A DNA stretch of 40,195 nt, taken from positions 1 to 40,195 of the forward strand of contig JAFNAB010000010.1 in NCBI GenBank assembly GCA_017859955.1. Direction: 5' to 3'. Below are positions 1-40,195 of the stretch, piece by piece. This DNA is from Holophagaceae bacterium (lineage in GTDB: Bacteria > Acidobacteriota > Holophagae > Holophagales > Holophagaceae). The position numbers and the translations under genes were made by a program. Within the stretch, counting starts at the first letter, position 1. Every line of letters starts with the position of its first letter. Below the pieces are notes generated by a model. It made no database searches. It was not told the origin of the DNA and saw nothing but the letters and a program-made list of their open reading frames with translations.

Positions 1-1436
1 GACACACGTACCGAAGCCAGGTAGGCCACGAGCTTCTTCCGTCGGGTTTCATCCGGGGCAACCCAAAGCCCACCCCGGATGAGGGTCCGCGCCAGCTCCG
101 ATCCCTCCCCCAGGAACAACTCCCGGGGCAGGGTCTCCTCGTGCGCCACCTGATCCGGATCCTGCCATTGAAGTCGCAGTCCCCACCCCTGCCAGCGGAC
201 ATCTCGCGTCTCGGCGAGCACCTGAAAGGGGCCGCAGAGTTTCTGGGGCTTCATGGGCGATTCCGAGCCATCCTCCTCGATCTTGCCCTTCGGCAGATAC
301 CAGAGCCCCTCGGGATCCAGCCGGTAGGGTGGGAAGCAGGGGCGGGTCGGGTCTCCATCGCTTGGAGTCCGTTCGGCCGCTCTGTGAGCATCCGGGGTAT
401 GAGGTTCCGGATGCTGGGGTCTGGCCCCCTGGCGCCCACCCACCAGCCAACCTCGGCCTGGGCTCACCCTGAGTGCCTCCCGCACCTTGCGCCTCAGCTC
501 CTCCTCACTCCAGGGTGGCTGGCACGCAGGGTTGTATTGGTGCCAGAGAATATCGAAGGCGTCCTCTTCTCCAAGATTGAAGCCAGCGGCTACCTTGATG
601 GCCACTGCCAGAGTGGTTGCGTGGCCGCGAGAGCCCGCAATGGCGGGCGCCTCGCGGGCCAGTAAGGAAGCATAGACCCGCACCCGGTCCAGTAAGCTGA
701 GGTTCCCTCTAGACGGTATTACTGGGGATCTTGGCTCCCACTCCAGCCTTGCTGCGGACTCCTCCGGCCGGAAAGCGACCCGGATCTCTTCCGGCGTGTA
801 GCGGACCGGACAAGCCTCGGCCAACTCCACCAGGACATGCGGTTCCCGTTTCCGGTTTAAAAAACCAGGCAGCCTCATCACTCGAGCCACTTCGCAGACT
901 GCCGGATCAGCTCCCCAGGATTTGAGGGAGGCCTGGATCTGCCGGAGCTCGCCCTCGTGGGTCCTTTGCCGCTCAGGAGCACATCCACATGGCAGCAGTT
1001 CCTGGGCGAGCCAATAGAGGTGCTCTCCATGCCCGCTTCGAACGCGTAGGCTGGGCGGGAGTGGGATCACCTCCATACCTGGCGGCGGGGCATCTTCTCC
1101 CAGATCCAGGTCGGTCCACCAGGTGCGGAGTCCGGTGATGTGCTCCTTGCTGCGTCCAGTGCCATCTGTGGCGTTAACGGTCACGAAAATACCCGCCCCA
1201 GCCCGGTTTCGGCGATCTAACTCCTGGGCCAGCGCCGACAGGCAGCCATGAAGGGTGCGGGCCATCTTGGGGTCCCTGCGGTCTTCGCGGTCGTCGAAAA
1301 CTTGAAAAGTCAGGGGCGTCTCCCATGCCTCCTTCGGTGTGCATGCGAGCAATGCGGCAAGGAAGGGCAGGGTGTGGGCCGCTAAGCGTTCCCTGAAGGG
1401 TGGTGCGCCGCCCTGAAAGGTCGTCATCAAGGACAT
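1..1436 (-). CDS. RepB-like primase / PriCT / DUF927 replication protein (3' end outside window)
   Basis: This open frame runs off the left edge, so only about 478 N-terminal residues are seen. The N-terminal part looks like a RepB-type DNA primase: a TDLDLG metal-binding motif near residues 108-113, SGHGEHLYW near 134-142, and ARVMRLPGFLNRK near 184-196, the block expected before the end of this domain. A PriCT-like helical segment follows at about 255-330 (NPACQPPW...EEL), and then the start of a DUF927-like region with WYLPKG and GGLWVAP. The ATG at 1436 is chosen because AGGAG lies six bases upstream and the stop of the preceding HTH gene overlaps that site. Such proteins prime or unwind DNA for plasmid, phage-satellite and integrative-element replication. 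The fold assignment is by motif recall. A helicase half is expected beyond the edge but cannot be seen. Confidence 0.8.
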   Translation of the reverse strand, partial: MSLMTTFQGGAPPFRERLAAHTLPFLAALLACTPKEAWETPLTFQVFDDREDRRDPKMARTLHGCLSALAQELDRRNRAGAGIFVTVNATDGTGRSKEHITGLRTWWTDLDLGEDAPPPGMEVIPLPPSLRVRSGHGEHLYWLAQELLPCGCAPERQRTHEGELRQIQASLKSWGADPAVCEVARVMRLPGFLNRKREPHVLVELAEACPVRYTPEEIRVAFRPEESAARLEWEPRSPVIPSRGNLSLLDRVRVYASLLAREAPAIAGSRGHATTLAVAIKVAAGFNLGEEDAFDILWHQYNPACQPPWSEEELRRKVREALRVSPGRGWLVGGRQGARPQHPEPHTPDAHRAAERTPSDGDPTRPCFPPYRLDPEGLWYLPKGKIEEDGSESPMKPQKLCGPFQVLAETRDVRWQGWGLRLQWQDPDQVAHEETLPRELFLGEGSELARTLIRGGLWVAPDETRRKKLVAYLASVRV

Positions 1437-1439
1437 GTC

Positions 1440-1676
1440 TCACTCCTGGGGGCGGCCGGAATCAGTGCGGTTCAACTCAGGCAGATTTCGCAGCCAACGT
1501 TCGGCCTCCTCGATGGGGATGATGGTACGGCTCTGGACTTTTCTGGGGCGGATTGCCCCCTGCTTGACCAGCTTGTAGAACAACCATCGGCTGATCCCGG
1601 CCCACTGGAGAAACTCCTCAACGCTCATGACGCCTCGGACCGGAAGGAGGTGGTTCTGGGTGGTGGTGTGAGTCAT
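1440..1676 (-). CDS. Small AlpA/excisionase-like helix-turn-helix protein
   Basis: This is a 78-aa protein with a MerR/excisionase-type winged helix: MSVEEFLQWAGISRWLFYKL is the helix-turn-helix, and a basic wing and IPIEEAERWL follow. Proteins of this form either regulate mobile-element genes or act as recombination directionality factors. A longer reading starts at 1700, but the ATG at 1676 has GGAGG six bases upstream and is preferred. The stop codon sits just before the primase ATG, so the two genes are almost certainly cotranscribed. This position is typical for a regulator that controls replication of an integrative element. The sequence does not show whether it acts as regulator or excisionase. 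Confidence 0.75.
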   Translation of the reverse strand: MTHTTTQNHLLPVRGVMSVEEFLQWAGISRWLFYKLVKQGAIRPRKVQSRTIIPIEEAERWLRNLPELNRTDSGRPQE

Positions 1677-1881
1677 CGGACGCCTCCGTTGCTTGTGCAC
1701 CCGATAGGCCTACGGCATAGCCGCCCCAAGCCAGGGTGCAGGACCTCGCGTCGCCGAATCAGAGTCGACGTGCAGGTCGTAATTCTTCTTGCCGCCTACC
1801 TGGCGGGAGGAGCAGGGAACCGATTTCCGCTGCCAGGAACAGCTTCGGTCACATGCGTCCATGAATCATGGAGGGCCAGAC
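1677..1881. other. Intergenic gap, possible regulatory region of HTH-primase operon
   Basis: About 205 bases without a convincing gene lie between the 425-aa gene and the HTH gene. On the minus strand there is a TAGGCCTA palindrome close to the HTH gene, which could be an operator, but no convincing -35/-10 pair was found. No tRNA or attachment-like repeat was recognised. Confidence 0.3.
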
Positions 1882-3159
1882 CTACATGTTTTTCGGCACT
1901 ATAGACCGCCACTTCGGAAGCCAGGCCATCCAGTTCAGTCCAGGATCTGAGCGGCGTAGATGGAGGTAGAGCCAAAGCCAGCCGCGCTGGATAGGATCGA
2001 TGCGCAGGTGGTCTAAGGATGTACGGCGTCGAGACCTAAGGTGGCGATCACGACATCGCGTACCAGGCCTGAGTGGGGTCATGATCAGGATGTTCATCCG
2101 CGCATTCCTGCGCAGGCGGTCAACCTTCGCTGCAATCAGGGCGAGCTGATCCTCGGTAAAAGCTGCTAGGACAGGGCTTTCCATGGGATGAATGATCCGC
2201 TCTCGGATCTGGTGTACGGCTTCGGTGATCAACCGCCGGAGATCCGCCAGGCCCCGGGCATCCTTACTCCGGTGTCTTTCAATGTCCTGCTGAGGACTCC
2301 TCAGACTCTCTCGGTGGTTGCTCTTCTCACGCAGAGCGCCGATGAAGGGGTAGGGTGGTTCGAAAAGGGGATTTGCGCCTGCCCCAGCGTGCATTTGTTG
2401 GGTCAGGGTGCTCAGTGGTAGTTCGTAGGGATGGTAGGGGGCACCAATCGGGAGCCGATAGCCCTGGTAGACCCAACGCAGTAGCTTGCCCTTCCCGGTA
2501 AGGCTGGAAGGGAAAAGCTTCTTCTCTACATGCCATTCTCCCATCTCCAGGGGAATGATGCGTCCATGGAACGAGGCGGGCAGGGAGGAGAGTACCTCGA
2601 AGCCCATGGTGCTACCCGTAAGTCGAAACAAAATCGCCGCGTCGATTTCCTGGACAATCCAGGCTAAGAGAATCTCGTAGATCCAGACGATGAAGTCGCT
2701 GAAATGTGGCAACGGATCCCTCAAGTAACGCAGAGCATCCTCGGTGCCCTGGTCTAGCCCGTGGGTGATCTCATGGAAGGCGATCCGCCAGGGCTCCTGC
2801 GGCTGGATCTCTCGCCGGTCGAGCTGGTGGTATAGCGTGTCCGGTGTCCTCTGGGACAGGAAATAGGCCACGCCTTCTACTATGCGACGCTCGGCCAATA
2901 GTGGCCAGCAGCGCAGGAGCGCATCCCGCATCCAGCGTGGCTCCTCCTGCATGAGGATGGCCAAGTGGGAGAGCTGCCCATAGCTGCACGCACCCCGGAG
3001 GAACAACAGGTCCTCTTCACAAGACGGACCGCACCGAAGAAAGGCCCAGGCCAGCGCCAACTGGAACACTGGAGGGATTGACTCCCAGTTGTCCCAGGAA
3101 CCGCTCCATCCAGGAGCGGCCCACTTCTTCTTGTGCTTGCGCGAATCCGATCCGGCCAT
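1882..3159 (-). CDS. Hypothetical protein, 425 aa, with a HExxH-like motif
   Basis: I do not recognise the family. The protein is rich in Trp, Arg and Leu and has no signal peptide or clear membrane segment. An N-terminal half rich in helix-forming residues contains AFHEITHGLDQ at about residue 128, which fits the HExxH signature of zincins. With no other family context this may be chance. The C-terminal 80 residues are strongly basic (clusters such as RCRDRHLRSRRR), which could mean nucleic-acid binding. The start at 3159 has only a weak AGGTG Shine-Dalgarno. The gene lies 76 bases downstream of the YgjP-like peptidase gene on the same strand and is probably accessory cargo. Codon use in the last third is less GC-biased, so a hidden frameshift is possible. 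Confidence 0.55.
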   Translation of the reverse strand: MAGSDSRKHKKKWAAPGWSGSWDNWESIPPVFQLALAWAFLRCGPSCEEDLLFLRGACSYGQLSHLAILMQEEPRWMRDALLRCWPLLAERRIVEGVAYFLSQRTPDTLYHQLDRREIQPQEPWRIAFHEITHGLDQGTEDALRYLRDPLPHFSDFIVWIYEILLAWIVQEIDAAILFRLTGSTMGFEVLSSLPASFHGRIIPLEMGEWHVEKKLFPSSLTGKGKLLRWVYQGYRLPIGAPYHPYELPLSTLTQQMHAGAGANPLFEPPYPFIGALREKSNHRESLRSPQQDIERHRSKDARGLADLRRLITEAVHQIRERIIHPMESPVLAAFTEDQLALIAAKVDRLRRNARMNILIMTPLRPGTRCRDRHLRSRRRTSLDHLRIDPIQRGWLWLYLHLRRSDPGLNWMAWLPKWRSIVPKNM

Positions 3160-3235
3160 CTACGCACCTGTTTTTCTGTAACCGAGTCGGCTTAGAACTT
3201 TCGATTGATCCTCTGACTTGCCAAGCGACATTCGC

Positions 3236-3952
3236 CTACTCCCTCCATCCCTCCGCCCTAAGCGGAAGCTCATTGAGTTCTGCCCGTGCCTCTCTCCAGG
3301 TTGGGAAATGCTCTGCGAGTAAAGCCAGGAATCGCTCGCTGTGGGTGGGTTCGATCAGGTGGATCATCTCGTGGACGATGACGTATTCCAGAAGATCCTT
3401 GGGCTTCTTTACCAGTTCCGTGTTCAGGCGGATGTGCTGGGCTTTGGGATTGCAGCTTCCCCACTTGGTTTTCATCCGCTGCAGAAAATAGGCAGCCACG
3501 GACACTCCAAGGCGCTTCTCCCACTTCCGGATGATGGGGGGAACCACCTCATGCAGCAGGCCCTTGTGCCATTCGTGCATCACCACGGCCCTTTTTGCTT
3601 CACAGCTGCCAGGTCGGATGCTCAGCGTGATACGGCGGTGATCGAGGGACACTGCAGGCTTGGCTTCTGTCTCCCGCACGTTCAGCAGATAGCGACGTCC
3701 CCAGAGGTAGTGGGTCTCACGGGTGACAAACCGGCGCTTGGTCTCTCGCGCTTGGTTATGGAATTTCTCCTGCTGGGCTCTGATCCAGCCCAGCCTGGAA
3801 ACCGCGTAGGCCCGTGCGACCTCCAGGCGGGTGGCTGCAGGCGCCACGAGGGTGACGTGGCCGTGGGGCGGATGAACCGAAAGATGGACATGCTTGACGT
3901 CCTTTCGGGTCACCGCAATGGTAATCTCGCCAATCTGGATCGCTTCGGTCAT
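3236..3952 (-). CDS. YgjP/SprT-like zinc metallopeptidase (DUF45/M48-type)
   Basis: This is a 238-aa protein with the hallmarks of the YgjP-like family. It has KWGSC at 163-167, the zinc-binding HEMIH at 194-198 and a further His at about 204 in HSERF as likely third ligand. An upstream TTG one codon earlier is possible, but the ATG at 3952 overlaps the hsdR stop as TGATG, which indicates translational coupling. Members of this family are often found beside type I restriction genes, a position known from comparative genomics but without a settled function there. Coupling to hsdR suggests a role in processing or controlling the restriction subunit, which is inference. The catalytic motif is intact. 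Confidence 0.88.
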   Translation of the reverse strand: MTEAIQIGEITIAVTRKDVKHVHLSVHPPHGHVTLVAPAATRLEVARAYAVSRLGWIRAQQEKFHNQARETKRRFVTRETHYLWGRRYLLNVRETEAKPAVSLDHRRITLSIRPGSCEAKRAVVMHEWHKGLLHEVVPPIIRKWEKRLGVSVAAYFLQRMKTKWGSCNPKAQHIRLNTELVKKPKDLLEYVIVHEMIHLIEPTHSERFLALLAEHFPTWREARAELNELPLRAEGWRE

Positions 3953-6900
3953 CAATACCCCGGCTGGTGTTTGATGATGTCGAACATCGCCTTTGTCGCT
4001 TCCCGATCCCGGGCAAGAATCGGATAAAGAGCGTTCAAGACCTGGGCTTCCCGCGCCTCATCGCCCTTCCATCCGGCAGGCGCATGCTCTCGCATGGCAA
4101 GGTCGATCTTGATGGCAAGCGCTGCCTTGTCCTCATCCTGTTCTGGACACTGAAACGTGTCCCCCGGCAGGTCGGCCAAGTTGTTGTAGAGCACGATGGC
4201 TTCGTGCGCTCCATGCAGAGAAGCCGGAAGATTGTTGTAGGGCTGTTTATCCGCCAGCAGTCGGGCCAGCTCTTCGGCCTTTCGGAGGAACTCCTCGTAT
4301 TTCTCTGAATCGTCCCGGCTTTGCTGGATCAGATCATCCAGCAACTTCGACATCTCTTTGTAGAACTTCGGGTCCGTGAGCTGCTCGCGAATGATGGTCT
4401 TCCGGACGTTGTTGATGATCCCTTCCGCGATGGCATTCTTGGTCAGCTTGCCCTTCTGGTTCAGCTTTCGCGCGATGGCATCGTGAATACCGGTCTCGAT
4501 GATCAGTTCTGTAAGGGATAGCGCCCCCAGGTCGCCCAGATTGTCGGAAGGGTCCGCCTGGATGTAGGTGTTGATGAGATGGCGCATGTCCGCCTCAAAG
4601 GGCTTGATGTCCAGCTCTTCGCCCGAATGCTTCTTGATGGCATTCCGGAACTCACAGTGGGCCTCCAGATCCTTCTGAATCGTTCCAGCCTCGGCCGTCG
4701 AGTACCCAGCCTCCTCCAGGTTCTGGGCGAGGTCTGCAAAGGTGCGAGCAAAGGAGGCCACGGCCTTGTAATAGGAAACGCGCAACGGCTCGGTTTCGCT
4801 CAGGGCATTCGGGTCGCTGGCGAGGCCGCAGAAGCAGTGGAGGTACTGCTCGACCTCTCGTGGCTGGGCCACAGGTTCGCAAAGATAGCGAAGGGCTTCC
4901 CGGGCAGCATCGAGCTGCTTCTTGCCCTCTTTCAGCCAGTCCTTGAGCTCGATATTGTTGGTGCCCCCATTGCCCTCGTCGATGTCCAACTCGTCTGAGT
5001 TGTAGACCGCGATGGCCTGCTGCACATCCCCGAACAGCTCCTTGTAGTCCACGATGTGGCCAAAGTCCTTGTCCTCGCCATCCAGACGATTGGTGCGGCA
5101 GATGGCCTGGAACAGATCGTGGTCATGCAGGCTGTTATCCAGGTAGATGTAGGTGCAGCTCGGTGCATCGAAACCCGTCAGCAGCTTGCTCACCACGATC
5201 AGCAGTTTGAGATTGGCAGGTTCTTCGATGAAACGCTGTTTGGTCTGGTCTTCGTACTGCTTGGTGCTTTGTCCCTTTTTCAGAACATGTTTGGTGTAGG
5301 TATCGAACTTGTAGCGCTCATCGCTGTTGGTCGGTTCCTTGGAGATGGCGCTGGGGTTCGGCTCGAAGGATGTAATCAGGCCGCAGTAGGGGCCGAATCC
5401 CGTGTTCTGAAAAATCCGGAAATAGTGGCAGGCATCGTAGATAGAAGCCGCCACCAGAATGGCGGTGCCCCGGTCGTTACTGAGCCGGGGTTTCAGGCTG
5501 AAGTCCTCGATGATGTCCGCGACGATGCGCTGCTTGCGCTCGCCCGCGCTCATCAACTCCTCCATGGTGGCCCATCGCTTCCGAAGGACGGCCTTCTGAA
5601 AGTTGTTCAGCCCCTTGGTTTTCTTTTCGAACCACTCGTCGATTTTGTTGGGCGAGGTCAGCCGCTGGGGCACATCCCGGGCCTCGTATTTCAGATCCAG
5701 CACCACCTTGTCCGCCACCGCCTGGTGGAACTTGTAGGTGTGGATGTAGGTGCCAAACACATCCCGTGTCCTCGTCCTGTCCTTGCGGAGCAGGGGCGTG
5801 CCCGTGAAGCCGATGAAGAGGGCGCTCTCCAGCCAGCGCTTCATCTGCTTGTTCATGTCGCCACCTTGGGTGCGGTGGCACTCGTCCACAAACACGTAGA
5901 ATCGCCCGTGGATTGGCGGCGGCTCGCCCTTGAGATCCGAAGGGTCGAACTTGTGGACCAAGGCGCACAGCAGGCGTGGGGTGGGTGAACCGAGTTTCTG
6001 CACGAACTGCGCCCGGGTAGTGATACGGGGCGAAGGTGAGTCCGCGCCGATCACCCCGGCGTTCTTCATCACCCCCTCGATCTGCTTGTCGAGCTCATCG
6101 CGGTCTGTGACGACCAGGATGCGTGCCTCGGGATCGAATTCAAGCAGCCACTTGGCCAGCAGCACCATTAGGATGCTCTTGCCGCTGCCCTGGGTGTGCC
6201 AGATAACGCCGCCCTCGCGTCGCTGGATGCGTTCCTGCGCGGCCTTCACCCCGAAAAACTGGTGCTGCCTTGGCACCTTTTTCTGGCCCGCGTCGAAGAT
6301 GATGAAGTTGCGGAGGAGATCCAGCAGACGCCCCTTGGCGCACATCTGGGCCAACGGAAGGTCCAACAGCTCACCTGGAGCAGGAGAAACCCCGGAAGCC
6401 TCCGTGCTCTTCCACTCCACGAAGAACTTCTCTGGGGTCCCGGTGGTGCCAAAGCGCAGGCCCTGGGAATCACTGCCCGCTAGCACGAGCTGCACGGTGC
6501 CGAAGAAGCCCTTGTTGAAGATTTCTTCCTGGTTGGTAATGAGCTGGCGGATGCCATCCACCACGTCCACCGAACTGCGCTTCAGCTCCACCACCACAAC
6601 CGCAAGGCCATTCAGGTAGAGCACCAGATCGGGGCGCCGTTCAAAACCACCTTTGAGGGTCACTTCCTCAGCCAGGGCAAAGTCGTTCTTCTCGGGGTGT
6701 TCCCAATCGATCAGGTGCACTGTCTCGAAGGCCTGCCCAGCAGTCACCTGCACTGGCACGCCGTAGCGCAGAAGCTGGTAGGTTCGCAGGTTGGCCTGGT
6801 AGAGGGTGATGCCGGTGGCATCGGCGGCGGTCTCCAGTTTTTGCAGGGCTGCCGAGATATGCATCTCCGAATACCCCCGGGCCTCTAGGTTTGCTCGCAG

Positions 6901-7032
6901 GAATTCCGATTCGATGGGCCGATTGTTCTCTCGCTTGTGCCAATCGCCCAGGTAGCGGTAGCCCAGAGTGTCGCGGAACAGGACAACAACACGGTTCTGG
7001 GTGACGCGCTCGGGGCGAATGACTGGGCTCAT
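3952..7032 (-). CDS. hsdR: Type I restriction enzyme, R subunit
   Basis: This 1026-aa protein is the motor and nuclease subunit of a type I restriction-modification complex. It cleaves DNA after ATP-driven translocation when the HsdS-defined site is unmodified. The N-terminal PD-(D/E)xK nuclease is visible as RRPDLVLYL near 132-140 and VVVVELK ending at 151. The superfamily 2 helicase motor shows Walker A TQGSGKS at about 280-286, the DECH box at 383-386 and FTGTP at 409-413. A helical C-terminal region for HsdM contact completes the normal length. The ATG at 7032 has an AGGAAC-type Shine-Dalgarno. The gene is separated from hsdM/hsdS by five kilobases of other defence genes, which is unusual but keeps the same strand. 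No inactivating change is seen. Confidence 0.96.
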
Positions 7033-7124
7033 GATGGGTTCCTGTTCGACTTCAATTGGGCCAATCGTAATTGTTCGGTCGTGGGAGCGGTAACAACAGC
7101 AGAGATTCAGCTTATGTCATAAGG

Positions 7125-7697
7125 CTACTTACGCTTCAGCTCTTTGGGAAGAAACGCATCTATCTCATCATCCGAGAAGGTCATATCTTCCAGCTCCTTC
7201 AACGCCTTTTGAGCTTCGACATAGGCCTTGTGATTTGTATTAGGCGCACCGGTGTAAACAGTATGCAGATCGTCAACAAGCTGATCTCTTTGGGAGCGTA
7301 CTGCATCGAGAGACAGCACTTCCATGCGGAGGTCAGTCAAGAGGGAGAGATATTTCTCTCGGATGATCCACAGGTCAGCCCCAGCTTGGCGATGCTTCTG
7401 GGCAATCTCACCCAGATCGTAGTCCTTGGTATAGGAGTTAAGGACTAGCAAAATCGTAGATAGTAAAACGGCGAAATATGCCCCGAGCTTCTTGTATGCA
7501 GCCAGTGCTCCAAAATCAAATAGTGCCGCTATCAATCCGCCCGTAACGACAGCGGAGATAAGAATTTGGTAAATTTTGATTCGGTTGTGGCGCTTGAGCA
7601 GTATGTCTGCACATTTTTCGTGCGTCTTATGGGAGTAAACAACTCGCCCATAACACTCACGCAGTTGTCCTTCTAGGATTACTCCGTTATCAGTCAT
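7125..7697 (-). CDS. SLATT-domain two-TM effector of CBASS
   Basis: This is a 190-aa protein with two hydrophobic helices at about residues 43-60 and 71-87, joined by a short loop. They are flanked by an N-terminal helix with basic residues (LLKRHNRIKIY) and a long C-terminal cytoplasmic helical part. The pattern fits SLATT effectors, which are predicted to form membrane pores when bound by a cyclic nucleotide and so kill infected cells. The start is placed at the ATG at 7697 because GGAAG lies five bases upstream and the ATG overlaps the CD-NTase stop within ATGACTGA. A longer reading from 7757 lies inside the CD-NTase gene. The gene directly follows the CD-NTase and has the same AT-rich composition, so the two form one module. 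Confidence 0.85.
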   Translation of the reverse strand: MTDNGVILEGQLRECYGRVVYSHKTHEKCADILLKRHNRIKIYQILISAVVTGGLIAALFDFGALAAYKKLGAYFAVLLSTILLVLNSYTKDYDLGEIAQKHRQAGADLWIIREKYLSLLTDLRMEVLSLDAVRSQRDQLVDDLHTVYTGAPNTNHKAYVEAQKALKELEDMTFSDDEIDAFLPKELKRK

Positions 7698-9000
7698 AAT
7701 CACTTCCATCTGTGACGATTGGGACATAGATCCTATCTTTAGCCACAACAGTATCATTTTCGATGAGATAACACTCGACGACGTGGTCTCCTCGGAAATT
7801 GGTTGTTTCTTCCTTCACACATCTCCCACTGTCGAGCACAATTTGACCACGGATGCAATTGCGGCGCTGAGCCTCTTCGCCTCTATTTAGAACTTTCCAG
7901 TAGATCCGAGAGGAGCCCAACACTTGAGGTAACTCGGACACCCAGAACTTTAATTTTTTATCCGACCTGAGTGGGATCCGCTTTGCAAGCATGTCGCAGA
8001 GAAAGTATTTTCGGAAACCACGCTGCAATACTTCGCAGTCGATTTTGAGTTGATAACGTATGTCGATAGGGTATTTATCTTCGATCAACTCTTCAGTGTC
8101 AGTCCACGTCTTCACGGCGCTGGCTTCAAACTGTTTTGCCTGTGCAGCCGGGAAGGGTCGCCCATAAATTGCCTTCCATTTATCATTAACATTTTTCTGC
8201 CCATCGGCCTTAATGGCTTCAATACATAGGTCGTAAGCTCTCTTCGCTCGCTGTTGAAATTTTTTCTTTACTCTTACTCGCTGTCGACTTCCTGGAGCGG
8301 CATATTCACTTTGTTCTGGAAGCCCAGAGAGGTATCGAAAGAAATCCCGACTCAATTCGTCATAGTATAAAAAGCTTTTTTCATCATAACATGATGTTGA
8401 CTCTAAAAAGTTATAGCACAGTGTATCTATCAGCAGACCACCCATTCCGACGCCATGTTTGTTTTTCCAGGCGCGAACCATTTTGCACAATCGTCGCAAA
8501 TTACAATTTTTACGTTCATCCATAGTGGCTACAGCATTCATTTCTTCTCTTGGCTTGGTGATTTTCCAGATTCCTCCACTCTTGGTGTCTGGATATCTGT
8601 AGCTTTTATCTTCTTGTTCGAAAACGGGCTGAACTTCAATGTGGAAATTCGTGTAGGTAACCGTAACGACAAGGCGATCGACTCGAACACACGTAGATGG
8701 ATATCGGTCGCGAATCGCATCTCTTGTGTCCTGCAAAAGCTTCAACTGTCCTCCAATCTTGTTGTACTCGTCCCATTTTGTCTTAGGCATGATGTAGAGC
8801 ATGTCTAAGTCCGATATATCTTTAATTCCAGTCTTTCTGCCAAATGATCCAACTTGAAGTGTATTGGCCGTTTTAGATTCTGTATCTCGGAATTGTTTGT
8901 TGAGGGCCGCCGTCAGTTCGCCATAGCGTGCACTGATGATTTCAGCATTGCTTATCGCTAGGTTGGCGAGAAATACGGAAAACATTTCAGAAACGCTCAT
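7690..9000 (-). CDS. CD-NTase (SMODS) with AGS-C sensor domain, CBASS cyclase
   Basis: This 436-aa protein is predicted to make a cyclic di- or trinucleotide alarm signal on phage infection. The nucleotidyltransferase core shows GSFGR at 51-55, the metal-binding pair D64/D66 in SDLDML, and a third acid at about E122 in HIEVQPVFE. A helical SMODS region follows (LCKMVRAWKN). The last 90 residues resemble the AGS-C sensor domain found fused to such enzymes: RRNCIRGQIVLD, then VECYLIENDTVVAKDRIYVP. The ATG at 9000 overlaps the TGA of an hsdS remnant, and the GGGAGG upstream comes from the LTGR codons of that remnant. With the SLATT gene this is a minimal two-gene CBASS with no Cap2/Cap3 or HORMA/TRIP13 genes. 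The base composition is markedly AT-richer than the neighbours. The product nucleotide cannot be read from sequence. Confidence 0.9.
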   Translation of the reverse strand: MSVSEMFSVFLANLAISNAEIISARYGELTAALNKQFRDTESKTANTLQVGSFGRKTGIKDISDLDMLYIMPKTKWDEYNKIGGQLKLLQDTRDAIRDRYPSTCVRVDRLVVTVTYTNFHIEVQPVFEQEDKSYRYPDTKSGGIWKITKPREEMNAVATMDERKNCNLRRLCKMVRAWKNKHGVGMGGLLIDTLCYNFLESTSCYDEKSFLYYDELSRDFFRYLSGLPEQSEYAAPGSRQRVRVKKKFQQRAKRAYDLCIEAIKADGQKNVNDKWKAIYGRPFPAAQAKQFEASAVKTWTDTEELIEDKYPIDIRYQLKIDCEVLQRGFRKYFLCDMLAKRIPLRSDKKLKFWVSELPQVLGSSRIYWKVLNRGEEAQRRNCIRGQIVLDSGRCVKEETTNFRGDHVVECYLIENDTVVAKDRIYVPIVTDGSDYD

Positions 9001-9053
9001 AGAAGGTGAGTCCTCCCGGTTAGTAGTTCCTGTATCATGGCCTGCTCGAGGAT
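8997..9053 (-). pseudogene. Remnant of an hsdS 3' end (conserved region tail)
   Basis: Between the RloC-like gene and the CD-NTase gene the minus strand encodes ILEQAMIQELLTGRTHLL followed by TGA. This is the characteristic end of a type I HsdS protein. The intact hsdS of this locus ends in LGMMQELLTGRTRLV plus a short extension. Over 36 aligned bases (9003-9038 against 12297-12332) I count 27 matches. There is no start codon and no target-recognition domain, so it is a fragment. Its TGA overlaps the ATG of the CD-NTase gene, the same geometry as the hsdS-DUF1643 junction. Confidence 0.8.
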
Positions 9054-9066
9054 GCGGACGGCTGGA

Positions 9067-11670
9067 TTAGGGAGCATTTGTTCGGACATTGGCACAACCT
9101 CGTCTCTGGAATTCCTCTCGCCAATCCCTTAATCCCTCCAGGTCCGCACGCAATTCAGGTTCTTCGGGCAAAAATGCGGGGGCCTCCCATGATTGGCTGT
9201 GCTCAAAACAAGAGTATCTCGTCATCAGGCCATCAATGAAACCACAGTCCTCTTGAGTGATTCGAGGCAGTTTCCCAAGACGGTTGTCCGTGGTCACGCT
9301 CCGACGATGCCGTTTGACCACCTCATTCAGGAGATCATCCTCAACAGTTCGTTCCAGGAGCTTGCGGAAGTCGGAACAGATGCCCTGTGCATGGAGTCGG
9401 TAGGCATCACCACCGCCAACCTCTGCAGCTTTCATGGCCTCCGTCAGTCGCGTGAGAAGAATATTGTTGGCCTTCTTCGTGTTGGCATTCCACGCAGCCT
9501 CATCAACAGGGTGACCCGAGGCTCCTCCAAAGGATTCGATGTAGCGCTTCTCTAGGTGATCCTTGCGCCAATCATCTCCATTCTTTTTCGCCGCGTCTTC
9601 CATCGCGCCATACAGCGAAAGTCGATGCGTGAAGACCAGAACCTGTCGGTCTTTCGCCAATTCTGCAAGTCGTTGGGCCACCTGCCATTCGAAGTCGTGA
9701 TCGAGGGATGAGATGGGGTCATCAAACACAAAGGGCGCGGCATGGGGCTTCTCGACGACATCCGCAAGAAACGCCGCGAGTGAAACAATGCGGCGCTCAC
9801 CATCGCTCAGTACAGAATCTGGTACGGCCTGAGCTGTAGTAGCGCCCTTGAGACGTAGCTGATGCAACGCTTTTCCATGCGAGGTGCGAGTCATTACCAA
9901 TTCCACGCGGATATGCTCTGCGCCAAGGGTTTTCAGCTCAGCGTTGAAACGCGTCACATAGGCAGTGGTGATGACCTTCTCTGCGACTTCACCAGCTTTC
10001 ACCGAGATTGGCCGCGAGTTCGCGGAACGAGCCAATCCATCGATTGCCTTGATCTGTTTTAGTTGCTCAATTTCTTTATGGATGGCCTCGGATTGCTGGG
10101 AGATCCACTTCTGAGCCTCAAGCTCGGTCTTTTGACTTCGGGCGGAAACGCGATCAAAGGTCTTGGCATCCTCATCGTGCTGCTGTGCCTCGGCATCGAG
10201 CGCTTTGGATCGAGCCTTTAGAAACTCCAAGATCTCCGAAGGCACCTCGACGGGCGTGGCCATTTCTTCGGGTTCCCCAGCCTTCAAGCATTCGCTAGCC
10301 AATCTCACACAAACCCAGAAGGCATTGAGAGATTGAAGCTGTGCATCCTGCACAACGCCAGCCGCTTCACAGCGGGTGCGGATCTCATCTTCTGACAAGG
10401 CAACGGGAAGGCTTTTCAGCAACTCGGAGTATGCGTTCTCGGCAGCCTTCGCATCGGCTTCCACGGTGCCCTGAACGAAAGTTTCAAAATCACGCAGGCG
10501 TTGCTGGGCCTCGGGGGAAAGTTCTTGATGGCAGAGCAGGCACCGAGACCCTGGAGCGGTCACCGGAAAATCCTGTTTTGGGTAGGGCGTTTGGGAGTAC
10601 TGCCGGGCAGCCCCCCATAGGGCGTTCCATGTATCTGTGCCGATGCCCTCCAGCTTGGAAGACTGGGCACAAGCCTTGGCAGCTTCCGTGGCCACCTTGC
10701 GCTTTGCTTGAGCGTCTGTTCGTGCATTACGAAGAACCTGGATCTGCCCCTGACCCAAGGCGGTTCCAATACTTTCAAGTTCCTTCGTCAACTGATCCAC
10801 CTGGACCTTGGTGGCCCGTTTCTGCTTGGAGGCGAGGGCGGGGTCTGCAATCTTCAGCCGCTCGACCAATTGATCGAGCGATGTTTGATCGGCGTCCACC
10901 CATTGGATCAGGCGCCGAAGCGCAGTCTCGGAGATCTCTGCTTTCAGTCCCTGGTAGGCCGTTCCGGCCTTGGTCCCAACGAAATTGGATGGCAGGGCCG
11001 GAAGTGAACTCACCAGAAGCGCCTGCTCAGCCTGGAGCTTGGTTTTGACGCGGTCGCAAGCAGCAGCCAATCCCTCGAACAAAGCCACTACAGGGGGCGT
11101 GTAGGAGGCTTCTGACTCCTTATTCAGATAGACCGTCGCCACATCAGTATCGAAAAAGTCCACCGCTTGGAGATCGGCAAGTGCGGCGCCAGTCGGCGAC
11201 CATTCAACGTTTTGTTCAGCTCCACCAGTGCGATAGCCAATCGTGCATTTCCGTTCTATAGGTGGTGCCTGGAACGCATGGGGCTTCAGGTCTTTGGCCA
11301 AGGGTTTTCCGCAGGCCTTTTTCAGGATCCGCGTGTAGCTGGATTTCCCGGCGCCGTTGGGGCCATAGACCACCGCGAGGTTACCCTTGCCGAAGTCCAA
11401 AGGCCTGCGAGGGGCAAGACTCTCGATCCCCTTGATGTCCCCCAGGCTCAGCAATCGAAGCTCCGCCGTGGCTCGAAAAGAACCACCCAAGGCCTCAAAG
11501 GAGCGCGTTGAGGTGACCCTCCGCCCGTCCTCGGATTTGAGACGAGCAACCAGATGATCAATGTCCGCCTCGAGTAGCGAGCCCGATGTATAGAGTCGTT
11601 CCGCCGCTTCCTGAAGCCAGTCCTGCTGCTGATGCAACCAACCAATGATTTCCTGTGAGATGTCACGCAT
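9067..11670 (-). CDS. RloC/PrrC-like AAA ATPase with zinc-hook and putative anticodon nuclease domain
   Basis: This is an SMC-like ATPase of the AAA_13 group, 867 aa from the ATG at 11670. A TTG six codons upstream is possible but lacks a good ribosome site. Motifs, numbered from the ATG: Walker A YGPNGAGKSS around 102-111, a CLLC zinc-hook motif at 377-380 within the middle helical region, ABC signature LSDGE around 621-625, and Walker B DDPISSLDH around 650-658. The C-terminal domain carries R769-x3-E773 in FRKLLERTVE and H824 in FEHSQ. This fits the Arg-Glu-His triad of PrrC/RloC anticodon nucleases. Those proteins cut tRNA when DNA damage or phage attack disturbs restriction. Its place inside a type I locus fits a guard role. 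The hook and length favour RloC over PrrC. Nuclease activity is inference from the triad. Confidence 0.85.
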   Translation of the reverse strand: MRDISQEIIGWLHQQQDWLQEAAERLYTSGSLLEADIDHLVARLKSEDGRRVTSTRSFEALGGSFRATAELRLLSLGDIKGIESLAPRRPLDFGKGNLAVVYGPNGAGKSSYTRILKKACGKPLAKDLKPHAFQAPPIERKCTIGYRTGGAEQNVEWSPTGAALADLQAVDFFDTDVATVYLNKESEASYTPPVVALFEGLAAACDRVKTKLQAEQALLVSSLPALPSNFVGTKAGTAYQGLKAEISETALRRLIQWVDADQTSLDQLVERLKIADPALASKQKRATKVQVDQLTKELESIGTALGQGQIQVLRNARTDAQAKRKVATEAAKACAQSSKLEGIGTDTWNALWGAARQYSQTPYPKQDFPVTAPGSRCLLCHQELSPEAQQRLRDFETFVQGTVEADAKAAENAYSELLKSLPVALSEDEIRTRCEAAGVVQDAQLQSLNAFWVCVRLASECLKAGEPEEMATPVEVPSEILEFLKARSKALDAEAQQHDEDAKTFDRVSARSQKTELEAQKWISQQSEAIHKEIEQLKQIKAIDGLARSANSRPISVKAGEVAEKVITTAYVTRFNAELKTLGAEHIRVELVMTRTSHGKALHQLRLKGATTAQAVPDSVLSDGERRIVSLAAFLADVVEKPHAAPFVFDDPISSLDHDFEWQVAQRLAELAKDRQVLVFTHRLSLYGAMEDAAKKNGDDWRKDHLEKRYIESFGGASGHPVDEAAWNANTKKANNILLTRLTEAMKAAEVGGGDAYRLHAQGICSDFRKLLERTVEDDLLNEVVKRHRRSVTTDNRLGKLPRITQEDCGFIDGLMTRYSCFEHSQSWEAPAFLPEEPELRADLEGLRDWREEFQRRGCANVRTNAP

Positions 11671-11724
11671 CGCGAACCCCGAGTTCAAATCAATCGTGTG
11701 CTCTTCTGATGTGCAGTTCCTGAA

Positions 11725-12273
11725 TCATTGCTTTGCGGAATACGGTTGAGGTGTAAGTGTTCCAGGCAAATAGAGTGGATGGACAGGCGTGCCATCCGCG
11801 GCGAGTCGGAGGTAGCAGAGTCGTGGGTGGTTGCCGAGAAGGGCTACGACGTCCCTGCCACGTTGGCGAAGCGACTTCGGGGGTTGCCCAAAGGCCAGAA
11901 TCACCATTTGGGCCTCTGCCGCCATGTCTAGAATCATGCGGTCATTTTCTGGCCCGACGGGATCAGTCACTTCCAACAATCGGCTTTTATCCGTGGTCCG
12001 ATATGCGTGGACATTGCCGACGAGCTGTCCACCGTAACCCCACGAGCGAGCGAACTTACTGGTCTTTCGCAGTGTGGGGTCACTGTAATCGAGGCAGGCA
12101 ACACTGGGGTTCATCAGCAGCCACAAAAGCAGCGGCTGGGATGTGTCCCATATTTCCCGCAACTGGTAGCGGTATTGCTGGCATTCCGAAAATACAGCGC
12201 TGACCTGGGAATTGGCTGGCCAGGCAGGACGGACCTTTCCTCCGGGATCATGCTTCAGAAGGGCGGGGCTCAT
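11725..12273 (-). CDS. DUF1643 family protein
   Basis: This 182-aa protein matches DUF1643 by its conserved blocks: LLWLLMNPSVA at about 48-58, DPTLRKT, FARSWGYG, VGNVHAYRTTD and DPVGPENDR. A further stretch, VILAFGQPP, resembles the uracil-DNA-glycosylase-like Rossmann core suggested for this family, though that relation is tentative. The ATG overlaps the hsdS stop as ATGA and has GGGG upstream, so it is translationally coupled to hsdS. DUF1643 genes are found repeatedly next to restriction and phage genes, but their biochemical role is not known to me. It may help restriction or recognise modified bases, which is a guess. Confidence 0.88.
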   Translation of the reverse strand: MSPALLKHDPGGKVRPAWPANSQVSAVFSECQQYRYQLREIWDTSQPLLLWLLMNPSVACLDYSDPTLRKTSKFARSWGYGGQLVGNVHAYRTTDKSRLLEVTDPVGPENDRMILDMAAEAQMVILAFGQPPKSLRQRGRDVVALLGNHPRLCYLRLAADGTPVHPLYLPGTLTPQPYSAKQ

Positions 12274-13487
12274 GCCGTCACCCCTTGTGGGTCGACCAGT
12301 CGCGTCCGGCCGGTGAGGAGTTCCTGCATCATGCCCAGCTTGAGGGCGAGGGTCTTGTCACGGCGTGTTTCAATGGAAAGCAGTTCTGCATCCATGTCAG
12401 ATAGAACTGCGGAAATGGCGATTTGTTCTTCAATGTGAGGAAATGGAATTGCGAGATTGCGGACATCACCGCTGTTGATGGCTGGATAATTTGAACCTGT
12501 GAGCAGCGCATCGATTTGTTTGGTTACAACAGCACCGAACATCTGGCTGAAGACATACGCGGGATAGCTGACGCCATCCCGACACCGGATAACGCAAAAG
12601 CCTGTTGAGCAGACCCAGTTGTCATTGTTGCCATTGAAAAGGAGGTGTGATTGCAGGTTCGGGCGCACTGTGGAGACCAAGACATCGTTTGGTTTCAGTT
12701 TGCGCCGGGCTCGCGATGGAGCTACAGCAAAAACTTGTTCTGAAAAACCTCGGAGAATGCCCTGATCAACATCTTCGAGTGCTATGTAATTGAAGACGAA
12801 ATCGAGACGTGTGTCAGATCCAAGGCTCTCGGGATCGATATCAACGCAATCTCCCAACCGCTTCACCTGCCACTCCTCTCTAAACCCCGGGAGGCGTGTT
12901 TGGCCGGTGAGGAGCTGCTGCATGGCGGCCTGCTTGAGGTCGTGCTTCTTCGCGATGAGCCGGTCCAGACCTTGGAGTAGCGCATCCACATCGCTCAATG
13001 CCGCAGCAATGGCGCGTTGTTCGGGAAGGGGGGGCAGTGCACATGGCAAGGTCTGAAGAGTTGACTTAGTCAGCTTGTAGCGTCCTGCCCCTTGGCGAGT
13101 TAGGTAGCTTGAGATATCCCGATTTGCGAAGAACCAGTAGAACCATGGCGTATAGTTCTTCGTCCCTTTTACAATATGTGCATGGTTATTAACGTTAAAC
13201 CTTCCAGTAACCAGCAAAGTCATAGATTGATCACGCCACTTTAGGAAATGGTCACCATCTTCGCCTATTAGCGCGTGTTCGCCTTCAACGCGATACTCGT
13301 TGATCCAGCCCTGCACGCCTGTCGGTCCATAGTATGGGTATTGTCCTGTCATGCGTTCGCGAACCATTTGGCTTATCGGAAGTCGAAGTTGATTTCGAAT
13401 TTCGAAAGCATCACCAACTGCCTCGACGCCCCACTCGTTTGGTAATACGCCCACTTCGCTCTGCTTGTAGCCCGGCCTCACTTCCAT
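12270..13487 (-). CDS. hsdS: Type I restriction enzyme, S (specificity) subunit
   Basis: This 405-aa protein recognises the bipartite DNA target for the HsdM/HsdR complex. It has the standard two target-recognition domains, at about residues 1-150 and 205-345. Each is followed by a conserved helical repeat: PEQRAIAAALSDVDALLQ to QLLTGQTRLPGF, and EEQIAISAVLSDMDAEL to QELLTGRTRLV. These repeats are the known recombination sites for swapping specificity. The start overlaps the last ten bases of hsdM, so the two subunits are coupled. The recognition domains are less GC-rich than the repeats and than hsdM, as usual for exchanged modules. The target sequence cannot be predicted here. A second copy of the gene's tail is found at 8997-9053. 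Confidence 0.96.
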   Translation of the reverse strand: MEVRPGYKQSEVGVLPNEWGVEAVGDAFEIRNQLRLPISQMVRERMTGQYPYYGPTGVQGWINEYRVEGEHALIGEDGDHFLKWRDQSMTLLVTGRFNVNNHAHIVKGTKNYTPWFYWFFANRDISSYLTRQGAGRYKLTKSTLQTLPCALPPLPEQRAIAAALSDVDALLQGLDRLIAKKHDLKQAAMQQLLTGQTRLPGFREEWQVKRLGDCVDIDPESLGSDTRLDFVFNYIALEDVDQGILRGFSEQVFAVAPSRARRKLKPNDVLVSTVRPNLQSHLLFNGNNDNWVCSTGFCVIRCRDGVSYPAYVFSQMFGAVVTKQIDALLTGSNYPAINSGDVRNLAIPFPHIEEQIAISAVLSDMDAELLSIETRRDKTLALKLGMMQELLTGRTRLVDPQGVTA

Positions 13488-15970
13488 ACCACCCCCATCC
13501 GCTTGAGGTGCTCCTCCACGCGGGCGGATAGCCTTCCCATCTCATCCACCAGCTCTGGCAGGGGTGTGGCGTAACGCTGGGCCAGCTCACGGAGGCGACC
13601 CGTGAGGGTCTGGGAGACGCGATCCAGCTCCCCCTGCACGGCGGCGGCCAGGTGCGCCAACCACTTGTCCTCAATCACCAATGTCTTGATTTCGGCCTCG
13701 GTGAGCTTGGGGTATTTTGCGTCGGTCTTCAGATCCAGCGCCGCCTGGGCGGCCTTGCGCTGATCTTTGGTGTCCTTCTGCTTTTCCAGAAGGTCAGCGT
13801 AAGTTTTCAGGACCTCGCGCTCTTCGCGGTAGAACGGATCCTTGCCGATCTCCTTCAGGCGATCCTTTACGGCCTTAGCGGTGATTTTCTGCTTGTCGCC
13901 TTCCCCTTCGATCACTTCCGCCAGCAGCCCCTCTTCCCCGCTGTGCTCTTCCTTCAGCTCGTCGAGCTGCTGCTCCAGGGTGGCCAGCTCGTTGTCCAGG
14001 GCTTCAATGGCATCTCGCTCAGCCGCAAAGTAGCGCGCCACCAGGATCGGGCCGGGAATGAGGTCAGATTTGAAGCGCCGCCGCCCCTTCAAGTAGTCGT
14101 GGGCTTCGGGCCAAACCAGCTTGCCGTCCTTGTTCTTGATCTGCACGATCTCCCGGGGCTGGGCGCCCTTCACCCAGCCATCGGCGGCGATGAGGTAGGC
14201 GTCGTCCTGCATCGTCTCAGCCCAGTAATCCATCAGGTGCTGGTAGATGTCGTAGGCATCCAGCAGGGGGGCCTTCTGGAAGGTGGTGAGCAGATCCTCG
14301 GAAAGCTGCTCGATGAGGGCCTTGGGGTGGCCTTCCTGGGCAAAGCCCGTGAGGTGGGGCGTATTGGCCGTACGCCACTGGCCGAATAGGCCCAGCGCCT
14401 GGGCATTGAAGGCTGTGAACTCGGGATGGCGCATGATGGCGGCCTTCACCTCACCCTGGGGCACCTTGAGGCAGGCATAGCCGGGGCGCCCGGCGGATTC
14501 GAACAGGGCTGTGCGCAGGCTTGGGAGCACCTTCCAGTACGGGGCGAGGGCGCTCTCGGTGGCATCCAGGTCGCGTTCGGGAATGCCGCCCCGCAGGTGG
14601 CCGTCAATGTCCTGGAGATCCTCGGGGTCGCTGCTATCGATGTAGCGCGGCAGGTTGAGATTGAAATCGTTTTTGGGATCGGTGATCTCATCGAAGGGCA
14701 CCATGCGCGCGTAGCGGGGCATCTCGGCCTGCTTGGTGAAGGTGTCCACGATCTTGTGGATGTCCTGCTCACGCAGGCGATTCTTGGGGCCATCTTTCTT
14801 GAAGCCCTTGCTGGCGTCGATCATGAACACGCCCTTGCGGGCGGAGGCGTTCTCCTTATCCAGCACCAGGATGCAGGCCGGAATGCCTGTGCCGAAAAAG
14901 AGGTTGGCAGGCAGGCCGATGATCCCCTTGAGGTAGCCCGAGCGCACGAGCTGCTCGCGGATGATGGCCTCGGCGTTGCCCCGGAAGAGCACGCCGTGGG
15001 GCAAAATGCAGGCGCCTTTGCCGCTGCCCTTCAGGCTGCGAAGGATGTGCATCAGGTAGGCGTAATCCCCCTGTTTGGCGGGTGGTTCACCCCAGGCAAA
15101 GCGCTGGTAGGGATCAACCGAAGGCGTGAGGCCATTGCTCCAGGTCTTGTCGGAAAAAGGAGGATTGGCCACCACGTAGTCGTAGGTTCGGAGCTGCTCG
15201 CGATCCTTGAACTTGGGGGAAGCCAGGGTGTTGCCCGACAAGATGTTGGCTGTGGGGAAATCGTGCAGGATCATGTTCATGCGGGCGAGACCCGCGGTGG
15301 TCACGTCCTTCTCCTGCCCTTCCAATGTGATGTGCTTGCCCGCCTCGGCGGCCACCTTGAGCAGCAGGGAGCCTGAGCCGCAGGTGGGATCGTAGGCCGT
15401 GGTGGCGGCCTTGGTGTTGCTGGGAGAGATGCCGATGACCTTGGCAATGATCTGGCTGACTTCGGAAGGGGTGTAGAACTGCCCCTTGCTCTTGCCACTC
15501 TCGGTGGCGAAGTGGCGCATCAGGTATTCGTAGGCATCGCCCAGGATGTCGTCGTGCTCAGCGCGGTTCTTCGAGAAATCCAGCGCGGGATTCTCGAAGA
15601 TGGCGATCAGGTTGGAGAGCTTCTCCACCCGCTCCTTGCCTTCCCCGAGCTTGTTGGGGTCGTTGAAATCAGGAAAGTCGCTGCGGGCCAGGCGGCTGTT
15701 AGCGTCGATCAGCGGCTGAATGACCTGGGTATTAATCTTGTCGCCGATGTCGCTCTTGCCCTTGAGGGCAACCATGTCTTTGAAGCTCGCTCCTTTCGGG
15801 ATGGTGATGGGAGGGGCAAAGGCATCACTGTCCCCGTACTTGTCGGAGACGTACTTGATGAAAAGCATGAACAGGACGTAGTCCTTGTACTGACTGGCAT
15901 CCATGCCCCCGCGCAGCTCGTCGCAGGAGGCCCAAAGGGAGGAGTAGAGATCGGATTTCTTGACGGCCAT
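13478..15970 (-). CDS. hsdM: Type I DNA methyltransferase, M subunit
   Basis: This 830-aa protein is the N6-adenine methyltransferase of the restriction system. The N-terminal HsdM domain (SLWASCDELRGGMDASQYKDY near residues 11-31) precedes the catalytic part. That part has SAM-binding motif I DPTCGSGS at 194-201 and catalytic motif IV NPPF at 269-272. The protein is longer than the roughly 500-aa Escherichia coli HsdM. A C-terminal extension holds a coiled coil (about 610-740, EQQLDELKEEHSGEE) and an HsdS-binding tail. The ATG at 15970 is chosen over an upstream TTG because AGGG lies six bases ahead. It is the first gene of the defence block and lies 85 bases after radC, so it probably has its own promoter. 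Confidence 0.96.
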   Translation of the reverse strand: MAVKKSDLYSSLWASCDELRGGMDASQYKDYVLFMLFIKYVSDKYGDSDAFAPPITIPKGASFKDMVALKGKSDIGDKINTQVIQPLIDANSRLARSDFPDFNDPNKLGEGKERVEKLSNLIAIFENPALDFSKNRAEHDDILGDAYEYLMRHFATESGKSKGQFYTPSEVSQIIAKVIGISPSNTKAATTAYDPTCGSGSLLLKVAAEAGKHITLEGQEKDVTTAGLARMNMILHDFPTANILSGNTLASPKFKDREQLRTYDYVVANPPFSDKTWSNGLTPSVDPYQRFAWGEPPAKQGDYAYLMHILRSLKGSGKGACILPHGVLFRGNAEAIIREQLVRSGYLKGIIGLPANLFFGTGIPACILVLDKENASARKGVFMIDASKGFKKDGPKNRLREQDIHKIVDTFTKQAEMPRYARMVPFDEITDPKNDFNLNLPRYIDSSDPEDLQDIDGHLRGGIPERDLDATESALAPYWKVLPSLRTALFESAGRPGYACLKVPQGEVKAAIMRHPEFTAFNAQALGLFGQWRTANTPHLTGFAQEGHPKALIEQLSEDLLTTFQKAPLLDAYDIYQHLMDYWAETMQDDAYLIAADGWVKGAQPREIVQIKNKDGKLVWPEAHDYLKGRRRFKSDLIPGPILVARYFAAERDAIEALDNELATLEQQLDELKEEHSGEEGLLAEVIEGEGDKQKITAKAVKDRLKEIGKDPFYREEREVLKTYADLLEKQKDTKDQRKAAQAALDLKTDAKYPKLTEAEIKTLVIEDKWLAHLAAAVQGELDRVSQTLTGRLRELAQRYATPLPELVDEMGRLSARVEEHLKRMGVVWK

Positions 15971-15990
15971 GAATATCCCTGTTTCCAACG

Positions 15991-15996
15991 ATTGTA
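15991..15996 (-). promoter_or_regulatory. Possible -10 element of the hsdM operon
   Basis: On the minus strand TACAAT lies about 20 bases upstream of the hsdM ATG, in the only sizeable gap before the defence genes. The -35 region is GC-rich and does not match the consensus, so the promoter may need an activator or use another sigma factor. Confidence 0.3.
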
Positions 15997-16036
15997 GGCT
16001 GGGCGGGCCAACCTGGGGCAGGGTTTCTGCCCGATT

Positions 16037-16051
16037 GGTCAGAGACTGACC
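16037..16051. promoter_or_regulatory. 15-bp palindrome upstream of hsdM, possible operator
   Basis: GGTCAG and CTGACC form perfect six-base arms around AGA, and a second overlapping symmetry (CTGA...TCAG) extends to about 16058. It lies 40 bases upstream of the possible -10 and at the very end of radC. It could be an operator for control of restriction expression or a weak transcription stop for radC. No controller gene is evident nearby. Confidence 0.35.
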
Positions 16052-16055
16052 CGGA

Positions 16056-16748
16056 TCAGGCCCACCCCTCCGCCGCCCGGAAGCTGTGCCAGCTCTCCCG
16101 CCCCAGGACCATGTGATCCGCCAGGGGCACCCCCAGGCTCTCGCCAGCGGAGCGGAGGCGGGTGGTCAGGAGGCCATCCTCCCGGGAGGGGGCCGGATCC
16201 CCGGACGGGTGGTTGTGCCAAGCCAGAGCGGTTGTGGCGCCGAAACGGAGCGCTTCACGGAAGAACTCCCGGGGGCTCACCAGGCAGGCGGTGGCGGTGC
16301 CGTGGGCCAGAACCCGATCTGCCAGGAGCTCGCCCTTGGCGTTGAGGGCGATCATCCCGAAGCGCTCCTCGGTCCAACCCTGGACCTTGGGGAGAAGATA
16401 GGTCCCAGCGGCCCGGGGGGAGGTGATGCGGGGGCGCTCGAAGCTCCGGGTGGAGCGGCGATGAACCTCCTGCAGGACCGCGAAGCGGGCCATCTCGGCC
16501 TTGCTGAGGCCCAGACACTGGAGCTCCGCAGGCCCCATGGCGACCAGGCGTCCCAGGTTCTCGACCTGGTGGAGGATCTCCTCGGCGCGGCCGGGGCGGA
16601 CGCGGTTGAGCATGGCTTCGATGATCTGGGCGTCGGAGAGGGATTCGGGACCGTAGAGGGCCACGCTTTCGGCGACGGGGGAGGGGCGGTGCTGGGATCC
16701 GCTGGAAGGAAGCGGCTGGTCGAAGAGGGGGAGGATGGAAGGGGTCAT
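16056..16748 (-). CDS. RadC-like JAMM/MPN domain protein
   Basis: This 230-aa RadC family protein has an N-terminal helix-hairpin-like segment (about 35-95, ESLSDAQIIEAML and LQCLGLSKAEMARF). The JAMM metalloprotease fold follows, with HNHPSGDPAPSRED at about 180-193, which gives the expected HxH, Ser and Asp ligands. A GGAGA Shine-Dalgarno precedes the ATG at 16748. RadC was once thought to be a repair protein, but its role is unsettled. Copies on plasmids, phages and integrative elements are common, and this one sits between transfer and restriction genes. It is therefore more likely element cargo than the housekeeping copy. The proline-rich first 25 residues are not part of the family core. 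Confidence 0.9.
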   Translation of the reverse strand: MTPSILPLFDQPLPSSGSQHRPSPVAESVALYGPESLSDAQIIEAMLNRVRPGRAEEILHQVENLGRLVAMGPAELQCLGLSKAEMARFAVLQEVHRRSTRSFERPRITSPRAAGTYLLPKVQGWTEERFGMIALNAKGELLADRVLAHGTATACLVSPREFFREALRFGATTALAWHNHPSGDPAPSREDGLLTTRLRSAGESLGVPLADHMVLGRESWHSFRAAEGWA

Positions 16749-16961
16749 GGCTTATCTCCGTGCCCACCGGGTCGGGGCACGAAAACGCCGGGGTCCCCCG
16801 CTCCCCAGGCCTGGACCGGGAACGAACCGGGCAACGCAGTGAACCGGGCAGAGAGCGGGTAGGGCCGCCGTGGCGCGGGATCAGGACAGCCGGCCGTGCC
16901 TGAACCGGAAAAGGGCACGGAAAGCCGTGGCTCCCCATGCCCCCCTGCCGATGGTGCCGCT
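16749..16961. other. GC-rich intergenic region with two related hairpins
   Basis: About 213 bases contain two inverted repeats built on GTGCC/GGCAC: one at 16760-16780 and a longer one at 16894-16920 (CCGTGCC/GGCACGG). A direct repeat GAACCGGGCA lies at 16824 and 16841. The hairpins follow the 173-aa gene and could stop the mobilization operon, but no T-run follows them on the minus strand. Confidence 0.4.
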
Positions 16962-17483
16962 TCAGTCCGATACCCCCAACCGCTCCCGGAGCTGGGCACG
17001 CTGGACCTCGTCCACATCCAAAGAACCCAGGATCTCCTCCTCGACCAGAAAGAAATACTCCAGCACGCCCCGGACTTCGCTGTAGTCCGCATCCTCCGGG
17101 CCGTCCAGGAGCGCCGCCTGAACCAGGGGCCAATGGTCCTCGCCGTCGGTGGAGGGCAGGACTGCCCGGAGCATGTCCGCTGGGGAGAGCCCCGCCTCCA
17201 TCAGGGCACGCCCCACATCCCCCCAGGGGGCCTTCAGCGCGACCAGGTGACTGAGGATCTCCTCGTAGGGATAGCCCTCGGCCTTCATCAAGCGGGCTTC
17301 CGTGCCCCAGACCTCCCGCTGGCGCAGGAGCTCCTGGACCTCCTCCTCCGAAAGCCCCGCCGCCCGCAGCTCCCGGATAACATCCAGCCAGAGGGAACCC
17401 CGGAGCACCCCCGCTGGGGCCTCCTGGTCTTCCGCATCCTCAATGATGACGGCGCCCACATAGAGCTTGTTGGAACGGATCAT
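16962..17483 (-). CDS. Hypothetical acidic protein at the end of the mobilization operon
   Basis: This is a 173-aa soluble protein, not recognised. It is acidic and mostly helical. It has repeated short helices with AGLSEEEVQELL, EGYPYEEILSHL and AGLSPADMLRAVLP, which look like degenerate 30-40 residue helical repeats. It has no signal peptide, membrane segment or cysteine pair. Its ATG overlaps the coupling-protein stop as ATGA and is preceded by GAGGAGG, so it is translated with the transfer genes. It could be an accessory factor for the coupling protein or for control of transfer, which is inferred from position only. Confidence 0.7.
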   Translation of the reverse strand: MIRSNKLYVGAVIIEDAEDQEAPAGVLRGSLWLDVIRELRAAGLSEEEVQELLRQREVWGTEARLMKAEGYPYEEILSHLVALKAPWGDVGRALMEAGLSPADMLRAVLPSTDGEDHWPLVQAALLDGPEDADYSEVRGVLEYFFLVEEEILGSLDVDEVQRAQLRERLGVSD

Positions 17484-19348
17484 AGCCAGTCCTCCTCAAG
17501 GGTTGGTTCGGGGGTGGTGGACGTTGGGGAGGAGACGGTCTCGACAGGTGCGGCCCCGGGCACCTCCAGGCACCATTCCGGGAGCTCCACGGCCTTCAGG
17601 GCCTCCCGCTCGGCGGCGCGCACCTCGGCTTCGGAACTGGCCCAGGGGTCTCCCTCTGGAAGCATCGGCCCCAGGGGCGTGCGGGGAATCTCGATGGGCA
17701 CCGGGAACCAGTAGGTGAAGCCGTGCAGGCGCCCCAGGGCTACGCGGCGCTCGGACCAGCTCCCCCAGGCATCCAGAGGCATGAGATCGGCCTCCTTCTC
17801 GGTGGCCTTGGCGTTGCGATTGGCGGGTGGCACCCGGCGGGTGAACCTGCCGATGGCCTGGGTCAGGCGTTGGCGGAGCTCGTCCTCCAGGTTCCGCGCC
17901 AACCAGATCCGGGTCCCAAAGCCCTCCATGACGGCCTTCCAATCCTGGGGATAGACATCCTGGAGGAGGCCGAGGTTCTGGATGCCCGCCACGATGGAGA
18001 CCCCCTTGGAGCGCAGAAGCACCAGGGCGCGCTGGATGTTGGGGATGCGCCCGCAATCCCCGAACTCATCCAGCAGGAGGAGGATCTTGGAGGCCCCTTC
18101 GGGCCGATTCCTCAAGCGGCCCAGCAGCATGGCCCAGAAGACATGCACGGGTCCCTTCAGGGCGTCACTGTCCTCGCAGTTCATGACGTAGCCGCCCCGG
18201 GCGATGAAGTCGTCCAGGGTGAGGGTGCTTGGGCCTTCGGTGATGCTGCGCACCCGGGCGGTCTCCCAGCGGCTCAGGGTCACCACCAGATCCTGGAGCA
18301 CCGGCACCTGGCTCTTGGGTTCCTTCATGGTGTCCATGTAGATGGCGTCCAGGGTCTCCAGGAAGGGTTCCATCCGAGACTCGCGCAGGGTGCGGGCGAT
18401 CTGCTGGATGCTCTCCCAGCGCTTCATTCTCAGGACTGCCCCAAAGAGCACCCGGGCCATGTCCCGAACCCAGCCGTTCGGGTCCTTGGGGTTCTTGGGG
18501 AAGATGTAGTCCACCAGGAGGTCGAAGTCTTCGGTGGTCCGGATCTCCTGGAGGGGGTTCCAGACCCCACTGCGGGTGAGGTGCCCCCGCACATCCAGCC
18601 CAAAGACCGGCCGATCCGGGAACTCGTCCCGGAAGGGGAGCTCGGCCTTGGAGTCCTGATAGACCCAGGGGACGAGGGCGGTGTGCATGATGGGAGCATA
18701 GAGGCTGGCGGTCTTGCCGGAGCCCTGGGGGCCGACCACAAAGATGTGCCTGGAAAGGATGTCCCAGCGGAAAGAGAGCAGGGTGAGGTTGCCGCCCCGG
18801 TGCTGACCCGGGAGGACCAGGCGGCAGGCTCGCCGGGAGTCGCTCCGGTGGACCAGGAGCTCCGCAATGGGGCGCGGGTCCTGGTGCACCTGGCCGCCCT
18901 CGACGACCTTCTGGCTCCATTCCTCGGCGACATCCCGGAACCGGGCATCGGCGCGGCCGTCCCCGCTCCGGACATAGCTAGGGGTGCTGTTCCAGGTGGC
19001 CAAGAGGATGAGGGCGAGCACCAGGACCACTCCATGGATGCCCAGGAACACGGGCCCTTGCCGGAAGGCCCAGGTGAGGAAGTCCCGGTCGGAAACGCCC
19101 CAGAGCAATCCCAGACCCAGAACCAACAATCCCAGACTGAGGGGGAGGGTCTTGGGGGAGCGGCGGTGCAGGAGCAGCCAGCGGGTCAGGCGGTGCAGGC
19201 GCCGCTGAAGGAGATCGCAGGGATCAGCCTGCTCAATCCATAGCCAGCGGAAGGCCCACCAGGCGAGGCCAAGGCCGCCCAGACAGGCCAGCAGGAGGGC
19301 GCCGCCGCCATCCCAGATGCGGAGCAGGGTCAGAATGGTTTGTTTCAT
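17480..19348 (-). CDS. Type IV coupling protein (VirD4/TraD/TraG-like)
   Basis: This 622-aa ATPase links a relaxase-DNA complex to a type IV secretion channel. N-terminal hydrophobic segments at about 15-35, 65-85 and 95-115 anchor it in the inner membrane. The motor domain has Walker A GPQGSGKTAS near residue 213 and Walker B ILLLLDEFGD near 395. The LDVRGHL and WNPL segments are typical of VirD4 proteins. The C-terminus is proline- and glutamate-rich. A longer reading from 19450 is rejected because the ATG at 19348 has GGAGG seven bases upstream and overlaps the relaxase stop as ATGA. No other secretion genes are in the window, so the element may depend on a helper or carry them further left. 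Confidence 0.9.
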   Translation of the reverse strand: MKQTILTLLRIWDGGGALLLACLGGLGLAWWAFRWLWIEQADPCDLLQRRLHRLTRWLLLHRRSPKTLPLSLGLLVLGLGLLWGVSDRDFLTWAFRQGPVFLGIHGVVLVLALILLATWNSTPSYVRSGDGRADARFRDVAEEWSQKVVEGGQVHQDPRPIAELLVHRSDSRRACRLVLPGQHRGGNLTLLSFRWDILSRHIFVVGPQGSGKTASLYAPIMHTALVPWVYQDSKAELPFRDEFPDRPVFGLDVRGHLTRSGVWNPLQEIRTTEDFDLLVDYIFPKNPKDPNGWVRDMARVLFGAVLRMKRWESIQQIARTLRESRMEPFLETLDAIYMDTMKEPKSQVPVLQDLVVTLSRWETARVRSITEGPSTLTLDDFIARGGYVMNCEDSDALKGPVHVFWAMLLGRLRNRPEGASKILLLLDEFGDCGRIPNIQRALVLLRSKGVSIVAGIQNLGLLQDVYPQDWKAVMEGFGTRIWLARNLEDELRQRLTQAIGRFTRRVPPANRNAKATEKEADLMPLDAWGSWSERRVALGRLHGFTYWFPVPIEIPRTPLGPMLPEGDPWASSEAEVRAAEREALKAVELPEWCLEVPGAAPVETVSSPTSTTPEPTLEEDWL

Positions 19349-20898
19349 CGATCGACCTCCAGGCCGCGCGTGGCGGCATTGATAGCGTTGTGGGCAACGG
19401 TGCTGGCCAGCTCCAGCGCCTTGGCGGCGACCCCGGCCACGGGCAACCAACCGGCCACCTGGAAGGCCTTCTGCAGGGGCTCCGGAAGGGTGCTCTTGAG
19501 CCCCGCTGCCCGGGTGACGCTCCCGCCCAGTTCCAGGGCGCCGTTGGCCAGGGTCTTGCCCAGAGCCAGGGGGGAGAGGGTCACGGTGTCTTTGGCGGCG
19601 CCCAGGGTGGTCTTGGCGGTGGTGCCGAGGGCCTGCTGGGCCATGCGCAGCTCCCGGGGGAGCAGCTCGCTGACCCCGGCCCCAGCGGTGCGGGCGGCCC
19701 CCTTGGCCAGTTCGCCGCCCGCCCGGAGGGCGCCCTGGCCCAGCTCCTTTCCGGCCAGACCCAGGTCCTGGCCGACTTCCTTGCCCAGACCGGCCAGCGA
19801 AGCGCCGCCGGTGGGCAGAGCCATCACCAGGGCCGCCCCGGTTTTGACGGAGGCCTGGGCCACATGGAGGCTGCTGCGTAGGGCCGCCTTGGCGGTCTCC
19901 TGGGAGGCCCGCAGGGCGGTCTGGGCTCCAGCATCGGCCAGGGCAAGGGCAGCCCGCGCCACCATGCGCACCGGGGCGGGCAGACCCATGGCCCGCATGG
20001 CCTGGTCGGCGGCGCTTCGACCAAGTCGGCTGGCGCCCCGGGTGAGGCTCTGGGCCATGCGTCCGCCCTGGTCGACGCCCCTGCCGAGGCGAGCCTTCAC
20101 TTGCCCCAAGTGCCGATCGGCTTCCCGCTTTTCGAGGCGGCGGAGCGAGCCGGTGCGGCGATGCTCAGCCTGCTCCAGTTCAGCCTGGTGGCGCGGGCTC
20201 CCCAGGGCGCCCCTGGCTTCGTAGCGGGCGTGGATCGCCTTGAACTCCGTGGCGTAGCGGCGCTCGATGAGGTCCCGGGCCTTCACCTCAAAGGGACGGG
20301 CCGCTGCGAGCTTCTGGCCGGGGACAGCGCGCTTCATGGCCTCTCGCCGCTGGGTTTCGTTTTCCCGCTGCTGGCGGATGAGCTCCTGGAGGTGGGCCTT
20401 CTCCTTCTGGAAGCGCCGGTGGGCCTGCCAGTCCTGGATACGGGGCTCGTCGCCGTGGAGCTCCCGGTCCCAGGTCTTCTGCATGTGCCCGTGCTTGCCA
20501 AGGGTGCGCTCGGGCATGGGGCCGCTGACGGCGATGTGGTAGTGAAAGCGGCCGTCCTGCTCGTGGATGGCCAGGACATAGGGGCGCCCCTGGGCATGGG
20601 CCTGCGCGATCCGGGTGCCGGTGTCCGCCATGGCCTGCTGGGGGTGCTCGGGGTTGCGGGCCTTGATGGCCGCGCACTCCTGGGCGCTGGGGGCCACGAT
20701 GACCTCGTGGTATTCCCCGCGAGGCCCGCCTAAGGTCTGGATGGCCTCCTGGTTTTCGAGCTCCTTCCCCTCGGCGCCCAGCAGGCGAGCGGCGTCCCGG
20801 CCGTGCTCGCTGCCCAGGTAGTGGGTGCGGCGGTTCCAGGTGGGCGCCTGCTGGCGTCCCCGGAAGCCGGGGGTGAACCCTGCCTTGATGATGGCCAT
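19345..20898 (-). CDS. Relaxase / mobilization protein
   Basis: This is a 517-aa relaxase-like protein. The N-terminal 160 residues carry YHEVIVAP at about 62-69 and a histidine cluster IHEQDGRFHYHIAVSG around 108-123. That matches the HxH metal site of Mob-type relaxases, which nick oriT and stay bound to the 5' end. The catalytic tyrosine is probably in the first 30 residues (THYLGSEHG), but this is not certain. A basic helical region follows (about 150-250). The C-terminal 250 residues are Ala/Gly/Leu-rich amphipathic repeats of uncertain use. The ATG at 20898 overlaps the stop of the preceding gene as TGATG. An upstream extension to 21513 is out of frame with known domains and is rejected. 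Confidence 0.85.
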   Translation of the reverse strand: MAIIKAGFTPGFRGRQQAPTWNRRTHYLGSEHGRDAARLLGAEGKELENQEAIQTLGGPRGEYHEVIVAPSAQECAAIKARNPEHPQQAMADTGTRIAQAHAQGRPYVLAIHEQDGRFHYHIAVSGPMPERTLGKHGHMQKTWDRELHGDEPRIQDWQAHRRFQKEKAHLQELIRQQRENETQRREAMKRAVPGQKLAAARPFEVKARDLIERRYATEFKAIHARYEARGALGSPRHQAELEQAEHRRTGSLRRLEKREADRHLGQVKARLGRGVDQGGRMAQSLTRGASRLGRSAADQAMRAMGLPAPVRMVARAALALADAGAQTALRASQETAKAALRSSLHVAQASVKTGAALVMALPTGGASLAGLGKEVGQDLGLAGKELGQGALRAGGELAKGAARTAGAGVSELLPRELRMAQQALGTTAKTTLGAAKDTVTLSPLALGKTLANGALELGGSVTRAAGLKSTLPEPLQKAFQVAGWLPVAGVAAKALELASTVAHNAINAATRGLEVDR

Positions 20899-21362
20899 CA
20901 GGACTCTCCCCGGAGGGCACGCATCTTGGCCTGGGCGGAGGAGGTAATCTCGGCCGCCCTCGGGCTGGACTCCACGACCCCCAGCAGGTGGGCATAGCTG
21001 AGCTGGCAGAGCCCCAGTACGCCCGCCAGGGTCTGGAGGATCTGGGCTTCTCGCTCCGCCTGCCCCTCCTCGACCTTTCGAAGGATGGCCACCAGGGCCT
21101 CGATGCGGGTGGCGTGCCTGGCCTGCTGCTCGACCACCCCGAGGAGGGTGCGAGCCAGGGATTCCAGGCGAGGGCCGAAGGTTTCCTCGGCCATCCGCTC
21201 CTTGGCGTCGTCCAGGAGGTTCCGCAGGGCCTGGGTATGGTTCACCCCCTGTCGCTTGGCCAGCTCCTCCAGCACCCCCCAGGATTCCGCCCCCACCCGG
21301 GCATGCACCACGTTCTTGGCACGCCCTGAACCCAGTGGGGACCGCCACTTCCGCTCTTCCAT
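20898..21362 (-). CDS. MobC-like relaxosome accessory protein
   Basis: This 154-aa protein begins the mobilization operon. Residues 15-55 (RAKNVVHARVGAESWGVLEE and NHTQALRNLLDDA) look like a ribbon-helix-helix DNA-binding region. The rest is a long coiled coil (LESLARTLLGVVEQQARHATRIEALVAIL). Proteins of this kind bind oriT and help the relaxase melt the nic site. The ATG at 21362 has AGGAGG six bases upstream. The gene overlaps the relaxase start. The family name rests on position and fold pattern, not on a clear sequence signature. Confidence 0.7.
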   Translation of the reverse strand: MEERKWRSPLGSGRAKNVVHARVGAESWGVLEELAKRQGVNHTQALRNLLDDAKERMAEETFGPRLESLARTLLGVVEQQARHATRIEALVAILRKVEEGQAEREAQILQTLAGVLGLCQLSYAHLLGVVESSPRAAEITSSAQAKMRALRGES

Positions 21363-21872
21363 GTTGCGCCTCCTGTTGCACCCAGGCGCTGGGACCACAT
21401 GAATGCACCACCCCTAAGCCCGCCCAAAGACAGGGCTTTGCCCAGGGGGCGCCACAGTCACGCGCCACAGCGAACTTGCCACCCGAAGGGTTCGATCTTT
21501 CGATCGCCCCCACGCCAACCTTTCAGCCAGGATTAGGCCGTGGGGATTGGGTTGCAAGGGGCTTTTTGTTGGTAAAACAGATGCTTACATTGGCAAATGG
21601 AGACTGCTGAAATTTCTTTTCGGCCTGTCCGAGTGTGGGGGTATTCCGCCTGCCTGAGGGTTCCCCCAGCAGTTCCCTGTGCTGGGTGAAGGTGAGGGAA
21701 TGCCTGTTCCTCAATCCCTTGGGGTGGGTGCCACGGTTCCCGAGGTTCCCTTGTGTGGCAAGGCCACCAGGATGTGCCCCCGTTCTGAAAAAAAATCGGG
21801 AGAATTTTTTGCGTCCGGGATACGGGCGGGATACAGCAAGGCCCCCGGGAAGGGGGCCTGTGTTGCTAAGTC
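21363..21872. other. Non-coding region between mob operon and tRNA-Ser, candidate oriT and element end
   Basis: About 510 bases without a gene. Near the mob operon there are a GGGC/GCCC hairpin at 21433-21443, two direct copies of GCGCCACAG (21449-21457 and 21462-21470) and two copies of TTCGATC (21491 and 21499). Such clusters of short repeats upstream of mobC are typical of an origin of transfer, though no known nic motif was recognised. The region at 21541-21640 is AT-richer and probably holds the mob promoter. Near 21788-21812 is an A/T-rich inverted repeat. The right end of the element should lie at the 3' end of the tRNA. Confidence 0.45.
21840..21858 (-). terminator. Hairpin after tRNA-Ser
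   Basis: GGCCCCC and GGGGGCC form a seven-base-pair GC stem with a five-base loop, 15 bases beyond the tRNA 3' end. The downstream T content on the minus strand is low (TTGCTGTAT), so it may stop transcription imperfectly. Confidence 0.6.
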
Positions 21873-21960
21873 TGGCGGAGAGAGAGGGATTCGAACCCCC
21901 GGTGAGTTTCCCCACACCTGATTTCGAGTCAGGCGCATTCGACCACTCTGCCATCTCTCC
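21873..21960 (-). tRNA. tRNA-Ser(CGA)
   Basis: The minus strand folds as a class II tRNA. The acceptor stem is GGAGAGA/TCTCTCC, the anticodon stem is CCTGA/TCAGG around loop CTCGAAA (anticodon CGA, reads UCG), and there is a long variable arm TGTGGGGAAACTCACC. The T-loop is GGTTCGAATCC, and CCA is encoded after a G discriminator base. It lies exactly between the mobile element and core genes with its 3' end facing the element, the usual arrangement when a tRNA gene serves as attB for a tyrosine recombinase. Confidence 0.95.
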
Positions 21961-21995
21961 AGGAGGGTCAGTCTAGCAGGGCTTGGGCTGGGCTT

Positions 21996-22451
21996 CTAGC
22001 CTCGGCGGCGCTTGAAGAAGGCTTGGAGTTGGGCGCGGCATTCGTCTTCCAGGAGGCCGCCTTCGAGCAGGATGCGGTGGTTGAGGTTGGCCTGGGCCAG
22101 GGTGTCCTGCAGCTTGCTGATGCCGACCTTGGGGTCCGGGGCGCCGAAGACCACCCGCTCGACCCGGGCGTGGGTGAGGGCGCCGAAGCACATGAGGCAG
22201 GGCTCGAGGGTGACGTAGAGGGTGGAGCCGGTCATGCGGTAGTTGCGGAGCCAGGCGCCGGCGCTGCGCAGGGCCATGATTTCGGCGTGGGCGCTGGGGT
22301 CGTTCTGGCCGATGGGGGAGTTGTGTCCCTTGCCGACGATGCGACCCTCCTGGACCAGTACGGCGCCGATGGGCACCTCGTCCTCGCGGTCGGCGTCCTC
22401 GGCGGCCTCCAGGGCCAGTCTCATGAAGTAGAGGTCGTCTCCCGTCCACAT
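21996..22451 (-). CDS. tadA: tRNA-specific adenosine deaminase
   Basis: This 151-aa enzyme converts adenosine 34 of tRNA-Arg(ACG) to inosine. The cytidine-deaminase fold is clear: HAEI at 55-58 supplies a zinc ligand and the catalytic Glu57, and PCLMC at 84-88 gives the two zinc cysteines. VPIGAVLV and NYRMTGSTLYVTLEPC are typical of TadA. The length is normal. It reads towards the tRNA-Ser gene and is divergent from carA, separated by 308 bases. Confidence 0.95.
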   Translation of the reverse strand: MWTGDDLYFMRLALEAAEDADREDEVPIGAVLVQEGRIVGKGHNSPIGQNDPSAHAEIMALRSAGAWLRNYRMTGSTLYVTLEPCLMCFGALTHARVERVVFGAPDPKVGISKLQDTLAQANLNHRILLEGGLLEDECRAQLQAFFKRRRG

Positions 22452-22759
22452 CGATCAGGGCTCCTCGTTGTCACAAGTCCATGGTTGGCATCGCGCCGGG
22501 CTGGAAGAAATCCGCACCGGAAGAGGCCGGGCCCTTTTAGACTGGAAAAGGAAAGGCGTTCCAGCTCCCGAGGGGTCTGCAACGCCTTGCGAAGACGGAA
22601 GTATCCCACAAAACGCCTTAAACTTAAAGACTGGTTTACGGCCGCGAATGGCCGCAAAATCCCCAAGGCCCCTGAGTGTGGGTCGGCTCATCGCAGGCGC
22701 CGCAGGGGGTGAAACCCGGCGGCGCTTTTTCTATGAAGAGAGTTGTTGGAGGAGGCGAT
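22452..22759 (+). other. tadA-carA intergenic region with carA leader
   Basis: This 308-base divergent gap contains the promoter region of both genes and a leader for carA. A small stem CGGCC/GGCCG lies at 22639-22654, and a very strong terminator-type hairpin lies at 22697-22730. The AT-rich stretch near 22615-22640 could hold a promoter, but no consensus pair is clear. Confidence 0.5.
22697..22730 (+). terminator. Attenuator-like hairpin in the carA leader
   Basis: GCGCCGC (22697-22703) pairs with GCGGCGC (22719-22725), an inner GGGT/ACCC stem extends it, and five T residues follow at once. It ends only 30 bases before the carA start codon, with no gene upstream on this strand that needs a terminator. 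It therefore probably controls carAB by premature termination, as is known for pyrimidine genes in other bacteria. The sensing mechanism is not evident. Confidence 0.75.
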
Positions 22760-23842
22760 ATGCGGGCCCACTTGATCCTAAAAGATGGCAAGACCTTCCG
22801 GGGGAAGGCTCCACTTGGATTTGGTGGCTCTGGCGAGGCCGTCTTCACCACCTCCATGACGGGCTACCAGGAAATCCTGACGGATCCCAGCTTCGCCGGC
22901 CAGATGGTCTGCATGACCTTCCCCGAGCAGGGCATCTATGGCATCCATCACAACCTCAACGAGGCGGCCCGCCCCTGGGCCACGGCGCTGCTGTGCCGTC
23001 GCCTCACCGGGGTGCCGGACCACGTCTTCGCCGAAGGGGACATGGGGACCTGGCTGCGCCGCCACCGCGTGCCCATCATGACCGAACTGGATACCCGAGG
23101 CCTGACCCAGTACCTGCGGGACAAGGGCGCCCAGCCCGGCCTCATCTGGACGGATTCCGAGGGCTCCCTGGAGGCGGGCATCGCCGCCGCCGCCGAGCTG
23201 CCCGAGATGGTCGGTCAGGCCCTGGCCGCCGAAGTGAGCTGCGCCGCACGCTATGACATTCCCACCCCCGGCGCCAAGTTCCGGGTGGCGGTGCTGGATG
23301 GCGGCATCAAGGACTCCATCCTCAAGCAGCTCCACGCCACCGGCTGCCACCTGGAGGTCTTCCCCTGGGACGCCCCGGCGTCTGAACTCACGGATAAGCG
23401 CTTCCACGGCCTCTTCCTGAGCAACGGCCCCGGCGATCCCGCCGCCCTGCAGGGGATGCGCAAGGAAGTGGAGGCCTGCATCGGCAAGCTCCCCATCTTC
23501 GGCATCTGCCTGGGGCACCAGCTCCTGGGCCACGCCTTCGGGGGCAACACCTTCAAGCTCAAGTTCGGCCACCGTGGCGCCAACCAGCCGGTGCTGGACC
23601 TGGCCACGGGCCGGGTCGAGATCACGGCCCAGAACCACGGCTTTGCCGTGGACGAAGCCAGCCTTCCTCCGGAGATCCAGGTGACCCACCGCCACCTCAG
23701 CGATGACACCGTGGAGGGCCTGCGCCACAAGAGCCTTCCCATTTTCAGTATGCAGCACCACCCCGAGGCCAGCCCTGGCCCCCACGACGCCCGACACGCC
23801 TTCGGGAAGTTCGTCGCGATGATGGAGCAGTACCATGCCTAA
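22760..23842 (+). CDS. carA: Carbamoyl-phosphate synthase small subunit
   Basis: This 360-aa glutaminase subunit supplies ammonia for carbamoyl phosphate, used in pyrimidine and arginine synthesis. The N-terminal CPSase domain (about 1-150) has the [16 protein letters not shown] block. The C-terminal class I amidotransferase shows FLSNGPGDP, the nucleophile in [10 protein letters not shown], and HHPEASPGP with the catalytic His and Glu. The ATG at 22760 follows GGAGGAGG closely and matches the usual family N-terminus. A longer reading from 22676 would start before the hairpin and is rejected. The gene overlaps carB by eight bases. Confidence 0.97.
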
Positions 23843-26800
23843 GCGAACCGACCTGTCCTCCGTCCTCGTCCTGGGTTCCGGCCCCATCCAGATCGGCCAG
23901 GCCTGCGAATTCGACTACTCCGGCACCCAGGCCCTCAAGGCCCTGCGGGAGGAGGGGATCCGCACGATCCTCCTGAATTCCAACCCGGCCTCCATCATGA
24001 CGGACCCCATCCGGGCCGACGCCACCTACATCGAGCCCCTGACCCTGGGAATCCTGGAAAAGATCCTGGAGAAGGAGCGGCCCGACGCCATCCTGCCCAC
24101 CGTGGGCGGTCAGACGGCCCTGAACCTGGCCCTGGAGGCCGCCAAGTCCGGCCTGCTGGAGCGCCTGGGCGTCAAGCTCATCGGTGCCCAGGTGGAAGCC
24201 ATCGAAAAGGGCGAGGACCGCGCCAAGTTCAAGGACCTCATGGACGAGCTGGGCCTGGAGACCTGCAGGGGCGGCTTCGCCCACAGCCTCGAGGAGGGCC
24301 ATGAGCTGGTGAAGGTGACGGGCTTCCCCGCCATCCTCCGCCCCAGCTTCACCCTGGGCGGCAGCGGCGGCGGCATCGCCTACAACATCGAGGAATTCGA
24401 CACCATCCTGCGCCGGGGCCTGGACCTCTCGCCCATCCGCCAGGTGCTGGTGGAGGAGAGCATCCTGGGCTGGAAGGAATTCGAGCTGGAAGTGGTGCGG
24501 GACCTCGATGACAACGTGGTCATCATCTGTTCCATCGAGAACCTGGATCCCATGGGCGTCCACACCGGCGACAGCATCACCGTCGCCCCGGCCCTGACCC
24601 TGACGGATCCCGAGTACCAGAACATGCGCAACGCCGCCATCGCCGTGATCCGCGGCGTGGGGGTGGAGACCGGCGGCAGCAACGTCCAGTTCGCTCTCCA
24701 GCCCGAGACCGGCCGCCTCATCATCGTGGAGATGAATCCCCGGGTGAGCCGCTCCTCGGCCCTGGCCTCCAAGGCCACGGGCTTCCCCATCGCTTGGGTG
24801 GCCACCAAGCTGGCCCTGGGCTACCGCCTCTGGGAGCTTCCCAACGTCATCACCGGCAAGACCAAGGCGGCCTTCGAGCCCGTGCTGGACTACGTCGTCA
24901 TCAAGATGCCCCGCTTCACCTTCGAGAAGTTCCCCCAGGCCGCGCCGGTGCTGGGCACCCAGATGAAGAGCGTGGGCGAGGCCATGTCCATCGGCCGCAG
25001 CTTCCAGGAAGCCCTCCAGAAGGCCATGCGCAGCCTGGAGTGCGGGCACCCCGGGCTGGCCGGGGCCATGGACGGCAAGCTGGACCTCTCCCGCCTGAAG
25101 GAGCACCTCATCACCCCCGGTCCTGACCGAATCGTTTGGATCTACCAGGCCCTCAAGGCCGGGCACACCGTCAATACCCTGGTGAGCCTCACGGGCATTT
25201 CCGCCTGGTTCATCCGGGAGATGGAAGAGATCGTGGAACTGGAAGGCCGTCTGCGGGGCTTCAGCGTGGAGCACCTGCCGGAGGAGCTTCTGGAGAAGGC
25301 CAAGCGCTCGGGCTTCACTGACGCCCAGATCGCCACCTTCTGCGGCTCCACCGAGGCCCAGGTCGCCGCCCGCCGCGAGGGGATGGGTCTGCGCCAGGTC
25401 GCCAAGCGGGTGGACACCTGCGCTGGCGAGTTCGTGGCCGAAACCCCCTACCTCTACCAGACCTGGGATGAGGTCTCCGAGGCACCCCCCTCGGATCGCC
25501 CCAAGGCCATGGTGCTGGGCTCCGGCCCCAACCGCATCGGCCAGGGCGTGGAGTTCGACTGTTGCTGCGTCCAGGCCGTGGAGGCCATTCGGGCCGCCGG
25601 GGTGGAAGCCATCCTGGTGAACTGCAACCCCGAGACCGTCAGCACCGACTTCGACACCTCCGATCGCCTCTACTTCGAGCCCCTGGACTTCGAGAGCGTG
25701 ATGGCCGCCATCGACCGGGAAAGCCGGAACGGCAACTTCCTGGGGGTCTTTGCCCAGTTCGGCGGGCAGACGCCCCTGAAGCTGGCCGGTCCCCTGGAGG
25801 CCGCCGGGGTCAAGCTCCTGGGCACCCCCCTCAAGGCCATCCTGGATGCGGAGGACCGGGAGCGCTACGGCCAGGTTCTCAGCAAGCTGAAGGTCCCCGC
25901 CGCCGAATGGGGCATGGCCCGCAGCATGGAGGAGGCCCGGATTCTCGCCAACCGCATCAGCTACCCCGTGATGGTCCGCCCCAGCTTCGTGCTCGGCGGT
26001 CGCGCCATGGCGGTGGTCTTCGACGAGAAGGGCCTGGAACGGTACGTCCGTGAGGCCGCCGCCGTGGACGAGACCCAGCCCGTGCTCATCGACCGCTACC
26101 TGGACGGTGCCCAGGAGCTGGACGTGGATCTGGTCTGTGATGGCAAGGATGTGGCCATCGCCGGTGTCATGGCCCACATCGAAGAGGCGGGTGTCCACTC
26201 GGGCGACAGCTACGCCGTCTTCCCCCCCATGGGCGTGGAGGAGAGCATCCTCGATACGGTCAAGGACTACAGCCGCAAGCTGGCGCTGGAGTTGGGCGTC
26301 AAGGGGCTCATGAACCTTCAGTGGGCCTTGAAGGATGGCGTGGCCTACTGCCTGGAGGCCAATCCCCGGGCCAGCCGCACCGTGCCCTTCCTCTCCAAGG
26401 CCACGGGCCAGGACTGGGCGGGCGTCGCCGCCCGCATCGGCCTGGGTCAGAGCCTGGAGGATCAGGGTGTGAAGGACGGGCAGCCCCTGGCGGTGGCCGT
26501 CAAGGGCGTGGTCTTCCCCTTCGCCAAGTTCCCGGAAGTGGACCCGGTCCTGGGCCCCGAGATGAAGAGCACCGGCGAGGTCATGGGCCTGGGTTCCACC
26601 TTCGGTGAGGCCTACGCCAAGGCCCTCCTGGCGGCGGGCATCCGCATCCCCCTCGAAGGCAAGGTCTTCCTGTCCGTGAACGACAACGACAAGGCCAGGC
26701 TGCCCGAACTGGCTACCCGCCTGGCGGGTCTGGGCTTCCAGCTCTGCGGCACCGACGGCACCGCCCGCCACATCGAAGAGACCGTGGGTATGAAGATCCA

Positions 26801-27047
26801 GCGCATCAACAAGGTGGCCGAAGGCCGTCCCCACGCGGTGGATCTCCTGAAGAACGGCGATATCCAGTGGGTGATCAACACCCCCATGGGCCGCAGCGCC
26901 TACCAGGACGAAGGCACCATCCGCCAGGAGGCCCTGCGCCTGAAGATTCCCTGCCTCACCAACTTCAACGCCGCCCTGGCCGCCTGCGAGGCTGTGGAGA
27001 CGCTGAGGATGGAACTGCGGGTGAGGTCGCTGCAGGAACTCAGTTAA
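23835..27047 (+). CDS. carB: Carbamoyl-phosphate synthase large subunit
   Basis: This 1070-aa synthetase subunit uses two ATP, bicarbonate and ammonia. It has two homologous ATP-grasp halves, each starting with a signature: [19 protein letters not shown] near residue 13 and [19 protein letters not shown] near 560. A helical oligomerization domain lies between them. The C-terminal allosteric MGS-like domain spans about 930-1070 ([23 protein letters not shown]). Length and order are normal. The ATG overlaps the carA stop as ATGCCTAA, so the subunits are translated together. The stop codon lies inside a perfect palindrome that ends the operon. Confidence 0.98.
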
Positions 27048-27077
27048 TTTTTCCTGGGCGCGCCCAGGAAAAATTAA
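27044..27077. terminator. Perfect 34-bp palindrome, bidirectional terminator between carB and the ERCC4 gene
   Basis: Two 17-base arms, TTAATTTTTCCTGGGCG and its exact complement, meet without a loop. The GC core CCTGGGCGCGCCCAGG is flanked by A/T runs, so either strand gives a hairpin followed by U-rich RNA. The carB stop TAA (27045-27047) and the stop TAA of the opposing gene (27074-27076) occupy mirror positions within it. Confidence 0.85.
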
Positions 27078-27771
27078 AGGGAAGGGAAGGCCCCCTCTCC
27101 GCCAGTCGGGGAGGGGGCTTTGTCCGTTCCCAGGGCCCAGCGGATCTTGGTGGCTTTGCGGGGGCCGATGCCGGGGAGCTGCTGTAGGGCTTCGGCATCG
27201 GCTGTCATGACGGCTTCCACGCTCCCGAAATGGTCCAGCAGGCGCAGGGCGAGTTCGCGTCCCACGCCTGGAAGGCCTTGAAGAATGTAGGTCTGCGCCC
27301 GCAGCCTTGCGGTGGGACAGGCGCCTGGGCGGAAGGCGCTGGCTCGTCTGGTCCGCCGCAGCTGGCGGGCGGCATAGAGCATGAGGCGTGCCGACTCCTC
27401 ACTGTCCTTGGCCCGCAGGACCGGCACACCCCAGACCAGCGAGACGCAGATCGGGCTCCCTGGATGGCCTCCCGCCGCATACCCCTTGTCTGGATATCCT
27501 CCGCGCGCCCCTCCAGCAGGAGCATGCACCGGTTTCCGCAAGAGGCCAGGGCTTTGGCCTGGCGGAACAGGTGGCCATCCTCGATGGAGGCGAGCAGGTC
27601 ACCCAGTCCTTTGCGCTCCACCACCAAGTCCCCGTCCACCCGGTAGTCGCCGACCTTCAGGCGCTGCACCCTCAGTTCCACATCCTCCATGGCCCGGAGC
27701 GCTGCCAGGGTCTGGCTGTTGCGCTCCCGATCGTCAGCCAATACCTGGATGCGCGGGTTGGAATAGTCCAT
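27074..27771 (-). pseudogene. ERCC4/XPF-type nuclease with HhH domain, interrupted by a frameshift
   Basis: Two overlapping frames together give one protein of about 232 aa. The N-terminal frame (27771 down to about 27455) has DDRERNS and the catalytic GDYRVDGDLVVERKGLGD, which holds the ERKxxxD motif of XPF/MUS81 nucleases. The C-terminal frame resumes with ICVSLVWGVPVLRAKDSEESA and ends with two helix-hairpin-helix motifs, LPGVGRELALRLL and LPGIGPRKATKI. The frames join near 27451-27457, where GGAGCCCGATC lacks one base, and the total of 698 bases is one short of a full reading. This is either a real mutation or an assembly error. If intact it would cut branched or flap DNA. The start ATG at 27771 has GGAGA five bases upstream. 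Confidence 0.85.
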
Positions 27772-27846
27772 GGGTGTCTCCGCGAGTTTTGAAAGGCGGT
27801 AAGCCTTCCGAATCTACGTTTATCCATTGAAATGGTGAATTGTTAA

Positions 27847-27874
27847 TTGAATGGATTATCTGTTCGTGTATACT
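27847..27874 (+). promoter_or_regulatory. Sigma-70-type promoter of the DUF2339 operon
   Basis: TTGAAT (27847-27852) and TATACT (27869-27874) are separated by 16 bases, in the AT-rich gap upstream of the DUF2339 gene. The -10 lies 28 bases before the start codon, so the 5' leader would be short. It is the clearest consensus promoter in the window. Confidence 0.65.
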
Positions 27875-27902
27875 TTGGAAATTGTTTATATGGAGAATTT
27901 AA

Positions 27903-30900
27903 ATGGGTGGTTCTTCTGGGTGCATTTTGGCTCTCCTCCTGATCGTTGTCGTGAGTGGGCTGATATGGCTCTTGATAAGGGACAACCGCTATCAGGAAGC
28001 GCTTGAGTCACTGAAGGACATGAGAACCCTCCAAGGCACTGTCCAGGCCATGCGGCGGCAGATCTCGGAACTGAACGATCGCCTGAAACGCCTGGAACAG
28101 GGCGGGGTACCTGTGTCTTCGGAACCGGAGGCTGCCCCCGTTCCACCTCCAGAACCTGTTGCGCTTGAAACCTCTGTGCCGGCGGCCATCACTCAATCCA
28201 TTCCGGTTACGGCTCCAGATACGTCGACAGAGATGCCTGAGGCGACCCAGATCCTGATGGGTCTACCGCCCGTGTCTGTTGTCGCTGCCGAACCTGTCAG
28301 CACGTCCTCAAAGAAACCTGCTCCTCTCCGGCCTCCACCCTTGGCCATGGTCCTCCCTGCACCCAAGCTCGAACCTGCCGCGTCCTTCGACTGGGAAACC
28401 CTGGTGGGAGTTAAGCTCTTCTCCTGGGTGGCCGGTGTGGCCCTGTTGGTGGCGGCCATCGCCTTTCTGCGCTACGGCGTCGACCACGGGTGGCTCACGG
28501 CCCCCGTGCGCATGTCCATCGGGCTTATTGTAGGCGTGGGGCTCCTGGTGGTCTGCGAGACCAAGCGCGCCCAGGTCTACTCCATCACGGCGCATGCCCT
28601 TACGGCTGGCGGGATCGCAACCCTGTTCGCCACCTTTTTCGCCGCCCACGCTTTGTGGGGCCTGATCCCCTCCGGGGTCGCTTTCCTGCTGATGGTATTA
28701 GTTGCCTCGGTGGCCGTGGCCCTTTCCATTCGTCGGGATTCCCTGTTCGTCGCTCTTCTGGGCCTGGTGGGCGGCTTCCTGACCCCGGCGCTCCTATCCA
28801 CAGGGGAGGATCGTCCCTTCGCTCTTTTTGGTTACCTCGCGCTGTTGACCATTGGACTCACCTGGGTTGCCCGGCGCAAGCGCTGGCCGATTCTCATGGC
28901 CTTGGGCATGGGGGCCTCGACCCTCTATCAATTGGGCTGGGTCATCACCTTCCTGGACGATACAAAACTGGGCATCGGGGTAGGGGTGTTCCTGCTCTTC
29001 CCGATTCTGGCTCTGGGGGCCGTCTTCCTGGGGAGGTCCGATGATGAGGCCGCCCCCGACCTCCATCCCCTGTTCCGGCACACGGTCAATTTCGCCATGG
29101 TTCCGCCGCTGCTTTTCGCGCTGTACTTTGCAGCCACCCCTGCCTTCGGGCGGCATTACCTCCTGATGCTGGGATTCCTTTTCCTGGTGGCAGCAGGCCT
29201 GGCTCTCATCGCCCTGCTCCGGGGGCCTGAGTGGCTACACCTCCTGGGTGGTGGAAGCACTTTGGTGGTCGTGGCCGTATGGCTCGGCAACGGCTATAGC
29301 CAAGAAACCTGGCCCATGGTTCTGGTGTTCCTCGTGTTGTTCGTGGTCCTCTACCTGGGTGCATCATGGCTCCCTACGCGCTGGGCGAGGTTGATGACTT
29401 TTGAAACGGAAGGGCGTTGGGCCATCTACACGGCGCCCATGATGCTGTTCACCTTTCCAGTGCTGCTCATGCTGGAACCTGCGACGGCTTCCCCGGGGCT
29501 GGTCTTCGGAGTGCTGCTGGGGCTCATGGTGCTTCTAGCGGCCTATGCCATCTGGTTCGAGGATGGCTTGGTCTATTTCGGAGCGTGTTTTTTCGTGCTG
29601 GGGTCCGAGGCCGTCTGGTCTGCGCGATACCTGGATGCCAAACGCCTGCTGCCGGGCCTCCTGATATACGGTGGCTTTGGCCTGTTCTACCTTGGGGTTC
29701 CCCTGGTGGCCCAGCGTTGGGGGCGGGCCCTCAAGCCCCGGGGGAGCGGTGCCATCCTGGCTTTCGCGAGTCTTGTCTTGCTCTTCTTCTTGACGGTCGG
29801 ATCCATCGCCCAGGTCAGCCTATGGCCCCTGACCATCCTGGTGGTCCTGCTGAACCTGGGCCTTCTCCACGAGGCCTCTTGCGATCGCTATCCGGTGCTT
29901 TCCCCGCTTGGCATGGTGCTGAGTTGGATCCTAATGGCAGTTTGGTGGTTCAACGCGCCCATGGCGGATCATCTGGTGCCGGGGCTCCTAGCGCTGGTGA
30001 TCTTTGCACTGTTGGGCGTAGCGGGCAGCCTTTGGCTCAAAGCCTGCAGCCCCTCGAAATCGGATACGTTCCCAGAGCATTCCGGCGTGTTCCTTGGTTG
30101 GGTGCCTCACCTCTTCCTACTCATGGTGGCAGCCCAGCCTCGGCTTTCCCTGCCACCCTGGCCCTGGTTGGGCGTGATGCTCGTGCTAGGGCTGGCCCTG
30201 GGGGCCGCGGCGCTCTATCTCCGCCGGGGCGCTCTGTTGCTGGGAAGCGCCGTGCTCAGTCCTCTGGTGCTCATGATTTGGGTGGTTTCGGTGCCCTATC
30301 ACGCCCAGGGACTTCACCTGCTGGTGGGCCCATGGGGGGTCATGTTCTTCGCGGGGCTCGCCTACGGGTTCTACGAGCTCTCCCGGCACCTCCGCATCGA
30401 AGATTGGACCTTCCCAGCTGCCGCTGGGATCGGGTTTCTACTGGCCCAACTCCTCCTGGTTGTGCTCTGCTCGACACCCAAGGGGGCCACGGGGGAGGGG
30501 CTCTTCCTCTTCGCTAACTTGGTTCTGGCCCTCGGCCTACTGACCTTCGCTGGGCGGGAACGCGCCTACGGATGGGCTCTGGGCCTGGTGGCCAGTGCGG
30601 GTCTGGTCCTCCTGGCCTGGCGTTTTGGACCTGCCACCTTAGGCTTATCCACGCCACAGGATCATGCCTGGCATCTGATGCGTCTGGCCGTACCCCTGTA
30701 CCTGATCCAGCTGGTGTTTCCCCTGGTGTTGGGACCGCGTGCCCGTTCTGAGCGCCTGCCTTTCTTGTCGGCGATTCTGGCCAGTGTTGTCTTCTTCCTG
30801 TTTGCCCGGCCAGCCTTGATGGTCCTGGGATGTCGGGATTTTATCGGGGGCTTGCCCGTAATTCAGGCCCTCCTGTTGACGCCCCATCTGCTGGACCTGT

Positions 30901-31667
30901 TGCGCCTGGAGCCCGAAGGGCGGCGGGATCTGGGACGCTTGGCCATGGTGGCTGGAGGCATTCTGGCCTTTGTGACGGTGGCCATCCCCCTGCAACTTGA
31001 GAAGCAGTGGATAACCCTCGGGTGGGCCCTGCTGGGGCTAGCGCTGACGTGGCTCTACGGTCGAATACCTCACAAGGGCCTGTTGGCTTGGACCGCCGGG
31101 CTGATGGTAGCCGTCTTCGTGCGGTTGGTGCTGAATCCCTCGGTCTTTGGCTACCAGGTGCGCAGCGCGGTGCCCATCTTCAATTGGTATCTCTACACCT
31201 ATCTGGTGGCGGCGGGCTGCTTCTTCGGGGCGGCGTGGTTGCTGAAAGACGAGGACGACCTGCTTCTGGAGGGATTGCCGCCCCTTGCGCGTCTGCTGCC
31301 AGCGGGGGGCACGGTGATACTCTTCCTGCTGCTCAATATCGAGATTGCAGACTTCTTCAGCGAGGGCCCCAGGGTCACCTTCAGCCTGTTCCAGGGCAGC
31401 TTGGCCCAGGGCCTCAGCTACACCATCGGTTGGGCGCTCTTCTCCATTGGCATGCTCACTGCCGGGCTCATGGTCCAAAGCCGCATCACCCGAATCGCGG
31501 CCATCCTGCTGCTCACGGTGACGGTCTTCAAGGCTTTCCTGCTGGATCTGTCGAGCTTATCGGGGCTTTATCGGGTGGCTTCCTTCGTGGGATTGGCTGC
31601 AAGTCTTGCCGCCGTGGCTGTTATGCTTCAGCAGTTCGTGCTTCGCCGCTCTGGGGAATCCCGATGA
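27903..31667 (+). CDS. DUF2339 polytopic membrane protein
   Basis: This 1254-aa protein belongs to the DUF2339 family. After a first hydrophobic helix (about 7-24) come a coiled coil (RYQEALESLKDM to LNDRLKRLEQG, about 30-65) and a proline-rich linker to about residue 155. The conserved entry FDWETLVGVKLFSWVAGVAL follows, and then some thirty membrane helices to the end. The cellular role is unknown to me. It probably works in the cell envelope with the DUF3999 protein, whose gene overlaps it by ATGA. GGAG precedes the ATG at 27903. Confidence 0.9.
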   Translation: MGGSSGCILALLLIVVVSGLIWLLIRDNRYQEALESLKDMRTLQGTVQAMRRQISELNDRLKRLEQGGVPVSSEPEAAPVPPPEPVALETSVPAAITQSIPVTAPDTSTEMPEATQILMGLPPVSVVAAEPVSTSSKKPAPLRPPPLAMVLPAPKLEPAASFDWETLVGVKLFSWVAGVALLVAAIAFLRYGVDHGWLTAPVRMSIGLIVGVGLLVVCETKRAQVYSITAHALTAGGIATLFATFFAAHALWGLIPSGVAFLLMVLVASVAVALSIRRDSLFVALLGLVGGFLTPALLSTGEDRPFALFGYLALLTIGLTWVARRKRWPILMALGMGASTLYQLGWVITFLDDTKLGIGVGVFLLFPILALGAVFLGRSDDEAAPDLHPLFRHTVNFAMVPPLLFALYFAATPAFGRHYLLMLGFLFLVAAGLALIALLRGPEWLHLLGGGSTLVVVAVWLGNGYSQETWPMVLVFLVLFVVLYLGASWLPTRWARLMTFETEGRWAIYTAPMMLFTFPVLLMLEPATASPGLVFGVLLGLMVLLAAYAIWFEDGLVYFGACFFVLGSEAVWSARYLDAKRLLPGLLIYGGFGLFYLGVPLVAQRWGRALKPRGSGAILAFASLVLLFFLTVGSIAQVSLWPLTILVVLLNLGLLHEASCDRYPVLSPLGMVLSWILMAVWWFNAPMADHLVPGLLALVIFALLGVAGSLWLKACSPSKSDTFPEHSGVFLGWVPHLFLLMVAAQPRLSLPPWPWLGVMLVLGLALGAAALYLRRGALLLGSAVLSPLVLMIWVVSVPYHAQGLHLLVGPWGVMFFAGLAYGFYELSRHLRIEDWTFPAAAGIGFLLAQLLLVVLCSTPKGATGEGLFLFANLVLALGLLTFAGRERAYGWALGLVASAGLVLLAWRFGPATLGLSTPQDHAWHLMRLAVPLYLIQLVFPLVLGPRARSERLPFLSAILASVVFFLFARPALMVLGCRDFIGGLPVIQALLLTPHLLDLLRLEPEGRRDLGRLAMVAGGILAFVTVAIPLQLEKQWITLGWALLGLALTWLYGRIPHKGLLAWTAGLMVAVFVRLVLNPSVFGYQVRSAVPIFNWYLYTYLVAAGCFFGAAWLLKDEDDLLLEGLPPLARLLPAGGTVILFLLLNIEIADFFSEGPRVTFSLFQGSLAQGLSYTIGWALFSIGMLTAGLMVQSRITRIAAILLLTVTVFKAFLLDLSSLSGLYRVASFVGLAASLAAVAVMLQQFVLRRSGESR

Positions 31668-33574
31668 TCCGACCCGGTGCACTCCTGCTGGCCTTGGCCC
31701 TTCCCCTTGTCGCCCAGGCCTCGCGGTTCCGGGATATCCAGCCTACCGGAAAGGGGCCCCAGCGCCTGGAGGTGGATCTGGCGCTCCTGGGCGGGGCGCG
31801 GTCGGATCTGGGGGATCTGCGCCTGATAAACAATGGCCGGGAACTGCCCTATGTGCTGGTCCCCCCGTTGCCGGGAGAACCCCAGTGGAAGACTGGGCGG
31901 GTGTTGCCCCTCCCTCAGACCAAGGAGACCAGCGGTCTTGAATTGGACCTGGGGGCATCGACGCGGACTTCGCGCCTTGAGCTGGACGGCCTGAAGGCGC
32001 CCTTCCTGAAACGCTACCGCCTGGAGGGCAGCGGGGACCGCCTGCGTTGGACGGAGCTACTGGCCCAGGGCAGCCTATTCGATCTGCCCACAGAGGAACT
32101 TCGCCTTCTCCGAGTGGACTTCCCCCTCGGAGATTACCGCTATCTGCGCCTGACCTGGGATGATCGATCCAGTGCCCGGCTGGCCTTGCCCCGGAACGCT
32201 TCGGTTCAGGTGGAGGGGTTAGGGGGCGCTGTGCCTTCTCAGGAGTCTCTGGTCTTCGGGACCCGGCCTTCGGAAACGGGCAGCAGTCGCTTCCGGGTCC
32301 GACTACCGGGTCCTCACCTGCCCATCCGAGCCCTTTTGCTGGATGTGGGGGGGCAGGGTCCCTTACTGCGGGAGGTCACGGTTCTGGAAAGCCGACTGGA
32401 GGCCCATGGGCTGTCTCCGAAGGTCCTGGGCCGAGGAACCCTCCGCCGAACGGAACGGTATGGTGTGCTGGCTTCGGATCTGCGCATCCCCATCGAGTCT
32501 CCCGAAGGAGCCGAACTGGACCTGAAAGTGGAGAACGGCAACAACGCGCCCCTGGAGCTGAGGGGGCTGAAGGCCGAATTCCCATCACAGCCCTGGATCT
32601 ATTTTGAATCGCCGACGAACGGCCCTCTCCGGGCGAGTTACGGAAACCCCAATCTTCCTGGACCCCGGTACGATCTGGAGGCCATGAGGGAACAACTCCG
32701 TGGTGCCAGGGTGGCTCGAGCCAGCTGGGGAGCGGCTCCCAGCACGGAGGAGGCAATTGCCTCCTCCCCAGCAAATCTGGACCCGGGGCTGGGCACTGCC
32801 CTGGATCAGCGGGGGTTCCGTTTCCAGCGCACCCTGCCCCAAGGGTCCCGGGGTTTGTCCGCCTTGGTGCTGGATGCCCATGTCCTTGCCCATAGCCGAA
32901 CCCTGGCCGATCTCCGGCTCCTGGACCGGGAGCAACACCAGATCCCCTACCTGCTCGAAAAGCGGGACGAGCCCCTCGTCCTGCCCTTGGTGCTGCCCAA
33001 GGGGGTGTTCCAGAACAAAATCAGCGCCTATGTTCTGGAACTGCCTCAGGCCGAGCTTCCCCCTGCTCGGCTGCTCCTGGAGACCGGTGCCCGCGTGTTC
33101 CAGCGTGCTATTCGGGTGCGGGAGGATCGGGGCGAGGGCCAGTCGCGTATCCTGGTGGAAACCCTCTGGCAGCATCGGGATCCTGAGTTGGCCGCCCCGG
33201 CCTTGGTGCTGGCCTTGCCCCCTCTGGAGGGGCGCCGGGTCACGTTGGAGGTCGAGGAAGGGGACAACCCCCCCCTCCTGCTCCGGGAAGCCAAGTGCCT
33301 GTTGCCCACCTGGCGCCTGCGCTTCTTTCACCCCGGTAAGGAATTGAACCTCTGCTACGGCCGCGAGATGGAGGAGCCCCGCTACGACATTGGCCTGTTG
33401 GCTGAGCGCCTGCGCCTGGAACCGGTCAGGGAACTGACCCTGAGCCCAGAGGGAACCGAGCCGCCTCCCGAGCGCTCCCCCGCCTTTGCCAAGGTTTTCT
33501 GGGGCGTGCTGGCGATAGCCGTATTTGCCCTACTAGGCGTACTGATGCGTCTGCTAAAAAAGGTTCCTCGCTGA
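31664..33574 (+). CDS. DUF3999 exported, membrane-anchored protein
   Basis: This 636-aa protein has a signal peptide (MIRPGALLLALALPLVAQA, cleavage about 19-20) and DUF3999 features such as FRDIQP, LGDLRLINNGRELPYVL and a second matching block, LADLRLLDREQHQIPYLLE. Two beta-rich lobes are therefore likely, outside the cytoplasm. A single C-terminal helix (VFWGVLAIAVFALLGVLMRLL) anchors it. A much longer upstream reading in this frame is a shadow of DUF2339. The ATG at 31664 overlaps the DUF2339 stop and has GGGGAA before it. The pairing with DUF2339 is conserved in other bacteria. Confidence 0.9.
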   Translation: MIRPGALLLALALPLVAQASRFRDIQPTGKGPQRLEVDLALLGGARSDLGDLRLINNGRELPYVLVPPLPGEPQWKTGRVLPLPQTKETSGLELDLGASTRTSRLELDGLKAPFLKRYRLEGSGDRLRWTELLAQGSLFDLPTEELRLLRVDFPLGDYRYLRLTWDDRSSARLALPRNASVQVEGLGGAVPSQESLVFGTRPSETGSSRFRVRLPGPHLPIRALLLDVGGQGPLLREVTVLESRLEAHGLSPKVLGRGTLRRTERYGVLASDLRIPIESPEGAELDLKVENGNNAPLELRGLKAEFPSQPWIYFESPTNGPLRASYGNPNLPGPRYDLEAMREQLRGARVARASWGAAPSTEEAIASSPANLDPGLGTALDQRGFRFQRTLPQGSRGLSALVLDAHVLAHSRTLADLRLLDREQHQIPYLLEKRDEPLVLPLVLPKGVFQNKISAYVLELPQAELPPARLLLETGARVFQRAIRVREDRGEGQSRILVETLWQHRDPELAAPALVLALPPLEGRRVTLEVEEGDNPPLLLREAKCLLPTWRLRFFHPGKELNLCYGREMEEPRYDIGLLAERLRLEPVRELTLSPEGTEPPPERSPAFAKVFWGVLAIAVFALLGVLMRLLKKVPR

Positions 33575-33594
33575 ATCGTGTGGGTAGGAGTTAG

Positions 33595-34032
33595 CTAGCC
33601 GCTGATCAGGACCTTCATGCCATCCTTGAAGAGGACGTCGACCTTCTTGTTGTTCCGGTGCTGGACCTTGCCCAGGCCGAAGGTGGGGTGGTCGATCCAC
33701 ATGCCTTCTTCCCAGCGCTCCTTGATGCTGTAGGGCTTGGCCCGGGAACCGGCCTGTTCCTCGATCATGAGCTGGTGGAACTGGTTGGGGGAGGGGGCCG
33801 TGGGCTTGATGGGGGCGGCGGCCACACCGGCCCTGGGGGTCCGGACTGCCCTGGCGGTGGGTTCCGCTTTCGCTGGGCGTTCGGCCCGGAACTTGTGCAC
33901 GGACTTGCAGGCCATGCAGATCAGCTTTTCCGGAACTCCATCCGTCACGGACATGATCCGGTGCCTCGTTTCACCCTTGCAGCGTCCACAGGGTGCATCC
34001 AGTTCCATTCCTGCATAGTACGACTTTGCCAT
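33595..34032 (-). CDS. Zinc-ribbon protein with a Tudor-like C-terminal domain
   Basis: This 145-aa protein has a treble-clef or zinc-ribbon module formed by C15-x2-C18 and C39-x2-C42. A disordered Ala/Pro linker runs from about 50 to 85. The C-terminal small beta domain (MWIDHPTFGLGKVQHRNNKK, then VDVLFKDGMKVLI) resembles the Tudor-like tails of CarD or UvrD/PcrA, which bind RNA polymerase or nucleic acid. The resemblance is by pattern of G, HP.FG.G.V and hydrophobic strands. The gene converges with DUF3999 at 20 bases distance and diverges from tyrA. A role in transcription is inference. Confidence 0.75.
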   Translation of the reverse strand: MAKSYYAGMELDAPCGRCKGETRHRIMSVTDGVPEKLICMACKSVHKFRAERPAKAEPTARAVRTPRAGVAAAPIKPTAPSPNQFHQLMIEEQAGSRAKPYSIKERWEEGMWIDHPTFGLGKVQHRNNKKVDVLFKDGMKVLISG

Positions 34033-34116
34033 AGCCTTCAGTGTGCATCAAAGACGCCCTTCAGGCGAGGGGGCAGAGGCATTTCGCGCTAATCTCGATC
34101 CATGTTTGGAGGCTTC

Positions 34117-35175
34117 ATGCCGCAGGTGGGCATCATCGGATTCGGCCATTTCGGGCGGGCCTTCGGGACCGTGATGGAGGAGGTGGGGTATACCTACCAG
34201 GCCTTCGATCCCTATGCCGATGTTCCGCAATCCCTTCGTGCCGCGAGCCTTCAGGTCCTGGCCGAGTCCTGCTCCTGCATCGCCCTGGCGGTACCGGTGC
34301 CGGCCATGGGCGAGGTGCTCCGCGAGCTGAAGCCCCTGCTGGGGCCTGACCATCTGGTCTTTGATGTCTGCAGCGTCAAGACCGTGCCCTGCCGCCAGAT
34401 GGACGAGATCCTGGGGGAGATTCCCCACGTGGGGACCCACCCCCTATTCGGACCCAAGAGTCTCGCCCGCGCGGAGCGGCCCTTTCGCACGGTGCTCTGC
34501 CCTTCGGCGCTTCATCCCGCCGCCGCCGAACGTGTCCGTGACCTCTTCCTGGCTCTGGGCTTCCTGGTGGTGGACCAGACCCCCGAGGATCACGATCGGG
34601 TGATGGCCCAGACCCATGCCCTTACCTTCTTCCTGGCCAAGGGGCTCCTGGAGGTGGGCTGTGGCGGCGACCTCCCCTTCTCCCCCCCCTCCTTTCATGC
34701 CATCGCTCTGACGCTGGATTCGGTGCGGGAGGACGCGGGTCACCTCTTTACGGCCATCCAGAACGAGAATCCCTTCGCCAAGGCCAGCCGCGAGCATTTC
34801 CTCGAATCCCTTCAGGCCATCCACCGCGAGGTGGAAGAGGCGGCCCACAAGAAGTCTGCCGAGGCTGACCGGGCCCTGGCCATCCCCGATCTGGGCTCCA
34901 GAAGCGCCGAGCTTCAGGAGGCCCGGGACCTCATCGACCAGTTCGACCACACCCTGGTGAACCTCCTGGGGCGGAGACTGGAGATGAGTCGCAAGGCGGG
35001 ACGCGCCAAGGCCAAGCTGGGAGCCCCCATCCTTGACCCCGCCCGGGAGGAGGCCCTCATGGCGGTCAGGCGGGTCTGGGCCCAGGAGGCTGGACTGGAC
35101 CCTGATGCCATCGAGGAACTCTTCCGGGGCATCCTCAGGATCTCCCGGCGCACCCAGGGAGATGAGAAATCGTGA
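34117..35175 (+). CDS. tyrA: Prephenate dehydrogenase with C-terminal chorismate mutase domain
   Basis: This 352-aa enzyme of tyrosine synthesis has the NAD-binding motif IIGFGHFGRAFG at residues 6-17. The prephenate dehydrogenase signatures are VCSVKTVPCRQM, VGTHPLFGP and DHDRVMAQTHALTFF. The last 85 residues (about 268-347, ARDLIDQFDHTLVNLLGRRLEMS...) are an AroQ-type chorismate mutase. The order is reversed from the Escherichia coli TyrA, where the mutase comes first. The ATG at 34117 follows GGAGG by four bases and is preferred over the ATG at 34102, which has no Shine-Dalgarno. The TGA overlaps the next gene's GTG. Confidence 0.88.
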   Translation: MPQVGIIGFGHFGRAFGTVMEEVGYTYQAFDPYADVPQSLRAASLQVLAESCSCIALAVPVPAMGEVLRELKPLLGPDHLVFDVCSVKTVPCRQMDEILGEIPHVGTHPLFGPKSLARAERPFRTVLCPSALHPAAAERVRDLFLALGFLVVDQTPEDHDRVMAQTHALTFFLAKGLLEVGCGGDLPFSPPSFHAIALTLDSVREDAGHLFTAIQNENPFAKASREHFLESLQAIHREVEEAAHKKSAEADRALAIPDLGSRSAELQEARDLIDQFDHTLVNLLGRRLEMSRKAGRAKAKLGAPILDPAREEALMAVRRVWAQEAGLDPDAIEELFRGILRISRRTQGDEKS

Positions 35176-35744
35176 CCATGTTCGCCCACCTCGTGCTCTC
35201 GGCGGGGCTGCTGCTCGCTCCGGCCAGGGCCACAGAGACTCCTATGCCCTGTGATGTGTGCCTTCCCGGCGTTACAAACTTTGCCCGGCTGGATGAGCGT
35301 CTTTGGCGGGGGGCCCAGCCGACGGCCGAAGGCTTCAAGGTTTTGAAGGCCGCGGGGGTAAAGACCGTGGTCAACCTCCGCCACGACCAGGACGATGCCC
35401 CGCTCCTTCGGGGCACCGGGCTCCGCTACCTCCGAATCCCCTCCCGGGCCTGGCGGTTGAATGAGGACAATCTGGCCCTTTTCCTCAAGGTCATGGCCAA
35501 TCCCGAGAACCAGCCGGTCTTCGTGCACTGCGCCGAGGGACGGGACCGCACAGGCTACAACGTGGCCGCGTACCGGATGGCCTTCGACGGCTGGAGTGCC
35601 GAGGGAGCCATTCGGGAGATGGAGCTCTTCCGCTTTAATCGGATCTGGTTCCTCAACCCAGGAGATTTGCGGCGCCTCGATATGTCCCGCCTCAAGGATC
35701 GGGTCAAGGTTCTGCCTGAGCCCACCCTCGTCACCGTGCCATGA
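35172..35744 (+). CDS. Exported dual-specificity/tyrosine phosphatase-like protein
   Basis: This 190-aa protein begins with a signal peptide (about 1-20, ending APARA). The phosphatase P-loop HCAEGRDRTG at about 119-128 places nucleophile Cys120 and Arg126 correctly. FARLDERLWRGAQP and VKTVVNLRHD are typical of the Siw14/DSP-like branch. The start is a GTG at 35172 that overlaps the tyrA stop as GTGA. An ATG two codons later (35178) is an alternative. Export and the phosphatase core point to a periplasmic substrate, not a signalling role inside the cell, but the substrate is unknown. Confidence 0.85.
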   Translation: MTMFAHLVLSAGLLLAPARATETPMPCDVCLPGVTNFARLDERLWRGAQPTAEGFKVLKAAGVKTVVNLRHDQDDAPLLRGTGLRYLRIPSRAWRLNEDNLALFLKVMANPENQPVFVHCAEGRDRTGYNVAAYRMAFDGWSAEGAIREMELFRFNRIWFLNPGDLRRLDMSRLKDRVKVLPEPTLVTVP

Positions 35745-36463
35745 GACGCTGGGGTGGCCTTCTCCTGGTCGGGCTTTTGGCCTGCCAGCCGGATGCCCCC
35801 AGGATGAGGCCCTTTCCCAGACTCATGCTTTGGGCCTGGGAGAGTCCCCAGGATCTGCGGGGCCTGCCGCCGGGGGTGGGGGTGGCCTTCCTGGCCGCCG
35901 AGGTCCAGCTCAAGGGGGCTGGCGTGTGGGTCCAGGGCCGGAGGAATCCTCTGAAGGTAGATGCTGGTGTTCCTCTCATGGCCGTGGCCCGCATCGAAAC
36001 CCAGGCGCCAAGCTTGGACGAAACCCAGCGTCGGGTGCTGCGAGCCCGTCTACTGGAACTGGCCCGCCTGCCTGGGGTCCAGGGGCTTCAGATCGATTTC
36101 GACGCCCGCAGCAGCGAGCGGATCTTTTACGGGCAGCTCCTTGAAGAACTGCGTCGGGAGCTGCCTCCGGCCATGCCCCTGGTCATGACGGCTCTCGCCT
36201 CCTGGTGTCTCGACGATCCCTGGATCAGCGCTCTGCCCGTGGACGAGCGGGTCCCCATGCTTTTCCGGATGGGGAAGGATGGGGAAGTCGTGCGGCGGCG
36301 GTTGGAACATGGGCGGGACTTCATCCCCCAGGCCCGGACCTCCCTGGGGCTCAGTACTGACGAGCCCTGGCCCCGGTACCTCCGGGGGCGGAGAATCTAC
36401 CTTTTCCATGGGGGGTCCTGGATTACCCACGACCTTGCGAACCTGAAGGAGCGTCTGCCATGA
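35741..36463 (+). CDS. DUF3142 lipoprotein
   Basis: This 240-aa protein has a lipoprotein signal with lipobox LLAC at residues 12-15, so it is likely attached to a membrane. The body matches DUF3142 by LMLWAWESPQDLRGL near 28-42, GVQGLQIDFDAR (a TIM-barrel-like strand with acidic residues) near 111-122, and IYLFHGGSW near the end. The acidic IDFD strand resembles glycoside-hydrolase-type barrels, but no activity is established to my knowledge. The gene overlaps the upstream and downstream genes by ATGA, which fits one operon. Confidence 0.82.
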   Translation: MRRWGGLLLVGLLACQPDAPRMRPFPRLMLWAWESPQDLRGLPPGVGVAFLAAEVQLKGAGVWVQGRRNPLKVDAGVPLMAVARIETQAPSLDETQRRVLRARLLELARLPGVQGLQIDFDARSSERIFYGQLLEELRRELPPAMPLVMTALASWCLDDPWISALPVDERVPMLFRMGKDGEVVRRRLEHGRDFIPQARTSLGLSTDEPWPRYLRGRRIYLFHGGSWITHDLANLKERLP

Positions 36464-38523
36464 GAGCCCTGCGTCCCGCCCTGGTGGCCGCCCTTGTGGC
36501 GGTCTCAGCCCAGCCCTGCGGCCCCTTCCTGACCCGGACCATGCTGGTGCCGAGCTCGAGCCCAGATGGCGCCCCTTCGGACTGGGTGGCGGGACGTATG
36601 GGGCTCGTGGTGCCCAGCTACGCCTCGCCCTATCTGGCTCTCGCCTTCCGCTGGTGGAGCGGGCCGGTGATGGATGCCGAGGATCAGGCCGGGGCCCTCA
36701 GCTTCTGGGAGGAGCCTGGGTCCGAGTCCGGGGAGTCCTACGACATCCTCCGGGATAAGGTTCTGCCGACCCCTCCTCCGGAACTGCTGACCTCGGATGC
36801 TCGGAACTACCAGCTGCGGGACAAGGTGAGCGGGGAAGCCATGGCCTATGCCGGGCTTGTGCTCGGGAAGCGGATCAAGGCCTTCGGGTTGAGCCACCCC
36901 GGGATCAAGGCCTGGGTCGTGGCCCAGGACCTGGCCTTCCGGGGGCAGTTGCCCGCTGAGCCCGAGGCCGGTCTTCCCGAGCCTCTGAAAAAGGACCGTG
37001 CCTACCAGCGGGCTGCCTCCCTCTACTATGCCGCTCAGCTGCCGGAGGCGCGGCAGGCCTTTCTCGCCATCGGCCGGGACGAGGCTTCGCCCCACCAGGG
37101 TCTGGCCCGGTACCTGGCCCTGCGCATGGCGGAACCCGGCGAGGCCTTCGATCGTGAGATGGCCTCCCTCCAGCAGGATCCACGCTGGCGCCTTGAGGCC
37201 TACCGCTTGCAGGAGCGCCTCAGCCCACCTTGGGCGGATCTGAGCGGCTGCCAGCGCCTCAGCGCCCAGCGCATCATGAGTCCGGGCCGGGGCTTCCGCC
37301 TGGGGGAGGATCTCCGGAACCTCACCTTCACCTACCGCGCCGGGGTGGATGTCCTCCAGAAGGCGGAGGGGCTCCAGGATCTCGGTCTGCTGGGCTGGAT
37401 CCAGGCCCTGCGGGCCGAAGGTCCCGAACGGGCCATCGCGGGTTTCGACGCCTGCCAGGGCAGGGCGGCGACCCCCTGGCTGGCGGCGGTGCTGATGCGG
37501 ATCGATGCCAGGCACCCCCGTTGCGGGGAGTTCCTGGAAAAGGCGCGGCTGCTGAAGGTGCCATCCTCGGCCTATCCCACCTTCGCGGTGCATCGGGTCC
37601 GCCTCCTTCTGGGGCAGGGACGCATCCAGGCCGCCGAGGCCCTGGTGGAGGAGGCCTTGGCCCGTCCCGGCTTGGAGCGCCTGGTCTCCACCCGGAATGT
37701 CCTCCTGGGGCAGCGGATGACCCTCTGCAGGGACTTCGGAGCCTTTGTGGGGCTCCTGGGGCGCACCGTGACCGCCACCGAGGATGAGGGCATGGAGGGT
37801 GCGAGCAGCCCGGTGGACCCCCGGGCGGGGCTGGCCGGGATCGATGCCTTCGACCCTGCGGCGGTGGATGCATTCAACTTCGGACTGCCCCTGGCCCTTT
37901 GGCAATCGGCCCTGAACCACCCGGCTATGGCCAGGGAACTGAGGCCCGCACTGGCCCAGGCCCTCTTTGTCCGCTCCGTTCTTCTCGGCCAGGAAGGCGC
38001 CGCACTGGCGCTGACGGACGAACTGGTCCGGGTCGAGCCCAAGGATGCCCAGGGCCTCCAGGCCTGCCGTGGCGAGCAGGATGTCCGGCGACGGCGCTTC
38101 CTGATCTCCCAGTTCTTGTGGGAGCGCCAGTGGGTACCCTTCCTCAAACAGTCGACTCGGGATGATTATGAGTACCGCACCACTTGGTGGGGGACACCCC
38201 CCCGGCTGGGGGCGAATGGGCTGGTGGGGCGCCCCTTTGAGCCAGGGTTCCTGTCGCCGGAACAGCGGCGTCAGGCTCTTCAGGAGACCCAAGTCTTGGC
38301 CCATCAGGCTCCCCTTAGCTATTTCTGCCGGGAGGCCCTGGCCTTCGCCGAGGCCTTCCCCAAGGATCCCCAGGCCGCCGAGGGGCTTTCCAGGGCCGTC
38401 CGTGCCTCCCGCGCCGCCTACCGGGACGAAGCCAGTCAGGCCCTGCTGCTCAAGGCCTTCAGGACACTGCATAGGGTCTACCCCGATTCGGAAGCGGCAA
38501 GGCGGGCCAAGGTCTACCACTGA
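36460..38523 (+). CDS. Exported hypothetical protein, 687 aa, partner of DUF3142
   Basis: A signal peptide (about 1-18, ALVAALVAVSAQP) followed by CGPFL suggests export, and the Cys may be a lipid-anchor or disulfide site. The rest is helical and alanine-rich with TPR/Sel1-like spacing (AASLYYAAQLPEARQAFLAI, ARAGLERLVSTRN-like segments), which may mean a scaffold of helical repeats. I do not recognise a named family. Such proteins are found next to DUF3142 genes, and here the ATG overlaps the DUF3142 stop, which suggests that they work together. The function is unknown. Confidence 0.8.
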   Translation: MRALRPALVAALVAVSAQPCGPFLTRTMLVPSSSPDGAPSDWVAGRMGLVVPSYASPYLALAFRWWSGPVMDAEDQAGALSFWEEPGSESGESYDILRDKVLPTPPPELLTSDARNYQLRDKVSGEAMAYAGLVLGKRIKAFGLSHPGIKAWVVAQDLAFRGQLPAEPEAGLPEPLKKDRAYQRAASLYYAAQLPEARQAFLAIGRDEASPHQGLARYLALRMAEPGEAFDREMASLQQDPRWRLEAYRLQERLSPPWADLSGCQRLSAQRIMSPGRGFRLGEDLRNLTFTYRAGVDVLQKAEGLQDLGLLGWIQALRAEGPERAIAGFDACQGRAATPWLAAVLMRIDARHPRCGEFLEKARLLKVPSSAYPTFAVHRVRLLLGQGRIQAAEALVEEALARPGLERLVSTRNVLLGQRMTLCRDFGAFVGLLGRTVTATEDEGMEGASSPVDPRAGLAGIDAFDPAAVDAFNFGLPLALWQSALNHPAMARELRPALAQALFVRSVLLGQEGAALALTDELVRVEPKDAQGLQACRGEQDVRRRRFLISQFLWERQWVPFLKQSTRDDYEYRTTWWGTPPRLGANGLVGRPFEPGFLSPEQRRQALQETQVLAHQAPLSYFCREALAFAEAFPKDPQAAEGLSRAVRASRAAYRDEASQALLLKAFRTLHRVYPDSEAARRAKVYH

Positions 38524-38915
38524 CGTTATAACCCGCAAAATAAGATCCACCACCAGGATTCCAAGGGCACCACGAAGAGCCTGACGTATCGATCAGCACA
38601 CCGGTCCGTTTCGGTGTGCTCTGTGTGTTCCGTGGTTTCCTCCTCTGTTCAACCACGGAACACATGGAGCACACGGACGAAGGAAGGATCCGTGCTGGAT
38701 CTCACTCGCCGGAAGGCCGTGGAGGCAGATCCTTCGCTATAGCCCGAAGGTGATGCGATCTGCCACGCCTTTCGTAGGCGTTGCTGCAACAAACCTCTGG
38801 GGGGCAGAGTAAACCTTTTTTAACTATCCTTAAATGTTAAGGTTGCGACTTGGCATGTCTCTTGAGATCTGGAAGGAGCGGAGTGATCCTCCCCGGTCTT
38901 CCCTCAGGAGCTGTC
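38524..38915. other. 392-base non-coding region with a long inverted repeat and a series of hairpins
   Basis: The first part is plain spacer. At 38614-38674 lies a long imperfect inverted repeat. From 38725 to about 38822 three hairpins follow one another (GCAGATC with CCTTCG/CGAAGG; ACGCC/GGCGT; CTCTG/CAGAG), and a run of T residues ends the series. An AT-rich stretch with the palindrome CCTTAA/TTAAGG is at 38828-38842. The start of the next gene is 70 bases on. Confidence 0.5.
38614..38674. repeat. Long inverted repeat, possible REP-like element or terminator
   Basis: GTGTGCTCTGTGTGTTCCGT and its near-complement, ACGGAACACATGGAGCACAC, form arms of about 24 bases including GGTT/AACC, around a 14-base loop. 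Similar GTGTTCCGTGGTT palindromes are known to recur in intergenic regions of many bacteria. It may be a dispersed repeat that also ends transcription of the operon upstream. Confidence 0.65.
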
Positions 38916-39212
38916 ATGAACCTCAAGCACGCTGCCTTCGCCCTCCTCTTCCTGGCCCTGCCCGCCATGGCTCACCCCCGCGATGGGGGAAGGCGGGAGC
39001 ACCACCGATCTCACGGTTACGAATGCCGGGACGATCGGGACTACCGAGATTACCGGGACTATCGCCCCCGCCGCCTGGATCCTCCCTGGGTCCATGGCCG
39101 CTTCCTTCCCCGCTACGAAAGGGAGAGGGAGGAAGTGGTACTGGTCCACCCTGCACCCCGCTATGAGGTGCCCAGGGCTCGGCCCAGGATCGGCCTCTGG
39201 ATCGGGTTCTGA
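38916..39212 (+). CDS. Small exported protein with a DYR repeat
   Basis: This 98-aa protein has a signal peptide (MNLKHAAFALLFLALPAMA, cleavage about 19). The mature part is strongly charged and rich in Arg, His, Tyr and Asp. It includes a triple DYR unit (RDYRDYRDYRPRR) and ends with a hydrophobic GLWIGF. No enzyme motif is seen. The ATG at 38916 has CAGGAG five bases upstream, and an earlier start is unsupported. It may bind metal or polyanion at the cell surface, which is a guess from its composition. Confidence 0.75.
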   Translation: MNLKHAAFALLFLALPAMAHPRDGGRREHHRSHGYECRDDRDYRDYRDYRPRRLDPPWVHGRFLPRYEREREEVVLVHPAPRYEVPRARPRIGLWIGF

Positions 39213-39292
39213 CTATTTCTCGTTCAACCCTTTCCGGACGGCCCGGATCCATTCCCATACCCGCCCCCTTGGGGGCCTTCAGGAGAAATACC

Positions 39293-39667
39293 ATGAATCT
39301 CAGGTCGATCATCCTCACGTCCCTTGGAACCCTGCTGCTGGGCGGTGCCCTGGTGGCCCAGGAGCCACCTCAGCCCCCTCCGGCGCCCACGCCGGCACAG
39401 ACCACGACGCCTCACCGTGAGGCCCGCATGGAGCGCCGGGCCACCCGCCAGCAGAAGCGCATCGTCCAGGGCGTCAAGAGCGGTGAGTTGACTCCCCGCG
39501 AGACCGCCCGCCTTGAGCGCCAGGAGGGGCGGATCGACAAGGACATCGCCAAGGCCGAGGCCGATGGCAAGGTGACCAAGGCGGAAGCCCGCAAGATCCA
39601 GCGGGAGCAGAACCGCGAGAGCCGCCGCATCCGGCGCCAGAAGCACGATGCCCAGGTCGTGAAGTAG
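39293..39667 (+). CDS. Small exported basic protein
   Basis: This 124-aa protein has a signal peptide (about 1-22, LGTLLLGGALVAQ), a Pro/Thr linker, and a highly charged helical tail with ERRATRQQKRI, RETARLERQEGRI and EARKIQREQNRE. The heptad-like pattern suggests a coiled coil or long helix. No family is recognised. AGGAG precedes the ATG at 39293. It follows the DYR protein by 80 bases on the same strand and may share its promoter. A strong terminator closes the unit. Confidence 0.78.
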   Translation: MNLRSIILTSLGTLLLGGALVAQEPPQPPPAPTPAQTTTPHREARMERRATRQQKRIVQGVKSGELTPRETARLERQEGRIDKDIAKAEADGKVTKAEARKIQREQNRESRRIRRQKHDAQVVK

Positions 39668-39688
39668 GGCCTGAATCTAAGAAACCCC

Positions 39689-39725
39689 ACTGCCCCTCAC
39701 CCCAAAGGTCGAGGGGCAGTTTTTA
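39689..39725 (+). terminator. Rho-independent terminator shared with the dnaX end
   Basis: ACTGCCCCTC and GAGGGGCAGT form a perfect ten-base-pair stem with a 12-base loop, and TTTTATTT follows. The T-run also contains the dnaX stop codon, so the hairpin may serve both converging genes. Confidence 0.9.
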
Positions 39726-40195
39726 TTTCTCGATCCGCTTCACTTCCAGGATCTCGCCCTGGGTCTCCTGCATCAGCCGCTGGAAGGCCGGGTCGTTGCG
39801 GAGCAGGTCCTCGGGCCGCTGGGAGGCGCCGTCCTCGAAGGTGATGACGACGCGGGTCAGGCCGGGGAGCACCTGGCGAAGGGCTTCCAGGAGGTGGGGA
39901 TTGGCCTGTTCCCGTTCCAGGTCCTGCACGGTATTGCGAACATTGGGGGGGAAGAACCAGTGGAGGGTGCCTCCCTCCAGGCGCAGGTTCGTGGCCATGT
40001 GGGGCAGGGCCCCCAGGGAGCGGGGAAGCCCGCCTGGAGCGGCTTTGAGTGCCTCGCTTACGCCGCGACGCAGGTTGTCCAGGTTTTCGGGCTGGGCCAC
40101 GGGCTGGAGCCTGGGCGCGCTCGGTGTTGGAGCAGGGGTTCCGGGCCGTGGGGTCTGGGGATCCGCCGCCCGGGTGACGGTCCCCGGCTCAGGGC
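39723..40195 (-). CDS. dnaX: DNA polymerase III subunit gamma/tau, C-terminal part (5' end outside window)
   Basis: This open frame runs in from the right edge. A Pro/Thr/Ala-rich linker (about the first 35 codons seen) leads into a tau-type domain. That domain includes NLRRGVSEALKAAPGGLP, LHWFFPPNVRNTVQDLERE and VVITFEDGASQRPEDLL. It ends with DPAFQRLMQETQGEILEVK, as expected of DnaX C-termini. The ATPase part lies beyond the window. A complete-looking GTG start at 40100 is only internal. The name is by pattern and is likely, not certain. Confidence 0.75.
   Translation of the reverse strand, partial: PEPGTVTRAADPQTPRPGTPAPTPSAPRLQPVAQPENLDNLRRGVSEALKAAPGGLPRSLGALPHMATNLRLEGGTLHWFFPPNVRNTVQDLEREQANPHLLEALRQVLPGLTRVVITFEDGASQRPEDLLRNDPAFQRLMQETQGEILEVKRIEK

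Follow-up and report, generated by a model that had tools for sequence, protein, structure and literature searches.

RloC proteins were defined as Rad50-like ATPases of 658-897 residues that carry a CxxC hook and a C-terminal R-X3-E-X36-52-H motif (Davidov & Kaufmann 2008, PMC2610378). In GkaRloC, residues R692, E696 and H737 are essential by mutagenesis, and mutation of the hook activates the protein; rlo genes have already been reported in hsd loci of Campylobacter, and RloC is sometimes located inside type I restriction-modification (R-M) loci (PMC2610378). PrrC has the triad Arg320-Glu324-His356, with an E-H spacing of X31 (PMC2610378). As far as the literature consulted shows, RloC has been characterised experimentally in two proteins, those of G. 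kaustophilus and A. baylyi. It has been proposed that the gap between hsdS and hsdR in type I operons is a hotspot for defence cargo (PMC12255303).

We analysed an RloC-like gene in a 40,195-nucleotide stretch of DNA from a Holophagaceae bacterium (contig JAFNAB010000010.1, positions 1 to 40,195), hereafter the window. Homologues were collected from plasmids, from the taxonomic family of the host, from genomes and from viral contigs, and conservation was counted over 106 distinct full-length sequences, including the window protein.

An RloC-like gene within an intact type I R-M operon

The type I R-M operon around rloC is intact. Read along the minus strand, its genes are hsdM, hsdS, DUF1643, rloC, CD-NTase, SLATT_4, hsdR and ygjP. 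The genes are listed below; the comparisons are with the corresponding operons of Geothrix terrae (L037) and of an Aeromonas veronii plasmid (L218).

13478-15988, minus strand: hsdM, type I methyltransferase, 92% identical in G. terrae
12270-13487, minus strand: hsdS, type I specificity subunit
11725-12273, minus strand: DUF1643 protein, adjoining rloC in G. terrae also
9067-11670, minus strand: RloC-like ABC-ATPase and putative HEPN-type ribonuclease, intact, 867 residues; Pfam AAA_13, PADLOC PDC-S06 model PDLC04893
8997-9062, minus strand: relic of an hsdS 3' end, ending in MIQELLTGRTHLL and a stop, with an ATGA overlap with the CD-NTase start
7690-9000, minus strand: CBASS CD-NTase (SMODS and AGS_C)
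7125-7757, minus strand: SLATT_4 two-TM effector of CBASS
3952-7032, minus strand: hsdR, type I restriction subunit
3236-3955, minus strand: YgjP/SprT-like metallopeptidase, last gene of the operon, at the same position in L037 and L218

Downstream of ygjP and in the same direction lies a gene for a 425-residue protein (1882-3159, minus strand) that has no Pfam, NCBIfam or PADLOC match. Beside the defence operon, at 16056-21960, lie genes for a RadC-like protein and for a coupling protein of the TraG/TrwB type (17480-19450), as well as a tRNA-Ser (21873-21960). The RadC-like gene, the coupling protein and the tRNA-Ser together suggest an integrated mobile element; a repeat of the tRNA-Ser 3' end that could mark an att site was not found within the window.

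Two cargo modules in the hsdS-hsdR slot

Comparison with related operons suggests how the slot between hsdS and hsdR was filled. In G. terrae the same operon, with HsdM and HsdR 92-94% identical to those of the window, contains DUF1643-rloC and lacks CBASS, and the stop codon of rloC runs into the start of hsdR. The A. veronii plasmid carries hsdM-hsdS-CD-NTase-SLATT-hsdR-SprT without rloC. Thus, the two closest operons compared hold either rloC or CBASS in the slot, never both, whereas the window holds both. Between rloC and the CD-NTase gene of the window remain about 60 nucleotides of an hsdS 3' end, with the same ATGA overlap as at the hsdS/CD-NTase junction of the plasmid. The GC content is 0.44-0.47 in the CBASS genes, 0.56 in rloC and 0.59 in hsdR. 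Relative to G. terrae, synonymous divergence (dS) reaches 0.85-0.87 in DUF1643-rloC, against 0.47-0.53 in hsdM and hsdR; the higher value fits a DUF1643-rloC unit that may move as a cassette. In the simplest history, the rloC and CBASS modules, which are separate in related operons, were combined in the window and are joined there by the hsdS scar. The RptR-RMS-DarTG2-M48 island of EPEC (PMC12255303) resembles this arrangement: hsdS and hsdR enclose a second defence module, and a metallopeptidase gene comes last. The cargo there is DarTG2, rather than the DUF1643-rloC and CBASS of the window.

Gene boundaries and sequence motifs

The minus-strand reading frame is open over 9067-11688 and would encode 873 residues from the TTG at 11688 or 867 from the ATG at 11670. 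The ATG is the start kept in the G. terrae orthologue; the TTG is not kept there. Residue numbers given here count from the TTG, and numbering from the ATG is lower by 6. The orthologue is 83-84% identical, and dN/dS between the two genes is 0.11, which indicates purifying selection and no decay. A first-pass annotation of this DNA had noted an RloC-like protein with intact zinc hook and R-E-H triad at 9067-11670, and what it observed in the sequence is confirmed: the gene is intact, its product is a Rad50-like ABC ATPase, and CLLC, RKLLE and FEHSQ stand where that annotation had placed them. The motifs and domains are as follows.

11419-11670, minus strand: N-terminal extension of about 85 residues
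11341-11364, minus strand: Walker A, GPNGAGKS; G109, N111, G114 and K115 invariant in 106/106
10531-10542, minus strand: CxxC (CLLC) zinc-hook motif, C383 and C386
9796-9810, minus strand: ABC signature, LSDGE
9700-9726, minus strand: Walker B (FDDP) and D-loop (SSLD)
9625-9633, minus strand: switch histidine, FTH (H688)
9070-9591, minus strand: C-terminal domain (residues 700-873), predicted to be helical and a putative HEPN-type RNase (AlphaFold2, Foldseek)
9352-9366, minus strand: R-X3-E (RKLLE), R775 and E779
9199-9201, minus strand: H830 of FEHSQ

The protein has no CxxC other than CLLC, which is roughly equidistant from Walker A and the ABC signature. The Pfam AAA_13 match ends at residue 705, on the N-terminal side of the putative nuclease domain. 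The N-terminal extension contains two conserved tryptophans, W17 and W24; with the cutoff relaxed to E = 10 it still matched nothing in Pfam.

Conservation of the hook and the putative triad

In one sequence these motifs are weak evidence, because R-x3-E-x36-52-H arises in 41% of shuffles of the C-terminal 174 residues and CxxC in 16.5% of shuffles of the whole protein. We therefore examined the motifs across the homologues. Both hook cysteines, R775 and E779 are invariant in all 106 sequences and H830 is conserved in 105, and it is this conservation that bears out the choice of hook and triad residues made in the first-pass annotation. The invariant columns consist of the ABC motifs, the two cysteines, R775, E779 and a few others, and an alignment of the C-terminal domain (88 sequences) leaves G, R, E and H as its sole invariant residues. 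In the one exception at H830, a homologue from an Acidobacteria MAG (L085, 9659-12547), a threonine is aligned at the triad histidine; this protein retains both hook cysteines as well as the R and E of the triad.

The window protein has R824-x5-H830, which fits the Rx4-6H motif of the HEPN superfamily. Position 824 is K in 58 sequences and R in 37, together 95 of 106, giving a HEPN-like [RK]x5H; the strict arginine of Rx4-6H is thus valid for part of the branch only. A search of viral contigs with the single window protein gave no match, and a search with the homologue alignment recovered 26 loci.

Relationship to canonical RloC and PrrC

At the level of motifs the window protein has what defines RloC: a Rad50-like ABC ATPase with its motifs, a central CxxC hook (C383/C386), a C-terminal R775-X3-E779-X50-H830 and a length of 867 or 873 residues. 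With PrrC it shares the ABC ATPase, a C-terminal domain with R-X3-E...H and a gene within an hsd operon, PrrC being linked to EcoprrI. PrrC, however, is half the size (341-416 residues), without a hook or a coiled coil, unlike the 867-residue window protein with its CxxC hook insert, and the PADLOC PrrC model covers only 50 residues of the latter, with 21 bits. The spacing of about 50 residues between E and H had been called longer than that of PrrC, correctly: it is X50 in the window protein and X48-51 in its branch, as against X31-35 in 14 PrrC sequences.

That spacing had also been offered as a reason to suspect a divergent branch. As a mark of divergence it was ruled out, since X50 lies within the published X36-52 (PMC2610378); the divergent branch itself stands on other grounds. 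By sequence, the window protein belongs to a branch separate from canonical RloC, because it matches its own PDC-S06 sub-models, carries the N-terminal extension with the two conserved tryptophans and has a C-terminal domain without a profile match to that of canonical RloC. In canonical RloC (Acinetobacter, Bacilli, Gammaproteobacteria and viral contigs) the E-H gap is shorter, mostly X36-43, and the histidine usually follows a serine, whereas in the window branch there is no serine directly before it. We infer that the published upper bound of X52 reflects members of the window branch.

All PADLOC matches of the window protein above 200 bits are to PDC-S06, a candidate system without a described function. 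The match to PDLC04893 (1052.6 bits, E = 0) spans residues 7-863 and positions 1-859 of the 862 of the model; in sequence, nothing sets the window protein apart from the PDC-S06 models that its branch matches (PDLC04888, 04891, 04892 and 04893). PDC-S06 also includes canonical RloC, under other models: the three proteins tested matched 04886, 04887, 04890, 04894, 04896 and 04897. The protein type is already catalogued, and RloC-like is the best reading of it. Among the collected sequences none fits the fingerprint of GkaRloC exactly; one (L158), at 826 residues from its ATG, has the published length of AbaRloC, an agreement that does not prove identity.

Homology and predicted fold of the C-terminal domain

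The first-pass annotation had suggested alignment with RloC as a check, and the outcome was divided: the sequence motifs fit, but the C-terminal domain showed no detectable homology in profile-profile comparison (hhalign) with 37 canonical RloC domains (E ~0.2). Comparison with PrrC also gave no match (E = 0.083), and several domain cuts and hhalign modes likewise detected no homology to either family. The C-terminal domains of RloC and PrrC matched each other marginally (E = 6.7e-4), and the alignment superposed their R-X3-E and SH motifs. The 37 more diverse RloC sequences made this a fairer test than Acinetobacter RloC alone, which was uninformative because the RloC-PrrC comparison failed there too.

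AlphaFold2 gave a confident all-helical model of the C-terminal domain on its own (pLDDT 90.8, pTM 0.83). In it, a first helix is followed by a second carrying R and E, two shorter helices, a loop with H and, at the end, a long helix. The canonical RloC domain, modelled as a control, has the same helix order and triad placement, at low confidence (pLDDT 64.7, from nine sequences). In a Foldseek search of the PDB, HEPN proteins rank first for the window domain (7bxo, 2hsb, 1ylm and 5yep), but their scores fall short of significance (E >= 0.43; TM, normalised by query length, < 0.5); with the control model, HEPN toxins appear at E >= 0.84 among unrelated proteins. A library of viral structures yielded no HEPN-like match. 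The predicted fold may thus be called HEPN-like, though this is not established. A HEPN-like fold had been set as a check on the earlier proposal, which passes it weakly, on the all-helical model and the top-ranking HEPN proteins but not on the scores.

Discussion

Together, these observations appear to favour, if with some reserve, a self-contained RloC-type protein of abortive infection, guarded by R-M and bearing a HEPN-type RNase that most probably cleaves tRNA anticodons. By analogy with the characterised proteins, the product is most likely an R-M-linked HEPN-type ribonuclease and probably a tRNA anticodon nuclease. The nuclease reading draws on the C-terminal invariants G, R, E and H, which keep the order and the R-X3-E spacing essential in GkaRloC. 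We know of no assayed member of the window branch.

Other readings differ in the trigger, the substrate or both. A credible if lesser possibility is a Rad50-like sensor of DNA breaks that is independent of R-M, like A. baylyi RloC, which answers DNA breaks and whose hsd genes are not linked (PMC3874168); the hsdS-hsdR slot would then be a recombination hotspot that provides a promoter. Most of the 102 loci of the branch have no hsd gene detected within the stretch examined, so that R-M control cannot be general in the branch, and the slot also holds CBASS in operons compared here, and DarTG2 and other pairs elsewhere (PMC12255303). Yet at 8 of these loci, from several phyla, hsdM and hsdR stand on either side of rloC and share its strand, and in Geothrix rloC overlaps hsdR; hsdM or hsdR is nearby in at least 18 of the 102, and these linkage counts are lower bounds because contig ends cut loci and the search began from the Hsd sequences of the window itself. 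This alternative is one of trigger and would suit either nuclease target.

As to the target, a HEPN-type RNase in the same architecture could cut another RNA, such as mRNA, rRNA or tRNA outside the anticodon. We think this improbable, although the C-terminal domain does not align by profile with those of RloC or PrrC and other HEPN toxins hit other targets (PMC3710099), given the triad, R-X3-E spacing and helix order shared with the RloC anticodon nucleases. A bolder and doubtful extension is that the hook ATPase is fused to an RNase that has diverged far from the RloC/PrrC nuclease or arisen separately, with its own RNA target; the operon would then form a three-tier defence of restriction, RNA cleavage and CBASS, with one promoter for all three and the R-M enzyme as their common guard. 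Very unlikely, finally, is a DNA-acting ATPase of the SMC/Rad50 kind, with a nuclease partner or in a structural role, and with a regulatory C-terminal domain. Many database matches outside PDC-S06 are indeed SbcC, SMC or ABC ATPases, but no partner of the Mre11/SbcD type was recognised among the operon genes, and the C-terminal invariants agree with the triad of a metal-independent RNase.

For the preferred RloC-type reading, we propose a mechanism in which ATPase control, hook dimerisation, RNase activity, tRNA specificity and triggers are modelled on GkaRloC, AbaRloC (PMC3874168) and PrrC. The protein, presumably co-transcribed with the hsd genes, would be a Rad50-like ABC ATPase, probably a dimer, whose coiled-coil arms are tipped by the Cys-X2-Cys zinc hook and whose ATPase restrains the C-terminal HEPN-type ribonuclease. 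Because the type I R-M operon that surrounds rloC is intact, the putative nuclease would most likely be a second line of defence behind the R-M enzyme, which may keep it silent; the same location gives the idea of a restriction guard a genomic support that the first-pass annotation had not cited. Inhibition of the restriction enzyme by a phage, or DNA ends created by restriction or phage attack, would shift the conformation of the ATPase and free the metal-independent RNase (R775, E779 and H830), which would cut RNA, most probably tRNA anticodon loops, and so stop translation.

The locus offers a clear snapshot of defence modules stacked in the hsdS-hsdR gap, and the protein represents a second PDC-S06 branch that is spread over many phyla and plasmids. 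PrrC is silenced by its linked R-M enzyme, and a member of this branch within a complete hsd operon also allows a direct test of the old question whether the same holds for RloC.

Follow-up and report, generated by a model that had tools for sequence, protein, structure and literature searches.

The carAB operon of a Holophagaceae bacterium is probably controlled by a promoter-proximal attenuator, in which a 5'-terminal RNA hairpin (P1), a short linker and an intrinsic terminator would stop many RNA polymerases about 60 nt into the leader, and would do so in a regulated manner. Judged by sequence and comparison, the leader has the layout of such an attenuator, with a predicted intrinsic terminator that lies between the promoter and the first gene and appears unneeded by any gene upstream. 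The first-pass annotation had proposed attenuator-like control of carAB from a GC-rich hairpin with five T residues before carA and a smaller CGGCC/GGCCG stem farther upstream; the part of this proposal that stands is a conserved terminator downstream of a conserved promoter, while the role given to the small stem does not. Carbamoyl phosphate synthase, the product of carAB, supplies both arginine and pyrimidine synthesis.

The carA leader in the window

The window, i.e. the whole 40,195-nt stretch of contig JAFNAB010000010.1 that was analysed, carries the following features around carA:

21996..22451, minus strand: tadA-like deaminase gene, divergent from carA (PF14437, 106.6 bits; PF00383, 101.4 bits)
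22631..22636, plus strand: predicted -35 element CTGGTT (46 of 56 leaders carry CTG here, with the 18-nt spacing unchanged)
22639..22655, plus strand: small CGGCC/GGCCG stem, positioned in the promoter spacer and absent from the sister leader L006
22655..22660, plus strand: predicted -10 element CAAAAT (-10-like hexamer at the equivalent place in 56 of 56 leaders, with a hexamer list picked by eye after the leaders were inspected)
22667..22684, plus strand: P1, predicted 5'-terminal RNA hairpin with arms 22667-22671 and 22680-22684 (conserved core, compensatory changes)
22685..22695, plus strand: linker, predicted to be single-stranded (length conserved; 10-17 nt in 54 of 56 leaders)
22696..22726, plus strand: terminator hairpin (conserved in 56 of 65 family leaders)
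22726..22730, plus strand: T-run (U-tract) of five T (at least four T in the six bases 3' of the stem in 56 of 56 leaders, partly by construction, as this doubled as a search condition)
22748..22755, plus strand: Shine-Dalgarno sequence of carA, GGAGGAGG, assigned from the sequence
22760..23842, plus strand: carA, carbamoyl-phosphate synthase small subunit (TIGR01368, 404.6 bits, cut-off 307)
23835..27047, plus strand: carB, large subunit (1070-aa ORF, named from its sequence and position alone)

carA and carB share 8 bases at their junction. The gene upstream of carA, which we take to be tadA, is divergent, so that no upstream gene needs the terminator, in agreement with the first-pass annotation. 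Among 64 other loci, the tadA-like gene was divergent from carA in 49 and co-directional in none, and in 15 it was not within the upstream stretch examined. A tRNA-Ser(CGA) gene (21873-21960, minus strand) adjoins the tadA-like gene and lies about 2.4 kb from a gene for a type IV secretion coupling protein (17480-19450, minus strand; PF10412, 62.6 bits; PF02534, 52.5 bits); the two may belong to a mobilisable element that integrated at this tRNA gene. The ORFs at 19345-21513 and 20898-21398 beside the coupling-protein gene gave no Pfam match.

The hairpin with its five T residues is present as described earlier, at 22696-22730, and ends 29 bases before the carA ATG at 22760. The stem (22696-22726) is formed by GGCGCCGC...GCGGCGCT and encloses a GGG/CCC stem; it consists of 11 pairs with one mismatch and is followed by TTTTT. 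When the 200 nt upstream of carA were subjected to dinucleotide shuffling, none of 200 shuffles reached the score of this terminator, and 18 of 200 contained any passing terminator site. A generic terminator scan of 21000-24000 returned no site, with 2.4 expected from shuffles; in our opinion, it missed the carA terminator because its rule of an uninterrupted stem and a loop of 3-8 excludes an interrupted stem. The whole carA leader of the window folds no more stably than shuffles (z -0.51), and P1 of the window taken alone does not differ significantly from shuffles (p 0.21). In Rfam release 15, nothing in the window except a tRNA scored above the gathering threshold, and the three sub-threshold matches in 22452-22800 are weak. 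What carries the case for the element is its conservation across genera.

An alternative fold that would include the CGGCC/GGCCG stem had been considered. The stem falls between the -35 and -10 elements, a location that makes it probably untranscribed, and it is lacking in L006, both of which speak against that role. A transcription start downstream of the hairpin had been named as an outcome contrary to attenuation; instead, a conserved promoter lies upstream of the hairpin, and the start predicted from the sequence falls at about 22666-22667.

Conservation of the leader in the Holophagaceae

carA was found in 66 of the 77 genomes of the family, and the 300 nt upstream of it were read in 65 of these 66, with the genera labelled g1-g11; the sequences are MAG contigs. 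This set omits a partial carA copy in genome G017 and a second copy in G029, both of which match the leader model described below. Genus g3 is Geothrix: the leader of genome G010 (L137) is identical to L008 of Geothrix limicola over the 200 bases compared. One entry titled Bacillota bacterium (L007, JAJTBC010000023.1) has the same carA leader as L089 of the family over 200 bases, and its title looks wrong.

A comparison of carA leaders from relatives for co-varying stems, as the first-pass annotation had proposed, detected the terminator directly 5' of carA in 56 of 65 leaders and 8 of 11 genera (g1, g2, g3, g5, g6, g7, g8 and g10), with compensatory changes. Thus, the lack of conservation that had been set out as the opposite outcome was not seen, and the terminator is kept in the carA leaders of related genera. 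It is missing in nine of the 65 leaders (all five g9 leaders that were read, the single one of g4, both of g11 and L106 of g3) and is therefore dispensable. The common order is a -35 element (mostly CTG), an 18-nt spacer, a -10 element, P1 about 7 nt on, a linker, the terminator and a U-tract; the sequence of the terminator stem differs by genus (GCGCCGC, CCCCGCG and TCCCCC types). In L116 (g5), two terminator-like hairpins lie in tandem before carA. The g9 leaders L090, L091, L112, L136 and L146 keep the promoter, and neither P1 nor the terminator was found in them by the rules used; L090 and L091 have, by eye, a possible other hairpin (GGGGTC...GATCCC) before the Shine-Dalgarno sequence.

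All five pairs of the P1 core form in 51 of the 56 leaders, and in 47 of 56 the first base of P1 is the 7th after the -10 element; thus, the RNA probably starts with P1. Tested against shuffles in 28 leaders chosen to span genera, P1 reached p<0.05 in 17 and was weak or not significant in L126 (p 0.21), L148 (p 0.10) and L096 (p 0.07) as well as in the window; in this test, it was not found in the five g9 leaders and L106. By the strict rule, no P1 was found in L087 either. P1 is retained without the terminator in L149 (g11) and L096 (g4). The arm pairs differ by genus (GGTCC/GGACC, GATCC/GGATC, GGTTC/GAACC and AAGTC/GACTT); the sequence of P1 thus varies from genus to genus, whereas its pairing is kept. 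We also considered P1 as a DNA operator and rejected this reading, as the G-U pairs and the differing arms between genera favour pairing in RNA.

Over the consensus structure, 94.3% of cells are paired, compared with 89.4% in shuffles and 36.6-51.2% when the structure is slid along the leaders; the slid controls agree, and a structure derived from the consensus exceeds them partly by construction. Cells changed on both sides numbered 27 against 6.1 in shuffles (none of 500 as high), and two-sided changes occurred in 7 of 13 pairs against 3.6 in shuffles (7 reached in 6 of 500). These counts cover 46 of 51 distinct leaders (L087, L093, L144, L145 and L147 were left out), and P1 of g1, g7 and g8 is misaligned in them and thus partly scored as unpaired; moreover, related sequences can beat shuffles without structure, and kinship makes the leader counts non-independent. 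Read with these limits, the comparison indicates that P1 and the terminator covary across the leaders of the family.

The distance from the -10 element to the terminator stem is 33-38 nt in 54 of the 56 leaders and 29 nt in both g2 leaders, in which the linker is 8 nt long. Among 47 distinct leaders, its variance is 2.57, compared with 5.67 expected from independent parts, and none of 2000 permutations gave a variance as low, in a test that is weakened by the shared ancestry of the leaders. The distance is near-fixed because the lengths of loop and linker offset each other. Within the linker, a TTCTCAC-like stretch is conserved in 40 full-length g3 leaders (41 were listed in the alignment and 40 counted at most columns); the motif is conserved within g3 but not between genera.

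The stem-to-ATG gap, the Shine-Dalgarno sequence included, is 18-43 nt in 43 of the 56 leaders and therefore, in our judgement, offers too little room for a separate promoter. With a divergent upstream gene and so short a gap, carAB should be transcribed through the terminator. Owing to extra sequence, the gap is 73-129 nt in the other 13 leaders (at least 80 nt in 12), and these 13 may hold a second carA promoter. Twelve g3 leaders (L094, L097, L099, L104, L107, L110, L111, L114, L123, L130, L131 and L137) have about 40-95 extra nt with G/C-rich palindromes between terminator and Shine-Dalgarno sequence, which could be a repeat or further leader structure; for the extra sequence of L114, 400 kb of the same genome contain a single further match, which is weak (75% over 61 nt). 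In L106 (genome G034, g3), the -10 element is kept, P1 and the terminator are lost and 28 nt separate the -10 element from the ATG. By this natural deletion, the promoter is linked to carA.

With the leader model R1, 52 of the 77 genomes yielded 53 matches at E<=1e-4, all at carA by coordinates; most of these were in the training set, and the informative part is therefore that there are no other sites. Weaker R1 matches included antisense echoes and scattered sites, and none of the 12 weak off-carA matches inspected had carA, carB or pyrR nearby. In a phylum sample of 297 genomes, the family included, three genomes outside the family matched at E 7e-4 to 9e-4, which we take to be chance; plasmid sequences gave no match to the leader. 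In 400 kb of genome G012 (Geothrix), one of 94 divergent gene starts, that of carA, has such a terminator, in a scan based on rough gene calls, with a rule that was tuned on its positive control after carA had at first been missed. In total, comparison across the family argues for the architecture, its conservation and covariation, a near-fixed distance to the promoter and, in most genomes, the lack of room for a second promoter.

Possible modes of control

We propose that RNA polymerase starts at about 22666-22667 and that the first 15-18 nt of the RNA fold into P1, with the short single-stranded linker next. The GC-rich hairpin and U-tract would then halt many polymerases about 60 nt from the start; stopped polymerases would leave a short leader RNA, and those that pass would yield carAB mRNA. 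Termination in the cell and its regulation are what we infer from this arrangement. Control would act on P1 and the linker, or on the young elongation complex, via a factor or nucleotide supply; we place it there because the leaders yielded neither a conserved antiterminator nor a leader peptide or PyrR loop. The sensor is thus placed by deduction, and pyrimidines or arginine as its signals are guessed from the identity of the controlled gene.

The nearest rival to a regulated attenuator is a constant damper, in which a fixed fraction of polymerases stops without any signal and the element just keeps carAB low. The same three absences, as well as the loss of the terminator in nine of 65 leaders, fit this reading. 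On the other hand, a constant damper would need no P1 at the start, no compensating lengths and no conserved linker, and a weaker promoter would suffice; we consider it possible but rather unlikely.

A gene for a small RNA would account for the promoter, the 5' hairpin, the conserved single-stranded linker and the terminator, which together resemble one: the terminated two-hairpin RNA would act in trans, and the terminator would be mainly its 3' end. GraL of Escherichia coli does both (PMC6829880). Set against this are the differences in linker sequence between genera, the constant position of the element at carA, the lack of room for a separate carA promoter in most leaders and the persistence of P1 without the terminator in g4 and g11, and we give a small-RNA gene little chance of being the main explanation.

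Much the same is to be said of nucleotide sensing of the pyrG or E. coli carA-P1 type, in which low UTP or CTP would alter initiation by stuttering and hence termination. carAB encodes the entry enzyme for pyrimidines and arginine, P1 is located exactly at the predicted start site, and TTT occurs within bases 4-8 after the -10 element in 19 of 56 leaders. pyrG-type attenuation uses a homopolymer run. Such runs are likewise used by the stuttering mechanism at E. coli carA (PMC6245113). Against it, all 56 leaders lack both GGG at bases 7-9 past the -10 element and TTT within bases 6-11, which makes this mode of control quite improbable.

In an RNA-only switch, perhaps confined to the genus of the window, P1 and the linker would form an antiterminator by pairing with the terminator's 5' half. 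The window offers such a competing pairing between CCCCTG (22669-22674) and CAGGGG (22703-22708), which falls just short of the terminator in strength (-21.0 kcal/mol, compared with -22.5 kcal/mol; in the sister, -22.6 kcal/mol compared with -23.0 kcal/mol). The pairing is not conserved: over the 56 leaders, the best duplex between the upstream part and the terminator's 5' half has a mean energy of -11.1 kcal/mol, compared with -20.0 kcal/mol for the terminator, with a mean z of +0.36 against shuffles, and only in L140 and L141 does it equal or exceed the terminator in strength. The Rfam search, with weak matches below the gathering scores and none at them, points the same way, and we regard such a switch as improbable.

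A leader peptide finds little room in these leaders. ATG occurs in 21 of 56 and GTG or TTG in 38 of 56, and a start codon preceded by a Shine-Dalgarno sequence in just 6 of 56. One candidate with five Arg codons, CAT CGC AGG CGC CGC AGG GGG TGA in the terminator arm, was rejected, as no start codon serves it: the CGC AGG CGC CGC AGG frame has no ATG, GTG or TTG start inside the leader of the window. The stop of this stretch is missing in L006.

Attenuation by PyrR, which would bind P1 and set terminator formation, has in its favour a true PyrR in the genome of the window (NF003549, 205.9 bits, cut-off 138), encoded beside pyrB, and the presence of PyrR, at the score threshold applied, in 63 of the 77 genomes of the family. 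Yet PyrR and terminator do not go together in g2 (PyrR match in none of three genomes, P1 and terminator in both leaders read) or g9 (PyrR in six of six genomes, no terminator in the five leaders read), and no PyrR loop was found at P1 with the consensus used (at least 2 mismatches of 14 in the best matches, those listed being located elsewhere), so that this mechanism is very unlikely. In the genome of the window, pyrR is followed directly by pyrB (L205, G000:C210:49700-54500; pyrB named from its sequence), and pyrR leaders of several relatives have, by eye, a GC-rich palindrome between a -10-like hexamer and the Shine-Dalgarno sequence. In viral contigs, the PyrR pattern matched 10 stretches, none of which was confirmed.

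Relation to known leaders and significance

The PyrR attenuators of Bacillus pyr operons exert terminator-based control of pyrimidine genes. The carA leader resembles them in having a terminator at a pyrimidine gene in a family in which most genomes encode PyrR, and differs in lacking a PyrR loop and a conserved antiterminator. The CTP-sensing pyrG attenuator of B. subtilis needs a GGG run at the transcript start; like it, the carA leader is short, with a terminator and an element close to the start site, whereas the initial GGG is absent in 56 of 56 carA leaders at the predicted start.

In behaviour, the closest known counterpart by analogy would be GraL, an element of the E. coli greA leader that is both a terminator and a small RNA. 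There, about a third of transcripts pass, the leader RNA is about 49-59 nt long, and control needs sequence before the terminator, with its partner unsettled (PMC6829880). Both leaders are short, with an intrinsic terminator near the promoter and without a recognised sensor. They differ in gene and phylum, in spacing (GraL has 19 nt before the terminator and its AUG at +150, whereas the carA ATG usually lies 18-43 nt past the stem) and in the separate 5' hairpin before the predicted terminator of the carA leader. As the gene is carA and not greA, the leader may work like GraL but is not GraL.

The anatomy of the leader differs from that described for two systems at carA itself. The SRC-12-1 motif of Polynucleobacter is likewise a leader RNA candidate 5' of carA and 3' of a promoter, with no second promoter seen; in these beta-proteobacteria it is described as a single extended hairpin that is imperfect and covaries little, whereas the carA leader has two short hairpins with a terminator, and the two are set apart by description, not by sequence (PMC8632094). 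The same operon in E. coli has tandem promoters; ArgR and further DNA-binding factors control it, as does stuttering at the P1 promoter, which depends on UTP, and attenuation is said not to act on promoter P2 (PMC6245113). A literature search, with subscription journals outside its reach, returned no account of the present carA leader.

Going further, the leaders could form a carAB-specific family of attenuators in which P1 and the terminator, at a near-fixed distance from the promoter, act on the first 60 nt of the polymerase's path without antiterminator, leader peptide or PyrR; the early elongation complex would itself be the sensor, through nucleotide supply, P1-stabilised pausing or the binding of a factor, and the released leader RNA may have a further role in trans. 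We put this forward as speculation that is on balance unlikely to hold in full. The leader is easy to test, because it is compact, conserved over genera and tightly spaced from its promoter, and has a natural deletion in L106. How the level of carAB is controlled outside model bacterial groups is poorly known, and should control prove to reside in the first 60 nt and to need no antiterminator, the carA leader of the Holophagaceae would provide a second case for the puzzle posed by GraL.
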